Origin: Favolaschia claudopus
Taxonomy: Eukaryota > Basidiomycota > Agaricomycetes > Agaricales > Mycenaceae
Assembly (NCBI GenBank): GCA_037176885.1
Contig: JAWWNJ010000020.1
Coordinates: 434,001-498,000, forward strand
Direction: 5' to 3'
Length of the DNA stretch: 64,000 nt
Shown: positions 1-64,000 of the stretch, piece by piece
How the letters are laid out: every line of letters begins with the position of its first letter
Numbering within the stretch: the stretch's first letter is position 1
The notes under the pieces: generated by a model
What the model was told of the DNA's origin: nothing
What the model saw: only the letters and a program-made list of their open reading frames with translations
Databases searched by the model: none
Translations under genes and position numbers: made by a program

Positions 1-108
1 AAGGTTCGCGAGGCGGCGCGTCACAGCCTCAGAATTCCAACAGAAACGACGAAAAGAAATCGGAACGGAGTGGAAGCTCACGGATCAATCCTACAACACT
101 TTTCAACC

Positions 109-277
109 GCTCAGATCTCCGCAACAACAGATACCAGGTGTGAGCTCCAAGCGACCCAAGAGAGTATCGCCCTGGGATACTCCTAGGTCGCTGGGACTTC
201 ACACCTGAGACTGCTCGTTGTCGAGATTTGAGCGATCCCAAAGCGACCCGGGTCGCTTTGCACAAACCCGCTAATGT
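109..277 (-). repeat. Foldback MITE, copy 1, one end truncated
   Basis: The stretch is a near-palindrome. The arm with 'ataccaggtgtgagctc' is mirrored by 'gacttcacacctgagac' around a centre near 185. A second copy lies at 26938-27150 in the opposite orientation; both share the outer motif 'gcaaagcgacccgggtcgc'. The end at 277 matches the start of the other copy, while the outer ~25 bp of the opposite arm is missing here. It is non-coding. Confidence 0.75.
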
Positions 278-284
278 AGTTGAC

Positions 285-616
285 TGTCAGGGGAACTCCC
301 TCTTTTGGCACTACACAGCCACCTATGACGCAGGCCTCCTGCAGATTTCCCACTTTCCTGTCAAATCCCCAAAGCCCTATGTCATCGCGGAGTAAGGCAT
401 GTGACTTGGCCCGGGATCATTGCCGACTGCTCCGAGCTTGTGGGAATTAGTTACTATATGTTTACTGCACCTAGTGTGGGAATCCTAAGCCTTTCTTCTC
501 TTCGGATTCTCCCTCGCTAGGTGCGCTTGATGTATTCTTAGTAGCTTCTTAATTAACTTCGGATTCTCCCTCGCTAGACCCTCGAGATATCTCGGGTCCT
601 AAAGGTTGCCCTTACA
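285..616 (+). repeat. 5' LTR
   Basis: It begins TGTCAGGGG, ends CTTACA and matches 5559-5892 at about 97%. Inside is an internal direct repeat of 'cggattctccctcgctag' (about 504-521 and 561-578). A TATA-like 'actatatg' lies about 33 nt upstream of the inferred transcript start. Confidence 0.95.
451..499 (+). promoter_or_regulatory. LTR promoter and self-primer donor
   Basis: The TATA-like sequence 'actatatg' near 452 is followed about 33 nt later by 'agcctttcttct' (488-499). That 12-mer is exactly complementary to 619-630 just after the LTR. In Tf1/sushi-type elements the 5' end of the RNA folds back to prime reverse transcription. By analogy the transcript (R region) should start at about 488. 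The start site is inferred, not shown. Confidence 0.6.
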
Positions 617-618
617 GC

Positions 619-630
619 AGAAGAAAGGCT
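619..630 (+). promoter_or_regulatory. Self-complementary primer-binding site
   Basis: The sequence agaagaaaggct sits 2 nt after the 5' LTR. It is the exact reverse complement of 488-499 inside the LTR and shows no obvious TGG start typical of tRNA-primed sites. This fits Tf1-like self-priming. Confidence 0.7.
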
Positions 631-759
631 CCAAGGGATTAACCGGTCAAGATTGCGCGCTTTGGGGATTTTTCAGACGCTTCGTCGGACTCCTCCTCTG
701 CTGCCTCTGACGCACAAACCGCGAATCTTGCCCCCTCCTCCCCCTCTCCGGAGCCCACC

Positions 760-1872
760 ATGACCGACTCTGCCGCCGCTGCTGCTGCCGCTGCTGAGCG
801 GATGGATAGGCTCGAGAGGACTGTTGACCGTCTGGTCGAGCTTTTTCAAACCGCTGCCAATCCTCCCACTACTACTGCTCCGACCCCTGCCGCTCCTCCA
901 GAGCCTCCGGCCGAGAGTCCAGGACTCCTTGCCAACCTCACACCGGCAGCAAAAACGGTCCTTCGACCGAACCCCCCTTTCGTCTTTGACGGCGACCGCT
1001 CGGCTGGCCGGGCCTTCCTTCACTCAGCTCGGACTTACATCCGACTGGTTCCGGAGGCGTTTGTTGAAGGCGGCGAGATGTCTGAAGAAAAGGCAGTGCG
1101 TTTCACCATGTCCTTTATGTCCAAAGACTCTGCGCAAAAATGGGCCGAGCGCATGTCCATTAAAACTCCTTTCCCCTTCCTCACCTGGGACACCTTCACC
1201 AAGGAGTTCTGCTCGCGCTTTGTCGAGGAGAACGAGCAGGACCACGCCCTACACAAACTCGAGTCTAGGGCGTACTACATGGGCTCCCGGGATGTCTTCA
1301 AGTATACTGATGACTTTGAAGACCTCTTCGACCTTGCTGGGTTTGCTGACGCGTTGGTCAAGGTCACCAAGTTCCGCTCTGGCCTTGACTCCGCCATCAA
1401 TGCAGCCATCACCTCGTCCAGCCACCCCCCAGACCTCCGCGACTACATGACTTGGCGGACCCGAGCGTACCGCCAGTACGAATCACACGTGCGGGCTCGT
1501 GCTGCTGGGCTTCTCCCGAAAGCCCCATCAGCTCCGCCAGCTGCTCGCTCACGTCCAGCAGGTGTCTTCCCTGTTGTCCCTGCCCATGCGCCTCCTCCTC
1601 GGGCAGCTCCTGCTCCTCCGCAGGTAGTCCCCATAGACGTTGATCGCACGCGGTCCGGGAGAGGACCTCCCCGTGGCTGCTACCGATGCGGCGGTCCACA
1701 CCTGGCACGGAATTGCCCCACCCCCGCTGATGTCCTTGACGAGGTCATTCGCCAGCTTGGGTCCGAGCTCCTCTCTGAACTGGTGGCTCGGATTGCCACC
1801 ACCGACTCGCTGGCTGAGCCAGAGTCACTGGCCGCCGAGGAAGAGCAGGGTTTTCTCCCACGCGACGAGTGA
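760..1872 (+). CDS. gag: Gag polyprotein of the chromovirus
   Basis: The 370-codon frame encodes the structural protein that packages element RNA into virus-like particles. The N-terminus has an alanine run and a proline/threonine-rich linker. The middle (about residues 80-240) resembles the retrotransposon gag domain (VRFTMSFM, WAERM, FCSRF). A CCHC zinc knuckle, CYRCGGPHLARNC, lies at about residues 307-319. The first in-frame ATG at 760 has a good context (ccaccatgacc). The stop at 1870-1872 overlaps the start of the protease frame, which lies one base back, so protease could be reached by -1 frameshifting. It is one of the few undamaged frames of the element. Confidence 0.92.
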   Translation: MTDSAAAAAAAAERMDRLERTVDRLVELFQTAANPPTTTAPTPAAPPEPPAESPGLLANLTPAAKTVLRPNPPFVFDGDRSAGRAFLHSARTYIRLVPEAFVEGGEMSEEKAVRFTMSFMSKDSAQKWAERMSIKTPFPFLTWDTFTKEFCSRFVEENEQDHALHKLESRAYYMGSRDVFKYTDDFEDLFDLAGFADALVKVTKFRSGLDSAINAAITSSSHPPDLRDYMTWRTRAYRQYESHVRARAAGLLPKAPSAPPAARSRPAGVFPVVPAHAPPPRAAPAPPQVVPIDVDRTRSGRGPPRGCYRCGGPHLARNCPTPADVLDEVIRQLGSELLSELVARIATTDSLAEPESLAAEEEQGFLPRDE

Positions 1873-2531
1873 GCGGTACGCCCTCGATCGCGTCTCCTAA
1901 TTGTTTTGCATGTTTGTATGATGAGTCTGCCAATGTCACATCTGTTGAACATGCCGAAACGAAAGACGTACCCCCTGCCCCCTTCCGTTCCCCACGCGTC
2001 CGGCGAAAGCCTTGGGAGCGTAGACTTCCTCAGCGCTATACCGTTGCTGCTGCACCCGGTGCCAACTCTCTGCATCTCCCCCTTGAGATTCAGGCAGTCC
2101 AGGACGCCACTAAGCTTTCCCTTGAAGGTCTCGTCGACTGTGGTGCCACCTCAGACTTCATTGACTCTGAGTTCGCAGCTAAGTCTGGCCTCCCCCTCCG
2201 CCGTCTTGCACAACCGATTCCGGTTTTCAATGTGGATGGCTCCCCAAATGAGGCTGGTGCGATTCGCGAGGTGGCCGACGTTGTGCTGCAGTATCGTGGT
2301 CACTCTGAGCGCATGCAGCTCGCTGTTACCCGTCTTGGGAAGCAGAAGCTCATCCTCGGCTACTCCTGGCTCCGGAAGCATAACCCGGAGATCGACTGGG
2401 ACACCCGAGAGGTCAAGATGAGCAGATGCCCCGGCGAGTGCTCTACGTGCCGCACCGAGGTTCGCCTGGAGGCTTGTGCTGCCCACCGCCCCGGCGCGCT
2501 CGGACGTTCCCGAATGGGCCCGAGAGTTTGA
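1869..2531 (+). CDS. Retropepsin-like aspartic protease of the chromovirus
   Basis: The frame (about 220 codons) carries the retroviral-type protease that matures Gag and Pol. The catalytic motif [11 protein letters not shown] shows the active-site Asp in DCGAT in place of the usual D[ST]G. Downstream [17 protein letters not shown] is the typical fungal chromovirus stretch after the protease core. It lies in the -1 frame relative to gag and has no ATG at its start, so it is probably translated by frameshifting. It ends by running out of frame at about 2470-2515, where the homologous reading moves to the pol frame. That single shift is best read as an indel in the C-rich run there, but a programmed shift cannot be excluded. 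Confidence 0.85.
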
Positions 2532-5500
2532 CGATGTTTTCAACAAGGAGTCCTTTGACTCACTGCCTGAACGCCGATCCTGGGACCATGCCATTGAGCT
2601 CGTGCCGGACTCTAAACCCACGAACTGCAAGGTCTACCCAATCTCGCCTCTCGAACAGAAGGAACTTGATGCCTTCATCGAGGAGGGACTTGGCACTGGC
2701 CGGATTCGACCGTCAAAATCACCCATGGCCTCACCCGTCTTCTTCGTCAAGAAGAAGGACGGCGGACTTCGGTTCGTACAGGACTATCGAGCTTTAAACG
2801 CTATGACCGTGAAGAATCGTTACCCGCTCCCCTTAATCAACGACCTCATCAACCGACTCAGGGGAGCCCGGTACTTCACGAAGCTCGATGTCCGATGGGG
2901 CTTTAACAACGTTCGAATCCGTGAAGGCGACGAGTGGAAGGCAGCGTTCCGGACCAACCGGGGACTGTTTGAGCCGCTGGTCATGTACTTCGGTCTGACC
3001 AACTCCCCTGCAACCTTGCAGACCATGATGAACGACATCTTCCAGGATCTTATCCTCTCTGGCGACGTCATGGTCTACCTCGACGATATTCTCATTGCCC
3101 ACTCAGACATCCGTCGGCATCGAGAGATCGTCCGAGAGGTTCTGCGGAGGCTTCGCGCAAACAAGCTTTACCTTCGAGCCGAGAAGTGTGAGTTTGAGCG
3201 GACCTCCATTGAGTACCTCGGCGTGATTATCTCCCACAACCACGTCGAGATGGACCCTGTAAAGGTTGCAGGAGTGGCAGCTTGGCCAGCGCCTGAGAAT
3301 AAGAAGGATGTGCAGCAGTTCCTTGGCTTCACAAACTTCTACCGCCGGTTCATTGCGGGCTTCTCAGACGTTGCTCAACCCCTCTTCAGACTCACCAAGA
3401 AGGGCATTGCCTGGACCTGGGGGCCTGAAGAGCAAGCTGCCTTTGACGAGCTCAAGCGGCGGGTGACTCGGGACCCCGTTCTGGTTCTCCCGAACCCCGA
3501 ACGCCCATACCGGCTCGAGGCTGACAGCTCTGACTATGCCACCGGTGCCGTCCTCTCCCAGCAGGGTGACGATGGCAAGTGGCATCCGGTTGCGTTCTAC
3601 TCCAAGAGCCTGAACGAGGTGCAGCGGAATTACGAGATTCACGACAAGGAGATGCTTGCGATCGTGCGAGCCCTTGAGGAGTGGCGCCACTTCCTTGAGG
3701 GCGCGCAGCACCCGGTTGAGATCTGGACGGACCACAAAAACCTGGAATATTTCCGGAAGGCCCAGAAGCTCAACCGTCGCCAAGCTCGGTGGTCTCTCTA
3801 CCTCTCCCGTTTTGACTTCTCGCTGCACCACCAACCGGGTCGCCTCATGGGTCGCCCCGACGCGCTTTCTCGGAGACCGGACCACGGAGTGCAGGACGAT
3901 AACCAGGACGTTACCCTGCTTCGACCCGAGCTGTTCCACGTTCGGGCCACCGAGGCCCTGGTTATTGCTGGCCCTGAAGCTCCCCTCCTGCGCGACATTC
4001 GTGATGTGCTCGCTGGAGACCCCGACCTTGAAGAGCCCATTGCCCTGACTGCGAAGGAACTCCTCAAGGCCCGAGGTGTGCGGTCTGCCCGGTCTTCGGA
4101 ATGGCGTATTGAAGGTGGACTTCTTTACTTCCGGGGGAAGATTGTCGTCCCCCGAGACAAGGACCTCCGCCGACGCATCCTGGAGCAGCACCATGACACG
4201 CGTGTTGCAGGCCATGCCGGTCGTTTCAAGACCTTGGAGCTCGTGTCTCGGAACTACTGGTGGCCCCAGCTGTCGCGCCATGTCGGTCGGTATGTCGCGA
4301 CTTGTGACTTGTGCTGCCGCACCAAGGCGCTTCGCCGACTGCCGATTGGTGAGCTTCACCCCACAGAGATCCCAGAAGAGCGCTGGCACACCGTGTCAGT
4401 CGACTTTATCGTCGAGCTTCCCGAGGCCCATGGATATGATGCAGTCATGGTCGTTGTCTGTGCCCTTGGGAAGAGAGCGCACTTCATGGAGTGTCACACC
4501 ACCATTGACGCGGTTGGTGCTGCTCGGCTGTACTACCGGAACGTCTGGCGCCACCATGGCCTGCCAGAGAAGTACATCTCGGATCGTGGCACCCAGTTCA
4601 TCGCAGAGTTCACGCGCGAGCTTTGGCGCCTCGTTGGGGTCACCCCAGCCACCTCTACGGCCTACCATCCGCAGACCGACGGCCAGACTGAGCGCGTTAA
4701 CCAGGAACTCGAACAGTATGTCCGGCTCTTCACCAATTACAAGCAGGACGACTGGGATGAGCTACTACCTGCAGCGGAGTTTGCGTACAACAACCACATG
4801 CACTCCTCCACGCAGCAGGTACCGTTCATGACAGACACTGGTCGGCTTCCACGGATGGGCTTTGAGCCCCACGCTGCACGTTCTAGGTTGGAGGCTGTAA
4901 ACGAGTTCCACGACCGGATTGCGTCAGGGGTTTCTGAGGCGAAGGCCGCACTAGTCAAGGCCAAGGCAGAGTACAAGCAGTACTATGACCGCCGGCGGAC
5001 GCCAGCTCCAGACATCAAGGTTGGTGACCGGGTGTGGGTTGATACTTCAGATATCCGCACCACCCGCCCTTCGGTCAAATTCTCCCACCGGCGTATCGGC
5101 CCCTTCAAGGTTCTGAAGGTCGTCGGTAACGGTGCCTTCAAACTGGAGCTGCCGCCCCGGTACTCTGCCCTCCACCCTGTCTTCCCCGTCGTGAAGCTTC
5201 AGCTTGTGGAAGCCGATCCATTCCCCACTCGCCCCAGACACGAAGAGCCGCCACCAGTCCTTGACGTTCCTGGCGACAAGCAATGGGAGGTCGAGGAGAT
5301 ACTGGATGCCAAGATCCGCTATAGGAGTCTATGGTACTTTGTTCGCTGGAAGGGTTATGACCCGTCCCATGATCAATGGGTGAAGCACTCTAATGTCTTT
5401 GCCCCGGACGCTGTCGCTGCCTTCTACCGCAAATACCCTTCCAAACCCCGCTCCATTGCTGTCGCTGCCTTTGATTCCCTTCCCTTCCGTGACCGCTCTT

Positions 5501-5724
5501 CTACTCCAGCTCAGGTGCGATCTATGCGTCGAGGCGCCGCATTCCAAGGGGGGGATGATGTCAGGGGAACTCCTTCTTTTGGCACTACACAGCCACCTAT
5601 GACGCAGGCCTCCTGCAGATTTCCCACTTTCCTGTCAAATCCCCAAAGCCCTATGTCATCGCGGAGTAAGGCATGTGACTTGGCCCGGGATCATTGCCGA
5701 CTGCTCCGAGCTTGTGGGAACTAG
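2476..5724 (+). CDS. pol: Pol: reverse transcriptase, RNase H, integrase with chromodomain
   Basis: A 1082-codon frame. The reverse transcriptase has the catalytic YLDD at about residues 201-204. RNase H begins with the [12 protein letters not shown] motif near 348 and keeps the EMLAIV helix. Integrase has an HHCC zinc finger (HHDTRVAGH...CDLCC) near 571, then catalytic D (SVDFIVEL, ~643), D (SDRGTQF, ~702) and E ([11 protein letters not shown], ~737). A chromodomain (WEVEEIL...WYFVRWKGY...WV) spans about residues 936-990; chromodomains of this class bind methylated histone H3 and direct integration. The frame runs across the polypurine tract into the 3' LTR and stops at 5724. The listed start is not a true initiation site, since the protein should be fused to protease. 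Confidence 0.95.
5546..5558 (+). promoter_or_regulatory. Polypurine tract
   Basis: The purine run aagggggggatga lies immediately before the 3' LTR start at 5559, with only one pyrimidine. It is the expected primer for plus-strand DNA synthesis. Confidence 0.8.
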
Positions 5725-5892
5725 TTACTATATGTTTACTGCACCTAGCGTGGGAATCCTCAGCCTTTCTTCTCTTTGGATTCTCCCTCGCTAGGTGCGC
5801 TGTGATGTATTCTTAATAGCTTCTTAATTAACTTTTGGATTCTCCCTCGCTAGACCCTCGAGACATCTCGGGTCCTAAAGGTTGCCCTTACA
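5559..5892 (+). repeat. 3' LTR
   Basis: Matches the 5' LTR at about 97% with the same TGTCAGG start and CTTACA end. The last ~55 codons of pol are read from it. Confidence 0.95.
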
Positions 5893-7138
5893 GTCTGACC
5901 AGAGACTCCAAATTGAACTATTGAACGGTTGTATATTTCTCGGCATTATCTTATTATAATAATAACATAGTAGTAGCTGGAGTTCTGAAGCACAATACAG
6001 CCAGGTTTGCGATGTTTGTGTGAAACGAACGATGAGCAGGGCATCTGTTGGCCGTTACTGCATACTTTGCTTGTGTTCGTGACTCTCGAGGTCTCGGAGT
6101 CGATTGAATTTCAAGCACCTGGAGGGATGAGATTGATTAGACCCAACAGAAACTAATTTTCTGAGCTCGATGTGCCAACAATACGTCTTCCATTGCTCGG
6201 GGACATTCCCAAGCAGGTAGATTTCCAAATTGTCGGGAAATGCCGGCCGCATCAGCCGAATGTCATCCGTAATGAACCTCCCGCATCATGTCCCGCCAGG
6301 ACCCGCCTCCCGAGTCCGACGCTTCGGCAAAGTGCCCGAAGCACCCGATTGACGCACTCAACAGCGACCAATAGAGCTTGATGGTTGCTTCTCGCCGGGA
6401 CTACAGGCCCCATTCAAATAAATTGCATTCACATTCAGAAATATATGGACGAGCTCACATAAATATCGGCCTCTCGAAATGTAACGCATATGTATTATGC
6501 TGTTCGTTTTGGAAAGGGCTCAAATATTCGTGTTGGCGGTCTTGAGTGTGCCTATCAAATACGCTGACGAATGGGATGCTTTTATAAAAGTAAAGCTCAA
6601 TTTTACAGTACCTCAGATCTCCCAGATATTTGTAGACCACAGAATATATTTGCGAAAGTGCAATATATTTGGGAAAGTGCAATTTATTTGTGAGTCGGAT
6701 TTGAACAAATATGGCTCGGAGGGCATCGGAGATCAGCTGGATCATGTGGCATAGCATGCCGTTGGGTCCGGCAGGCCTGGCATTGGGCTCAAATTGATCT
6801 TGTGTCTATCTACGAGGATTGACGCAGTTATCGGGCGTGTTATGGAAGAGATCTGAAAGCATGTCTGTAAGATAGATTAGTATACAGTGGCTGGAGCTCT
6901 CACAGCAAGTTTTGAGGCATCTGGCCCCACCAGTTTCTTTGGCTGCATGAAGCCAAAACCTGAGGTTCTGTTCCACCGTGTTTGACGCGTTTTTTGTAGC
7001 CAACGTATATGTACTGTCAATCTATCTAGCCATGCTGAAAAGTTACTTTCTACTATCAGTTCTGGCGACGCGCTGAAAACTGTCCACCGTGGACAATTCT
7101 TGACACGGTGCATGTGACAATCATGTGACTGACTTGCT
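5893..7138. other. No gene seen
   Basis: AT-rich DNA with only short unconvincing frames on both strands. No protein motif or repeat boundary was recognised. Confidence 0.5.
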
Positions 7139-7283
7139 GGAAAAATCGGTCATTCCGAGGCTTTTCTGGGTGCCGAAAACGCGTTTTCCCGGCCGAGGGA
7201 TTTCCCCCTGGGGAAGGGAGAACAATGACCCACCGTGGGAATCTGGACCGTTTTGCCATCACCCTCGGAATGGAGAAGTTCCC
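7139..7283 (+). repeat. Dispersed repeat, copy 1
   Basis: About 145 bp, from 'aaaaatcggtcattccgagg' to 'cggaatggagaagttcccc'. It is repeated almost exactly in reverse at 15194-15340. A short piece (gaaaaatcggtcattcc) recurs near 52650. The repeat abuts the hAT-like element at 7299. Confidence 0.75.
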
Positions 7284-7298
7284 CCCCTGGTAATCAAC

Positions 7299-7928
7299 AG
7301 GACCACTGACAATCACCTTTGATGCCTGCCCGCGAAATTTTCGATTCGGATAAAACATGCCCAAGAATTGTGCCCACCCTGCCCGGATTCGGATAAGAAA
7401 TCGACCATCGACGACGCCACCCCTGCCCAACAATTCGGATAAATCATGGACGCTGGGAGTCAAGCCTGGTTCAGATTCGGATAAAAAGCACCCGAGACTC
7501 CTCGGACACGAGTTCCACCACTGATTCACTCCAAATTGGGGCAATTTAGAGGTCAATCAAGTACAATCTGACGAATTTCTGCATTTTCTCAACATTTTCT
7601 ACCTATTTCGGGATCTTTCGGGAATCAAACACCGCGAAATTCGGCAAGCGCACCTCAACAAGCGGAGAACAGCATTCAAACTACATGACAGCCTTTCGCA
7701 TCGCTCAAAAGACGTTGAGGGGCCACCTAGACGCGTCAAGAGATAAATTGGGAATTTTTGCGATTTTAGCAGATTTTTTGAGGCCTTGTTCACCGTCCGG
7801 ATAAAACATCGACCTTTGGAAGGCTTGGTTCGGATTCGGATAAGATCTTCCCCATTTGGGGTCCGGATAAGATGTCCCAATTTCAAGATTTTTCGGGGCA
7901 GGCATCAAAGGTGATTATCAGTGGTCCT
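7299..7928. mobile_element. Non-autonomous TIR element (hAT-like),630 bp
   Basis: The 32-bp terminal inverted repeats at 7299-7330 and 7897-7928 differ at one position (aggaccactga[c/t]aatcacc...). They are flanked by a perfect 8-bp duplication, taatcaac, at 7291-7298 and 7929-7936. Eight-bp duplications are typical of hAT elements. Seven copies of T[C/T]CGGATAA lie inside, near both ends. No transposase frame is present. Confidence 0.85.
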
Positions 7929-7936
7929 TAATCAAC

Positions 7937-8186
7937 TCGGACGAGCTTTAGCTCCCTGCCTTCGGCACGGGCCACTCGCTGCGCTCGCGGCGTGCCTACG
8001 GCGGTCACACAGCTCGTCGGGGCTGCCGCCCCAAACCCCGCAGTGAATTGCTTGCCGACGGCGCCGCACTGCCGCTCGCTGCACTCGCCAGCGCGCGTCG
8101 CGGAGATCTCACGGCTTGACAGAAAGTCACGGGGTGAATTCCCTTTCCTGGAGCTAAGGCTGTGCCGTGCTCTTTTAAAGTATAGG
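7937..8186. other. GC-rich palindromic spacer and flanking direct repeat
   Basis: It contains short GC-rich repeats such as 'cgctgcgctcgcgg' and 'cgctgcactcgcc'. From 8137 a ~50-bp segment (aattccctttcctggagct...gtatagg) recurs at 8781-8831. The two direct repeats bracket the second, diverged copy of the neighbouring TIR element. No gene was seen. Confidence 0.5.
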
Positions 8187-8774
8187 ATTTCGGGACGTTT
8201 TATCCGCACCCCATTTGAGGAAAATCTCATCCGAATTTGGACCTGGCCCCGCCAAGGTCGATGTTTTATCCGAATTGTTGACCAGGCCCTAGAAAATCGG
8301 CTAAAATTAAGAAAAAATTAAGATTTTTCTCCTCAGCCGTTTAAGTCGTTTTTTTTCGGCTGAAAAAGGCTTTTAGCCCAGCCATCCTGTTCAGGTTCAA
8401 CCTCCCGAGTTTGATTGCCTGCCAGGTTCGCAATGGTAAGATTTCTGACTGATAGACGGCATTTTTTGACCTGAGATGATCACAGATTCCGCCTGAATCC
8501 GCGCTGAATGCCTGTGATTTAGGTAGAAACTCTGCCGATTTTGGTCCACAGTGAGTCACAATTTCTCGTTAGAGCCGTTCGCGATTTGCCGGGGGAAGTT
8601 ATCCGAACCTCGCCCAGAGCTGGTCGGCAGCCCCCATGCGTTATCCGAATTTTCGGCCAGGCTCGGCCGCCCGGAACCTCGATTTCTCATCCGTAGGTTC
8701 GCGCGATTTTTGGGCATGTTTTATCCGAATTGAAATTTTCGCGGGCAGGCATCTTAGTTGATTACCAGGGGTCC
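8187..8774. mobile_element. Diverged inverted copy of the 7299-7928 element
   Basis: The interior matches the reverse complement of 7299-7928, including 'aaggtcgatgttttatccg'. The right end, gcgggcaggcatc...aggggtcct, matches the other copy's terminal repeat. The left terminal repeat is missing. The ends lie next to the ~50-bp direct repeats at 8137 and 8781. Confidence 0.65.
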
Positions 8775-8852
8775 TGGTAAAATTCCCTTTCCTGGAGCTG
8801 AGGCTGTGCTCTTCTTCTTTTCATGTATAGGATTGGTGGTCGGCAATGCTCC

Positions 8853-9385
8853 TAGTGTTTTCCGGGTCGGGTCGGGCCGCAAAGCCCGGGCTTGGGTCGG
8901 GTCTGTGGCGGTGTAGGGTCGGGTCGGGCTTGACAACCCGGGCTTGGGTCGCGACCCGGGTCGGGTGTTGCAGAAAATCAAAGCTCGAAGAAAAAGTCAG
9001 GAAATGTATGGAGTGGTTGATGTATCGTACCTTTTATGTTTTTGGGTGGAAATTATGATACAGACTTCCAAAATACGCCCGAATACACTGTTTTGAGGTT
9101 ATTTTGATGGTACTTCCCAATTTGGTAATAGGCTTGATGGACGTTGGTGGCGGCGGACACGAGTGTTTGACAACACGGCTGTTCGGAACACTTTCTACAT
9201 GATAGGAACTTGATTTGATGTTGCTGGTCACCTTCGGCATCGCAAATCAGGCCATTTGAATTATCTGCCGAGGCCCGGGTCGGAGACCCGGGCCGCGGGT
9301 CAACAAACATCCCCGACCCGACCCTCCAGGTCGGGTCGGGCTTGGGTCGGGTCTAGGGTCTTCGACCCGACCCGGCAAAACACTA
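8853..9385. mobile_element. hAT-like MITE rich in GGGTCGG, 533 bp
   Basis: The terminal repeats read tagtgtttt(g)ccgggtcggg on both ends in inverted orientation. The flanks carry the perfect 8-bp duplication aatgctcc at 8845-8852 and 9386-9393. Both subterminal regions are packed with GGGTCGG/CCGACCC motifs. A paralogous sequence without the insert is found at about 52768-52810 and confirms the boundaries. It has no coding capacity. Confidence 0.9.
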
Positions 9386-9436
9386 AATGCTCCGCCAATT
9401 TCAAACTCCGACACTAGGCTCGAATCCAGCCTGTGT

Positions 9437-9774
9437 ATGAAGGCGAACCTGTCGATACACAGGCTGGTCGATCTGAGTTTGAATCCCGCTGTCAATCGAG
9501 TTACCAAAAAAGGTTATTCAAGACTCACCCATTTTTCACTCGAATGAAGAGATTTTTGCGCGGTAACTGAGCGATTGGTATGCGACAGATATTCTACGCT
9601 TGACTGGAGGTCTAATCGTGAGTTTTTAGAGTGCAGGAAGCAAAACAGTCAGTGTTGGTCTTGTTTGTTCGTGACGTCACCCACTGTAAGCAATAACCTT
9701 TTTTGGGAACCGAGATTGACGTGGCAATTCAAACTCAGATCGACCGGTCTGTCTATCGACAGGCTTGCCTCCAT
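9437..9774. repeat. Large imperfect foldback repeat
   Basis: Arms of about 80 bp at 9437-9518 and 9692-9774 are imperfect inverted copies; 'aggttatt' at the inner edge and 'ggtcgatctgagtttgaa' further out match 'ttcaaactcagatcgacc'. The middle (~170 bp) is unrelated. It is probably a foldback transposon remnant. Confidence 0.6.
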
Positions 9775-11065
9775 AGACCTACTCCGACACATGCATGATG
9801 ACACTCGATGAATTCCGCCGCATCAGTGACACCCTAATATGGTAACTTGATGCCGGCTCAATTTACGGCGATCAATTGCTTTCCTCTTCTCTTTCTTCAG
9901 AGGGGATGTGGTGGGGAGAAAAGGAACAGAGATAATAGCCTGTTTGCGATGCAGCCATTGAATGGCTAAGGCTACGCAAGTGCCCGAATTCCGGCGTATT
10001 GACGAAAGCTACCCCCGGTCTGAGCATCCAATTTTCATTCCAAATAGCTCTTCTTGACTTCGACATAAAAGTTTAGCCCATCAAACTTTCCTAATACGGA
10101 AAGCGGTAGCCATTCAATGGCTCCAATGGCTCTTCGCAAACCCTCTAATGGTGCTTAAGAGGCTTGAGAATGTATATATGTTTTTTTTTTTCGTATTCGC
10201 CAGTCGCGGGTTCAATTACTGTAGCCTGTAGGTGATACTCTTTTGATCTTTTTTTTTTCCAGTGTGCTACAGTGCCGGACACGCAAAATCGACAACTTTA
10301 ATCTTCCCTTTATGGAAGGTGTGACATACCCCCAGATGTCTAGATTTTTGTGTAAAACAGTCGCTAAGCATCGAAAGAACAGTTTTGCACGAGCCGATTG
10401 TCACAAAAACGAAAAATCATGAAATGATAGCCTAAAATTTGGCCGTAACCTCAAAATTGATGGGAAAAACCTCGGACATAGCGCAATCGACTCCTTTCGT
10501 TGAGTAAGTTATGATTCTGATAAGATAAAGAAAATTCCACGAGCGGTTTCTGAGGAATCTGCCTCTCTTTGCCTGGGAAATCGCACCGGATTTGGCAATC
10601 CCGAGTCACGTTACATGTTACTGTCAAAGATAGGATTGTACTTAGCATTGCAACGTTGTTGAGGCATTGTGTGCAGCATGGAATGCATACCTATGAAAGT
10701 CTTGCGACATGGCACTCAACCAGCATCCTTCCTTTCTATCATGAGCCAAGATCCTTTTCTTCAGCTCAGAGCTGCCTTACCCAAATTTGAAATGGCCCAC
10801 TTGGGCTGCCCAACTCTTTTTGTCTTCGACAATTATTTCTTCTCATTATATACTGTCACTTGGGTATAAATTGGTTAGACAAAGTTGATCCATGGCTGAC
10901 TTCATGAAAGTAGTATGAGGCATCGTGTAAATCCGCCTCCCGAGAGGTTCAGAAGGAGTCGGAGATGTTTTATCAAGCACCGGAAGCGACAGTTGGGCCT
11001 CCGCATCAAACATTCTTGGCCCATATTCATGAGCGGCAAGGGCGGCGAGGGCGACGACGGCGGCA
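9775..11065. other. No gene seen
   Basis: Short frames only. Poly-T runs lie near 10181 and 10248. No recognised motif was found. Confidence 0.4.
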
Positions 11066-11686
11066 CACTGTGCAAAGGAAGGGTCATGAAATTCATGATG
11101 TTGTTGGCCATGAAAATCCCAACATTATGTCCAGGAATTCATGATGAATCGCCTGGAAATTGCTAACGCAACATCATGAATTGAAAGTATGTTTTCATGA
11201 TGATTATGGGGCTCTTCATGACGTTTTTTCATGATGTTTTATCAAGTATTTCAGAGCAAAATATCATGAAACGAGAGCGCTGCAAAGCAAATAAATCACA
11301 ACCAAACTCAGGTGTCAGCACCCGGAACCGAACTCAAAACCGCCGTATGACGCACTACCGTTAACCTCCTCATTTAGTTAACTAATTTTCAACAGTGTGC
11401 ACTTGATAGAGACCAGAGACCGACTGATACCATTTATTGGCTTTATCATTGATATTAGCACACTACCCACTTAACCCTTTGGTGGACTTAGCCAGAAAAA
11501 ATCGCTCGGTTTTTTCATGACGAAAATTCATGATGTTTTGTCATGAATTCATAATCTTGCAAAAATGAGCTTCTGAGCATCATGAAACCCCCCTTGAAAT
11601 TCATGGTGTGCTTCATGACAAAACATCATGAAACCTGAAATTCATGACAGTTTGCATGAATTTCATGATGTATACTTTGCACAGTG
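11066..11686. mobile_element. TIR element saturated with TCATGA palindromes
   Basis: The ends are cactgtgcaaag (11066) and ctttgcacagtg (ending 11686), an exact 12-bp inverted repeat. About twenty TCATGA palindromes are scattered between them and continue the similarity of both arms (catgaaattcatg). No clear target-site duplication is visible. The right end abuts a copia pol fragment. A lone ctttgcacagtg recurs at about 12222-12233. Confidence 0.65.
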
Positions 11687-11687
11687 A

Positions 11688-11894
11688 AAGCGCAAATACC
11701 ACTTCATTCGCGACGACATTGTGGCAAAAGGCGAGGCCGTCATTCGCTACGTGTCTACCCACGACATGGTGGCCGACATCCTTACTAAGCCCCTTTCTCG
11801 GGAAAAGCATTGGAAGTTTGCAAGAGCCTTGGGATTACGGTTTACCTCGAGTGGGAGTGTCGAAACCAACGGGAAGCGAGCGAGCCAAACCTAA
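11688..11894 (+). pseudogene. Ty1/copia pol C-terminal fragment (RNase H end)
   Basis: In the frame starting at 11688 the translation contains YHFIRDDI, YVSTHDMVADILTKPLS and WKFARALGL, ending at a stop at 11892-11894. The 'ADILTKPL' stretch is the hallmark of the copia pol C-terminus. All upstream pol domains are missing; the sequence to the left is the TCATGA element. The fragment is a dead remnant. Confidence 0.85.
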
Positions 11895-12013
11895 AATCTA
11901 TCTTTAGGCAACTATGACGCAAGTGGATTTCAGGCTCCGCTGCTGTGAATCCAACCGCGTCATCGGCGGCGATCGCTAGCGGTGACATGTCACGTCACGT
12001 CACGCGCCAAGCT

Positions 12014-12193
12014 TTTCCTCAGCTGTTGTTGTTAACTAACACGACGCTGAGGTGAGGCTTCTATTATTCTGTACCCAAGAATACATTACTTACAGTATTC
12101 CCTAGCTAATCGTGTATTCTGTCTAGGTGCATAATAGAGCTGTTGTTGTTAACTAACACGACGCTGAGCTAATCGTGTATTCTGTCTAGGACG
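12014..12193. repeat. Short segmental duplication
   Basis: The segment 'agctgttgttgttaactaac' (plus acgacgctgag) occurs near 12019 and 12139. 'agctaatcgtgtattctg' (plus tctagg) occurs near 12107 and 12167. The order suggests a small duplicated block, possibly from the lost copia LTR next door. Confidence 0.6.
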
Positions 12194-14571
12194 GACGTCC
12201 GGTTTTGAGATACATACTTTGCACAGTGATGGTAAGGGAAGACGGTGCGACCAAAGTGAAGCAATAGTCGAGTAACAGGGGCGAAGAACCGGAGAAGAGA
12301 GTAGGGGATGGCTGGCGATCAGATGGCAACAGCGAAAGTTACTTTTGCTGATGGCATAAGTAACTTTTGCTGATCTTACTTGGCGGGAGAAATCAACAAA
12401 AGTTACTTAGGCGTACTTTTCCTTCCAAATCCCTAGAATCTGCTAAATAATGATACAGGAGGTCATCTGCTGCTATCTTATGCCTCGGGGAGCCCTTGGT
12501 CAACATCTTGCGTTGGTTGGGGCTGCCAGTCCCGATAGTCGTCTTAGTTTTCCATGGGGATTGCGGTTGGACTCCTTCCCTTGCTTGTTTTGCGGGGTTT
12601 CCTGCTCAATATATGCGGTAGACAATCGAATTCATCAATAATGAGATGAATCCGGCATGGTTAAGTATCGGGTTGAGTACTCAAACTTTGCGACAGCCGG
12701 GTCTGGTTCAACTCTGCCCAAAACTGACTCTCCTACCCGGATGGACTGAGCTCGATGTCTCCAACCTGATGATTTTTGACTTGTGCTTATGGTCAAGTAG
12801 CATCCCATCTACTGCCGAAGTTGAGCGGTGAATTCTGAACCAAACCTTTCAATCGTCCTGCGAGGACATTGATCATGTATATGCTGGTATAGTTGGCTAT
12901 GAATACGAGTTACAGGCGCGTGCGACATATTCTTCTTTGTACCGACTCTAACTTGCATGACCGTTCAGTCCAGTGAGTTCCAAAGAACTTGAACAGAGAA
13001 AGTATGTTCAATCAAATAGAACTGCCACCGTATCCGGAGCAATTATCACGTCCTTTGAAACTGAGGGGGAAATTGGAATCGCGGCCTCGCGCGGCTTACT
13101 GAAGTACATCGCAAGCAAAACTACGTTGCGGCGTTCAAAGTAAGGTACCAGCACAATTTTATGCTCGCGCCAGTACACCGCCAATTTGGCGGGAGCTCCT
13201 GATGACATCCGGATTCCCATATTTGGATGAATGCGTGGGGATCTCCCAAGAAAGGTCGCTGGGAGATCAAAAAACACAATCCCAGGAGCGTCTGAGAATT
13301 GGATATCTCAGAAATGTCGCAGCCGCACCTTTCTGAGATATATTCAGTTCAGGCTGTCAAAAAATTTCAGATAATTTGTGCATTTCCATGGAAATTAATG
13401 GCAGAAAAACAACTTGATTGAATGTAAACTATTACATAAATCCTACATCTACATAAATATGGAGAGAGAACAAGGGAGCTTTGATGACCACAAACAGCGT
13501 CGACAGCAGGCCGTCTTCAAGAAGCAATTTGGCAACTTGAGGAGAGTCTTGGATTTGAAATCAAGAGGTGGCTGGCTTGCATTTGAGGGAATAACTTGAA
13601 GAACGCCATTTCCTGGATGTGCGAGACTTCACTCTTGACGAGAGCATTGAACAGTGGACACCACTCTTGAGTCTTGACAAAAACTTGACGAACGAGGACC
13701 TCAGGGTCACTTGCGTTGGCCTTGAGCCTTGAGGACTTGCTGCCACGGGTTTGACGAACGCGTGAACCGAGCAAGAGGCGCTTGGAACCGAGGGGAGCAA
13801 AGACGAAGCAGATGGCGGAGGGGAGGTGAAGGGAGACGGAAAGAAAGAGGTTTGTGACGTGGCGCCAAGTTGCGTTTCACACGTCTCGCTTATACGGCGC
13901 ACGGACCACCACAACGTCAAAAAGACGAAAAGAGAGAAACTGAGGAATGGGACGAGTATTTAGCGAGGTAACATATCTGAGCGGTGCCCGACATAGTTCT
14001 GTACTTGCAAAAGAGATTCATGAGAAACTGCCAAAGGTCAGAGGCGGGTCGCTGGCAAAAGCTCCCAAAACCATCCCATCAAGCGTCTTCAAATATTTTC
14101 CGGGATGTCCACGCATATCCCACAACTGACATCCGGGTGTCATCAGCCCAAATTGGCGGTGTAGTTCGACCGCACAATATTCAAGTACTCTGTTCAGTCA
14201 AGTCAAGTACATACATACTCTTTTAAGTCGCTACACTTCCTGGAGTAAACAAGGTATAAATTCATTTCTAGTTTCGGCCCAAATGAGGTGTCAGACGGAA
14301 CATTTGAGGTTAGTTTTGTCGTCGCCCGGACTTAGGTACAAGTTCAACTTCCGATGAGAAGAATTTCCTAAAATGGAAGTTGCATCCGGAAGTTGAACTT
14401 CAACTCAGTTGTAGTTCAACTTTGATGATTGTGGTTCAACTTGCCCTGTATTCAGGTGGTAGTTTTATGTCATTTAGCTAGTGGTTTCAAATACCCAGCC
14501 AGTGGTGTAGATCTAGATATCTTACACCACATGTGGCTGTGTTTGCTTTGCTGGCAATCTGCTATCGCCTT
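12194..14571. other. No gene seen
   Basis: Only short frames. Small features are three 'aaagttactt' motifs near 12350-12400, a hairpin at about 13290-13345 (ggatatctcagaaa / tttctgagatat) and a few AAGTTC/AAGTTG motifs at 14336-14450. The antisense frame at 13561-13920 is Ser/Pro-rich and unconvincing. Confidence 0.4.
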
Positions 14572-15107
14572 TAGGGTTCGGTGACATTGATTGTCAATTG
14601 TCAGAATCTGACATAACAAATATTTGTCACTGACTGACAATCAATTATTTTCGAGAGAGAGGTCTGACAATCCTGACAATCACTTCTGACCTTTGAGATG
14701 CTGCCCACTTGGCTTTCCCTGACGCCGTGAGCATTTCGTTGAATGAGTTCAGAAAATCCCAGTGTTGTGATGGCTATTTTGATGAATGTTGATAACTCCT
14801 CCGTCAGTGATCCGTCTGCCAGTGTGACGGGTGACTAGTCTGTGACAATGGACTCTCGAACTTCATATTTGTCCTCATTCAGATAGGAAAACTACAAGAC
14901 ACTCACTCAATGTCAAAGATTAAGGAATATTGTCAGTGGGAAGGCAGCTACATCCTCCCTTTCACCTTTGCAGCTGGCAGAAACATAATTTCCCGATATA
15001 GGTGATTACCTAATTGTCAATTGTCAATTGACAGGTCTGACTGTCAGCCTGACAATTGACCTAACAAATAATTATTTTCCTCCAAACCTAATTGTCACCG
15101 AACCCTA
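14572..15107. mobile_element. hAT-like MITE (TAGGGTTCGGTGACA ends), 536 bp
   Basis: A 15-bp terminal inverted repeat, tagggttcggtgaca, is at both ends. The perfect 8-bp duplication atcgcctt is at 14564-14571 and 15108-15115. The TAGGG start is classic for hAT. The subterminal regions repeat TTGTCAATTG/CTGACAAT motifs. No transposase frame is present. Confidence 0.92.
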
Positions 15108-15193
15108 ATCGCCTTTGTATTCGTGGGGTACGTTTACGTTTGGCCTGTCAGATCACGTGCTGATTGATCTGCGTGCCCCGGGGCACACAATCA

Positions 15194-15340
15194 GGGAACT
15201 TCTCCATTCCGAGGGTGATGGCAAAACGGTCCAGATTCCCACGGTGGGTCATTGTTCTCCCTTCCCCAGGGGGAAATCCCTCGGCCGGGAAAACGCGTTT
15301 TCGGCACCCAGAAAAGCCTCGGAATGACCGATTTTTCCAC
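15194..15340 (-). repeat. Dispersed repeat, copy 2
   Basis: Reverse-complement copy of 7139-7283, nearly identical. It truncates the LINE relic to its right (endonuclease start near 15540). Confidence 0.75.
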
Positions 15341-15499
15341 CACGTACCGTTAGGGAACACTGCCACCTGATGAGTCTTTGCAGACGAAACGTTGCGCCCA
15401 AACGTCGTGGGTCCCCGCCCGTCTTCTCTCTCTAGCATATCACCTCTGTGGTCGTCGTCGTCGCTCGCGCGGCGCGGAGCGCCGCGCTCGCTCCTCCTC

Positions 15500-16883
15500 C
15501 TCCCGCTTGCCAGGACCACCGAGGCCATTCATGTTGAGGGCGTACACTGAGAAGCCAGAATTAGTGCTGTGGCTGCCGGCTAGTACCATGTTGGCGATCG
15601 AGAGGATCCCAACAATAATGAGGAGGAGGGGAGGGGGTTTGTATCGAACATCTGTGCGGTAAACAGAATTTTTGCGACTCGCTATGACTCTTTTTTCTAA
15701 TCTCGGCGACTCATCAACTCGCGCGAAGCTCAAAACACCGTGAAACACCCGGGGGTGAGTGCGGGTTCGAGCTTGGTTCGTCTCTGACCACTTCATCGAC
15801 TTTCCTAACGAGACATAGCGAGTCGCGATTAGTTTGGATGAAGCTGGTGCAGAAGCTGAACTCACCGGGGCAATGGACATGTCTGAGTCATTGTCCGTGT
15901 GGCCAGACGTCTTGTGTCTCTTCTAGGGTCCTGTTTATTGAACATGTTTGTAAACATGTTTATAAACACCGGTTTATAAACCTGTTTTTAAATGGGTTGG
16001 GCCAGATTGGCTGGTTTTTAATTCGTATTGGGTGTGTATTTTACCCCGATGGGGACCCAAATCAGCCACAGTTTTGGTAACTTTTCTGCTGAGCGGAGAC
16101 GTTGGAGGATTCTTGTGACGTTGGAGGATTCTTGTTCAACTTGTGTTCGTTTTGGAGGTAAAACCACACCGGCGGAACGATCCGAGGCATCAATCACCTA
16201 TATCTGATGGCAGCAATTGGCTCACAATGGACGAGGTTCAACGACCACATCCAATTCATATGCAGGATTGTCTTATACTGCATTTATTTGCTGCTAGAAG
16301 TTCACTGAAGCCGCCTGAAGCAAAAAATCGTTCAAATCAGGGGGAAAGCTTGAGTTTGGGGCAATTTGGCAGGTGTGTTTGTAAACCGGTTTATAAACAC
16401 CCTGTTTACAAACAAAAATTAAAAAACCGTTTATAATTGCTCCGGGAATTATACACAGGACCCTAGTCTCTTCGAACCATGACCGGGAGCTGACGGCGGT
16501 GGGGAGTGGGATCGCTCCGAGAACGTCTTCGAGGGGGAACGAGACAACCCCGGTGGCGTCTCTGAAGGAGGTAGCGTTGAGGCTAGCGTACCTCCAAGCA
16601 ATGCAAGGGATTGGCCAGCGCCCTCGGATAGCTTTTTCGTCAGCGCAGACTGCTCCTTAATCAGGATTGCATACTCAGCTTTCGCTGCCTCGTGAAGCTC
16701 AGAGGGCCCAAACTTGATCGTCGCCATGTGCTGCGATATCTCCAGCGCTACCTGTGCCAGCTTGGACCTCGTCGACTGTTCATTCAGCTGCAGCAGGAAC
16801 CCTGCAGAGTGATTGGACACGCGAGCATGGAGGTTGTCGACCGAAGACCCGAGGTTGGCGATTGACTTTGTCATCGTTGTCAC
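15500..16883 (-). pseudogene. LINE (non-LTR) ORF relic, split by a MITE
   Basis: Read on the - strand, the 16883-16466 part encodes a hydrophilic, helical, Ser/Pro-rich region (KSIANLGSSVDNLHARVSNH and onward). After removal of the insertion at 15924-16465 the frame continues without shift into 15923-15500. It then reaches GFSVYALNMNGLG, which looks like the start of the APE-type endonuclease domain of LINE ORF2. The reverse transcriptase is absent, since the relic is cut by the repeat at 15194-15340 and GC-rich DNA. The family call rests on memory of Agaricomycete LINE proteins. Confidence 0.55.
15924..16465. mobile_element. hAT-like MITE inserted in LINE relic, 542 bp
   Basis: The terminal repeats are tagggtcctgt / acaggaccc ta. 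The perfect 8-bp duplication gtctcttc is at 15916-15923 and 16466-16473. The interior is rich in GTTTATAAAC motifs. Removing the element plus one duplication copy joins two - strand coding pieces in frame (GSKR|HKTSGHTD). A related but partial sequence occurs near 33665-33745. Confidence 0.93.
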
Positions 16884-17635
16884 GCCTCGAACTGGGCTCG
16901 TGTCTCGCGCTTGAGCTCGCGAAGCTCAGCGCTGAGAGACTTGATAGCTTCGTTAACGGAGTCGGCGCCTACACGCACTATTGAGCTTCAGCAGCCATCT
17001 AAAAGCCCGATTGGTGGATTTTCCGGATTTGGATAGAAACGGCAATGAGGTTGGCCGTGTTTGGCCGAGATATGTTGAATTTTCAAGTGGTGCGTTGGGT
17101 GGTTCAAAACCGAGATTTCGTTCATAAAACACCATGCAGAGGTGTTTTACCGGGCTGGAGGTAAGAATTGGACCCTAAACAGCTGATTTTGATGGTAATT
17201 TCCATATTTGGACGTCACGTGGTACTACATGAAAATTCGGAGTGATAGATAAAAAATTAATGATAATTAGTTTGCAAAATGTCTTCGGTTTCAGCTCAAG
17301 TTCCTTGTTTATGTCCAAGAAAATTCTGTTTGGTTTGAATTAACCCAACACAAATGTGGAACCGAGGAAGCGATGATTGGGACCAAAATCGCGTCGGCAT
17401 GGATTGCCGTCGCGTGGAGAGTGCCGGAACAGGTCAGAAAATGCACCACATCAAAGTGCCCGCCAAATGCCTAATTGGGCGTGTGACTTGACGCGCCGTC
17501 ACGCATTCTCCCCATCATTCGTCTTCGTCGCGTCGCGCAAGGCCACAAATCTCGCGTCGGGGGTCAGAAAAGTGTGAGAATATATTCAGCATACTCTAAA
17601 ATATATTGATACACTGCAATTTTAAAGTTCAAGCC
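16884..17635. other. No gene seen
   Basis: Short frames only; no motif was recognised. Confidence 0.4.
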
Positions 17636-19218
17636 ATGGGCCGACTACAAAAAGGAAGCTCACGAAAACAGAAGACACAGAGGAAAGACGCGAGCGAGGC
17701 CGGCGTTGCAGCTCGTTCCAAGGCCCAAAAAGAGAACCTAGTTCCTCCCAGTCCCACCACACGCACCCTCAATGAACACAAACGACGCACCGCCGCGGCG
17801 GAGGCCGAGAGCGCACGGCTCAAGCGAGAAAACATAAATCTGAAGCAGGATCAAAAAAATTCAGAACGGCGCGAAAAGCGGCATAAGAAGAAGATTGCTG
17901 ACCTCAAGAAGAAGATCAAGGTCGCAAAGAAGGAACTGGAGGAGGCTATTGCTCATGATTAAGCACAAGTGATGAAGACTTTGAAGAAAAAATCTGACGA
18001 CGAGAGGGGGTGGCTTCGGCGACTCAACGAGGCACAGCGACGCCTGAACGAAGCAGAGTTCTGCCGGATGTGGTCAGCAGAAGAGCTCAAGAAGAAAATC
18101 AACACACTTAGCCAGGTGCTCGTTTGCTCACGCTTTGGATCTGGACAGGTTGCTGCATGCACAAGGATCAGAATAGCTTCAAAGGGGGGAATACTGCGAT
18201 GACTGCGCACTGGAAGCAACTCGAAGCGCGGGGTCCCATCCCGCTCGCAAACAAAGACTCTGCGGCCGCTGTTCGACGCGTTTTGCATCCCGAGCTCGGT
18301 GAAAAGCCGCCGACTCAAGACGATCTCGAACGCTTCGAGAATGCGGCATTCGGGGACGCAAAAACAGCCGCAATCGCCGGTGCAATCTTCGAGAACGCGA
18401 TTGAGAAGCGCGCGGGCAAGGAGATCAGCTCGACATTTACCTCAGATCCAAGCTGGACAACGGCGAGCCCATCAAGCGCTTCCCTAGAACGAACCAAACG
18501 CGCTTTGGTAGCCACGGAGAGGCTGCCTGCGAGCTGATTGCGCGCCGTGGCATTTATCGCAGCTTCCTGGAGGCTATCAAGCAGATGAAAGCTCGTCCAG
18601 GCTGGACTAACATCGAAAAGAACGTCTATGAAGCCTTAGACGACGACCCCACACTCACAGAACTCGCTGTTTTGGCGATCTATCACCTCTTCATCGCTGT
18701 TTCATACACGCGTCGTGTTCGTGCACCCGAAGAAGTCGCGTTGAATGCGGTGTCCCTAGGTCCTCTCCACACGGAAATTCGCGACCATTGTGCGATGCTC
18801 ATCGAGACCCCGGGGTTGGTGTTGGATTTCGACGAGGCGGAATTCCGTATCGCGACTTTCGATGGGCAGCCTGTGGTGCGGGAGGATGTGATGGTAGAGA
18901 ATCAGATCAAGAAACTTCACGCCGCTGGCAGGCTTCCCTGCCTCCGTGAGATGTTTGTGCAATTTCTAGAAGGCGCGAAGGCAACGTGGATTCGTTTCTC
19001 CTCGGAATTTGCCCCCAGCGGGTTGATTGATGGTCTGAGCGATAGCAAGAAGGGCAGGATATGGCTTCCCGCGACAAACGATCGCAATGAGGGTGCACTT
19101 GGATCATTCATCCGGTTCATGGGTGATAATCCTACAGCCGCAGTAGCGACTCACAACGGGCTGGCAATGTTCCAGCGCAACGAGACTCAACAATTCATGA
19201 ATCGATGGTTTACCTCCG

Positions 19219-19771
19219 GGTACAACAACATCCGACACGACACACCCCATTTAGACAGGTAACATAAGGCATCAAACCCGACACATCTACATCAAAGCCG
19301 ACACATCCGCCAAATTTGGACATTTCCGCTGTCAAACATGAGAGAATCAGGAAACTGCATCAATGACAACAATGACTGCCGAAGGCCCCGAGAATACCGG
19401 CCAAACACTGCCGAAGGCCAAAACAACTGCGTATCGAGGAGTTAGGGCCGCTGCGCGACCCTAACTCCGGGAATTCACAGTGGTTAGTGTTAGGGTTAAG
19501 GTTTGGGTTAGGGTTAGGGTTAGGAGGTTAGGCCATGGAACATATTTAAAGGTTGGGGAGGTTAGGGTTTGGTTAGGAAGGTTAGGGAGGTTAAAATGGT
19601 TAGGTGGTTAGGGAGGTTTGGGTTTAGGTTGGTTAGGTTGAGGTTGCATGCCGGGGGAATGCCGGAAAGCCGAGCATTGACCTCTGAGCAACATCAATGC
19701 ATCATAGCCGACACATTGCTTTATGTAAGAGAATGTGTCGGTTTCATAAGTGTCGGACGTTGTATATACTC
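19219..19771. mobile_element. TIR transposon carrying telomere-like repeats, 553 bp
   Basis: The element is flanked by gtttacctccg at 19208-19218 and 19772-19782 (10-11 bp duplication; 9-11 bp suggests Mutator-like, 8 bp would suggest hAT). The ends show weak inverted similarity: 'gggtacaacaacatccgacac' truncates to a shared core 'tacaac..tccgacac'. CCGACACAT motifs are repeated in both subterminal regions. Its centre is a degenerate TTAGGG array. Removing it with one duplication copy restores an open frame (WFTS|ADYQY) of the host gene. Confidence 0.85.
19480..19646 (+). repeat. Interstitial telomere-like (TTAGGG)n array
   Basis: Tandem and degenerate gttaggg/ggttaggg units, including three consecutive gttaggg copies near 19509-19530. 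A hairpin 'gagttagggccgc...ccctaactc' lies just upstream (19437-19468). The array lies inside the 19219-19771 transposon, so it is not a chromosome end. Confidence 0.9.
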
Positions 19772-20258
19772 GTTTACCTCCGCAGACTATCAGTACGTGA
19801 TGCAGACAGCAAGAACTTTGGACGCAGCAGGGCTGGAGAGGGAAAGAAAGCGATTGCAGATGGAATACAATCAGCGCAGTCTCACAGAAAAGACCCAGAA
19901 AGCCGCCGCTGCAGCAGCAAAAGTAGCCGAGACTCAGCGAGGACTGGACGCCGTAACTCTGATTTCTTGCGTCGAGGATATTCTTAAGCCGGGGATGACC
20001 AGGGACAAACTCCAGGATCAGTTGGACAAGTTGCGGGCAATATGGAACACAAAAACCCAAGAGCGGATTGTTATTCCGAAGAAATCTCACAGTTCAAGGC
20101 TGGCTAAGAAGCAAACTGCTCCTGTGCGCGCATTCCAGGACCATCTGAAGCTTCTTGAAGAATTTTCCGAGTACTCAACGCGTAACTCGTCGACCCAGAT
20201 GGATGAAGATGTTGTGATGGAGTACTACGACGCGGAACCTGCCGGACACTGCTATTGA

Positions 20259-20811
20259 GAATCCCTTTACTGAAGTACTGGGATCAAATGATGGACGATG
20301 AACAACGGTGGACAATGCGGTGAAAAGTACTTTGGCTTCTACCATGATCTTGCCACGATTCTGGCTTTTACAAGCGTATACCTCAACAACTCGGGCAATT
20401 TTGAGATGAATCGGAAGATCCAACGCAAGAGAATCCTGGGGTTTCTGGAATTTGGGGCAGGTGTGCGGTGTGCAGCGCGCAGTTCGAAGTCAGCAAGAAC
20501 TCTACGGTCTTGGGGCATTCTGCAATCTAGTCTCCTTTTCAGCGCTCCAGCTTCGAGCTCAGTGCGCTTGTAGAACTATGATTCATTCAAGCCAAAACTC
20601 AGTAATATTTTATTTCTCAATTCCCGCAAGACCAATTCCCGTCAATTCTACCACCATCACCGAAAACATTATCTTAATTCTCCGCTTTGAACCTACGCTA
20701 CACTCCTCTACTCATACTCTACTGCAATCTACACACCTGTGGCTTCCACCACATATCAAATTTGTCCACATTCGTCGTCGTCGTCTCCCACTCTGCCTCT
20801 GGGAGGCTGCT
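20259..20811. other. No gene seen
   Basis: Short frames only, without recognised motifs. Confidence 0.4.
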
Positions 20812-21581
20812 TGTGGACACCATGGCATCATTGTCGGCTCTAGAGTCTACTTACAAGGGACGGTCGCCGTCTTTCTTTGCGTAACCCTCGCCAAGACTGG
20901 AGGTATGAGAAGCGCAAGGATAACGTCTCTTGAAAGAAGGGCTCGGAAGGATGGTTTGCGAAGGCTGGAAGGAAAGGCTTGGGAAGGCTGGAAGGAAGGG
21001 TCTGAGAAGCGGATGGAATTTAGGCATCAGGCGGAGGCTCGAGGATGGTAGGAGTCGTCTGGTGGTCTTGTGAGGGACGATTATGGACCGCATGAGCCTG
21101 ATGAGGTCCCCAGCAGCGGCGAGCTAGGTACGAGCCACGCGCGGTCATTCGTTCTCCCTCGCAACATTGCAATTGGCGGTCTCTGTGTTTGTCTCCTGTG
21201 GACACCATGGCATCATTGTCGGCTCTAGAGTCTACTTACAAGGGACGGTCGCCGTCTTTCTTTGCGTAACCCTCGCCAAGACTGGAGGTATGAGAAGCGC
21301 AAGGATAACGTCTCTTGAAAGAAGGGCTCGGAAGGATGGTTTGCGAAGGCTGGAAGGAAAGACTTGGGAAGGCTGGAAGGAAGGGTCTGAGAAGCGGATG
21401 GAATTTAGGCATCAGGCGGAGGCTCGAGGATGGTAGGAGTCGTCTGGTGGTCTTGTGAGGGACGATTATGGACCGCATGAGCCTGATGAGGTCCCCAGCA
21501 GCGGCGAGCTAGGTACGAGCCACGCGCGGTCATTCGTTCTCCCTCGCAACATTGCAATTGGCGGTCTCTGTGTTTGTCTCC
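20812..21581 (+). repeat. Tandem duplication, 2 x 385 bp
   Basis: 20812-21196 is repeated head-to-tail as 21197-21581. I see one difference between copies (aaaggcttggg versus aaagacttggg, near 20967 and 21352). Frames inside (…SARITSLERRARKDGL…) are shared by both copies but match nothing I know. The near identity implies very recent duplication or an assembly artefact. Confidence 0.92.
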
Positions 21582-22187
21582 AACGGTGGCAGTTGGTCAA
21601 GAGCCACTCCTTGTCGTCGCGTCCCTCATCACCCACCCGAATTGTGTTGCCTTCGACTGCGCGGCCTACACGGGCTTTTAAGCATGACCAATCCTCCGCT
21701 CGCTTTCTTGGAGGTCTTGGAAGATTCCTGAGGGCAAACCCTCTTCTCACGTCTACCCCCGTCGCCTCGCCCTCGCTACTTATCACTAGCCACATCTGCC
21801 AGTGCTCCACCGCGTTCGCCTTGCGCTGGCATTATGATTGGCCAGATACCTCACATTGCATCTGTGGCTGTCTGTGCTGTCATGATGTTTCGCTTGATGG
21901 TGCTCAAGAGGCATGCGACACCTCACCGCTCGGATGGAAGAAAAGATCAGAAGGGGTTGGAGAAGGATTATAAAGGAATGAATGGGGTAGGAATAAAGGA
22001 TATCCACCCATCATAGGCTGTGGTATGACCAGATTCTGTTCAATGGGGGGTTATGGACTCAGTGTGGTGGGACGACGACTCTGTCAACACCGGCTCTGAC
22101 GTCGGTTGGGATAGCCCTGCCGTCACGTCGCTCACCCCCGCCTTGTGGAGATTACACTTGATTAATTGATTCCCTACCCGCTGTCCT
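21582..22187. other. No gene seen
   Basis: Short frames on both strands without recognised motifs. Confidence 0.4.
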
Positions 22188-22305
22188 CAAAAACCACTTT
22201 TCGGACAAGGGTTGCGAGATTTTGGCCTGAAAAACCACTTTTTCGGACAAGAAAATTGTCAAATTTTGGCCTCAAAAACCCCTTTTTTCGGACAACCCTT
22301 TGGTG
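22188..22305 (+). repeat. Short tandem repeat, ~43-bp unit, three copies
   Basis: Units contain aaaaacc[a/c]ctttttcggacaa followed by a 'ttttggcct' spacer, beginning near 22188, 22230 and 22274. Confidence 0.7.
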
Positions 22306-22717
22306 AAGCTTCCCGGGGCCTAGTGTGGTCATGAGGTTGGTCAGCCGAAATCGGCGCGGCGGAATCCACCTTATCTCGCAATCCAATAGGGCGATTCTTT
22401 AGCAGCCTCTTGAAAAGGCCAACTTTTGTTGTGTCTTTTGTAGGACGCTAAATCGTTGCCTTTGTAGGCAAGCTAAATGGGCTCAAATGCTGAGCATTTG
22501 GGCAGCCTTTTCGGATACATCAAAATTTTGATTTACCCGGTGTGCTAATTGGTGCTTTACATTTGGGTTACAGTCTTTTTGTCTATTCGAAATGAGATCT
22601 GAAATCAGCCAATAAGAATCACGAAGGCACAGATTAGTTTTTACACCCTTTGAGAATCGTCGAATCTCCTTCTGAGGAGATTATTTTGGGCTCCGAAACG
22701 ACGGAGGACACATTTTT

Positions 22718-23477
22718 TTAATCACGAGAAATAAGCCTGAGGTAAGTAGAAGGAAACTCTGACGGTGAGAGGCACCCTGCGTTTTTTCCCCTTCTTCCTA
22801 GACGTTTGAAGCCCGCTATCCAATCATACGAAGCTTTGAAGCGATCTTCCGGTAGACCCAATTCACGAGCAATATCCTTGGCCTTTTTTCCGATCATTGA
22901 GTTGGGCACCATCGAATCGTCGCTACGAAGTTCTTGGAGCCATTTCACCATGCCGCCTTCAATCTCAGGGAACTTGGAGGGTCTAAACGTTTCAGACGAA
23001 AGCACGTACATGCCAAAGATGAGATGATGCCTACCTTCGTTGTGCTCCGCGCGGTTTTCTTCTCTCGGGGAGCCCATTGTCACATTTTCTTAAAATCTTG
23101 GAGACAGTGCTGCGTTCGACGCCATACAACCGGGCAATGTCTTCGTGTCGAACCGCTGGATTTTGCAAGTGGTACAGGCAAATCTCTTGGTGGCGGCTTT
23201 GGAGACCGTGCGACTTCTCCTTTAGACATCGCTCAAAGCCTTTCGACGTGACGACCTTAGATGCCGTGTCTGGTGCACAAGGGGCAGTCGACGCCGCATA
23301 TCTGGGCAAAGGAGTGCACGGGCGAGAGGCAGAGGTCGGTGCTTGATTGTCCCTGCATTGAAGCTTAAGCCGAAAAAGATTCTCCACAGACATCGATACT
23401 GACTCGGGGGGATTCTGGGGTATCTGTATCTCTCTCTCGAGATTGTGAAAAAGGGCGCCCAGGTCCAGGCGATCCAT
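22718..23477 (-). CDS. CENP-B-type DNA-binding protein without DDE domain
   Basis: Two exons, 23477-23035 and 22982-22718, joined across a 52-nt GT-AG intron (22983-23034) give 235 codons. The first exon holds a psq/CENP-B N-terminal helix-turn-helix (HQEICLYHLQNPAVRHEDIA then YGVERSTVSKIL). The second holds a CENP-B-type helix-turn-helix (RPSKFPEIEGGMVKWLQEL through FKASYDWIAGFKRL). Such pairs are the DNA-binding half of pogo/Tc5-type transposases and of host proteins derived from them. The frame stops soon after, with no DDE nuclease. The start is uncertain: the frame is open upstream to ~23606 without another ATG, so an upstream exon may exist. It may be a truncated transposase or a derived DNA-binding protein. 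Confidence 0.7.
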
Positions 23478-23606
23478 GTCCCAGACGTGCACCTCCGGAT
23501 CTGCGCAATCGGAGCTAATATAGCTCTGACTCCAAGCAAGATTGAGATCGGTAGTAACACTGTTTGGCAACCGTAGGAATCCTGTCGCATGCAACCGCCT
23601 CTTCAC

Positions 23607-24143
23607 GCCTGCCGCCGTAGCAGTATGGCGGGAGTGTGAGTGTCGGGATCCGCCGCGGCGAGAGAAAAAAAAAAGTTCAATGCCCTCGCCCTCACCGTTA
23701 TAACTGACTATAATGCTATAGGGCTGTAAGTCCTTATAATGCTATTTTAGCTTTATACCCCATCGCCCAGATTATAGACTTGATATAAGTAACCCCATTT
23801 CGATTTTTGCGACAGAGCGCTTTCTTGTGAATTTGGAGAACACTCCATTCCCGGAGGCAGTGTTGCGGAGGTCAGGTCAACCTCTTGACCCTGACCCCGG
23901 GGGCAAGGGTTTAACAGTCTAACAGTGTGATATTCGTCTACGTGATTAAACACTTAAGATGAAAAAGGGTGCATGGGTTTTAAGTCTATGTTTTAAATGT
24001 ACTGTGAAAGGTCCGACCACAGAAAACAGGGCACAAAAAAAAAAAACGAGTTGAATTGATGAGAATTTCCTTTTTTGGGGGTGACATCAGATTTTGCCGC
24101 CACTGTAGCCAGAACAAGTACTTATTAATATTCTCTGCTCGCC
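23607..24143. other. Intergenic, with MITE remnants
   Basis: At 23740-23810 the 'cgatttttgcgac' end recalls the terminal repeat of 29216-29406. At 24078-24110 'gtgacatcagattttgccgccactgta' in part (gccgccactgt) matches one arm of the foldback element at 58236-58362. No gene was seen. Confidence 0.45.
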
Positions 24144-27100
24144 ATGCTCACGACGAAGGTTGCGGGGTACAAGGGGAAGACTGTCCGTTCTTGGGCGGAA
24201 CTGCCTACAGAGGCCATCCAGTACGCTCCTCGCTTTATGGGTTTTCCGCCTTTCTACTCTACCGTGTCCGACTGCCGGAGTCCCAGATCATTAGCTACTT
24301 GGCATCTCAACATCACTGCCCCCACCCGCCCACTCCCCGCCACTTGGGACTTCTACACCAACCCCGAACACAAACATAGATATATCCCGTATCCAGAATA
24401 CCTCATCTACGTTGCCGCTCGCGATGCGAAGGCGGTGGAGGCGTTGATGTGTGTTTGCACGCGGTGGGGAGTCACTCGTGAGTCCTCTAGCCCGAGTGTC
24501 CTTCGTAGTTGCTGACGACAAGAAACGAAATTTTCGCGCAGTGGAGCAACATCCATTTTGGACACACGCGATCCAATGCTTTGACCCGTATGGCGCGTGT
24601 GCGCATTTTGCGTGGTTCGCCACCATTTCCTCTGGCAATGCTACCTCATCCTTCGTTGCCACGACCCCCTTCCACTTCCGCGCCATCTTGCACACCTCCT
24701 GTCTGCCCTGCCGCATCAATTTCCCGCAATCCAACACTGGGTTGGGGAGTGCGAGGTGGACCGTCAATACGCTGCGGCTTGGGATGGTCAATGTCTGCGG
24801 CGAGCATTTTTCCAGTGCTGGCGGAGGTTCGCTCTTAACTCTCACAAATAAGGCCTTTACTAACGGTTGATCTCTCTCTCTCTCTCTCTTTTTTTTTTCT
24901 ATTTTTTTAAAAAAAAAATTGGTTGCCGATTTAGATGTGAATACGATTGATGTGAACTCGCGGGGCTCAAGGCGGGCAAGGGACGACGCGGTCAGGGTTG
25001 CGAGGGACGAGCTAAAGAGGGCGGAATGGGCCGTTTCGCAAGCGGTTGTGGTGGGGTGTGGATATGAGGGGTGGCAGGCAGTTGGCGACGCGGCGGCGGC
25101 GGGAAGCGGCCCCGGATTCGCCGGGAGTGGGAGTGTAGATCTTGTGTCTAGTCCGCGGGGAGCAACGAACGAGCCGCAGGCGCAGGCAGCGCACTTTCTT
25201 CAGCAAGCGCGTGCGGTGGTGGATCAAGCGTATCTGTGTCTCCAGCACGTCGAGCAGGATGCAGAGACACCACCGGAGGGAGGGAGCGACTCGCCGGCGA
25301 CACAGGTTTAGCAGAGAACGAGGATGATTGTGCATTTCCCGGGGCGAAAGCAACGTGTCGATCGTGTCGTGCCGAGTGGCTTTGGCGATGTGCGGTTCTG
25401 GATGCGGGGTTGGCGAGGGAGGGGCATGGCGTGGAAATGGTGAGTGGGGGTTTGCCGGTTACTGCGGGTGCCCTGTTCGTTGACGTCGACGTCGCCGATT
25501 TTTGCGGGGGCGAGAGGCGGAAAGACGACGACGGCGCAGGCGCACAGCTAACAGAGAGTCTGGGCACGCGAGTGGATATGCCGGGGTACTTCTCGCCACA
25601 GGAGGATATGAAGGTGTTGGTTTCCGCGTATGTGGAGTGTGGGGAGGGGACAATTGAGCGTGTGCTGGAGACGGCAATGGAGAGGGGGTGGTTGAGGGCA
25701 AATACAAGATGGGGAGACCTAAGGAAGCAGGCTTTAGCGTCAAGGAAATTAAATTGGGGGATGCTGACGCCTCTGCCTTTGACGACACCGCCCATACTAA
25801 AAACGAAAGGTCCGCTGGGTTTAGGGAAGGCGCACTCACCAGCAGGATGGCGCGTAGTAGCGTGGATGCGATTAGGGACGTGCCGTATGCAAATGACGCG
25901 GCGGCGTGCACGGCGTACGCTAGCACGACCATTCCGGACGAATGCTACGACGAGGACAGTTCGGAGCCCGGTGACGATCCCTTGGGGAATGAGGAGGATG
26001 AGTCGCTGGATATGGCGGTGAAGGAGATGGCGTTGACAGATTGGGCTAGGGCGAGGGTATTGGATGGGGCTTGGGCTGCGCCAGCAGATGTACATCATAG
26101 AATGAAGGACGGAGTGCGGCTGGGTTGGTAATTTTTCTTTCACTTGTGTCTTGTTCTGACCGGTACTCGCAGCTGACGCCAATCCATACGTACCTGCAGT
26201 GCACCCTGTGCATTGGTCTGTGTGTTCCGACCCTTCAGCGCCGCGTTGCGCCCCTTCTGCAGCAACGGAGGGGTCTGTACGAGCTATCGGCACTGTGGGC
26301 TGGATAGACGCAGCATCACAGTGCCACCCCGGGCCTCCCACTCAGCCCCCACCAACCCAATGCCTTGCAGAGAAGGCAAATAACGCGTTCGTGAAGCAGA
26401 TGCGCTCTATCCTCCTACCCGTCTTCAGCAACGTCGTCCGCCGCCTCGTGATTGACTATGCGATTGACCCCGTGGAGGTCCAGGCTTCTCTGCTTACTGG
26501 CGCTGCCAACAGTAGCAACCCCCCCTCAGCATATTACACAGGTGCAGGGGAGAAAGCCTCTTCCCCCCGCGATTTGTGCGGCTCGGATGACCATTGCGGA
26601 AGTGGTGCAGCAGTTGAGGGAGGAGGTGGGTCTATGGTTCGATGGGCCACAGCTGCTGCGCGAGATTCCACATGTCCCCCAGTCAATTGATCATCTGTCG
26701 CAGAATAGCAAGGAGGTACTCATCATTGTACGTCATTTATTTATTTATTTTTTCTTCGCGTGATATCGTTGCTTTTATTAAATTATTTGTTTCTGTAGAT
26801 ATGGAGGGAAGCCTGCACGCCGCTTTACCAGTGCCGTTGCTCCATATGCGAGCGGCAACACTGGTCCAGGAGGCGCTGCAGGGTGAGACGAGCGATGCCA
26901 CGAAGATCATCGGCGCAGGCGAAGGGTAACACGCCCAGACATTAGCGGGTTTGTGCAAAGCGACCCGGGTCGCTTTGGGACCACTCAGATCTCGACAACG
27001 AGCAGTCTCAGGTGTGAAGTCCCAGCGACCTAAGAGTGCCCCATGGCAGTACTCCTATAGGTCGCTTAGAGCTCACACCTGGTATCTGTTGTTGTGAAGA

Positions 27101-27531
27101 TCTGAGCGATCGAAAAGCGACCTGGGTCGCTCGCACAAACTCTCTATTGTATCATGCCCATGCACGCCGAGGATGATAACGAGACGGGCGCAGTGAGCTT
27201 CGTGGCCAAGGAGATTCGGGCTGGGAAGTGGGCTAGCGGTGCTGGAGGGTATGGCCAGGATGATTCGTTCTCGCTTGATGGAGCAGAGGATGAAACGATC
27301 AGGGACGAGAAGCCCTTCCTCTTCCATCCCACGCCAGCGACGTGGGCTGCGCCTCCGCACATCTTCCCGAAACTGTCCGAGGCAGATGGAGGGTGTGCGG
27401 AAGTACATCATCCTTCTTCTGCAAAGACATCGCGGAAGCGCGCTTGCAACCTTCAGGGAGACCCGGTGGATGCGATGGATGCGGCGAGTGTGGGCTCTGC
27501 CTTGAAGCGTTCGCCTGTAGATTTGATCTGA
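24144..27531 (+). CDS. Conserved multi-exon protein of unknown function
   Basis: A good Kozak ATG opens the gene (gccATGc). Proposed exons are 24144-24220, 24287-24477, 24542 to ~24830, ~24934 to ~25230, 25314 to ~25738, ~25822-26123, 26173-26477, 26542-26727, 26799 to ~26923 and a last part ending at 27531. Recognisable blocks, in order, are RSWAELPTEAI, LPCRINFP, ATCRSCRAEWLWR (Cys pair, possible metal site), GEGTIERVLETAMERGWL, MALTDWARARVLDG, FVKQMRSILLPVFSNVVRRL and WREACTPLYQCRCSICER. The order and motifs agree with my memory of a widespread Agaricomycete hypothetical family. Several exon joins in 24830-25830 and after 26850 are uncertain; one-base shifts there may be introns I placed wrongly or real damage. 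A foldback MITE sits at 26938-27150, either in an intron or disrupting the C-terminus. The function is unknown. Confidence 0.6.
26938..27150 (+). repeat. Foldback MITE, copy 2, complete
   Basis: A near-perfect palindrome of ~213 bp. The outer ends acattagcgggtttgtgc and gcacaaactctctattgt are imperfect inverted repeats, and both arms carry AAGCGACC[C/T]GGGTCGC. It is the inverted relative of 109-277. No convincing duplication is visible; 'gccca' occurs at 26932-26936 and 27156-27160. It lies near the 3' end of the conserved gene. Confidence 0.85.
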
Positions 27532-28015
27532 CTTTCGATGCAACCCATGTCATGGGAGGCGCGTGAGTTACAGTGACTTGCAGTGGCCGCCACTAAAAGT
27601 TCAACACGTGGTTCTGAGGCATCATCGATCAGGAGACTGCAGGAGTCGAGTATAGCGAGGCTCAGATGTATGAGTTTATAGGCTGCCTGAGGGCTGCAAT
27701 GCGATAGCTCAAGAGTCAAGAGGCACGCGGAACAAAAGTTTCGGACATCAACCTCAAAAAGTTTTGTCATGCTGTGCACATGAGGAGGAGGAGGGTCCGG
27801 ATCACCGGTCCGCTACGGGAGGGCGGTCCCATCGCCTGTAAGGCCATTTTCGGTGGAATTGTAAGTTTCGGACGAAGAAAAGCCATCTCTCGTCATCATA
27901 ACTGCCTCAGGCGTCAAACGATCAATCCATTCATTGTGCGGGTCTGAGACCATAACATATAATTCTGAAGAGACAAAACGAAAGAGAGCATACAAAAATG
28001 GGAGGAACAGAAGTT
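27532..28015. other. No gene seen
   Basis: Only short frames between the conserved gene and the next transposon. Confidence 0.4.
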
Positions 28016-28023
28016 TTTGTTTC

Positions 28024-29068
28024 GGCTCATTAACCATGTCTGTGGATGCCTATGTACATAGGTCTGCACCCGTGCTGATTGACAGATGGCCGCGGGCCCC
28101 GTTTGATCCTGGCGAAGATAACACCGATTAAGTCCGATAATCCCGAACAGTATCGAAAAGTTGAATGGCGCTCCTGGCACAAACTTGAAGGCTCTATCTC
28201 ACCGGGGACATAATTTCTGGGGGGCATAGGTGACATTCCTGACCAGTGCATTGAGGAGGAAGCTTTAGTTCATTATAGATGTGCATACTTTGATTGTTTT
28301 CGATGATTCATAGCCTATGTTGAGCCTATGGGCTGCTAAATGCCTGCAGTTGCAGTCTTGAAATTAATACAGATGCCTGAAAATTCGATTGGAATGTCCG
28401 GTGCTCTTTTGCCAACTCCCAGGCCACCACCTGTTGATAAATATTTCAGAAAGGGACAACCTTAGTTGGCAAAGTTGAGTACTCAGTAAATGATCGGAAA
28501 TCCAATCGAGGTAAGGTATGCGCAGGAATAGAGTGAATCGCGCGGAGCGCGGGATTTTTTTGGAATGTATGTCGGTCTTGGGGGCAGTTTTCAAGCCAAA
28601 CGGGTACGGGAGGTGTGGAGGAGGCAAATCAGCGGACATCAGGACACTTTAGCACAAGAAATTGGCCTGTGAACAGTGAGAATTGTCTTTTCTCGGCTCC
28701 AGGGTGAAAGAAAACTTAAAAAACACTCCCAGAGTCAGAAATACGGTAATCAGTCCCCCCTACGACTGAGAGAGACGTGACGCGGTCGCGTCATTTGGTT
28801 CAGTTTGCAACGCCTTCGCCGAGTTGCCGGCGTTGACGTGAGAGATAGGTTTGAAATCAAAGGATTTTCCACGGAACGGGCGGCTTCGATAGTCAAATCA
28901 AACAGAAAAACACATCGTTTTGAGCGTTAGAGGAAGCTTTGAGCTACAAAACGAGGTACGAGAGCTCCCATTAAATCATTGAATGTCCCTCTCTTTTTCC
29001 CTCTTTTTCTCTTTTTTCGTTTTGAAAAAACGCGATTTATTCCCATCCACAGACATAGTACATGAGCC
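28024..29068 (+). mobile_element. hAT-like element, GGCTCAT family, copy A (1045 bp)
   Basis: Terminal repeats begin ggctcatt..ccatgtctgtggatg on the left and, inverted, ggctcatgtactatgtctgtggatg on the right. The perfect 8-bp duplication tttgtttc is at 28016-28023 and 29069-29076. A second full-length copy is at 48006-50474 in inverse orientation, with its own duplication. Neither copy encodes a recognisable transposase. Confidence 0.93.
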
Positions 29069-29215
29069 TTTGTTTCGCCCCGTCAAAAGTTGTCCATCAG
29101 CACCACCTTCCTAATTGAGGGGCCCTGTCAATGAGGTCTGTGTGATCGGACATTCCCGCGTGCCTCTTGCGATAGCTGGAAATAGATGTCGCAGTCATCA
29201 TTGATCATAATATTA

Positions 29216-29406
29216 GTCGCAAAAATCGGATTCCGATTATAACTGGTTATAAGTCTGATCAGGGTTTATAGGCGGGTTATAAACCGACATAGAAATTTAT
29301 GACCCCGTCTCCGAATACTTCGATCTTGGCTTATGACTGCCTATAAAGCCTGATTAGACCTATAACCCATTATAATCGGTTATAATTGAAATCCGATTTT
29401 TGCGAC
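29216..29406. repeat. Short TIR element (gtcgcaaaaatcgga ends), 191 bp
   Basis: The left end gtcgcaaaaatcggat and the right end atccgatttttgcgac are exact inverted repeats. The interior repeats ggttataa/ttataacc motifs. No target-site duplication was found. Confidence 0.75.
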
Positions 29407-29431
29407 AATTTAAATTAAGATTGATCATCGA

Positions 29432-29629
29432 AAAGGAATACGGATTTTGGATCTTCCTTCTTCCTGGGGTCCGGGGATTTGGCCGTGGGAACGATTAATA
29501 AATGTGCTTAAGTAAGGTGCGGGGATCCCACGCTAAAGGAATACGGATTTGGATCTTCCTTCTTCCTGGGGATTTGGCCGTGGGAACGATTAATAAATGT
29601 GCTTAAGTAAGGTGCGGGGATCCCACGCT
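29432..29629 (+). repeat. Tandem duplication of a transposon end
   Basis: 29432-29534 and 29535-29629 are near-identical (aaggaatacggattt ... ggtgcggggatcccacgct); the second lacks ~8 bp (gtccgggg). The unit's end, from 'ggggatttggccgtggga', recurs at ~57804-57867. Its inverse (gtgggatccccgcacc) is at 57301-57316. Confidence 0.8.
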
Positions 29630-29676
29630 CTCTAGGTGGCCAAGTGAACGGCACCATACAGGCAAGTAACAAACAC

Positions 29677-32508
29677 TCAGTCTCCCCCCTGTCCAGCCAA
29701 ACGATCCCGATGTTTTGTGATAATACCGATAAATTCCAAAACCCCGCTGTAAGCCAGATGATTGAAGTCCGGTAGACCGACTCCGCCCGTCGTGCTCGCC
29801 TGATACTGTCGGGCGGTCCAGACGTCGTCCATTTGATCAAGAGCCGAGTGCCAGTCTTTAAGAACAGGCGCCATGGTTCGAAGTATCGGAGGGAACTGTC
29901 TTTGAAAATCTTGAACTTTGATGATTGCCCTGATAGCCCCCTCCCGCTCGTCGGCCGAGCGCGACCTTACATGCAGCCGCCACGCTAGCTCTTGGCTTGA
30001 CAGGGGAAGCAGATCCATGCTTGGTCGTTGCGCATGAAAAAGGGTAGCCCAAACGGTGGTGTAGAAGAAGGCCCAAAGGTCATCGAGAGGTGATTGTAAA
30101 TAAGGTTGTGAAGCATCCAAAGCTGCCCGCAACCGAACCGACATGAACTCAACTGTGCCCTATGCGCCAGACTGAGTGAAAATGTAGGGATTCGAGGTAA
30201 AAAAGGCTCACTGATAATGACCTCGCATCAGCGTGCGCAGCGGTGAAGTAGTCTTGCATACAAGCCGACAGATCGAAATCGGTCAAGATAGCTTTACAGC
30301 CACGGGGTCTACCGAGAGCAATCACAGCACTTTCGACCTCCGAGGCGCGCTTCGGATCCCAAGTGCCAAGGGTCACCGAGGTAGATGACTTTAGATGAAA
30401 TGACTCCAACTGCTTGTCAAGATGCTCCGATCCCTCCTCTTCTAGCGTGGTGTCAGCGCCCCAAGACTGCACTCGATCGTGGCAAAGTCTTAGTATGTTG
30501 CCGATGCTAGGGTCGCGTTGAAGCCAGCCTCGCTCGTAAGAAGCCAGCCACCCTAAGGACAAGTTAAAGGAAAACGAGGTTCTAGATACTAATTTTTGCA
30601 CCTAGAAGCGCGTGGAGTATCGATTCACACAAATCTTCAGCACCGGCGCATCGTTCCAAGGACATCCCCTCCTCCTTCATAATGCAGATAATCATTGGCC
30701 GGCGGTCCGGATCGGGGTTGACTTTGCTATCCTTCGAGAACGACCAATGCACTGAAGTGTCGTTGCCGTTTTCTGTGGGCTCGAAAAGTGCAGAAGATAC
30801 AGGTCGGCCGCTTTTGAAGCATGCTTGAAACCAGGTCTGGGTGATGGGAAGTCCAAAAAGCCCGGAACAAGCAGATGCCATCGCCGTTTCGTTCAATGGC
30901 CCCGGGCCAGAGGTCTTGGGAGAAGAAACCCGGACAACACAGCTGTCAGGCACCGATGAAGGGGCGGAACCTTTGGGAGCTATACGAAAGCGCGAGGCTG
31001 CACTTTGAAAGACCTCAAGACCATACTCGGGAGTGAAAGCCGCGCCCAGTGTGCGAAACTCTGGGGCAACACATGCTGATGCTGCAACCGCTTCGTCGTG
31101 ATACTTCACAGATCGGATCTCTGGGGCAATTTGTGGGAACACTCGAAATAGAGAGTGGTAAACAGTTTGGGCGTACGGGGAATGTCGATAGCAACTGACG
31201 GTCCTGGTGATTGGTGATTCCCAGGAGCTTGAACACAGCTCAGACCAAGAAATCGAGCGCAGACAGCACTCACAAGAGGGCTGCGGAGACGGCGACTGCC
31301 GTATCTTTATCAATTCGAAAGATTTTTTTGTGCCGGAGCCTCAAGTTCAAGTCGTTTCAGAATAACGGGGAAACGAGGAAATCAAAGAGGAAAGTCATAC
31401 CAAGTTGCTTCTGGCCTGTAGTGGCCTGTTTAGCTTCACGCTCATCTACTGCGCATTTACGCAACCACACCGCCAAGTATAATGAGAACTTGCCTTTACG
31501 GTCTTTCGACGCCTGGGTTTTGGACTGTGTTGAGGCTCGCGTGCGGCGGGGTCCACCATTCAGACAGGTTTCAGGTTGGAGGCCAATAAATGAGACGCTT
31601 TGGGTAGCAGTCTTGGTCGGAAGGCAAAGCTGAGCCTTGATTACAAGGGTTCCACGGCCTCGGCAGGTCAGTGAATGAGAAAGGATGGCCACACGACGAG
31701 CGATGCAGTCCGTATTGTCGCTGCCGTCCAGCGCAAGGTGATCACCATCAGTGAAAGATGGAAATCCAGCATCTTCAGCGTCCTGCCAGAGGAAGACAGG
31801 CCAAAGCATGCGCACCACATCTTTGCGGCCGGAGGGGGACCTCAGATCGCACGGCAGGCTTACAGCGAGGCCGCCGTTGTGGAAGATAAGGACCCGAAAG
31901 TCGCAAGTGGCCTGGTTATAACCAAAGACGAGCCTGAAGGCACGCTCAAGGGTAGCGCTACGAAGAGCTCGAGCGTAGGTTCCCGCCTGCCATATGAGCT
32001 CCGGCCACGCCTTCTTCACCTCCACCGGAATCCGAACTTGTGGATTTGTCGCATCCAAGAAGCCCCAACAGCAAGGAAGGGCCTTGGGATTGAAGTCTTT
32101 TTCGTGGAGCCCCACAACGTCCGGTTTCAGCGGAGCGGCTGAATCGATGCCATCCACAGTAGCCTCCTCGTTGCGGTGGAAATAGAGCTGCGGGTACCAT
32201 CGCTTCTGTCTGGGCTTCAGCACGAACTTGCCGATGCTGGGGTGTGCATTCGCGAGCCGGTCGTACGCGCTATTGATTGCTTGCACACAGTCATTGAGGA
32301 AGACGCAAAGCATTTCGTAACTCTGCGACTCCCGATCGACAGGTTTCGGCGCCGGGGAATGGATGTCAATCTCGCCGAGTGCACTCGCCACCGCCGCGTC
32401 GTCTACGAGGCAACTGTGGTCGTCCAGAGTGGGATGAAGCGGTCCTTTGTGCCCGTCAGTGATCAGGCCTGCAATGTAGGTGGACATTAGCCGCTTCGGG
32501 GATAGCAT
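29677..32508 (-). CDS. FunK1-type fungal protein kinase
   Basis: On the - strand: an N-terminal region from ATG 32508 (an unusual region with PVEVKKAWPELIWQAGTYAR and a beta-rich VFGYNQATCDFRVLIFHNGG) and then the kinase-like part. The clear exons are 31313-30602, 30552-30212 and 30159-29677, joined by 49-nt (30553-30601) and 52-nt (30160-30211) GT-AG introns. Signatures are MKEEGMSLERC, GWLQRDPSIGNIL (catalytic loop, HRD as QRD with Asp and Asn kept), ILTDFDLSA (DFG as DFD, usual in FunK1) and EFMSVRLR...YLQSPLDDLWAFFY. The junction between the N-terminal exon and 31313 is not resolved and may hold damage. FunK1 kinases are expanded in mushroom-forming fungi. A - strand frame at 33287-33116 (ELKKDMADEFGGYIL) resembles a FunK1 N-terminus and may be a separated first exon. 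Confidence 0.75.
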
Positions 32509-32519
32509 CTGCGAGATTC

Positions 32520-33940
32520 TTTGAGGCGAAAACTGCCAGATGTAGCTAGTCTCGTAAACAAGACTTTATAAACTTTTTTGAAGATAGTCGTTCAAACGTA
32601 TATAAAGTCTTGGACGTATGAGGGGGGTCGGCTGAGAAGCGACAATTGATGGCTCGGCTTGATCACGGCATCCATTCTAGGAAAGTCGCTACGATGGCCA
32701 TCACACACCAAAGCATTGCGTGCTCGCATTGAGCTCGATGGTAAAGCTCACCGCTAAAACTGACCTGTATCAAGGTAGATTTCATCTTCGAAGTAAACCC
32801 ACACAATTTCTTGCTATTTGTCCGCCGACAGTTCGTAAATTGCGTATAAACGTGTTTTCGCCGACAATGGACGAAGATTTGACCTTAAGCCGCTGCTAAA
32901 ACAAGATTTTTTGTGTCAAGGTATGCATACAGTACTTCGAGCATATTCTTGAGGCTCAGAAGGCTACCAGTATGCTCAGAGGTATCGAAAGCAGGAGCAG
33001 TTGCCCGATTTAGCAGAATTTCCCAATTTGGCAGGGTTTCCAAATGGAGTGAATTTAAAACTCCGCAGTGATCGATGTCGCTTCTCCACGGGACCCCTTA
33101 ACAAATCCGTGACTAAGATGTAGCCGCCAAACTCGTCGGCCATATCCTTCTTCAGCTCCGACTGGAGCGAAGCGATTGGTGCTGTGTCGAGCGTTGTGGT
33201 GTGAGCCGTCGTTCGACTATGTGGAGTGCTGTGGGTGGTGTCGGACGAGGAGGGGGATTTTATGGGCGTAACTGGCTCCAAAGCCATGGTGCACTGATTG
33301 GCCCAACACGGTGCGCAACACGTGACTGACATGTGTCGTGGCGCGGCAACCCCGGGCGGTATCGAAAAACGCGGCTAGCTGATATTGATCAGGCGGCCTT
33401 CCAGGCCATCAAGTCCATCAATTGCCAGCATTCAGAGAGTCAGAGAATCAGAAACGAAAATGACCGATTCGGTGTTCGCCGGACTACCATATATAGTATT
33501 TTCGTGACAATGTCACGCATGTCATCTAGTGTGACATTATGCAGAAATGCATATTGCTCATAATGCATAGGGTTTGGGGGTCCACGGGCCTTATGCATTA
33601 TGAGCTATCCGACTGTAGTTGCCTAGCGTGGGAGAATCCATTCGTGTCTTCGCTTTGGATTAGGGCATTGTTTTTCGATCCAGTTTGCAACCACGTTTAT
33701 AAACAGCTGTGTTTAAACCACTTTTTTAATGGTCGGACAGATTTTGCTCGTTTTCAATTGCATCATCGGACCCAAGCCAGGGCTAAGTGGGTGGAATCGG
33801 GCGCAATTTTGGGGTATTTCTTACATTGTATCACCCACAATTACCACCCGTCCGCTCGGTGAGGTTTCCGTATCACTTTCGAGGCCACCAGCAACCTGTA
33901 AATTGAGACAGTTGCCTTATTTGCAAGCAGTTTCGAGGCA
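32520..33940. other. Mostly non-coding; possible FunK1 first exon
   Basis: The - strand frame 33287-33116 starts MALEPVTPIKSP and reaches SELKKDMADEFGGYIL, like FunK1 N-termini, but lies ~600 bp from the main gene with no clear splice link. From 33665 a partial relative of the 15924-16465 MITE (cgtttataaacag) appears. Nothing else was recognised. Confidence 0.35.
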
Positions 33941-33944
33941 GGTA

Positions 33945-34462
33945 CTGTACCATTTCATTCAATTCGTATGTCACGCGTCACAGGGCCGATTTTTTACGAA
34001 TATTTTCGTACCTGTCACGGGTCACCGAGACCTTTTTCGAATGTCGAAAAAAAGTCACAAAATCTCTGAAAAATCGTCAAAAATACGATTTTTTCGCCCC
34101 CAACCTGTTTTTACCTCCTCAAAATTGCTCCTGAACACCGTTCAATGGTCAGTGTACAATCTGGTCTCGTTTAGTATAGCGGCTGGCTTGATTACACCCT
34201 TTTTGGCAGTGAAATCATGCAAAACCCTGCAAATTTTGCTCACCCTGCGAATATCTCAGTTTCAAGCTGTTTTTTTTTTCATTCATACAGTATCATACTT
34301 GCCTCAGATGCTCTAAAAATGCATGGGGAGGTGAGTGCTGTAATTTGAACAATTTACGAATTTTTTAGGGTGTCACGGCGCTCCAGGGTGTTTTGAGAAA
34401 TCCAAAGTTCGAATTTTTGGGTCACGCGTCACAGGCGGGGAGAATTGAACGAAATGGTACAG
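33945..34462. mobile_element. Tc1/mariner-like TIR element with TA duplication, 518 bp
   Basis: The ends ctgtaccatttc[a/g]ttcaattc are inverted repeats, flanked by TA at 33943-33944 and 34463-34464. The subterminal sequence repeats GTCACGCGTCACAGG. A related sequence is at 56826-57045. The right TA lies inside the left target duplication of the 34471-43847 element, so this element inserted later. Confidence 0.8.
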
Positions 34463-34499
34463 TACCAGTATGGGCGACATACTGTGCAAAAAATAATCG

Positions 34500-34760
34500 A
34501 GACATCTACTGTAAATCGAGTACAACTCCCAACTCAACTAAAATCGGCAACTTCAACTTATACGGAAGACAACTTCATATAGTAGCAACTTCAATACATA
34601 GCTTTTCATCGGCGACAACTCTTACTAATGCTCCAGCGAATTCGGCCGCAACTATTGGCTCTTGGTAAAACGGCTTGTACAACTGATTAGAGGAGCAACT
34701 TGTACTTCTGACAACTTGTTCCGTCAACAACTTTGATTTGTGACACCTTATTCCAGGTGG
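34500..34760 (+). repeat. Subterminal CAACTT array (left)
   Basis: About a dozen CAACTT or near variants spaced 10-25 bp (caacttcaacttatac, gacaacttcat, gcaacttcaat, agcaacttgtac, caacaacttt). The mirror array AAGTTG lies at the other end of the same element. Such arrays often are transposase-binding sites; that role is inferred. Confidence 0.7.
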
Positions 34761-34910
34761 AGTGATAGGGAAGCAACTTTTGCAGAGTCTGGGATACATT
34801 AAGTTCAAACGTGCGTGTACATTGAAAATTCGATCGTTGTACGGCGAGAGTATATATATTTATCGGATTGCTGCTTTGTAGTATATTATTGATCTAGTGA
34901 GTTCAAACTA

Positions 34911-36548
34911 TCATCCCATGAAGTGCTCAGTAATGCGCATCACCGCTGTACAATATAAATCGATACCCCAGTTCCCGTCGTCCGAGAGAAAGTCCATTCC
35001 CGATAATATTTCCCTGCACTCCGATACCTCATCATCATCATTGATGACAACACCAGCTTCCCGCTCGGCTGCGACGTCGGGGTACTCTGTATAGTCTGCA
35101 GCAGTGGGATCCGTCTGTAATTCGTCCGCTGGGGGGAGAGGTGCCTCAGGATCTTGGCCGTAATGAGGATCAGAGGCGGTGGAGAGCGGATCGCCTGGGC
35201 CCCCAGTCCAGTACCCACGGTTAATTGCCTTCTCGCGGCTCAACTCAAAAATAGCGTGTGGGGATTTATTTCCGGCGGTTCGGACTTTGTGAAGGTTCCA
35301 TGAGGCGATTGTTTCGTCGAGAGACTTCTGGATTCGAGGCTGAAAGACGACAAAGAGGCAGACTCGATGGATCGGATTTTCCATGTCCAGAAGATTGATC
35401 TCCACGAGGTACATGAAGATCTCGCGGAAGAACTCGAGTGTATCCTTGCGGACATCGCGCCAGTTTCGTTCCATACGGATATTTTGCGTCGATCTATGAG
35501 GGAGATGGAGTAAAATGTTTCGACCGGTTTAAAAGACGAACCTTCCGCGAATGTAGCTTCGATGGGCCTCTCCCCATCTCGCAATCATCCTCCTCTCAAC
35601 ACCGTTATTTTCTTTTCCAAAATCTCCCCTCATACGACTGGGCCAGCCATAAATTGATACAGCGTGCAAAAACAGCGCTTCCACGGTTGCAGATCGCTTG
35701 TTATTACAACACACCAAGTATATAATCAGTCTCGAGTGACCGTCAACGCACCCGTGGACATAGAAGCCCCATGGTCGTAGCTTCTCGTTTCCGTCCATGT
35801 GCCAGAGAGCGTTAGCACCTCGCACTTTGTAGACGCGGCGTTTGATGACTCCGTTCCATCTGTGTAGGAATGAATTGGTAAGGCGCGACTGATGGACAAC
35901 AAATTGAAGATATTACCGAACCAGTACTCCGATTGCGTCAACCCTCCAAAGACTCTCCTGGATGCGTCTGATTGGAACACGGATACCCATGGCCTCCAAA
36001 TGGCCAGACATAATGTTACTCCCTGCAAACGGGTGGAGCAAGGATATTGATGATATCTTCTCGTCGAGCTCGGCATCCGAGATGGTGGTGAAGGGTAGTC
36101 GACCAGAAGATAGCCCTGCACGTTCCAGATGATAATAAAGCGTCCGGCGTCGAACACCCATCGCATCCGCCACTGCTCCCCAAGTATTGCCCATATCGTG
36201 TAGTTCAATGGCACGGTCAAGATCCAAGGCGTAACGAGGTCGGCCACGTCCGGAAGAAGGAACTGTACGGGTGCCGATGTTATGAGGGGGGTGCGGGCTA
36301 TCCAGATAGTTTTCCAAACAAGCACCGGTGCGAATTACAGCGTCGATCAAGCCATCGATTTCGGACTGAGAGAGCCAAGGATCGTCCATATTAGCTAGAA
36401 CTACATGAATGCCACGAAGCTGCCGTAGCGAGCGTTCTGCGGCAAAGAGTTCTGCGTTAGGGAGAGCCTCCACTACGAGTCGGGCTTCCCTCATGATCTT
36501 GTCGGCATTGGAGAGAAAATCGCGGACTGGATCCTCGCGAGGAGGCAT
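34911..36548 (-). CDS. Integrase-core (DD34E) transposase-like protein, 510 aa
   Basis: Three exons, 36548-35917, 35859-35542 and 35493-34911, with 57-nt and 48-nt GT-AG introns, sum to 1533 nt (510 aa plus stop). ATG 36548 has a good context (cacc before it). Residues ~105-150 hold a helix-turn-helix (IELHDMGNTWGAVADAMGV then RRRTLYYHLERAGL). The catalytic core shows ALWHMDGNEKL (D233), GWPSRMRGDFGKEN (D290) and NIRMERNWRDV (E325), a DD34E triad, all intact. The C-terminus is acidic. It resembles the 'integrase core domain' proteins (rva_4-like in my memory) found in fungi and some animals, a group without a well-defined transposon. It lies in the 34471-43847 element, ~200 bp downstream of the J-like gene, and probably mobilises it. 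Confidence 0.85.
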
Positions 36549-36745
36549 GGTGAAGGGTGGAAGAAGACACGCAATGTATTTGGCTGCGTCGTCGATTGAA
36601 AACAGAATGTTGCCGATATCGGATAATTCTATATATAAACAACCGAAAAACTTCAAATACTTATGAGTAGATCGAAGTCGGACCAAAGGAAGATCGACAA
36701 AGGATCAATTCATGCGGCAATTACAGGAACGTATACAACACAAAT

Positions 36746-39700
36746 CTACGAAAATCTGCTGTTGAGACGTTTAGTGATTGCGTCACATAGGTCTTGCCAT
36801 TCTTGAGGCATGTCTGCGTTTTTATCGGGGTGATAGATCTATTCAAACGGTGAGTATGAAGCAAAGTGGACGACAATATGTACCATTGAAACTTTCAGCC
36901 AACATTTGCGCATATTTCCTGTCGATGCGTTGGAAATCTGGGCCCAGGTTCGGCGCCGCTGATCTACTGGATGAGGGAAGCGCGTCAGAATTTCGGACAT
37001 CCACGCGTCACTGGGCATTGCCCAGATTGCATCAAGACCAGGGTTAGATACGCGCTGCGATGCGGGCAAAGGAGTCGGTCGCTGGGGGCGAGGATGAGGT
37101 GTGAAACCAGTGCCCTGATAGGTGGGTCGGGGTCGAGGCCGACTCGACTGTGAGCTCGAACCGGCGGTAGATGATGAAGCAGTTGGTGGACTCGACTCTC
37201 TTGGAACATCAAACGGTTGCTCGCGGTGGTTATATGCTTCCGGGTACGGGAATTTGGGGCGTTCCGCAAAAGGGTTTGACCTATTGAACTGCTCGCGATC
37301 ACTGGGGTCTGATCGCAATGTGAGCGCAACAATAATGTAGAAAGCGATGACGAACTCGGCTCATACTCAAACACAGAAGGCTCCGACTGTGTATCGTCGT
37401 TCTTGCCATCGTATTCAGTGCTGTCACATTCGAAGGATTCTGACTCGCTGCCAGACGATTGCGACTCAGAGAAGTAGAAAAGCGGGTATGCCAGAACGTG
37501 TATAACTATGGAGGCAACAAATCAGTAGCTAAATTTCGCTATCAAGAATTGGGTGGGTACTGAGCGGTCTTGCTACGTGTCTTATAACGCTTTTCGGATG
37601 ACTCAGATCCATCCTAACGACATGAAGGAATTGAGAACTGAAATGAATGAAAAACAAATAAAAATGACGCACCGGAGCAGCCGCAAACTTCTGTTTACCC
37701 GCGCTCTGAATGCTCGTCAGTAGTATTCCTACGCTCGAGAATAGTACAAGCTCACCTTTGAGAAATTGATCATTCGCCGAGACAACTCATTGCAAAAGTT
37801 GCCAAGCAAGGCCATAAGTGGACGATACGACGGATGAGTAGAAGGCATGGTGTCGAGGAGAGGATCGATAATCTTCTCGATGAAGCCGTCGATTCCGTGA
37901 GGTCCAACCAGTAGAGCCGCGGGGCGGATCGCTGTGCTTGAAGTGGCGCTACCAAAGTCAGCCTCCAGAGTGTTGGCGAACACTGGAACATCGTCGCGGG
38001 TGACAAGGAGGTCAAGTACGGCAAGACGATCTTCAAAATCGGCGTCCTATATCACAGAACAAACGTTAGTACACGCAGTATATGATAAAGCAAATAGATT
38101 CGACTCACCCCAAATCGATGACGGTGTTTTTGTAGAGTTTCCCGCAGCTTTGCAAATGGCTCTGGGTCGAATGCGATGCGGGGAGTTGCAGCGCGAAATC
38201 GAAGGACACCGTCGTAAATCGGAACGACAAATGTGTTGATCACAGAGACAAAGCCAGCGAGCTCAACGTACGGGAGGCGAGGCATCCAGTTCATGACTAG
38301 AGTATAAATACGTTGGAAGAACTCGATGATGGGTCCAAGCCCAAAAGGCCCGAGTTGGAACTGTGTATCGAACATCGACTCGGACTCCCCAAAGTCAACG
38401 ATCACCGCAAGGAGGGGGAAGAGTGAATCTTGGGCAAAGTCGAATAAATGACGAGGGGTCCAGCTAGACGATTCGGTTGGCGACTCCATACGCTCAAGCT
38501 GACGGATGATGTTCGCCAACACCTGTAACGGCTGAGTATAAGGCTCTGACACTGTCGAAGGAAACTACATCGAACAATCAATGCTTCGATGATCATAAGA
38601 AGCAGAATAAGACGCACCCATGGTGTTTCGATCTCGGGCTTGGTGATGTTCAAGCAAAGACGGACAACATCGTGAATAGAACTTGAGATCTCATCTATAA
38701 AAATGAATCGCACGCTTCCAACTATTTGGATGAACCGGGTCTTACTGGAAGACGACTCGTGAGGCTTGGTGTCGTCAGACAAAAGATCAGCAGGCTCCGG
38801 CTATGAACGGATGAAAATGTCATCAGCGAAAATTAAAGTATAGAACAAGCACACGAACAAAGTCAGGCGAAGGGTCGCGTTCAGGAACCTCATCCATAGG
38901 CTCCGCATCAGAGGGTCCGGATGATTCACTTCCACCTTCACGGGGGTCGTCGATGTCGAGAGGAATCGAAGAATTCCAACGAGCGAGCGAGATGAACACG
39001 CAGCGTTTGAAGCGTTTTTCTTGACGGTGCGTCTCGTTCGACCTTGAAATTGGATAGTGAGAATTGTACGGCGCGAAAAACACGACGTACCATTCGAAAT
39101 CCTGGAATGTTACCTGGCCTGCTTCACGATGAGGCTTGAGAAGTGGGTGCGCCCCACGCGAGACCGAAACTTTGGAAAGACTTCGCCATTTATAAAGACT
39201 GATGCGGCCAGAAACAACCTCCGAGTGGTCAGCGAAGGCTGCGTTGACGGCGACGTTGAGAGCATCAGGGCTGATCGAAAGCGGGACTTCAATAATCTGG
39301 ATATTGCCCGCTCGATAAAGAGACATCATTCTGGCCAAGAGACGGTGAGTATCTATGATGCATTACAACAAAAATCGACGTACTTGGGACCACTCGGCAT
39401 GAAGTATTCATTGGCGTCGACAAGGGCAGGATTTTCAACGAGCACAAGGGTGAAGATGACGAGCTTGGTTGCGGATGCCGTTGAGGAGGCGCTGCGCTTG
39501 GACGACGGTTCACCGGAAGGGTTGGTGGAGGACGGCTTGCGCTTTTGTGGGCGATCAGACAACTTCGACCAGTTCTTGGCCTGCGACTGGATGCGGAGCG
39601 TAAGAAAGAGGCTAGATGAAACAGAAGATTGAAGGAGAACACACCTGCTTCGAAGGGTCGAAAGCAAACTGAAATATGTGAGCCTTAAGCTCCGCCTGCT

Positions 39701-40095
39701 GCTTCTCCTTCTTCGAGGTAGAGGAGTCGGACTCTTGCTGGCGCGCAGCCCGTGAGTTCAACGCCTCAGCAAAGCTTTGGAACGGCGGTGGTGCGGCGGT
39801 GCTGTCGCCAGACGAGGTTGGCTTTCGGCCAGCCGGCTGAGATGAAATGAGTCAGTACTGATGAGAGAAAAGATGAGGCTGTAACGTACCTCTGGTGCTG
39901 AAGCCGAGCTTGGCTTTCGGGGAGCCGTCTGATATCAAGCGAGTCAGTAGTGATGAGAGTGAGGATGAGGCTGCGACGTACCTCTGGTGCCGAAGCCGAG
40001 GATGAAGAGGATGGGTGAGGCCGAGAGTGAGTTACTTTGAGATATTGAGAAGTCTGACTCAATGCAAAGAGTTTTGCATACCTTAACTGATTCAC
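36746..40095 (-). CDS. Multi-exon protein with C-terminal J-domain-like segment
   Basis: A long gene on the - strand with at least a dozen exons and short GT-AG introns, for example 39929-39981, 39837-39889, 39587-39644, 39331-39383 and 36839-36892. The N-terminus is Ser/Lys/Pro-rich (SSSSSASAPE, KKEKQQAELKAHIFQFAFDP). Middle blocks include LVIFTLVLVENPALVDANEY, VPLSISPDALNVAVNAAFAD, ITKPEIETPW, DFAQDSLFPLLAVIVDFGES and PHGIDGFIEKIIDPLLDT. A linker precedes the last exons, which read CWLKIYHPDKNADMPQEWQD and stop at 36746. The HPD triad in a helical context resembles a DnaJ domain, but other J-domain parts are weak. The middle shows no family I recognise. The 5' end is unresolved; coding-like sequence continues to ~40200 without a clear ATG. 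It shares strand and element with the transposase-like gene and could be an accessory protein (inference). Confidence 0.7.
39837..39981 (-). repeat. Tandem duplication of an exon-intron unit (92 bp)
   Basis: Intron 39929-39981 (53 nt) plus exon 39890-39928 (39 nt) is followed by a near copy: intron 39837-39889 (53 nt) with flanking coding GGCCGAAAGCCAA. The period is 92 bp. Both introns keep GT (gtacgt) and AG. The duplicated exon is 13 codons long and in frame. Confidence 0.8.
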
Positions 40096-40368
40096 TGACC
40101 CTGGCGGTCGGTGAGCATCGGTGAAGTGTGTCGGTATCTCAAGGGTGGACCATTGAATATTTGATTCGCTAACCGAGTCGGACCGTGAATTTCGGCGAAG
40201 TTAGAAGTAAGTGTTAGTCTTTAGATGCTCTGAGTGCTAAATCAAGCCCGAGAATGTGGTGTGCGACGGTCAGATTCGTGCTATCGGTTTCCTGAATGAA
40301 TAGCCTGTGTCGGTGGTGGTGGGAAACGACAGGGAGAGAGGCTCATCTGATGTCATCTAACAGAATCT

Positions 40369-40547
40369 GAAAATGCGCGGAAGGCGCAATAACCTCAGTC
40401 TCCCGCAATGTGGGATGAAAGACTGTATATTAAATACCTGAAAATGCGCGGAAGGCGCAATAACTACACAATGAGCAAGTAAATACAAGTAGGTAGATAG
40501 ATAGAGAACTCACCCTCAGTCTCCCGCAATGTGGGATGAAAGACTGA
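40369..40547. repeat. Interspersed duplicated motifs with hairpin
   Basis: 'gaaaatgcgcggaaggcgca' occurs near 40369 and 40440. 'cctcagtctcccgcaatgtg' (continuing ggatgaaagactg) occurs near 40394 and 40515. The latter can fold (cctcagtct ... agactgagg in the second copy). Confidence 0.7.
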
Positions 40548-40770
40548 GGGTGGCGTACAGACGAGCGCGGTTTATATGTAAGAACAAGGCTGTATGATAA
40601 GTATCAGATATCTATCAAGGGCCGGAGCGGCGGGGCGGCTACCCGGAATTATTCATATTCTGACATCATCATCAGACTTCGGCGATTCTTGCCGCTGATG
40701 GCGATCTGAACCCTATGTTTCGCGGACTGGTTAACCATTTTCCAGGGTACAAAGTAGCTCTCAATACCTA

Positions 40771-41434
40771 CAGTGGTGGCAAATAGAAATTGCCGTGGCT
40801 TTTTGGTGAAAATCTGGCTGTATACTTCACCGAATGACCTCAAATAAAATGTAGAGATAGGTATGTGATACTTTTGTACCTCTTAGATCAGTCAGCAATA
40901 TATTATGCCCTGAGAATGCATCAATCATAGGATGATTTCCGATTTTTGCCATATTCGGAAAAACACAATGAACCCTCAGGTAAAAGGTGTCATAATAGGA
41001 TGAAAGTACTTAAAAAACAGTCCTAGTTTCCACTTTGGTTGAATGGAATTGACCCTGATTTGAGCTCATAGCAGCCGCTCAAAGTTGGCTATTTTCACAC
41101 AAAATAGCTGAAAATGCAGAGAAAATAGCTAAAAGGACCACTCAAATGAGGTTCAATTCCAGTCAATCAAAGTGATAACTAGCATTGTTTTTCAAGTACT
41201 TTCATCCTGTTATGACACTTTTTTGCTGAGGATACATTGAGCTTTTCCAGATATGGCAATAATCAGAAACTGTCCTGTTATTGATGCATCGTCAGGGCAT
41301 AATAGATAGCTGAGTATTCTAAGTGGTACAGTAGTATCATATATTTATCTCTACATCTTATTTCAGGTCATTCGGTGAAGTATACAGCAAGATTTTGGCC
41401 AAAAAGCCACGGCAATTTCTATTTGCCACCACTG
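40771..41434. mobile_element. Tc1/mariner MITE, copy 1 (664 bp)
   Basis: TA at 40769-40770 and 41435-41436 flanks cagtggtggcaaatagaaat...; the inverse is at the right end. Terminal repeats extend ~70 bp (to 'cttcaccgaatga'). A second, split and right-truncated copy is at 52860-54033. It has no transposase. It is nested in the 9.4-kb element. Confidence 0.93.
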
Positions 41435-41436
41435 TA

Positions 41437-42737
41437 CAATGGGCAGCTCCAGCAAAACTCCCAGAAGCTGCCTTGGACTCGACCTTTTTCTTTTTCTTTT
41501 TCTACCTGCTTGTGTTGTGTTGTGACTACTTTGTGACGAGGTGTGATCAAGGTGTGATACTTATTTGCCGTTTCGCGAACGCGGCATGTCTAGCTAAGCA
41601 TAGCGGAGCATGCAAAGCAGTTATACATATGGGTATCTAGCCTAGAAGCTCCCTAGAGGTTGACTCGGAACCTTCAATTTCTTTTTTTCGGCCAAGAAAT
41701 GCAGTGGTTACAATCTCACGTGACCGTGATTGGACCTCAATCATTTCGTGTCTTGCGAGATCTGAATGTGGGTAGATTTCTTTTGGCAACCAGGTTTACT
41801 CAAGATACAGCAGGTTCCTCTCAATGATTGTCGAACCCGGAAACGCGGGTATAAGTCAGGCGATATGGGCGCTTATGGGCGCTTAAACTGGACTTGCAGT
41901 CCATTCAAGGGACACGTTCATTTTTTGACTCGAAATGGTGGAGATAATAAATATTAAACAGCTATTTCGCGCCTCTGAGTAATACAAAGTCAATATGCCC
42001 AAGATAACAGTTCAAATGAAAAGATTGACATTTATCCAGAATGTCGTCAGAAGTGAGAGTGGAATGAGATGGCAGCTTCGAGATATCGGGGTGGCGGGAA
42101 TAATGGAAGCTCGGCGCGTATGATTGTGGAATGCAGGCGCAATCTTGTACATACCGAGGTCAGTGTCAAACTGTGAAAGTGGTTTATATCGGAGTGGAGA
42201 AAAACCCATATTCAACGGGTAGCGCGAAGATAGCGCGAACACGAGCAGGGAATAGGCCTGGGTATCCGGATTATTCTAGCATTGATTGAACATTATACAA
42301 CATTACTCACCTTCGAGACTCAACCGTTCGGGAGGGGTAGCCGGTTGAGATTTCCTGGCCAGAACGGTATCGAAGTGGCCCGTACAGCTCGAATCATGAA
42401 AACCATGTTCGGAAACGACGGAATTCGTTCTGGATAACGAAATAGAATCAACCCGCCAAACGAAGCCACTGTGTGGTGACGTTAGTCAGCTCTCTTATTT
42501 TTCTTCATTGAGCGTTGGTTGGAAAGCCGACAGTGGAAGAATTTGAAAGCCGGTATTTGGATCATTTTGCAAAGATGATCAGGGAATCCGAGGCCGGCGT
42601 CAACGAAGAGATTTTACAAACTCCGAGACTTGGTCAAAGCAGCACACAGTGCGTGGCGCGCTTCTCGGAAACAGTATGGATGAAAAATTCATCAAAGTAC
42701 GGGAAATCAAATGATTTCTGTTCACTGTTGAGCGCCC
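41437..42737. other. No gene seen
   Basis: Short frames only. It lies inside the 9.4-kb element next to the F-box-like pseudogene. Confidence 0.35.
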
Positions 42738-43170
42738 TCATGTTAAGCGAAGAAGAGTCTGCATACCAGCTTGTTCCATTCCGGAATGCAACGTTCGAGT
42801 GTAATTACGAACAGATTGAGTTATTTGCCTTAGGGTCGTCACAGTCATCAACGGGGATGACACGTCGAGGATTGATGAGCCCTCTACAGAGCCCTCGGAG
42901 TCGGACATCGTCTCGGGGCCAGGGGTTGAGAGTAAGAAAGACATCGGTGATATTGGGAGCAGAGCGAAGGATAGTTTCCATAGCGTCGCCGAAGGCCCCT
43001 TCAACTCGAACCTTCTTCATGAAGCGACCAATCTCTTGTAAGTTGTGTTTTCAGGATGGCCCTGAGCCTCTGGCTGAGGAGTGGTACGAAGAATGATGAC
43101 GTTGTACAGCAGAGGTTTCGCTACCCGGAACTATGCCTTGCAGACCAATAGATAGCACGAGGACGCAGAG
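42738..43170 (-). pseudogene. F-box-like/LRR protein fragment
   Basis: On the - strand the pieces read CYLLVCKA-stop-FRVAKPLLYNVIILR, then FMKKVRVEGAFGDAMETIL, RSAPNITDVFLTL and INPRRVIPVDD, then (other frame) LERCIPEWNKL. This order matches an Agaricomycete F-box-type family in my memory. A TAG at 43131-43133 replaces a tryptophan expected in the family, and at least two frame changes follow. The gene is dead. The F-box itself is not visible, so the family name is tentative. Confidence 0.5.
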
Positions 43171-43439
43171 TGCCGTCTTGCTTCGGCTTCGATGGCGTCA
43201 ATCCGATTCTCAATGATTTCCACATCAATCCGAGTCGGACGTTCGGGCTCAAGTGTAGGGCCAAATTTTCCGCTAAAGTCACGAAGAAACCCTTAGCTTT
43301 GTGGAACTAGCGCATTCTAGGCAGCGGAAACCACAGGAAACTCGTTCGAGGGAGTTGCGAGCGCCGAGGGAGTGGGAAGAAGAGAGAACAAACGAAGCAT
43401 CAGCTGATCCACACAAATCGGGTTGATCGGCCGAACATA

Positions 43440-43847
43440 TCTTACTTATTCCGAAACTGCAGTGTAAGGTAAGCAGGTTGTTACTTGGATTGTCTTCGGA
43501 AAAAGTTGAACCAAGAGTTGTCCAGCGATGAGACTTGTCAACCAGGAAAGTTGTCCGCGAGGAAATTTGTAGAGAAGGAAAGTTGCCAACAATAAAATTT
43601 GTCAATTCACTTAGTTGTAGTTGTTTCAGCGCGGAGTTGAAGTTGTAGTTGCCAGCATCTCGAGTTGCAGCCGCAAAAAGTAGTCACTTCGAAAGTTGCT
43701 GTGTTGAGAAGTTGTTCGCAACTAAGGTTGTCGAAATTTCATGCCCTCAGGAGAGAAAGTTGTCATGAAATTTGATAGTTGCCTCCAAATTCTCTCAAAA
43801 ACACCGAAGTTGTGCATTTTGATTTTTTGCACAGTATATGTGCCATA
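43440..43847 (-). repeat. Subterminal AAGTTG array (right)
   Basis: Fifteen or so AAGTTG/TAGTTG/GAGTTG motifs in ~350 bp, at intervals of ~6-25 bp. They end at the terminus 'ttttttgcacagtata'. It mirrors the CAACTT array at 34500-34760. Confidence 0.7.
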
Positions 43848-43918
43848 TACCAGTATTGTACCCAACGGCACTGGAACCACAATGGTAAGTCTTCACAAGC
43901 TTAAGCGTGTAAAGGGTA

Positions 43919-44070
43919 TGGGCGATATACTGTACATTTATTATTTGCGACATGTGTGGTAAATTAGGGTACAACTTACACTTTTAGCTACAACTTTGTT
44001 GTACCGCCGGCAACTTCGAGCTGAATGGTAATTAGTAGCTTCAACTCCTCCCTGTTGACCGTCCTCGGTG
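43919..44070 (+). mobile_element. Second terminus of the 9.4-kb element family
   Basis: tgggcgatatactgtac begins at 43919 and is followed by CAACTT motifs (tacaacttacac, ctacaactttg, ggcaacttcgag). It is the same end type as 34471, only ~70 bp from the right end of the 9.4-kb element and facing away. The other end was not found in the window. Confidence 0.55.
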
Positions 44071-45571
44071 AAGAGCGAGATATGACAGCCTGGGTGGGTG
44101 GAAGCTATGTGAACGCAGCGTTGTCCCGGGGTGAAATCCCCCTTGCAATTGCCTGTATTAATCGCAGTTTGGCCGCAGCTGATTGCGGTGCCGGGCAAGC
44201 AGTTGGAATCTTCGTGTCGCAGTCAGTAAAATTCTATTGATCAAAGTAATTATGCTTACTGGCGTTGGTTGGCGCGACGACGAAGGTAACTTGCGCAATG
44301 GCCCGATGACTAAGTGCTACGACGAGGAGAGCGACAAATTGCAGAGATAACTGCATTTTACACGCCGGGGGATGTTCGCTGCTGGTGAATGAGTGAGTGG
44401 ATAGCGCTCTTTATTTATATAATGAAGCGTATGCGTCTTTGCGTCTCCGGTATTGGGGTCACCGTAACGCCGCCCTTCACATGAGCTCGTGAATCAGGGT
44501 GCGAATCCACAGGAGCCCAAGCGGAGCTGCGTACCACTGCGGCATGGGGATCGAGAAGTGCGGCCATGCTCCTGCTACGGCGTACTCTATAGGCATGCAT
44601 GGACCATCTCTCATAGACGGCTCTTCTTTAAATTATAGCACGACTTGTCTGCGGGAGAGTGGATTGGATTCCACCTCACCAAAATATCCCCAGAGTCAGA
44701 TTCAAGAATCCAGGACATTCGACGCTGACGCTGAGCAAGCTTGCCGCTTTTCGTATCATGTACGATCCGGATGGAAAAGAAGACTCGTCTCGCACGCAGT
44801 AAATATGATTGGATCTGTTCCCAAAAACGGCGCTGTACAGGTTCAGTGTTTGCCCGTTCGATTCGGGGTTGAAGTCCGACGGTCTCGATGAAGTTTCTTC
44901 CTTTTTTATTCAAGCGAGTATTTGACTTGTTGAGTTGACTTCCGGGTCGGCGATTCAGATGTTGAAATGAACAAAACGGAGTGGACGGTGAGCGGAGCAT
45001 GCAGTATGGAAGAACAAGATGTGGCCCAGCGACTCCGAGTGCAACCATCGATATCGCGCTGTAACTCGAAACAATGAAGGTGGTGGGAGAGGACAAGGGG
45101 CGTCGGAAGTTACCGGATTGTTGACGAGATCATTGATCGGCTTGATTTGGTGACGGCATCAGCTGCCTCCTCCTCTTCTTCCATGAGCACAGAGGTCGGT
45201 GAGCCTGGCAGCTCTTCATCTGTACGAATGCTACGATCTTCCAGCACTTATTTAATAATAATCCGTATATTGCGACCAAACGGGGCAGTGGTTGATTGGG
45301 CCTCAGTGGTATCGTCGTCACCTCAGCCGGCCCGTGAATCGGAGAGCTTTTGGAGAACGTGGCAGTCATGTCTCGCGATTCAAATACAGTCGATATATTC
45401 AAGTGTAAACTAATAGCCCGCCAATCTCCCGGGAAGGAAGGAAGGAAGGAAGATTACACGGCGGGAATGGAAGCTCTTGCCGTGGGACCCACAAATATGC
45501 ATCGGCTCAACGGTAGTTCATTCTTATTTGCATCGTCGTCGTTCGTACAATATTGACAAACTGTGATGTAG
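44071..45571. other. No gene identified
   Basis: Frames on both strands (for example - strand 45096-44611 with a hydrophobic start) have no recognisable motif. Upstream exons of the P450 relic would be expected here but I could not identify any. Confidence 0.35.
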
Positions 45572-45715
45572 GCAAACACCCTCGCTTTCGGCATGCTCGA
45601 ACTGGCACAACGCCCCGAACCTCAAGCCAGACTCCGGGAAGAGATTTACACGACACTCTCGACAGCCGGCAGTTCCGACCAATACGATACAGCCGTTTTG
45701 GAAACAATATACTGG

Positions 45716-45797
45716 TACTTTCTCAATACAAATGCCTAAAGAACGTGGAGAAGAGAACTCGCCTCTGGTATGCCGCAACTCCCAACATTACGACCTG
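45716..45797 (+). repeat. 82-bp inverted repeat, left arm
   Basis: Inverse of 46177-46258, apparently identical; it contains P450 exon/intron sequence. It bounds the reversed P450 segment. Confidence 0.9.
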
Positions 45798-46176
45798 CCC
45801 TTTGCCCACCGGAATCGCATCGATCGTTTTTCCGGAGCGGTAGTGATGGGGGTTGCGAGCGGGATGACGGAGTCTTCTAGTGCGACACGTTCGGAGAGAG
45901 CGGCTGCGGGGTACATTCGGAGCGTTTCCTGTAAATTCATCAATCTCTTGAAGGTTCTGGAATGGTAAAGAAAGACTTGCCTTGATGAACGCGTTGAGAA
46001 GAGGCATGTTACAGCGGGTTTTGATTGAGTGGTGCTCGTTCGTTTGTGCTTACGTCTGTTGACGATTCTGTCATCGGCAAAGCCGGGAGCACCACTTTGT
46101 GGGGTGTTGCCGTACCACATCAAGTGCCGCTGCTCCCAAGTCATGGCCCTGAACTGAGTCAAGACTCAACTGCTAC

Positions 46177-46258
46177 CAGGTCGTAATGTTGGGAGTTGCG
46201 GCATACCAGAGGCGAGTTCTCTTCTCCACGTTCTTTAGGCATTTGTATTGAGAAAGTA
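46177..46258 (-). repeat. 82-bp inverted repeat, right arm
   Basis: Copy in the native position of the P450 gene: it contains the coding end VVMLGVAAYQR followed by the start of a gcgagt intron, and continues into the downstream exon. Confidence 0.9.
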
Positions 46259-46762
46259 ATTGAATGAGCAGATTGGACTCACGCTGGGATGCGAAGAGCG
46301 AGGAATTTGATCCCGAAAGATGGCTGGATGGACGGGTGCGCCAGGGAGAGGCAATTGGACCATATGCTAATTTGTACGTTCGACGAACGACAAAAGTGGA
46401 TATTTTGACTGACAAACATGGTCTTCGTTTTTAGACTCAGCTTCTTCGCCGGTCCGCACACCTGTTTGGGGTAAGCTTGCTTGAAATTTCTCTCGTCTCA
46501 TGATTAACGGTCGTTGCTCTTTCGAATAGGTGGCGATTTGCGTGAGTAACTTTTCAAGTTCTGACCTTTATCTTTCTGATTTCGGTTCCTCAACAGAATT
46601 CTCGAAATGCAGACCATCGTCTGCGACCTGATTGGCAAATTTGCGTTCTCGACTTCTGAGAACGAGGATGGGCCTTTCCGTCTTCGGCTTGCCACGACGC
46701 TACTACCGCTCAACGGGAAAGGGGAGAAAGGTGCGAAGTTGTGTGTGAAGCGTGTGGTATAA

Positions 46763-47997
46763 GATCCAGGCAGTTTCGTACAATAGGTAGCCAATACATT
46801 TCGGTCAAGTCCTCTCGAGTCCTTCCCGAGGTTCTGTCCTCTAATTCATCGCTTGACCCCCTCGGATGTCGATAGAAATATCAGTATCTCAGTTCGAAGT
46901 ATGTATGACTGAAACGCAAAATGGACCGTTACACCACCATTTTGACAGGATGTGGAAATGATGTCCGAGGCCTGATCTCCCCAGAACAATAATTGGCGAT
47001 GTCCAGGGAAGCTCATTTTCCGGAACGTCCGCAGAACCTCAGGTCGATGAGCGGGTGGAGGTTCCAAGGACATCTCAGAATATCCCAGCATGCTCTGAGA
47101 ATCTCAAGTGTCTACCTCATGCTGTTAAACTTAAGCCTGTGGACTCGAGGGATGTTTGCATCTACAATAGATGGTTCTTTCGGAATACTATAAAATTTCC
47201 TCTTCAAAGGTTTCGAGGCTCGAGCAACCTGTATATATACTTACTTCCCCGCTCGCAGAAGAGACTTCGACTCCAAGAATTCCGGAGAAGAGGCGGTGTC
47301 AAATTTACACGATGTTGTCATGTTGATGTTTGTCAGTCTTGGCTGCCACGTCGTCGCTCTTGTCTTCTCCCCCCACCCTGTCTGCCCACTCCCCATGCTC
47401 GCCTCTTCAGAGGCTCTTTATCTTTGACCGCACACACATCAAGGTGCTTCAAGGCCAATGGCTGTCGCAAGTATGGTTCGAAGCAAGCTTTCGTCGAGGG
47501 CAAGAGAGCAAGAGTCAAGATTTCAAGTGCGCGAGATCTCAAGGCTGCGAAACCCCGGGGTCGCAAGCTCCAAACCCTCAAAAATCAAGACTGCAAGCTT
47601 CACAAGTGCCCACCTCAAGCACCCAAGCACCTCAATATTGTCCTTTCAAGTCCTCTTCCCACTTCAAGCGCTCCCCTCCGTGTGTTCAAGACTCAAGTCC
47701 CTCCCCCACCTCGAGTCCCCTCCCCGCCCTGCCTCTCGTTTTATGCATTCACCTTCCTCCTCTCCTCCCATTCCTCTCTCCCCGCGCTCTGTCTTAGAAT
47801 TATAGTGTACTCGAGTGTACTTTGATTTTATGTACACACTTGAATTCATTCTGTTTTTTTTTTTTTTAACAAATTTATGAATTAAAATTCATCATTTAAT
47901 GGGAAGCCGGAACCGTCGTCAGCAAATCCGAAATATGTCCAGGAAAGCTCGAGCGCAGGATGTCAGTGTTATCCTTACTTATTCTCGAGCTGATGGA
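46763..47997. other. No gene seen
   Basis: A Pro/Ser-rich, low-complexity frame at 47330-47800 exists in three phases, which argues against coding. Poly-T near 47852. Confidence 0.4.
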
Positions 47998-48990
47998 ATT
48001 TTCTAGGCTCATGTACTATGTCTGTGGATGGAATGAAAAAATCGCGTTTTTTCAAAACGAAAAAAGAGAAAAAGAAGGGGAAAAGGAGGGAGACTTCTAT
48101 GATTTATGCTGACCTATTGACCCACAAAACTCGCCTCCTCAGGCGCTGAGACCACCGAAAACGGCGGTTTCTTGCTATGATTTACTATCGATGCCGGCCG
48201 TTCCGCTAAAATTCACTGATTTCAAACCTATGTCAAGAGCCAAACCGGCGGTAAGCCACAGCGAATGGTTTTCAAGATCTTTGTACAATCTCTCACGTCA
48301 ACTGCGGCAACTCGGCCCCATCACTGCAAACAACAGCACACCACGGAGACGCGAACTCTTATTCTCCTGCTCAACCGCGTTTCTTGTTCCCAGTAGCCGC
48401 TGTAGTGGTAAATATGAGTCCTGCCGAGCTTCCTGAAGTAATTCCTTTCCAGGGTGTTTCTGATGCGGACTCTGGCAATATCTGCAAGTCAGCATTCGGG
48501 AACGGGAATTTTCTCAAGTTCTTGGAGACTTTTTGCTCTATTTTCAGTGATTATCTGGCGTACTCAACAATCTCAGACCTCTGGCTCGACTAGATTTGTA
48601 CATTCTTGTTTATTTGACTGGAATCTATATATTTCTGAGGACGGCGGGTTCCGCCTAATATCTGTTAGGATTCTACATCATCAAGCAGTCGCTGGCACCA
48701 TTCCTTCCCCAGAATCCCAAGACATCGATTGGTTTCTCTTTCCGAATCTCATAGACTCGGAAGCTCTCTTTCTCAGAACTCGGCTGAGAGCTCCGTTCCG
48801 AGTCAAAGTGTCTAAATTTATCTTATGGTTGTTTGACTGCTCCAAGCTCCTTCGCTGCACATTCATTGCGTTGGTTTGAGTTTCATGTAGTTCAAGAAAT
48901 TTCCTATGGAAACAATATCTCTCCATGTGTCCCCGCTCGGCTGTGATTCACAGTTATCTGGCAGTCTCGATTTATGTTCACCATGAGAAT

Positions 48991-50041
48991 TTGTCGGAAA
49001 AATCAAAAAAGGGTTGTTAGGCCTGGGCAGGCCTTGTAAGGTCTAATAAGGCCGTTGGGGAAAAGGAGGGTTACAAGGTTTAAATACGTACCAAATACTA
49101 CATATAGGGCCTTATAACACATAATGGACCTTATAGGGCCTAATGAGGCTTGTAAGGCCTTACAAGGCATGTTCGGCGAGGTTAAGCAAAAGTATTACCA
49201 CTTTACCTTCTTTGTAAAGTGACTGCTTACACCTTGTCTTGACTTGGTAATACTAGACTATCTATATCTATTACTACAATACTGACGCTAACAATTATTT
49301 ACTGGTTGCTTGCGAGAATCGAACGGTCGACCTCTTGCGAATAAAACAATGGCAATGTACAATACTGCTATGCTAAGAGAGCTTTACAGATAGAGAAATT
49401 TTGTTCCATATATGGCGTAGCTCTCGGATACCTGTACAATTTCCCCATAACACAACAACTCAAGATATTGCTCGTACATTGACTGGTGATTTACTACACA
49501 TGAGTATATGCTCCCCTACATACTTTTTGAAATTCAAATCAGCCATCTTGGCATACAATCACAGCACAAATTATCAAAAACAATACAATTTTCCGCCGAA
49601 AAAGATCCAATAAAACCACACCTACCATGTCTCTAACAACCCCAACTCAGTTTTGTAACCTCCGGGAAGTCAGCCTGGGAAGACCTAACCAGACCTTATC
49701 ACGCCTTATAAGGTCACCCCTCGAACCTTACTGTAGTGTTTCGACCAAGTGTTCAGGTGACGGGTGACAGGCACCCGTGAACTGAACACTTCTGGTGCCA
49801 GTGACGGTGACACCGAGTTTTTTTGTCCCAAAATGGACAAAAAACGTCGAAAATTTGCGGGCCGGCATTCGCCGGCCTGCCATATATGGCAATTTGCTGT
49901 GCTTTGAACACCTTGTCCAGTGAACACTGTAGGTGACAGGTGACACCCAGTGAACACTTGGTCGAAATACTACAGTATTAGGCCTTATAAGGCCGTTAGG
50001 TGCTCCAAGGCCTTACCAGGCTTTTTCAATTTTTCCGACAA
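48991..50041. mobile_element. TIR element with AAGGCC/CCTTAT repeats, 1051 bp
   Basis: Ends ttgtcggaaaaat[ca/tg]aaaaag in inverted orientation. Both subterminal regions are filled with aaggcctta/ggccttataagg motifs. No duplication was seen. It is nested in copy B and itself hosts the mariner-like MITE at 49731-49975. Confidence 0.75.
49731..49975. mobile_element. Mariner-like MITE with TA duplication, 245 bp
   Basis: TA at 49729-49730 and 49976-49977 flanks inverted ends ctgtagt[g/a]tttcgaccaagt. Inner GGTGAC/GTCACC repeats. Third nesting level of this locus. Confidence 0.88.
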
Positions 50042-50519
50042 AGGTCAGTCTGAAATGATTTCTGCGGCATATTTTTTGTGGTCATGAATCACTAGGGGGT
50101 GCTTCAAAATATCATTTTTTCAGGCCTATATCTATCTCTACTGTTGAAACGACCGCTTGGAACCAACCCTGAGTTCAATTTTTTGTTGTTGTTTCATTCA
50201 TTCAAACTCAGTATCCATAATCAAGCCATAATCAGGCAGATAAGCTTAATGGTATAGCCTAGGGAATTTTAATTGTGTATTTCTGTTGAAGCAAGGTGCG
50301 TAGTTAAAAGAAAAACTCGAAGGTGTTCAAAATTTGCTTCAATTTCGGAATTTCGGCCTTTTCGGACATGTCGATCTTAGGCGAGGTAAGGATCAAATGG
50401 AACCGATAGGATCTGTCAATCAGCTCGGGTGCAGTCCTATGTACATAGGCATCCACGGACATGGTTAATGAGCCATTTTCTATATGCCGCCGTCATTGAC
50501 ATCCTTAAATTTTTGTCGC

Positions 50520-50650
50520 AAATTTATTTATTTTGTTATCGGGCCCGACAGCCCGATCGGGCGCAATAAGCATACGATAGGCGTCCTATATTGCCCGATA
50601 ACCGCCCGACAGTGCCCGATCGGGATGCTATCAGGACGCTATCAGGACAC
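50520..50650. repeat. CCCGAT/ATCGGG-rich short repeats
   Basis: Repeated gcccgat, cccgacag and 'gctatcagga' units close to copy B's right flank. Low-order satellite-like sequence. Confidence 0.5.
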
Positions 50651-50982
50651 TATATGTTCCGCGAACATAAGTAATTTGGTGAACTTGTAATCGACATTTG
50701 GATGCCCTACCTGCAAGTGACTGCAAATTTTTGCCGTCGCAAAATCTTCAGCGCTACTGATCTTCGCCTGCTTGCAATAACATCGAGATGGTACGGGCAG
50801 GAACTCGGGAAAATTTGGGAGGACGAGGAAGGAAAAACAAATATATTTCAAAGATACTGCTACACTCATTTCTTCAGTCCTTGTTCCTTCGAGGGGCCGG
50901 CGCCGACGATGATTCCACTGGTTTGATTTGGCGTGAAGGCAGTTGCCAAAAAGCTGGTGGTAATTTCCGTCTACCTCCTGGG

Positions 50983-52589
50983 TCAATCCTCTTTCCAGCG
51001 CAGCTTGCTTTCATAGAACCGAAGTAGCTGGCAACAGATCAGTAAACGAAAGTGGTAACAGCGACGACGGTTACCTGAGAGGGGAGTTTTGAATGACAGG
51101 TTTCGGAGCGAACAATCTTATGCTCTCCCGTGTGCCTGAGCGGAGTGAATCTTGCATCTGAATGGAACTAGAAGAGTGACGCACCATATCAGATGGACAA
51201 ACCTTTCATCGTTGACATCCTCAACAGTTTCGATTTTCTGTACCAAACCTTCCCAACTCGGCTCATCCTGATACTGGGACATATCAGAGACTCGCACAAA
51301 ACCTGATGCCACCTTGCGTTTTGCGGGCGGCTCTGTATCAGCAAAAAACAATGATGGGCTGCGTGGCCGCTTGTTCGCGTCCCGGGCTGAACCCGATGCT
51401 TGAGCCATGGCATCGGGATCGCTCGGATGCACGGCCAGCTCAGGGACAACTTGCATTGCGGCGTTGCTGTCATTTCTAGGCTGCTCTGCATCATTGACGG
51501 TGATGTCTTCGCGGTTCCCTGTAGATGCATTCTGGTTGTCCCTCTGTCCCTCTGAAGCGTTGGAGGACGGTTTCGATACCATGTCTTCGAGCAGATTTGG
51601 GGAAACACCCGTCGTGGCCAATAAGTGTTCGCGAGGAGTAGCGGTCTCATTGATATTATCATCCTGGGATATAGGTGAGGTCTCTGTGCCACTCGGAGCG
51701 AAGACCGGTACATACTGGAGATGGTTCGGATGGCGGCTTCAACGCAGCAATATCATCGGGATGCGGAACGAGCTTTGGAGAAACAGGCGTGATAGTCGGT
51801 AGGGGACGGTGCTCCATTCCAGAGTGCTCGCCAGAGCCAGCGATCCCATCCGCATGCTCCGGTGCTGCAGTCTTGTCCGCTCCGCTCGGTAAGAAAATAG
51901 GGAGAGGAGATGCCTGAGACAAGGGCTTCAACACAGCAACGTCATCGGACTGCAGTACGGGCTCTAAGGAAACAGGCGTGATAGTCGGTAGAGAACTGTT
52001 CTCCATCGCATAGTGCTTGCCGGAGGTATCGTTCTCATTTGCAAGGTCCGGAGATGCCTTGGACGACGGCTCCGACGCACCTGGATCTTCGAGTTGGTTC
52101 GAGGAGATTACGGAACTGGGTGGGAGCTGTTTCAAATTGGAGAGCGGAGAAGCCAAGGCCGCCATTGCCGATGCGGAGACAGGAGGAACGGAGTACTGGC
52201 CTTCACTGTGGGGGTATGTTTCCTTGGGCGTTGTGACTCTCGATGACCGCTTGAATTTTGAAGGAGGAGCAATCGATGCGGAGGCGCTGTTGCCAGCTTG
52301 AGCAGCATGCTGGCCAGCCAGGAAGCGATCAATTAGTTCCGGAGCAGTCCTGCCCACCTGATCAGGCCATTGGAAACCGTCGTAGATGCGCTCACTTACA
52401 CATCTTCTTCCGGCTTCCATTCATCGTAGTCTTCACTCCATCCTTTCCATCTGACTTTGAACCACCTCTACGTGAGATGTTAGGGACTGAAGCAAAGGTA
52501 GGATAGTATAGACTGACTTCTCCGGATGTAACCTTTTCCCCCACAACAGCCTCAATTTCGTAGTCCTTTGTCTTTCGTCGGCGACCCAT
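50983..52589 (-). CDS. HP1-like protein: chromodomain plus chromoshadow domain
   Basis: Exons on the - strand: 52589-52518, 52467-52400, 52357-51185, 51135-51075 and 51027-50983, with GT-AG introns of 50, 42, 49 and 47 nt. The N-terminal chromodomain reads DYEIEAVVGEK, then across the first intron RWFKVRWKGWSEDYDEWKPE, then APELIDRFLAG; the aromatic cage positions look present (Y, W, W). A long Pro/Ser-rich linker has a ~60-residue internal repeat (LPTITPVS... twice). The chromoshadow domain spans the last exons: SWEGLVQKIETVEDV...FVHLIW, SETCHSKLP, LLRFYESKLRW. HP1 proteins bind H3K9-methylated nucleosomes and dimerise through the shadow domain in heterochromatin. One frame change near 51700-51720 in the linker interrupts the reading; it may be a sequencing error or a lesion. 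Confidence 0.85.
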
Positions 52590-52767
52590 ATGATGGACTT
52601 CAAGGAGTGGGACGTGTTAGTGCACGTGTCGCTCTCCCACGGCACTCGGGCGAAAAATCGGTCATTCCCAGGCTTTGACAGGTGATGTAATTGCGAGCGA
52701 AGCGAGCAATTTCTACCCTTCACGTGACCGGCTGGGGGCTACAGTAGGGCCGAATAGTGTTAGTCTG

Positions 52768-52810
52768 GTGGTCGGCAATGCACTGCCAATTTCATACTCC
52801 GACACTGGCC
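52768..52810 (+). repeat. Empty-site paralogue of the 8853-9385 insertion
   Basis: ggtggtcggcaatgc[act]gccaatttcatactccgaca-type sequence matches both flanks of the MITE at 8853-9385 (8835-8852 and 9386-9416), with no insert. Confidence 0.8.
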
Positions 52811-52859
52811 TGATGCGTGGTCAAGGGTACTTGCGGCTCATCCACTCAGTAGATTCATA

Positions 52860-54033
52860 CAGTGGTGGCAAATAGAAATTGCCGTGGCTGTTTGGTGTAA
52901 GGCTCCAACCATTTAGTTTTCGTTTGCGAACTTTGGCAAATCAAACGGAAACGGTTAGGAAACAGTTTATAACGGTTTAAAACTGTTTTAAACGGATGAA
53001 TTTCCGGGGTGTTAAACTGAGCGTACCTAGAGGTGAGTCGGCATGTTTTGTTCCCCTTCTTCTCGCGACCATTACCCCAGCAACCCCTCGATGTCCTCAC
53101 ATGGGACCCGAGCCAATATGAAACCCCAAATCCGCGCCCAGAAGTCGTCCAGTTTCCTCATTTGGACAAAGGTCGAGCATCCCAAGCTGCAAATAATGAG
53201 CTATGGAGCAGAGATTGTCTATGGAACTGTGTCAAACCTTTGTGTGGAACTACCAGTGAATTTTACTACCATTTGCAAAATTCTGTGTACTGAAAGGCAG
53301 TTGATCCAGCCCAACCGTTTGAACCGTTTACAAATAGTTCGCAAACAGTTTCCGACTTCGCGCAAATTAAATGGAAACGAAAACGGATATTACCGTTTAA
53401 AAACGTTTGCAAACGGAAATGGTTGGAGCCTTAGTTTGGTGAAAATCTGGCTGTATACTTCACCGAATGTCAAATAAAATGTAGAGATGGGTATGTGATA
53501 CTTTTGTACCTCTTAGATCAGTCAGCAATATATTATGCCCTGAGAATGCATCAATCATAGGATGATTTCCGATTTTTTGCCATATTCGGAAAAACACAAT
53601 GAACCCTCAGCGAAAAGGTGTCATAATAGGATGAAAGTACTTGAAAAACAGTCCTAGTTTCCACTTTGGTTGAATGGAATTGACCCTCATTTGGGCTCAC
53701 AGCAGCCGCTCAAAGTTGGCTATTTTCACACAAAATAGCTGAAAATGCAGAGAAAATAGCTAAAAGGACCAACTTCAAGCAGCCGTTGCGAGCTCAAATG
53801 AGGTTCAATTCCAGTCAATCAAAGTGATAACTAGCATTGTTTTTCAAGTACTTTCATCCTATTATGACACTTTTTTTGCTGAGGATACATTGAGCTTTTC
53901 CAGATATGGCAATAATCAGAAACTGTCCTGTTATTGATGCATTGTCAGGGCATAATATATAGCTGAGTGTTCTAAGTGGTACAGTAGTATCATATATTTA
54001 TCTCTACATTTTATTTCAGGTCATTCGGTGGAG
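52860..54033. mobile_element. Tc1/mariner MITE, copy 2, split and right-truncated
   Basis: Same family as 40771-41434, with a left TA at 52858-52859. It is interrupted by the hAT-like insertion at 52898-53433. The right end stops at 'caggtcattcggtg' (~54033), losing ~70 bp of terminal repeat. A 22-nt stretch (around 53770-53795) is absent from copy 1. Confidence 0.9.
52898..53433. mobile_element. hAT-like MITE (TAAGGCTCC ends), 536 bp
   Basis: A 17-bp inverted terminal repeat, taaggctccaaccattt. The 8-bp duplication gtttggtg is at 52890-52897 and 53434-53441. Removing it restores the sequence seen in mariner MITE copy 1. Subterminal AAACGGTT/AACCGTTT motifs. Confidence 0.94.
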
Positions 54034-54363
54034 TAGGAATCACTTGTCAATACCTAAACAGGTAATGGATTGACGTCACACCCCTCACAATAAAATCGAA
54101 TTGGTGGATACTAACACTCTACATAAGACTCTCTATGGGTTCCGAGCTTTAAACGGAGTGATACCAGTGAAAATGAAGGAAATATTCAAAACCTTGTCCA
54201 AATGGCGTGAAAAACCGCTTTTCCAGGACCCCGGACACTTGATTGGGTATCACCACCACGTAGTCGTTGTCCATCATTCACGTTTTGAACACCCCTTGAG
54301 GCGATGGGAAAAAGGACGTAGTAACGTCTGGGCCACTTTCCTACCATAACCCCTGGACCCAAA
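54034..54363. other. No gene seen
   Basis: A frame at 54101-54349 has no recognisable motif. Confidence 0.35.
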
Positions 54364-55121
54364 AGGGGTGCTCAATTCTTAGTTCAGTTCGTTCAGTTCA
54401 CTTTTTACAGCTATCTACAAAACACTGGAGCGCTCCGAAAAAAAGTTCACACAACGGTTTTGACAGCTCCTGCCTAATTCGGCCAGCCCGCTCCACTCTC
54501 TCCAACGACACTCGCCCTTTCGTCACTGCTCCTGGAACGTCTCTCTCGCCTACCATGCCCTACAATACCTTCCGCAACATCCCTCCAGCACACAAGCGGC
54601 TCATGATTACCATGGCCGCCAACGGGATGTCCAATCAAGAAATTGCATAGGCTGCAACACCAGGTCGCCCCGCCCTGACGCGCCAGCCGTCGACGCAATG
54701 GATCCGGCAGTGCTTACCTCATATGGTAATTGACGTCATCGCATCAATGAGAACTTTTTTTCGGAGCGCTCCAGTGTTTTGTATGTAGATAGCTGTAAAA
54801 GAAATAGTTTGTCATGCGAACGATCTTTATCGGTGTCGTAATGCCCGCCCTCCTGCGCGCCAGCTACTGCTGTTGCCTTTTTTTCTCGACCGATGCGACC
54901 CCACCTTGCCCATACCCATGCTTCTAGTTCACCCAGGCATTTCGACAACATTTCGATGCTGCAAATTATTGTTCTATGAATGCATGAACACGGCGGGCGG
55001 AGGGCGGCAGTGCGGGTGGTTGATAACGATTGTTTCCATCAAGTTTCCATCAACTGATTGACAAATTATTTTTTTTTTAAAAAGTGAACTGAACGAACTG
55101 AACTAAGAATTGAGCACCCCT
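54364..55121. mobile_element. TIR element with 41-bp perfect ends, 758 bp
   Basis: aggggtgctcaattcttagt... (54364-54404) is mirrored exactly at 55081-55121; the ends include GTTCAGTTC repeats. No duplication was found. It hosts the nested element at 54408-54795 immediately inside its left end. Confidence 0.85.
54408..54795 (+). mobile_element. Internally deleted Tc1/mariner element with transposase start
   Basis: TA at 54406-54407 and 54796-54797. The inverted ends cagctatctacaaaacactg continue to ggagcgctccg with a 3-nt indel. Inside, ATG 54555 opens MPYNTFRNIPPAHKRLMITM and reaches NQEIA followed by TAG, a helix-turn-helix N-terminus like those of basidiomycete Tc1/mariner transposases. 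The rest of the gene is deleted. Confidence 0.75.
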
Positions 55122-55229
55122 AAACACGCATTCTTTTGCCTCTGGAAAATCCCGCAAAGTGTAATTCAGCTAACACCCTACTACATCTGTATGCCCGCAA
55201 TTGAGTCAAAATCCGCCATTATGTCGATT
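55122..55229. other. Spacer
   Basis: No feature recognised. Confidence 0.3.
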
Positions 55230-55985
55230 GTATGTTGTGTACTGTATTTAGCTGTATTCAGTGGTCGCGCGCCGCCGCGCATCGTCCAAACTTGTGGAGG
55301 CCAGGCTGTCTCGGTAACCCAGACGTTCCGGTGGCGATCTCCGATTCAGAGATCACACCGGAACTGACAGCTCTGCACTTCCATTTTCAAACTCCGCTGT
55401 CAAAGCGGACCGCAGGTCCGCACTGTCACCTAAACGGCTGGGTATACCGAGACAGGAGGCCAGGGTGATAGTCGCCACCCTCCGGAGGCATGGTCCTGTA
55501 AATGGCGGCGACCCCGATCGAAAGTCGGTAAAGTGCGAGGGTGTCGGCCCGAGGGTTATGGTAATTACAGATTAGGAAGGAGCTCCGAGCCCTCTCGGAT
55601 TGCGGCTAAACGTCTGGGTTTCCGAGACTAGCCAAACCGCCTATGAGGACTCTTCCAACCTCGTAACGTGTGGGTGGGTAGGAGCCTGGCTTGGAGCTAG
55701 CGGCTGCGGATCAGTGGGCTCCCCACGAAGACACCACCTTGAACATGTCATTGCGTACTGGAGCTCGCGGACTCTGCGACTTAGGCAAGTTTCAACCTTT
55801 CATTGAGGGTGAGCAGGTGATGTTGAGACCATGCTATGGGCGGGGAACCGTCTAATACAGTCGGAGCATCATGCGATGGAATTCCGGGCAGCCTAGACGA
55901 CGGTCTACATTGGAGTGTCCGGGTAGGAATTATCTACGCCCAAGATTTGCCAACACTGGGAAGTGAGGCGGGGTAGGAGACTACA
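55230..55985. ncRNA. GC-rich, stem-forming island without ORF (candidate structured RNA or element 5' region)
   Basis: About 750 bp clearly richer in GC than its surroundings, with no convincing frame. 'gtctcggtaacccagac' (55307-55323) is complementary, with one mismatch, to 'gtctgggtttccgagac' (55610-55626). It is also largely complementary to 'ggctgggtataccgagacag' (55433-55452), so two alternative stems compete for one strand. Local hairpins include ccaccctccggagg and gatcgaaagtc. It could be the untranslated region of a LINE or a non-coding RNA; no known class was recognised. Confidence 0.35.
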
Positions 55986-56767
55986 TCAGGATACTGCCAC
56001 ATTAAGCCCGGCTTCCCACTTGCGCATTCTTCTCCAGTCAATGGCTTCATTAATTATGACTTTGGTCATATCTTCCCAATGCTCTTCCTTTTCGTACGCC
56101 ATATCCTCCAAAGTGAGAACAACGGGCACGGCACGCACCAACGTTGCTGTCCGTAAGGAGCTGGTTGCCTGTATAACCAGCAGGGCAGCTCCGATATGTC
56201 CATGACGCTTTGCCAATCGTTCGCTTTCCACCATATGAGAACCCACTTCATCGGTGTCGCCTCGCAAAAGATCTTGAAGGCGACACATATCATGAATGCT
56301 GACGTCATGAAATGCAAAGGCGGTCTGAAGCAAGCTTGGATCATGTTTTCTCTCGATGATGCTCAAAACCATGAATTTCGTTCGATATCCGTGTGGAAAT
56401 TTGAGGACAAGACCTGCGTGGACTTAGGAATGTCGGGATATTAATCGAGTAAGTATACCCTGGACGCAAATCCACGTGCACAAGAAGGCGCCCATGCTCT
56501 TTCGCCACAGAGAGTACGTCTTGTGCAGGCTGGGACACTCCGCGAGCACCATCGAAATCTGGGCTCCTTGCTTTTGACAGAACAGCCTGTGGCTCGGCCA
56601 ATGGCGTCGTTGGCATTCTTTACTCTGCAATGGTTTCTGTCTTTCAGAATGCTCAGGATACAGTTGAGAGGACCGTCCGTACACAGTAGTGGGCTGCCTT
56701 GCATTTTCCGCAGATTCGCACTTTGGTCTGTGTTAAAGCACGACGGTCCTGCGCATAAGCGAGACAT
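55986..56767 (-). pseudogene. MYND zinc-finger protein, frameshifted
   Basis: ATG 56767 opens MSRLCAGPSCFNTDQSANLRK. The next base group carries four A instead of the three needed to continue CKAAHYC (T-run on + strand at 56704-56707). A GT-AG intron then joins to SKECQRRHWPSHRLFCQKQ, completing the C-C/C-C/C-C/H-C pattern of a MYND finger. Downstream - strand frames continue to 55986 (HIGAALLVIQ, EEHWEDMTKVI), as in Agaricomycete MYND proteins, again in changed phases. MYND fingers mediate protein-protein contacts. A single-base error in the assembly is an alternative to real decay. Confidence 0.65.
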
Positions 56768-56825
56768 TGGGCACTGGGCAGATGACTTTCGGAAGGAAAA
56801 GGCGAGCGATCACGTGCGGGATCAT

Positions 56826-57045
56826 CCCATTTCGTTCAATTCGTAACCCCATTTTGGGTGTGACACCTCTTACGAATTGAACGTTTTGTAAGGGGGCCAT
56901 GGGACAGCGTGACTTACGAAATTTCTTCGTATTTTACCCCCCATTTTGGCCCAGAAAACAGCCAAAAATGGGGTCACAGGCGGCGTATCTGTGACCTGTG
57001 ACCCTACGAAATGAACGAAATATGACAGTACTTTGACAGTACTAT
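56826..57045. repeat. Relic related to the 33945-34462 TIR family
   Basis: catttcgttcaattcgtaa on the left and ttacgaaat/tacgaaatgaacgaaat inside and at the right, with 'gacagtac' at the end, recall that element's ends. Internal GTCACAGG/CTGTGACC motifs. The boundaries are not clean. Confidence 0.5.
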
Positions 57046-57303
57046 TACCCGGCGTCTCTTACCGTGCATCAAGAGGCGAGCGATCTCTGGATCGTCAAAT
57101 TATCCCGAAAAGTGTTGGCGTCATGGATTTTCAAGCTTTTCTCGACATTGGGTACATATTTCTGCATGAAACAAAGTCGTAGATAGCTGGGAATATCTAC
57201 ACGGATGTAGCTGCAGTAATGATAGGATCAAAATATTGTCATTTGTTCTTCTATAGCCAGTAATGCCGAAACCCGGAGATTTTAGCCTAAGATAGAGAGC
57301 GTG

Positions 57304-57867
57304 GGATCCCCGCACCATTATGTCAGCATCACACTGTGACATTGTCACGCTCGACGTCGAGGGCTTATAGCACGATGCTAAGGTCCAGATTGGGAATTTT
57401 GCCTAATACAAGTCTTAGATAGAGGTTCAATGAAGGGTTCTCATTGGGCTGATTTGCCTTAATCTTTTGCTATATGACCCACAAAAAATTCAAACCACTT
57501 TTTTTTCTGATTGTTTCTATTGTGGTTTTCTCACCAAACGGGACACTTTCGAAAAATCTCGGAGGAAAATTTGGCCAGCACAGCCACAGGATAGTCATCT
57601 CGGCACGCTTCGGCAGCTCGCTTAAGGGTGGGACCTGTCAACCTGTTCTGCGCGATGGGTGACAGGACCTCCCTTGCAGTGTGGAAGGTGGTTTTCAAAG
57701 CGAAAACCAAAATTTCAGAGCAGAAACAGCGAGAATGTCTACTGAGTCTGTAGGTCAGCCCTTCCGTAGGCAGGAAAGAACATGAAATTTTTTACGTGAC
57801 TGGGGATTTGGCCGTGGGAACGATTAATAAGCGTTACATAACGTGCTTAAGTAAGGTGCGGGGATCC
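57304..57867. mobile_element. Possible TIR element, ggatccccgcacc ends
   Basis: ggatccccgcacc (57304-57316) and ggtgcggggatcc (57855-57867) are exact inverted repeats. The right ~65 bp matches the duplicated unit at 29432-29629. No duplication was confirmed. Confidence 0.5.
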
Positions 57868-58235
57868 GTCGGCGTCCTCGGCGATTGCCACTGCCTTTTT
57901 TGTTTGGCTTCCCAGCTATCTTCCTGGTGCTCCGGACCATTTCCACTGTGAATGCGGACAGCAATTGAATCTACATGGTGCGTTCACAGAGCTGAATTTA
58001 ATAATCTATTTGTATCTCATTCTATAATACTTAGGCTATAATGAGCGGCATGAACTATGTGACAGGGAAGTAAAAGAATAAATAAATAAACAAGTGGTAC
58101 TCAGCGACGGAGTGAACGTTTGTATTTTGCGTAAGCGTTGACAACACGGTTCCAACTGAAGACCGTAAACCCGCCGGCCTTCCAGTCCGGTTCCTTTACA
58201 ATGGATAAGTCGTCGCCGATCTCGAAATCCAGATC
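57868..58235. other. No gene seen
   Basis: Short frames only. Confidence 0.35.
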
Positions 58236-58362
58236 CAGTGGCGGCGCCATCTGATGCCACCCCTAAAAATAGAACAGCCTATTTCTGGAACTTTTGATGC
58301 AAGTGGAGTCGATTGGGGCCACATCATTTGTTGGGGGGTGGCATCAGATCCCGCCGCCACTG
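58236..58362. repeat. Foldback MITE, 127 bp
   Basis: cagtggcggc and gccgccactg ends with arms ccatctgatgccaccc / gggtggcatcagatcc. One arm recurs at about 24078-24110. Confidence 0.75.
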
Positions 58363-59640
58363 TCGGTGAGGAAGGACTGAGTATGTGCGGGCAGATTGGG
58401 ATACTTGTCAACAAATTCCTGGATCGTACCGCCAACAAGGGGGCACCGGCATTCTAAAAGAATATATAGGGCCGATTTTTTCGTTTCCGACCTCTGGGCT
58501 GGACTAACTGACTACGTAAGCACCATATACGGCAACATATTCCCACGGTTAAGTTGCCGGAGGAGGGGAGGGTCCGCCGACCCTCGAAAAAAAACTTTTG
58601 TAGGTGATATGTATTTTTCTTATCTTTGTTCCCCCTTGCGTAGAATCAAAAACTTTTATTTGCGACTCATTCGTGTCGCTCAATCGCTCTGCCTACCCTT
58701 CCATTTCCCTATATTCTGCGTTGATCTATATGTCTTTGAAATAATTTATTTCCTCCGCAACGTTTCACAATAAACGAAATGAAACTTTGATGGCTCAGAC
58801 AAAGGTCACCACCCCGCCACTTTTTTTGTTGGTGTCTATTGGTATGTCTCGATTACGGGGCAAGTTGCTCAACCAATTTGTTTCATTCAGTGTGTGGCTT
58901 TATTGTTGCCGTGAAAGATGCTCGACTCCCCGGCACTGAGAATGTGAACAGTCCAGAAGTATTCGGGTTCATAGCAGCCACCTTCTGCCTCGAAGGGGAG
59001 CGCGCGGCGCGTGCCTTCGGATTCTCGAAAAAATGAATGATTTCTAAAATTTGTTCTTCCTTCATCTTTTACCGTCAATACAAAATGTTAAGGGTTGAGT
59101 TCTCTGACCGGATTCCCCGAACGTTCAACGTGCCCATAAAACCCACTTCAAGTTTTCCGACCACTGACCAGGTTACCGGGTCCCTGATGCGGCTGCTTTT
59201 GTATGTTTACGGCCGAATTTCCCACCAAAAAGCTATCTCCTCTCTCAGTACTTCCCGCATCACTCTGAATTTTTGTAGGGCCCATGCCACACATATTCTC
59301 CGTCGATTTACGAAACACATTTTCCAATTTCAACCTCGTTGTTGACATATGAGGGAGATGGTCGAGACGAAGGCTTGCCATCAGGTGGCTGTGTGGCATA
59401 TTCTTTCGAACAGCCGAACACAGACAGGTAAGTTAGGCGTCAGTCACTTACAGTTGTGGACACACAAAACTGACAAGTCACGTTACGACTGATCTAGAGT
59501 TATTTGAGACTCAATTTTAATTTTCCTGGACTCAGAATTACCCAAAGAGCTCAAAGAACATGCACCGAAGTTTTTCCTACGAGAAAGTTGCGGCGGCCAA
59601 ATTTTTGGCCGAACGCCGTTTCCCAGATTTGCTGTTTGAG
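58363..59640. other. No gene seen
   Basis: Short frames only; a frame ending near 58773 is low in complexity and has no motif. Confidence 0.35.
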
Positions 59641-59767
59641 GCTAGTCTCGTACGCACGACCCTCATGACAGGGCTCCCAAATTGGGATGCTAGTCTCGTA
59701 CGCACGACCCTCATGACAATTGGGATGTCATGAGGGTCGTGTCATGAGGGTCGTGCGTACGAGACTA
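59641..59767. repeat. Direct plus inverted triplicate of a 28-bp motif
   Basis: tagtctcgtacgcacgaccc(tcatgaca) occurs directly at ~59642 and ~59690, and inverted at ~59739-59766, giving a potential long stem at the left edge of the next element. Confidence 0.8.
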
Positions 59768-61255
59768 CATCAGTAAAACTGCAGGTTTTACTCTGAGGTG
59801 TTTGCACTCTGGGAGAAGATCTTTGCACTCTGAGAGGAGGTGTTTGGTCTTTGAGCGGTATTTGACGGAGGTCTTTGGGAACTTTCGGAACTCGAGAACT
59901 CTGGTAAATAAATTCCCTTTTTTGGAAGTCCTGCCAAAGTCCTCAAAGACGGCGACTCGGACAAAGTTCATAGTAAAAGCAAAGGAATTAACAGAGCTAA
60001 TATTCATACTATTTGTGAGCCTCTCATAGTTACTTTGGTCTATTGTAACAACTGAACCGAGCTCAGTGACGCGCGGAGGGCTGAAATTCTGTCAAAAAAA
60101 CTGAGCCGTGACCGATCGCGAAGACTGCGTCCAGGTTCTTCCAGGGTTCAATAAAGGTGTCGAGGAAAACATTGAGAAGCCAGGCTGCCGGGTACGCAAT
60201 ACGGTCGGAGCTCAGCAGTGGAGGAAGAAGAAGAGGTGAGAAGTGGATTTGTCGAAAAATCTACGAAGTCCCCACGCACGTGCGATGACGTGGCTGTTGA
60301 TTGATTGATTATCATTGATGTTCGTCGTCAAGGGTGACATTTGTGACCACCCTCCTTGTCTTTTCCCCCCATCTTCCCCACCACCGTCGCCTTCAATCGT
60401 CCCCCCTCTTTCCCTCTCCCTATGAGGCACGGCCTACCACCATCATATCCTTCTCCCGCATATCTCCAACTTGAAGAAGGATCAAGGATCAAGTCGTCTA
60501 GTAGAAGCAAGTCCCCGCAAGCAACGGTGTCAAGTCTCTCACAGCAAGCTCGCAAATAGCGGTCAAGCGTAATCAACCCTTCTAGCTCACTAGTTCCATG
60601 TCCTCAAACCTCAAACCTCCTCTTTCTGTGGCTTTCTCTAGGTCTAACCTTCATGTCGTTCATCAAGCTCTCGGTCCCCCCATCGCTTCAAGCAATGCAA
60701 GACCATCATCTCAGGCTCCCATCCCGTGAATTTAAGGTGCCACGCATTCAAGACATCGCGATCGTCAAGACCTTCTGCTCTACCACAGCTCATCAACACT
60801 ACTCAAGTCGTGGATGGCCGTCAACATAATCAGCAGTAGGGCATATCTGATGGGCAGAGAGTTTGCGGTGTTGTACAGGTGAGCTTTTTTTTATCTCTTG
60901 AATTCATCCATGGCTGATGCTTCGTACCAAACAGTACCACTCGTCGCTGGTGTCGATCCGTCTCGTACGGTCACGTATGTACGCGTATTTCTGTCTATAT
61001 ATTTATCATTTTGTACTCGCTTAGCTACCGAAATATATCTGTTTTTAATCATTTCTGAGTGTTTCTGTGTGTACTCTGTTAATCTTTGAGCAACTCTTGA
61101 AAGCGGACGAAGCACTCTGTAAATTGCTTCAGGAACTCTGTCGAGACTTCAGGTCTTTACAGGGTTAGTTGAACCTTCGTTGTAAAGACCTCGAACTCTG
61201 TAAAGTTCTCAAAGACCTCAAAGACCTCAGAGTAAAACTTGTAGTTTTACTGATG
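59768..61255. mobile_element. TIR element splitting a Tc1/mariner transposase relic, 1.49 kb
   Basis: catcagtaaaact[g/a]ca[g/a]g plus ttttactctgaggt at the left is mirrored at 61216-61255. Subterminal repeats of GAGGTCTTT/AAAGACCTC and AACTCTG are found on both sides. Right after it the DDE transposase relic begins mid-protein. No recognisable coding region inside; no clear duplication. Confidence 0.75.
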
Positions 61256-61256
61256 C

Positions 61257-62560
61257 ATTAGATACTCTTTGTTACCTGCGCTCACAATAGATGGGATCAT
61301 CTACAGCCATATCAAGACTGGTGGGTATAATGGAGATCAATTTTTTCTATGGCTCGAAGGTTTGCTTCCTCTCATGAATCCTTATCCCGGAAAAAATAGC
61401 ATCCTTGTTCTTGACAATTGTCGTATCCATCATGTCGAGGGTGTTGAGGAAATGTGCGAGGCTGCGTGAGTCCTTGGCTGTTGTGTTTTTTTCCCTCACC
61501 TGACGGCGTCGCAGCGGCATCAAACTAATTTTCCTACCGCCGTATTCGCCCAACCTCAATCCAATTGAGGAGTGCTTCGCATGGATCAAGGCATATACAG
61601 CCGTTTCAGAAAAATAGTGCTGAGGTCGAGGTACCTCAAGGTGATGGGCCATCAACCTTGGTGCACCTTGAGGTGACATCACCTTGCCTCAAGGTGGCGG
61701 CCAAGGTCATCCATATTTGGAAATCCACCGTCCCACGGCCTTGAACTTCACTCTTTCTACATTGTTTTGTTCATTGACGCCCTGTAGAGTGGGAGAAAAG
61801 TGTCTAATATGTTACACAAGACAATATGTACTGCTTTTGTGAAGCAAGAAGTTTTTTGGGGCTCATGATAGAGCTACATATTATTAATGTGTTTCATAGG
61901 AAAAGAGTAGTATAGATTGAATGAATCACGGCTACCATGGCTTAAAATGTCACATAGAGCTACCACAGTTGCTGAAGTTTCATGTAGAGACAAAGACTGA
62001 CCAACTCTTCCTCATTTTCGGTAGGTTTGCGAGCAAATGGGCTTTACAGTGTTCAATTACCCACAGATGAGTTTACGGGAACCAGCTGCATAAAATGGGC
62101 GGTTAAAGCACATTTATCAATTCAACAGTATGTAACACGCTTTTGCGAGACTAATGCTGAGCCCAGAACATTTGAAAAGTCTTCTGAACCTCAATTTTAC
62201 ATGCAAGTCAAAATCAACAAATATATATCCATTGAGCGTAAGAAATACATTATAACGCGTAAATCTGTCTTTCTTAAGAGTAGTTACACAGTATTTACCG
62301 GAATTCCAACACACTGAATGCGAGAGAGGGTTAAATTAGCAGTCGAAAGTAAACCGCGACGCGAGTGTCACAGACTGTCACGCGTGTTTGCGTAACATCA
62401 AAGTGATGTGTCCGAAAACAGTATCGAGGCGCCATCACCTCGACTACCATACAAAGTAATGGAGCCAAGGTGAGGTCACCTCGCCTCCGAGGGCCTCCAC
62501 CTTGCGGCAGCACTACAGAAAAAGAATGCGGGGTTTGATCTTCTTTCCTTTTCGATTTTA
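61257..62560 (+). pseudogene. Tc1/mariner-type (DDE_3) transposase relic
   Basis: 61257-61465 encodes LLPALTIDG...FFLWLEGLLPLMNPYPG and ILVLDNCRIHH (second catalytic Asp). A 49-nt GT-AG intron (61466-61514) follows. 61515-61614 encodes GIKLIFLPPYSPNLNPIEEC (catalytic Glu) and FAWIKAY. The N-terminal half, with the DNA-binding domains and first Asp, is missing. The frame is then interrupted by the hAT-like element at 61615-62515, whose first three bases (TAG) supply a stop; without it the frame continues (SEKECG). Confidence 0.88.
61615..62515. mobile_element. hAT-like element (TAGTGCTG ends), 901 bp
   Basis: Inverted ends tagtgctg / cagcacta. The perfect 8-bp duplication cagaaaaa is at 61607-61614 and 62516-62523. 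CACCTTGAGG/AAGGTGA motifs are dense in both subterminal ~100 bp. The empty site is visible in the reverse-strand paralogue at ~62845-62876. No transposase gene. Confidence 0.93.
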
Positions 62561-62837
62561 ATTGACAGTTGTTGACGATTCCGTCAACGGCACCGTGCGG
62601 CTCCACAAGTCTCTACAACTGCCGTGAGCTTGTCGGTTTAAATAACTGGGCTCAAGCACGCATTTGAGCCCTGCTGGAGGTCAGATTGGAGCTCTGATGT
62701 ATTCACAAAGGTTCAGGGAGCCTCACCAACTCACTCTCTGGCAAGAGAATGCGCTGAAAGAGACGAATAGCTGTTTCGGCAAGGGTGGAGCCGAGAACGT
62801 GGGACCAAACACAGGTAGGCAGATTTCGAAAACGAAA

Positions 62838-62890
62838 ATCAATCAAAACCCGCATTCTTTTTCCGAAACGGCTGTATCAGGCGTCATGAT
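62838..62890 (-). pseudogene. Second fragment of the same transposase end, inverted
   Basis: The reverse strand reads ...acagccgtttcggaaaaaga (62853-62872) then atgcgggttttg, matching the joined flanks of the 61615-62515 insertion (TAVSEKECG). A - strand frame to 63073 (LIAAFNNVTKGLIM) may extend it. Confidence 0.6.
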
Positions 62891-64000
62891 CAAACCTTTC
62901 GTAACATTGTTGAACGCGGCGATGAGGCAGAGCCCTTCCTTTTCTTGTACTGATGACGGGCATGGCCCTTGCCGAAAACGGCAGCTTTGTTCGTGTTTGG
63001 TTGGCTGAGCACCTTGGTTCCAACTTCGCAAAGGCTTCAACCTCTTCAAACGGCATCCAATCCCTTGGGTCACTTGGTGAATATTGTAGGAAACAAGTAT
63101 TGAAACAAAAGTACCATGCCGGATTTTTGAATTTTATGTGATTTGGTCTAATAATCGCCTTGTTATTGAGAACCCGACCGTAACACAATATATAAGGGCA
63201 AATCAAAAAAACCGGCATAGTACTTTTGTTGAGTTGGGGACTCTGAACAGATTTGTCCGCGGTGGTCAAAGGATTCGGAGAGATTTGAAGGAGGAGATAC
63301 ATTTCTACGGCGATCACTCGAAACTGCCCATTGTAGAATTTAGATTCAGCTGGTATGCTCTATCAAGTCTTCAGAAAGCTTTGGAAACTCAGTAGCAACA
63401 CGTCCTGAGGTTTTGAGTAGGATCAATGAACCAGCGACAATCATAAGGAGGTGATCAATGCAATTATCAAAGTAAAATGCTGATAAATTTTTCATTTCAC
63501 AAGGGATTCGCTAAGACCAAAGTAGGACTATGCCTCAATTTATTGCCTTTGCAGAAGTACTGTCCCGGATTTTATTTTCGAGCTTCGGGGCTCACAGGAC
63601 GTTGATTTCACGAAAGTTCAGCGAAAATTCATGTTTTCTGGCATGAAAACAAAGTTTCCTGTAAACATGATGATATATCGACATACGCTGAGAACATTTC
63701 ACACGGAGGTCGGAATATTTTGGGCCGCCGTTCAGCCTGGGGAGCGAGTAATATGCGCCGTTGTTGACTGTTGTGACAGCTGTGACATGAGTCACAAGCA
63801 AGCGAGATCCACGTATTTCTGGTTCAATTTTGAGTCTGGAGCAAAGTCAAAGGATGTAAGGTGTGGATCTTGAGTTATCGAAGGGTTTGTAGGTGTTATA
63901 TGAATTTTTTCCTGCAGGTCAAATTCTCACGTGGAGGGCAGAAATCGACGGAACATGCAGAGAAGGAGTTTGATTGGGGACAAACACGAACAAAGCTGCC
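62891..64000. other. No gene identified
   Basis: Frames on both strands (for example - strand 63317-62877, + strand 63631-63873) match nothing I recognise. Confidence 0.35.

Follow-up and report, generated by a model that had tools for sequence, protein, structure and literature searches.

Structure of the element

A 9379-bp element of the IS3EU type occupies positions 34469–43847 of the window, by which we mean the whole 64,000-nucleotide stretch of Favolaschia claudopus DNA that was analysed. Both of its genes are on the minus strand, which is the orientation given to the element. Its limits are set by termini common to other copies and by the uninterrupted target (empty site) seen at five other loci. 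The termini are TATGGGCGACATACTGTGC and TATGGCACATATACTGTGC. As the first-pass annotation had noted, the ends are inverted: ungapped comparison gives arms of 26 nt, 85% complementary, at 34469–34494 (plus strand, beginning TATGGGCGACATACTGTGC) and 43822–43847 (minus strand, beginning TATGGCACATATACTGTGC when read inward). At three mismatches or fewer, the family form of the left terminus, TATGGGCGATATACTGTGC, is found at 422 places in the genome versus 23 for a reversed control, and the right terminus has 440 matches versus 35 for its control. A further left end lies at 43918.

The element is flanked by a target-site duplication, taccag, at 34463–34468 and 43848–43853. It had been read as 8 bp long, taccagta, the extra "ta" being in fact the two bases with which the terminus starts. 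Since the empty target of the window site (GGCAGG|TACCAG|TATTG) is compatible with either 6 or 8 bp, the length is decided by other copies. Six of these, 1.2–9.0 kb long and including two alleles of one insertion, start with TATGGG; the duplication is 6 bp in five of the six (L010, L011/L012, L014, L015) and 7 bp in L009. Perfect 6-bp duplications are also present at 19 of 30 fetched loci with exact termini, and all copies with both ends read have TATGG..CCATA ends.

Between the genes and the right end, the window copy carries a nested near-palindromic foldback element of about 670 bp (40769–41436) that is repeated in the genome, and a segment (41710–43165) missing from L009 and L010. Over its last 650 bp this segment has 87% matches at three other loci, and in one of them lies a long open frame with weak F-box-like identity.

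The transposase gene

The transposase gene (36548–34911, minus strand) has two introns, 35916–35860 and 35541–35494, and its reading frame is open in the window copy, encoding 510 aa. The protein matches PF24764 (rva_4) at E=5.1e-60, and its DDE residues are D233, D290 and E325, the last two separated by 34 residues, which upholds the initial description of an intact DD34E integrase-core gene. In an alignment of 14 sequences, the window transposase included, D290 and E325 are invariant and D233 nearly so. Matches to helix-turn-helix families in Pfam are below threshold, and among the Pfam matches, six in number at E <= 1, there is no zinc-binding integrase domain. Between the window copy and L009, dN/dS is 0.068 over 510 codons.

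The J-domain partner gene

The second gene (36746–40153, minus strand) lies upstream of the transposase on the same strand. It has 16 exons in our model, with an uncertain start. In the family the encoded protein is about 850 aa long, with an N-terminal Cys-rich motif, a basic KTRSK stretch and a C-terminal J-like domain whose HPD is intact. The domain is encoded at 36749–36982 (minus strand), contains IYHPDKNADMP and is interrupted by one intron. The many-exon gene of the first reading is present, but it is incomplete in the window copy. At the junction 40017–40020, comparison with L009 and L010 reveals the absence of about 0.8 kb (L009 6110–6906) that holds roughly the first 59 codons of their J gene, with the start codon and the Cys-rich motif. 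This copy thus lacks the 5' portion of exon 1 as known in the family, and the idea that its J gene is complete is rejected; the deposited model P0002 starts with substitute residues. Without the start of the gene, the window copy probably makes no standard partner protein.

The J domain at the C-terminus of the partner is divergent, and its HPD motif is intact. A profile of the C-terminal domain matches J domains in the PDB (best E 1.1e-4). In Pfam, DnaJ is matched by three of eight partner proteins at 12.7–15.6 bits, below the cut-off of 27.8, and by none of the other five; we call the domain J-like because the cut-off is not reached. The motif YHPDKN is invariant across seven aligned C-termini, that is, in seven of the eight proteins found, and is missing from the deposited model of the eighth, P0074. 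The predicted structure of P0001 has a pLDDT of 72–86 over residues 771–850, with predicted helices (814–825 and 835–852) on either side of the HPD, the arrangement of J-domain proteins, where the motif separates helices II and III. The J gene has a dN/dS of 0.118 between the window copy and L009 (660 codons), and homologues are present in four Mycena species.

Subterminal arrays

Inside each end lies an array of a short motif, and the two arrays are mirror images. The left 400-bp zone (34469–34868, plus strand) has 14 CAACT and no AGTTG, and the right one (43448–43847, minus strand) has 15 AGTTG and one CAACT. The maximum in 200 dinucleotide shuffles is four for CAACT on the left and five for AGTTG on the right. 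The longer forms that had drawn attention at the outset, CAACTT and AAGTTG, indeed divide 8:0 on the left and 0:8 on the right. The same mirrored arrays are found in non-autonomous elements of 0.8–1.0 kb whose interiors are dissimilar and fall into four groups; among the end pairs listed, 45 of 58 are 690–919 bp apart. Retention of the arrays in short elements that otherwise differ suggests that they are probably cis-acting.

Co-mobilization of the two genes

Over 8352 bp there is no difference between L009 and L010, which contain both genes and sit in different flanks. L075 belongs to a second, divergent family; its genes come in the same order, and it has a 6-bp duplication of its own, ctattt. 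By segment, its identity is 79–93% in the transposase and 40–68% in the partner. In the genome at large, with the boundary between close and distant transposases placed at 66% after the table was seen, and with identical copies or alleles counted apart, the partner is upstream on the same strand at 20 of 26 close transposase places; at five of the other six there is no J gene within 6 kb, at one it is on the other strand at a distance of 5.2 kb, and at none of 37 more distant places is a J gene detectable within 6 kb. Of 40 J-matching places, 17 have no listed transposase within 6 kb. The copies support the view that one DNA transposon holds both genes and mobilizes them together, and the element is recently active.

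Possible role of the J protein

The best explanation of the locus as a whole, and one that we hold with reasonable confidence, is an IS3EU element with a DD34E transposase, cis-acting CAACT arrays and a co-mobilized J accessory factor. The integrase-type transposase would recognize the TATGG..CCATA termini, and staggered cuts at insertion would generate the 6-bp duplications; the insertion products are seen in the copies, and the cut-and-paste chemistry is that expected of the family. The mirrored arrays, which the short elements retain, would serve as binding sites in cis. For the J protein, the mechanism we think most likely would be that of an accessory factor in transposition or its regulation, working at the ends of the element and bringing in Hsp70 of the host so that the complex of transposase and DNA is assembled or remodelled. 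The first-pass annotation took the two genes to form the mobilization module: they did move together (L009/L010, L075 and the 20 of 26 close places), but the part of the J gene in mobilization, and with it a role of the protein in transposition, is what we infer.

The J gene could instead be a passenger, useful to the element in ways other than transposition: it might, for instance, counter silencing by the host or stabilize the transposase, as proposed for the TET/JBP genes of other fungal transposons. We give this account somewhat less than an even chance. It draws on the variation of extra genes by lineage, to judge from the available portions of the published descriptions (alpha-kinase and TET/JBP in rust IS3EU, DNA-binding and DUF3577 genes in Styx), and on the lack of a detectable J gene at the 37 distant transposase places, which also indicates that IS3EU in general may not need one. 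Position and strand beside the transposase are, however, kept across families whose partners are 40–68% identical by segment; the J gene is kept at most close places too, a pattern that fits a selected passenger and a core factor alike. In our judgment unlikely is a further proposal, that transposition of IS3EU elements in Mycenaceae needs two components and the assistance of chaperones. The J protein would then be a required partner: bound to the mirrored CAACT arrays of each end, it would load Hsp70 of the host onto the complex of transposase and DNA, which would thereby be assembled or dismantled, and the same machinery would drive in trans the many short elements in which nothing but termini and arrays is retained.

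Superfamily assignment

It was first suggested that the element may define a new two-gene superfamily. Fungal IS3EU elements have TAYGG..CCRTA termini and 6-bp duplications (PMC12730594, PMC10045372), and in rusts some carry extra genes, alpha-kinase and TET/JBP (PMC12730594). Here the ends are TA..TA in the fungal form, as TATGG..CCATA; the duplications are of 6 bp in the window, L010, L011/L012, L014, L015 and L075 and at the 19 exact-terminus loci; and the transposase is of the DDD/E integrase type without an upstream HHCC zinc motif. Matched in these three respects to published descriptions, the element is most probably a member of the known superfamily IS3EU, and the novelty looks to lie in the J-domain partner gene, not in the superfamily. 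A new superfamily, rejected on the agreement of termini, duplication length and transposase type, is very improbable, even though the portions of the descriptions at hand make no mention of this partner gene for IS3EU. Hardly credible is the idea that the termini belong to separate short elements with host genes caught between them: hundreds of genome places match the termini, most listed end pairs are less than 1 kb apart and another left end is nearby, but in L009 and L010 the two genes recur together with the two ends as an identical unit, set in different flanks, five targets are uninterrupted and L075 is an independent case. In the copies with both ends read, neither this arrangement nor transposase genes between different ends, the two outcomes named beforehand as refuting, is seen.

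Significance and comparison with known systems

A DNA transposon of eukaryotes is here connected with the Hsp70/J-protein system by a gene that it carries itself. It also offers an experimental system, with identical recent copies in which both genes are apparently complete and many short elements whose 6-bp duplications are exact. The terminus plus the mirrored CAACT array, retained around dissimilar interiors, is a candidate cis code. To the accessory genes of fungal IS3EU, alpha-kinase, TET/JBP and those of Styx, a J gene is now added.

CACTA/En-Spm elements have subterminal repeats and encode TNPA, have CACTA ends and make 3-bp duplications. They resemble the present element in their mirrored subterminal motif arrays and in a second, non-catalytic element-encoded protein, but they differ in transposase superfamily, ends and duplication length, and their accessory protein is not known to have a J domain. 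The large T antigen of polyomaviruses, which are parasitic genomes, is a nuclear protein whose J domain recruits Hsp70; it is a precedent for the mechanism alone, and no homology is claimed. Searches of part of the literature with narrow sets of terms found no J-domain gene within a DNA transposon.

Among the closest known systems are those of rusts (Pucciniales), where, in the part of the account available, IS3EU elements have 6-bp duplications, TAYGG..CCRTA ends, a DDE transposase and extra protein genes beside it, as here (PMC12730594). Their accessory genes are alpha-kinase and TET/JBP instead of a J-domain gene, their transposase and alpha-kinase genes are oppositely oriented whereas the J gene is upstream on the same strand, and their terminal inverted repeats exceed 30 bp (PMC12730594), compared with the 26-nt arms found here by ungapped comparison, which match at 85%. 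Styx of Zymoseptoria, according to the portion of its description at hand, is about 8 kb long, with a 36-bp terminal inverted repeat and four open reading frames; its authors link its transposase to IS3EU and used 6-bp duplications in their search (PMC10853768). Like the present element, Styx is fungal, with several open reading frames and an IS3EU-linked transposase, but its accessory genes are a DUF3577 gene and two others with a putative function in DNA binding, and the domains described there are GATA, CCHC and DUF3577, with no J domain among them (PMC10853768), where the element described here has a J-like domain.

Target duplications and empty sites

The element inserts with 6-bp target duplications. 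The inverted ends reported in the first-pass annotation are present as 26-nt arms (34469-34494 and 43822-43847) that are 85% complementary. With the element interval as query, a genome-wide search (264.6 Mb in 460 contigs) gave further copies among the matches listed, from which the start of the element is read as TATGGG and its end as CCATA. The 8-bp duplication taccagta proposed earlier thus shortens to 6 bp (taccag), the extra two bases being the start of the terminus. Duplications of 6 bp are also found at L010, a closely related copy with both genes (catatg), and at the loci L011/L012 (aaggat), L014 (ccgcta) and L015 (gatcgc); that of L009, the other closely related copy, is 7 bp (caaagag). 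L011/L012 represent a single insertion, because their flanks are the same and they are 99.7% identical. Full-length matches to the right flank occur at six places outside the window. Empty sites were looked for, and the uninterrupted target GGCAGG/TACCAG/TATTG is seen in all five loci fetched (L059, L060, L062, L063, and L064), which are repeated copies of the flank whose allelism with the window insertion is not established. A short element with CTGTACCATTTC ends (33946-34462) separates the left flank from the left target duplication; it is flanked by a TA duplication and has at least 35 related places among the matches listed.

Linkage of the two genes

The transposase gene (36548 to 34911, minus strand) has two introns and encodes 510 aa matching Pfam rva_4 (E=5.1e-60). 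Among 14 aligned sequences, including the window transposase and a coral protein, D290 and E325, separated by 34 residues, are invariant and D233 is nearly so. A comparative gene model and deposited proteins agree that the partner gene has many exons and lies upstream of the transposase gene in the same orientation.

The earlier claim of a single module holds in that both genes lie inside one mobile unit. Copies L009 and L010 show no difference over 8352 bp and have different flanks, so the two-gene unit moved recently. The element of L075, a divergent second family (32-9838, ctattt at both sides), has the same layout, its transposase being 79-93% identical by segment to that of the window and its partner 40-68% to the partner protein P0001. 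A motif-pattern search found 17 J and 17 transposase places, nine of each paired at 1.0-1.5 kb. Transposase fragments lie downstream of all eight unpaired J places (C138, C332, five others, and C33:737053). Five of the eight unpaired transposase places were fetched (C321 was not among them): upstream J sequence is present at C118 and C120, and the 2.1-2.6 kb examined at C59:828661, C103, and C151 contain none. Two further ones are the deletion derivatives L011/L012.

Protein searches gave 129 transposase rows, reduced to one place per locus; the resulting 63 places were compared with J places. At 66% or more identity to the reference transposase P0005, a J match lies no more than 6 kb away at 21 of 26 places; in 20 it is upstream and same-stranded, and in one (C59:827866) it is on the opposite strand. 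The five places lacking a J match comprise the L011/L012 derivative (two alleles), C151, C321, and C103. Below 66%, a dividing line chosen after the table was seen, a J match within 6 kb is found at 0 of 37 places, identical copies and likely alleles being counted separately throughout. At L073 a diverged J (27-40% identity) adjoins a 60-66% transposase, indicating that J detection declines with distance. Of the 40 places with a J match, a listed transposase lies within 6 kb in 23, counting the opposed C59 case; the other 17 all match part of the protein only.

The partner protein

Partner homologues occur in F. claudopus, Mycena polygramma (two), M. leptocephala, M. albidolilacea, and M. belliarum, a lower bound, since scoring in both searches was limited to the roughly 8000 candidates with the most words in common. 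Towards the N-terminus the family carries a Cys-rich motif and at the C-terminus a domain with YHPDKN, as well as a KTRSK-like stretch; in individual deposited models one or another of the three is missing. When a profile of seven C-termini (omitting P0074, a homologue whose deposited model has no HPD) was compared with the PDB, J-domain chains ranked first (best E 1.1e-4) among 48 matches, a few weaker ones of which are not J domains; Pfam DnaJ stays below cut-off on the partner proteins. In the second predicted model, pLDDT is 72-86 over residues 771-850, and HPD is flanked by a helix on either side.

The window copy is missing about the first 59 codons because some 0.8 kb of L009 is absent at 40017-40020; the copy retains the remainder of exon 1 and the exons that follow. 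A tandemly duplicated 92-bp unit (39810-39993, 83% identical) contains a partner-gene mini-exon and intron.

Between the window and L009, dN is 0.012 and dS 0.176 for the transposase (ratio 0.068, 510 codons), and 0.024 and 0.207 for J (ratio 0.118, 660 codons). By these substitutions both proteins look constrained.

Two other segments lie within the element. That at 41710-43165, found in L013/L014 and absent from L009/L010, may be a captured piece of a host gene. Matches at 87% to its last 650 bp occur in C63, C34, and C68, and a long open reading frame in the matching locus L021 resembles an F-box below threshold (13.0 bits against 24.3). The F-box-like loci L020 and L022 have other neighbouring open reading frames in common, so both lie in a larger repeated stretch. 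A near-palindromic foldback element of ~670 bp is nested at 40769-41436, with at least about 26 further genome places among the matches listed, mostly 85-94% identical.

Short elements and mirrored arrays

The left terminus is found at 422 genome places with up to three mismatches (reversed control, 23) and the right terminus at 440 (control, 35). Thirty exact left termini were fetched, and 19 of them begin elements 804-1001 bp long whose 6-bp duplication is perfect. The remaining 11 comprise the ends of L009 and L010, L027, with a right end and a duplication with one mismatch, and eight with no right end inside the 1.5 kb examined. The ends listed are 100 left and 99 exact right ones; 58 of the left ends have a right partner no more than 15 kb away, and in 45 of these pairs the distance is 690-919 bp. 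Another IS3EU-like left end lies at 43917-44037, a 121-bp stretch present in at least 27 listed places (93-99%); a left end of this kind adjoins the L010 element.

BLASTN similarity of the 19 short elements to the window element is confined to the terminal 24-60 bp; similarity of their interiors divides them into four groups. In the window element CAACT occurs 14 times in the left 400 bp and once in the right 400 bp, AGTTG not at all in the left and 15 times in the right, and a mirrored bias recurs in all four groups. Left-half CAACT and right-half AGTTG number 19 and 85 in the group of ten (shuffle maxima 13 and 24), where the left bias is weaker (CAACT 19 vs AGTTG 8), 36 and 34 in the group of five (14 and 13), 22 and 18 in the group of three (6 and 7), and 4 and 7 in the single element (5 and 4), whose left count is not above its shuffle maximum. 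Retention of the arrays in otherwise dissimilar interiors suggests that they are binding sites.

Mechanism and comparison with known elements

The transposase would move the element by cut-and-paste, with the CAACT arrays as putative binding sites. The J protein, whose gene is constrained and moves jointly with that of the transposase, may be an accessory factor that recruits Hsp70; nearly as likely, the J gene is a passenger under selection. Literature searches found no DNA transposon with a J-domain/DnaJ gene, weak evidence of absence given their narrow terms and a coverage mostly outside subscription journals.

In termini and 6-bp duplications the window element is like IS3EU, both as reported for fungi (PMC12730594) and as described for IS3EU (PMC10045372). 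Published fungal IS3EU elements carry extra genes, alpha-kinase and TET/JBP among those in PMC12730594, and other ones in Styx (PMC10853768). Since these genes differ among fungal IS3EU elements, lineage-specific partners are a pattern, to which the J gene adds another case.
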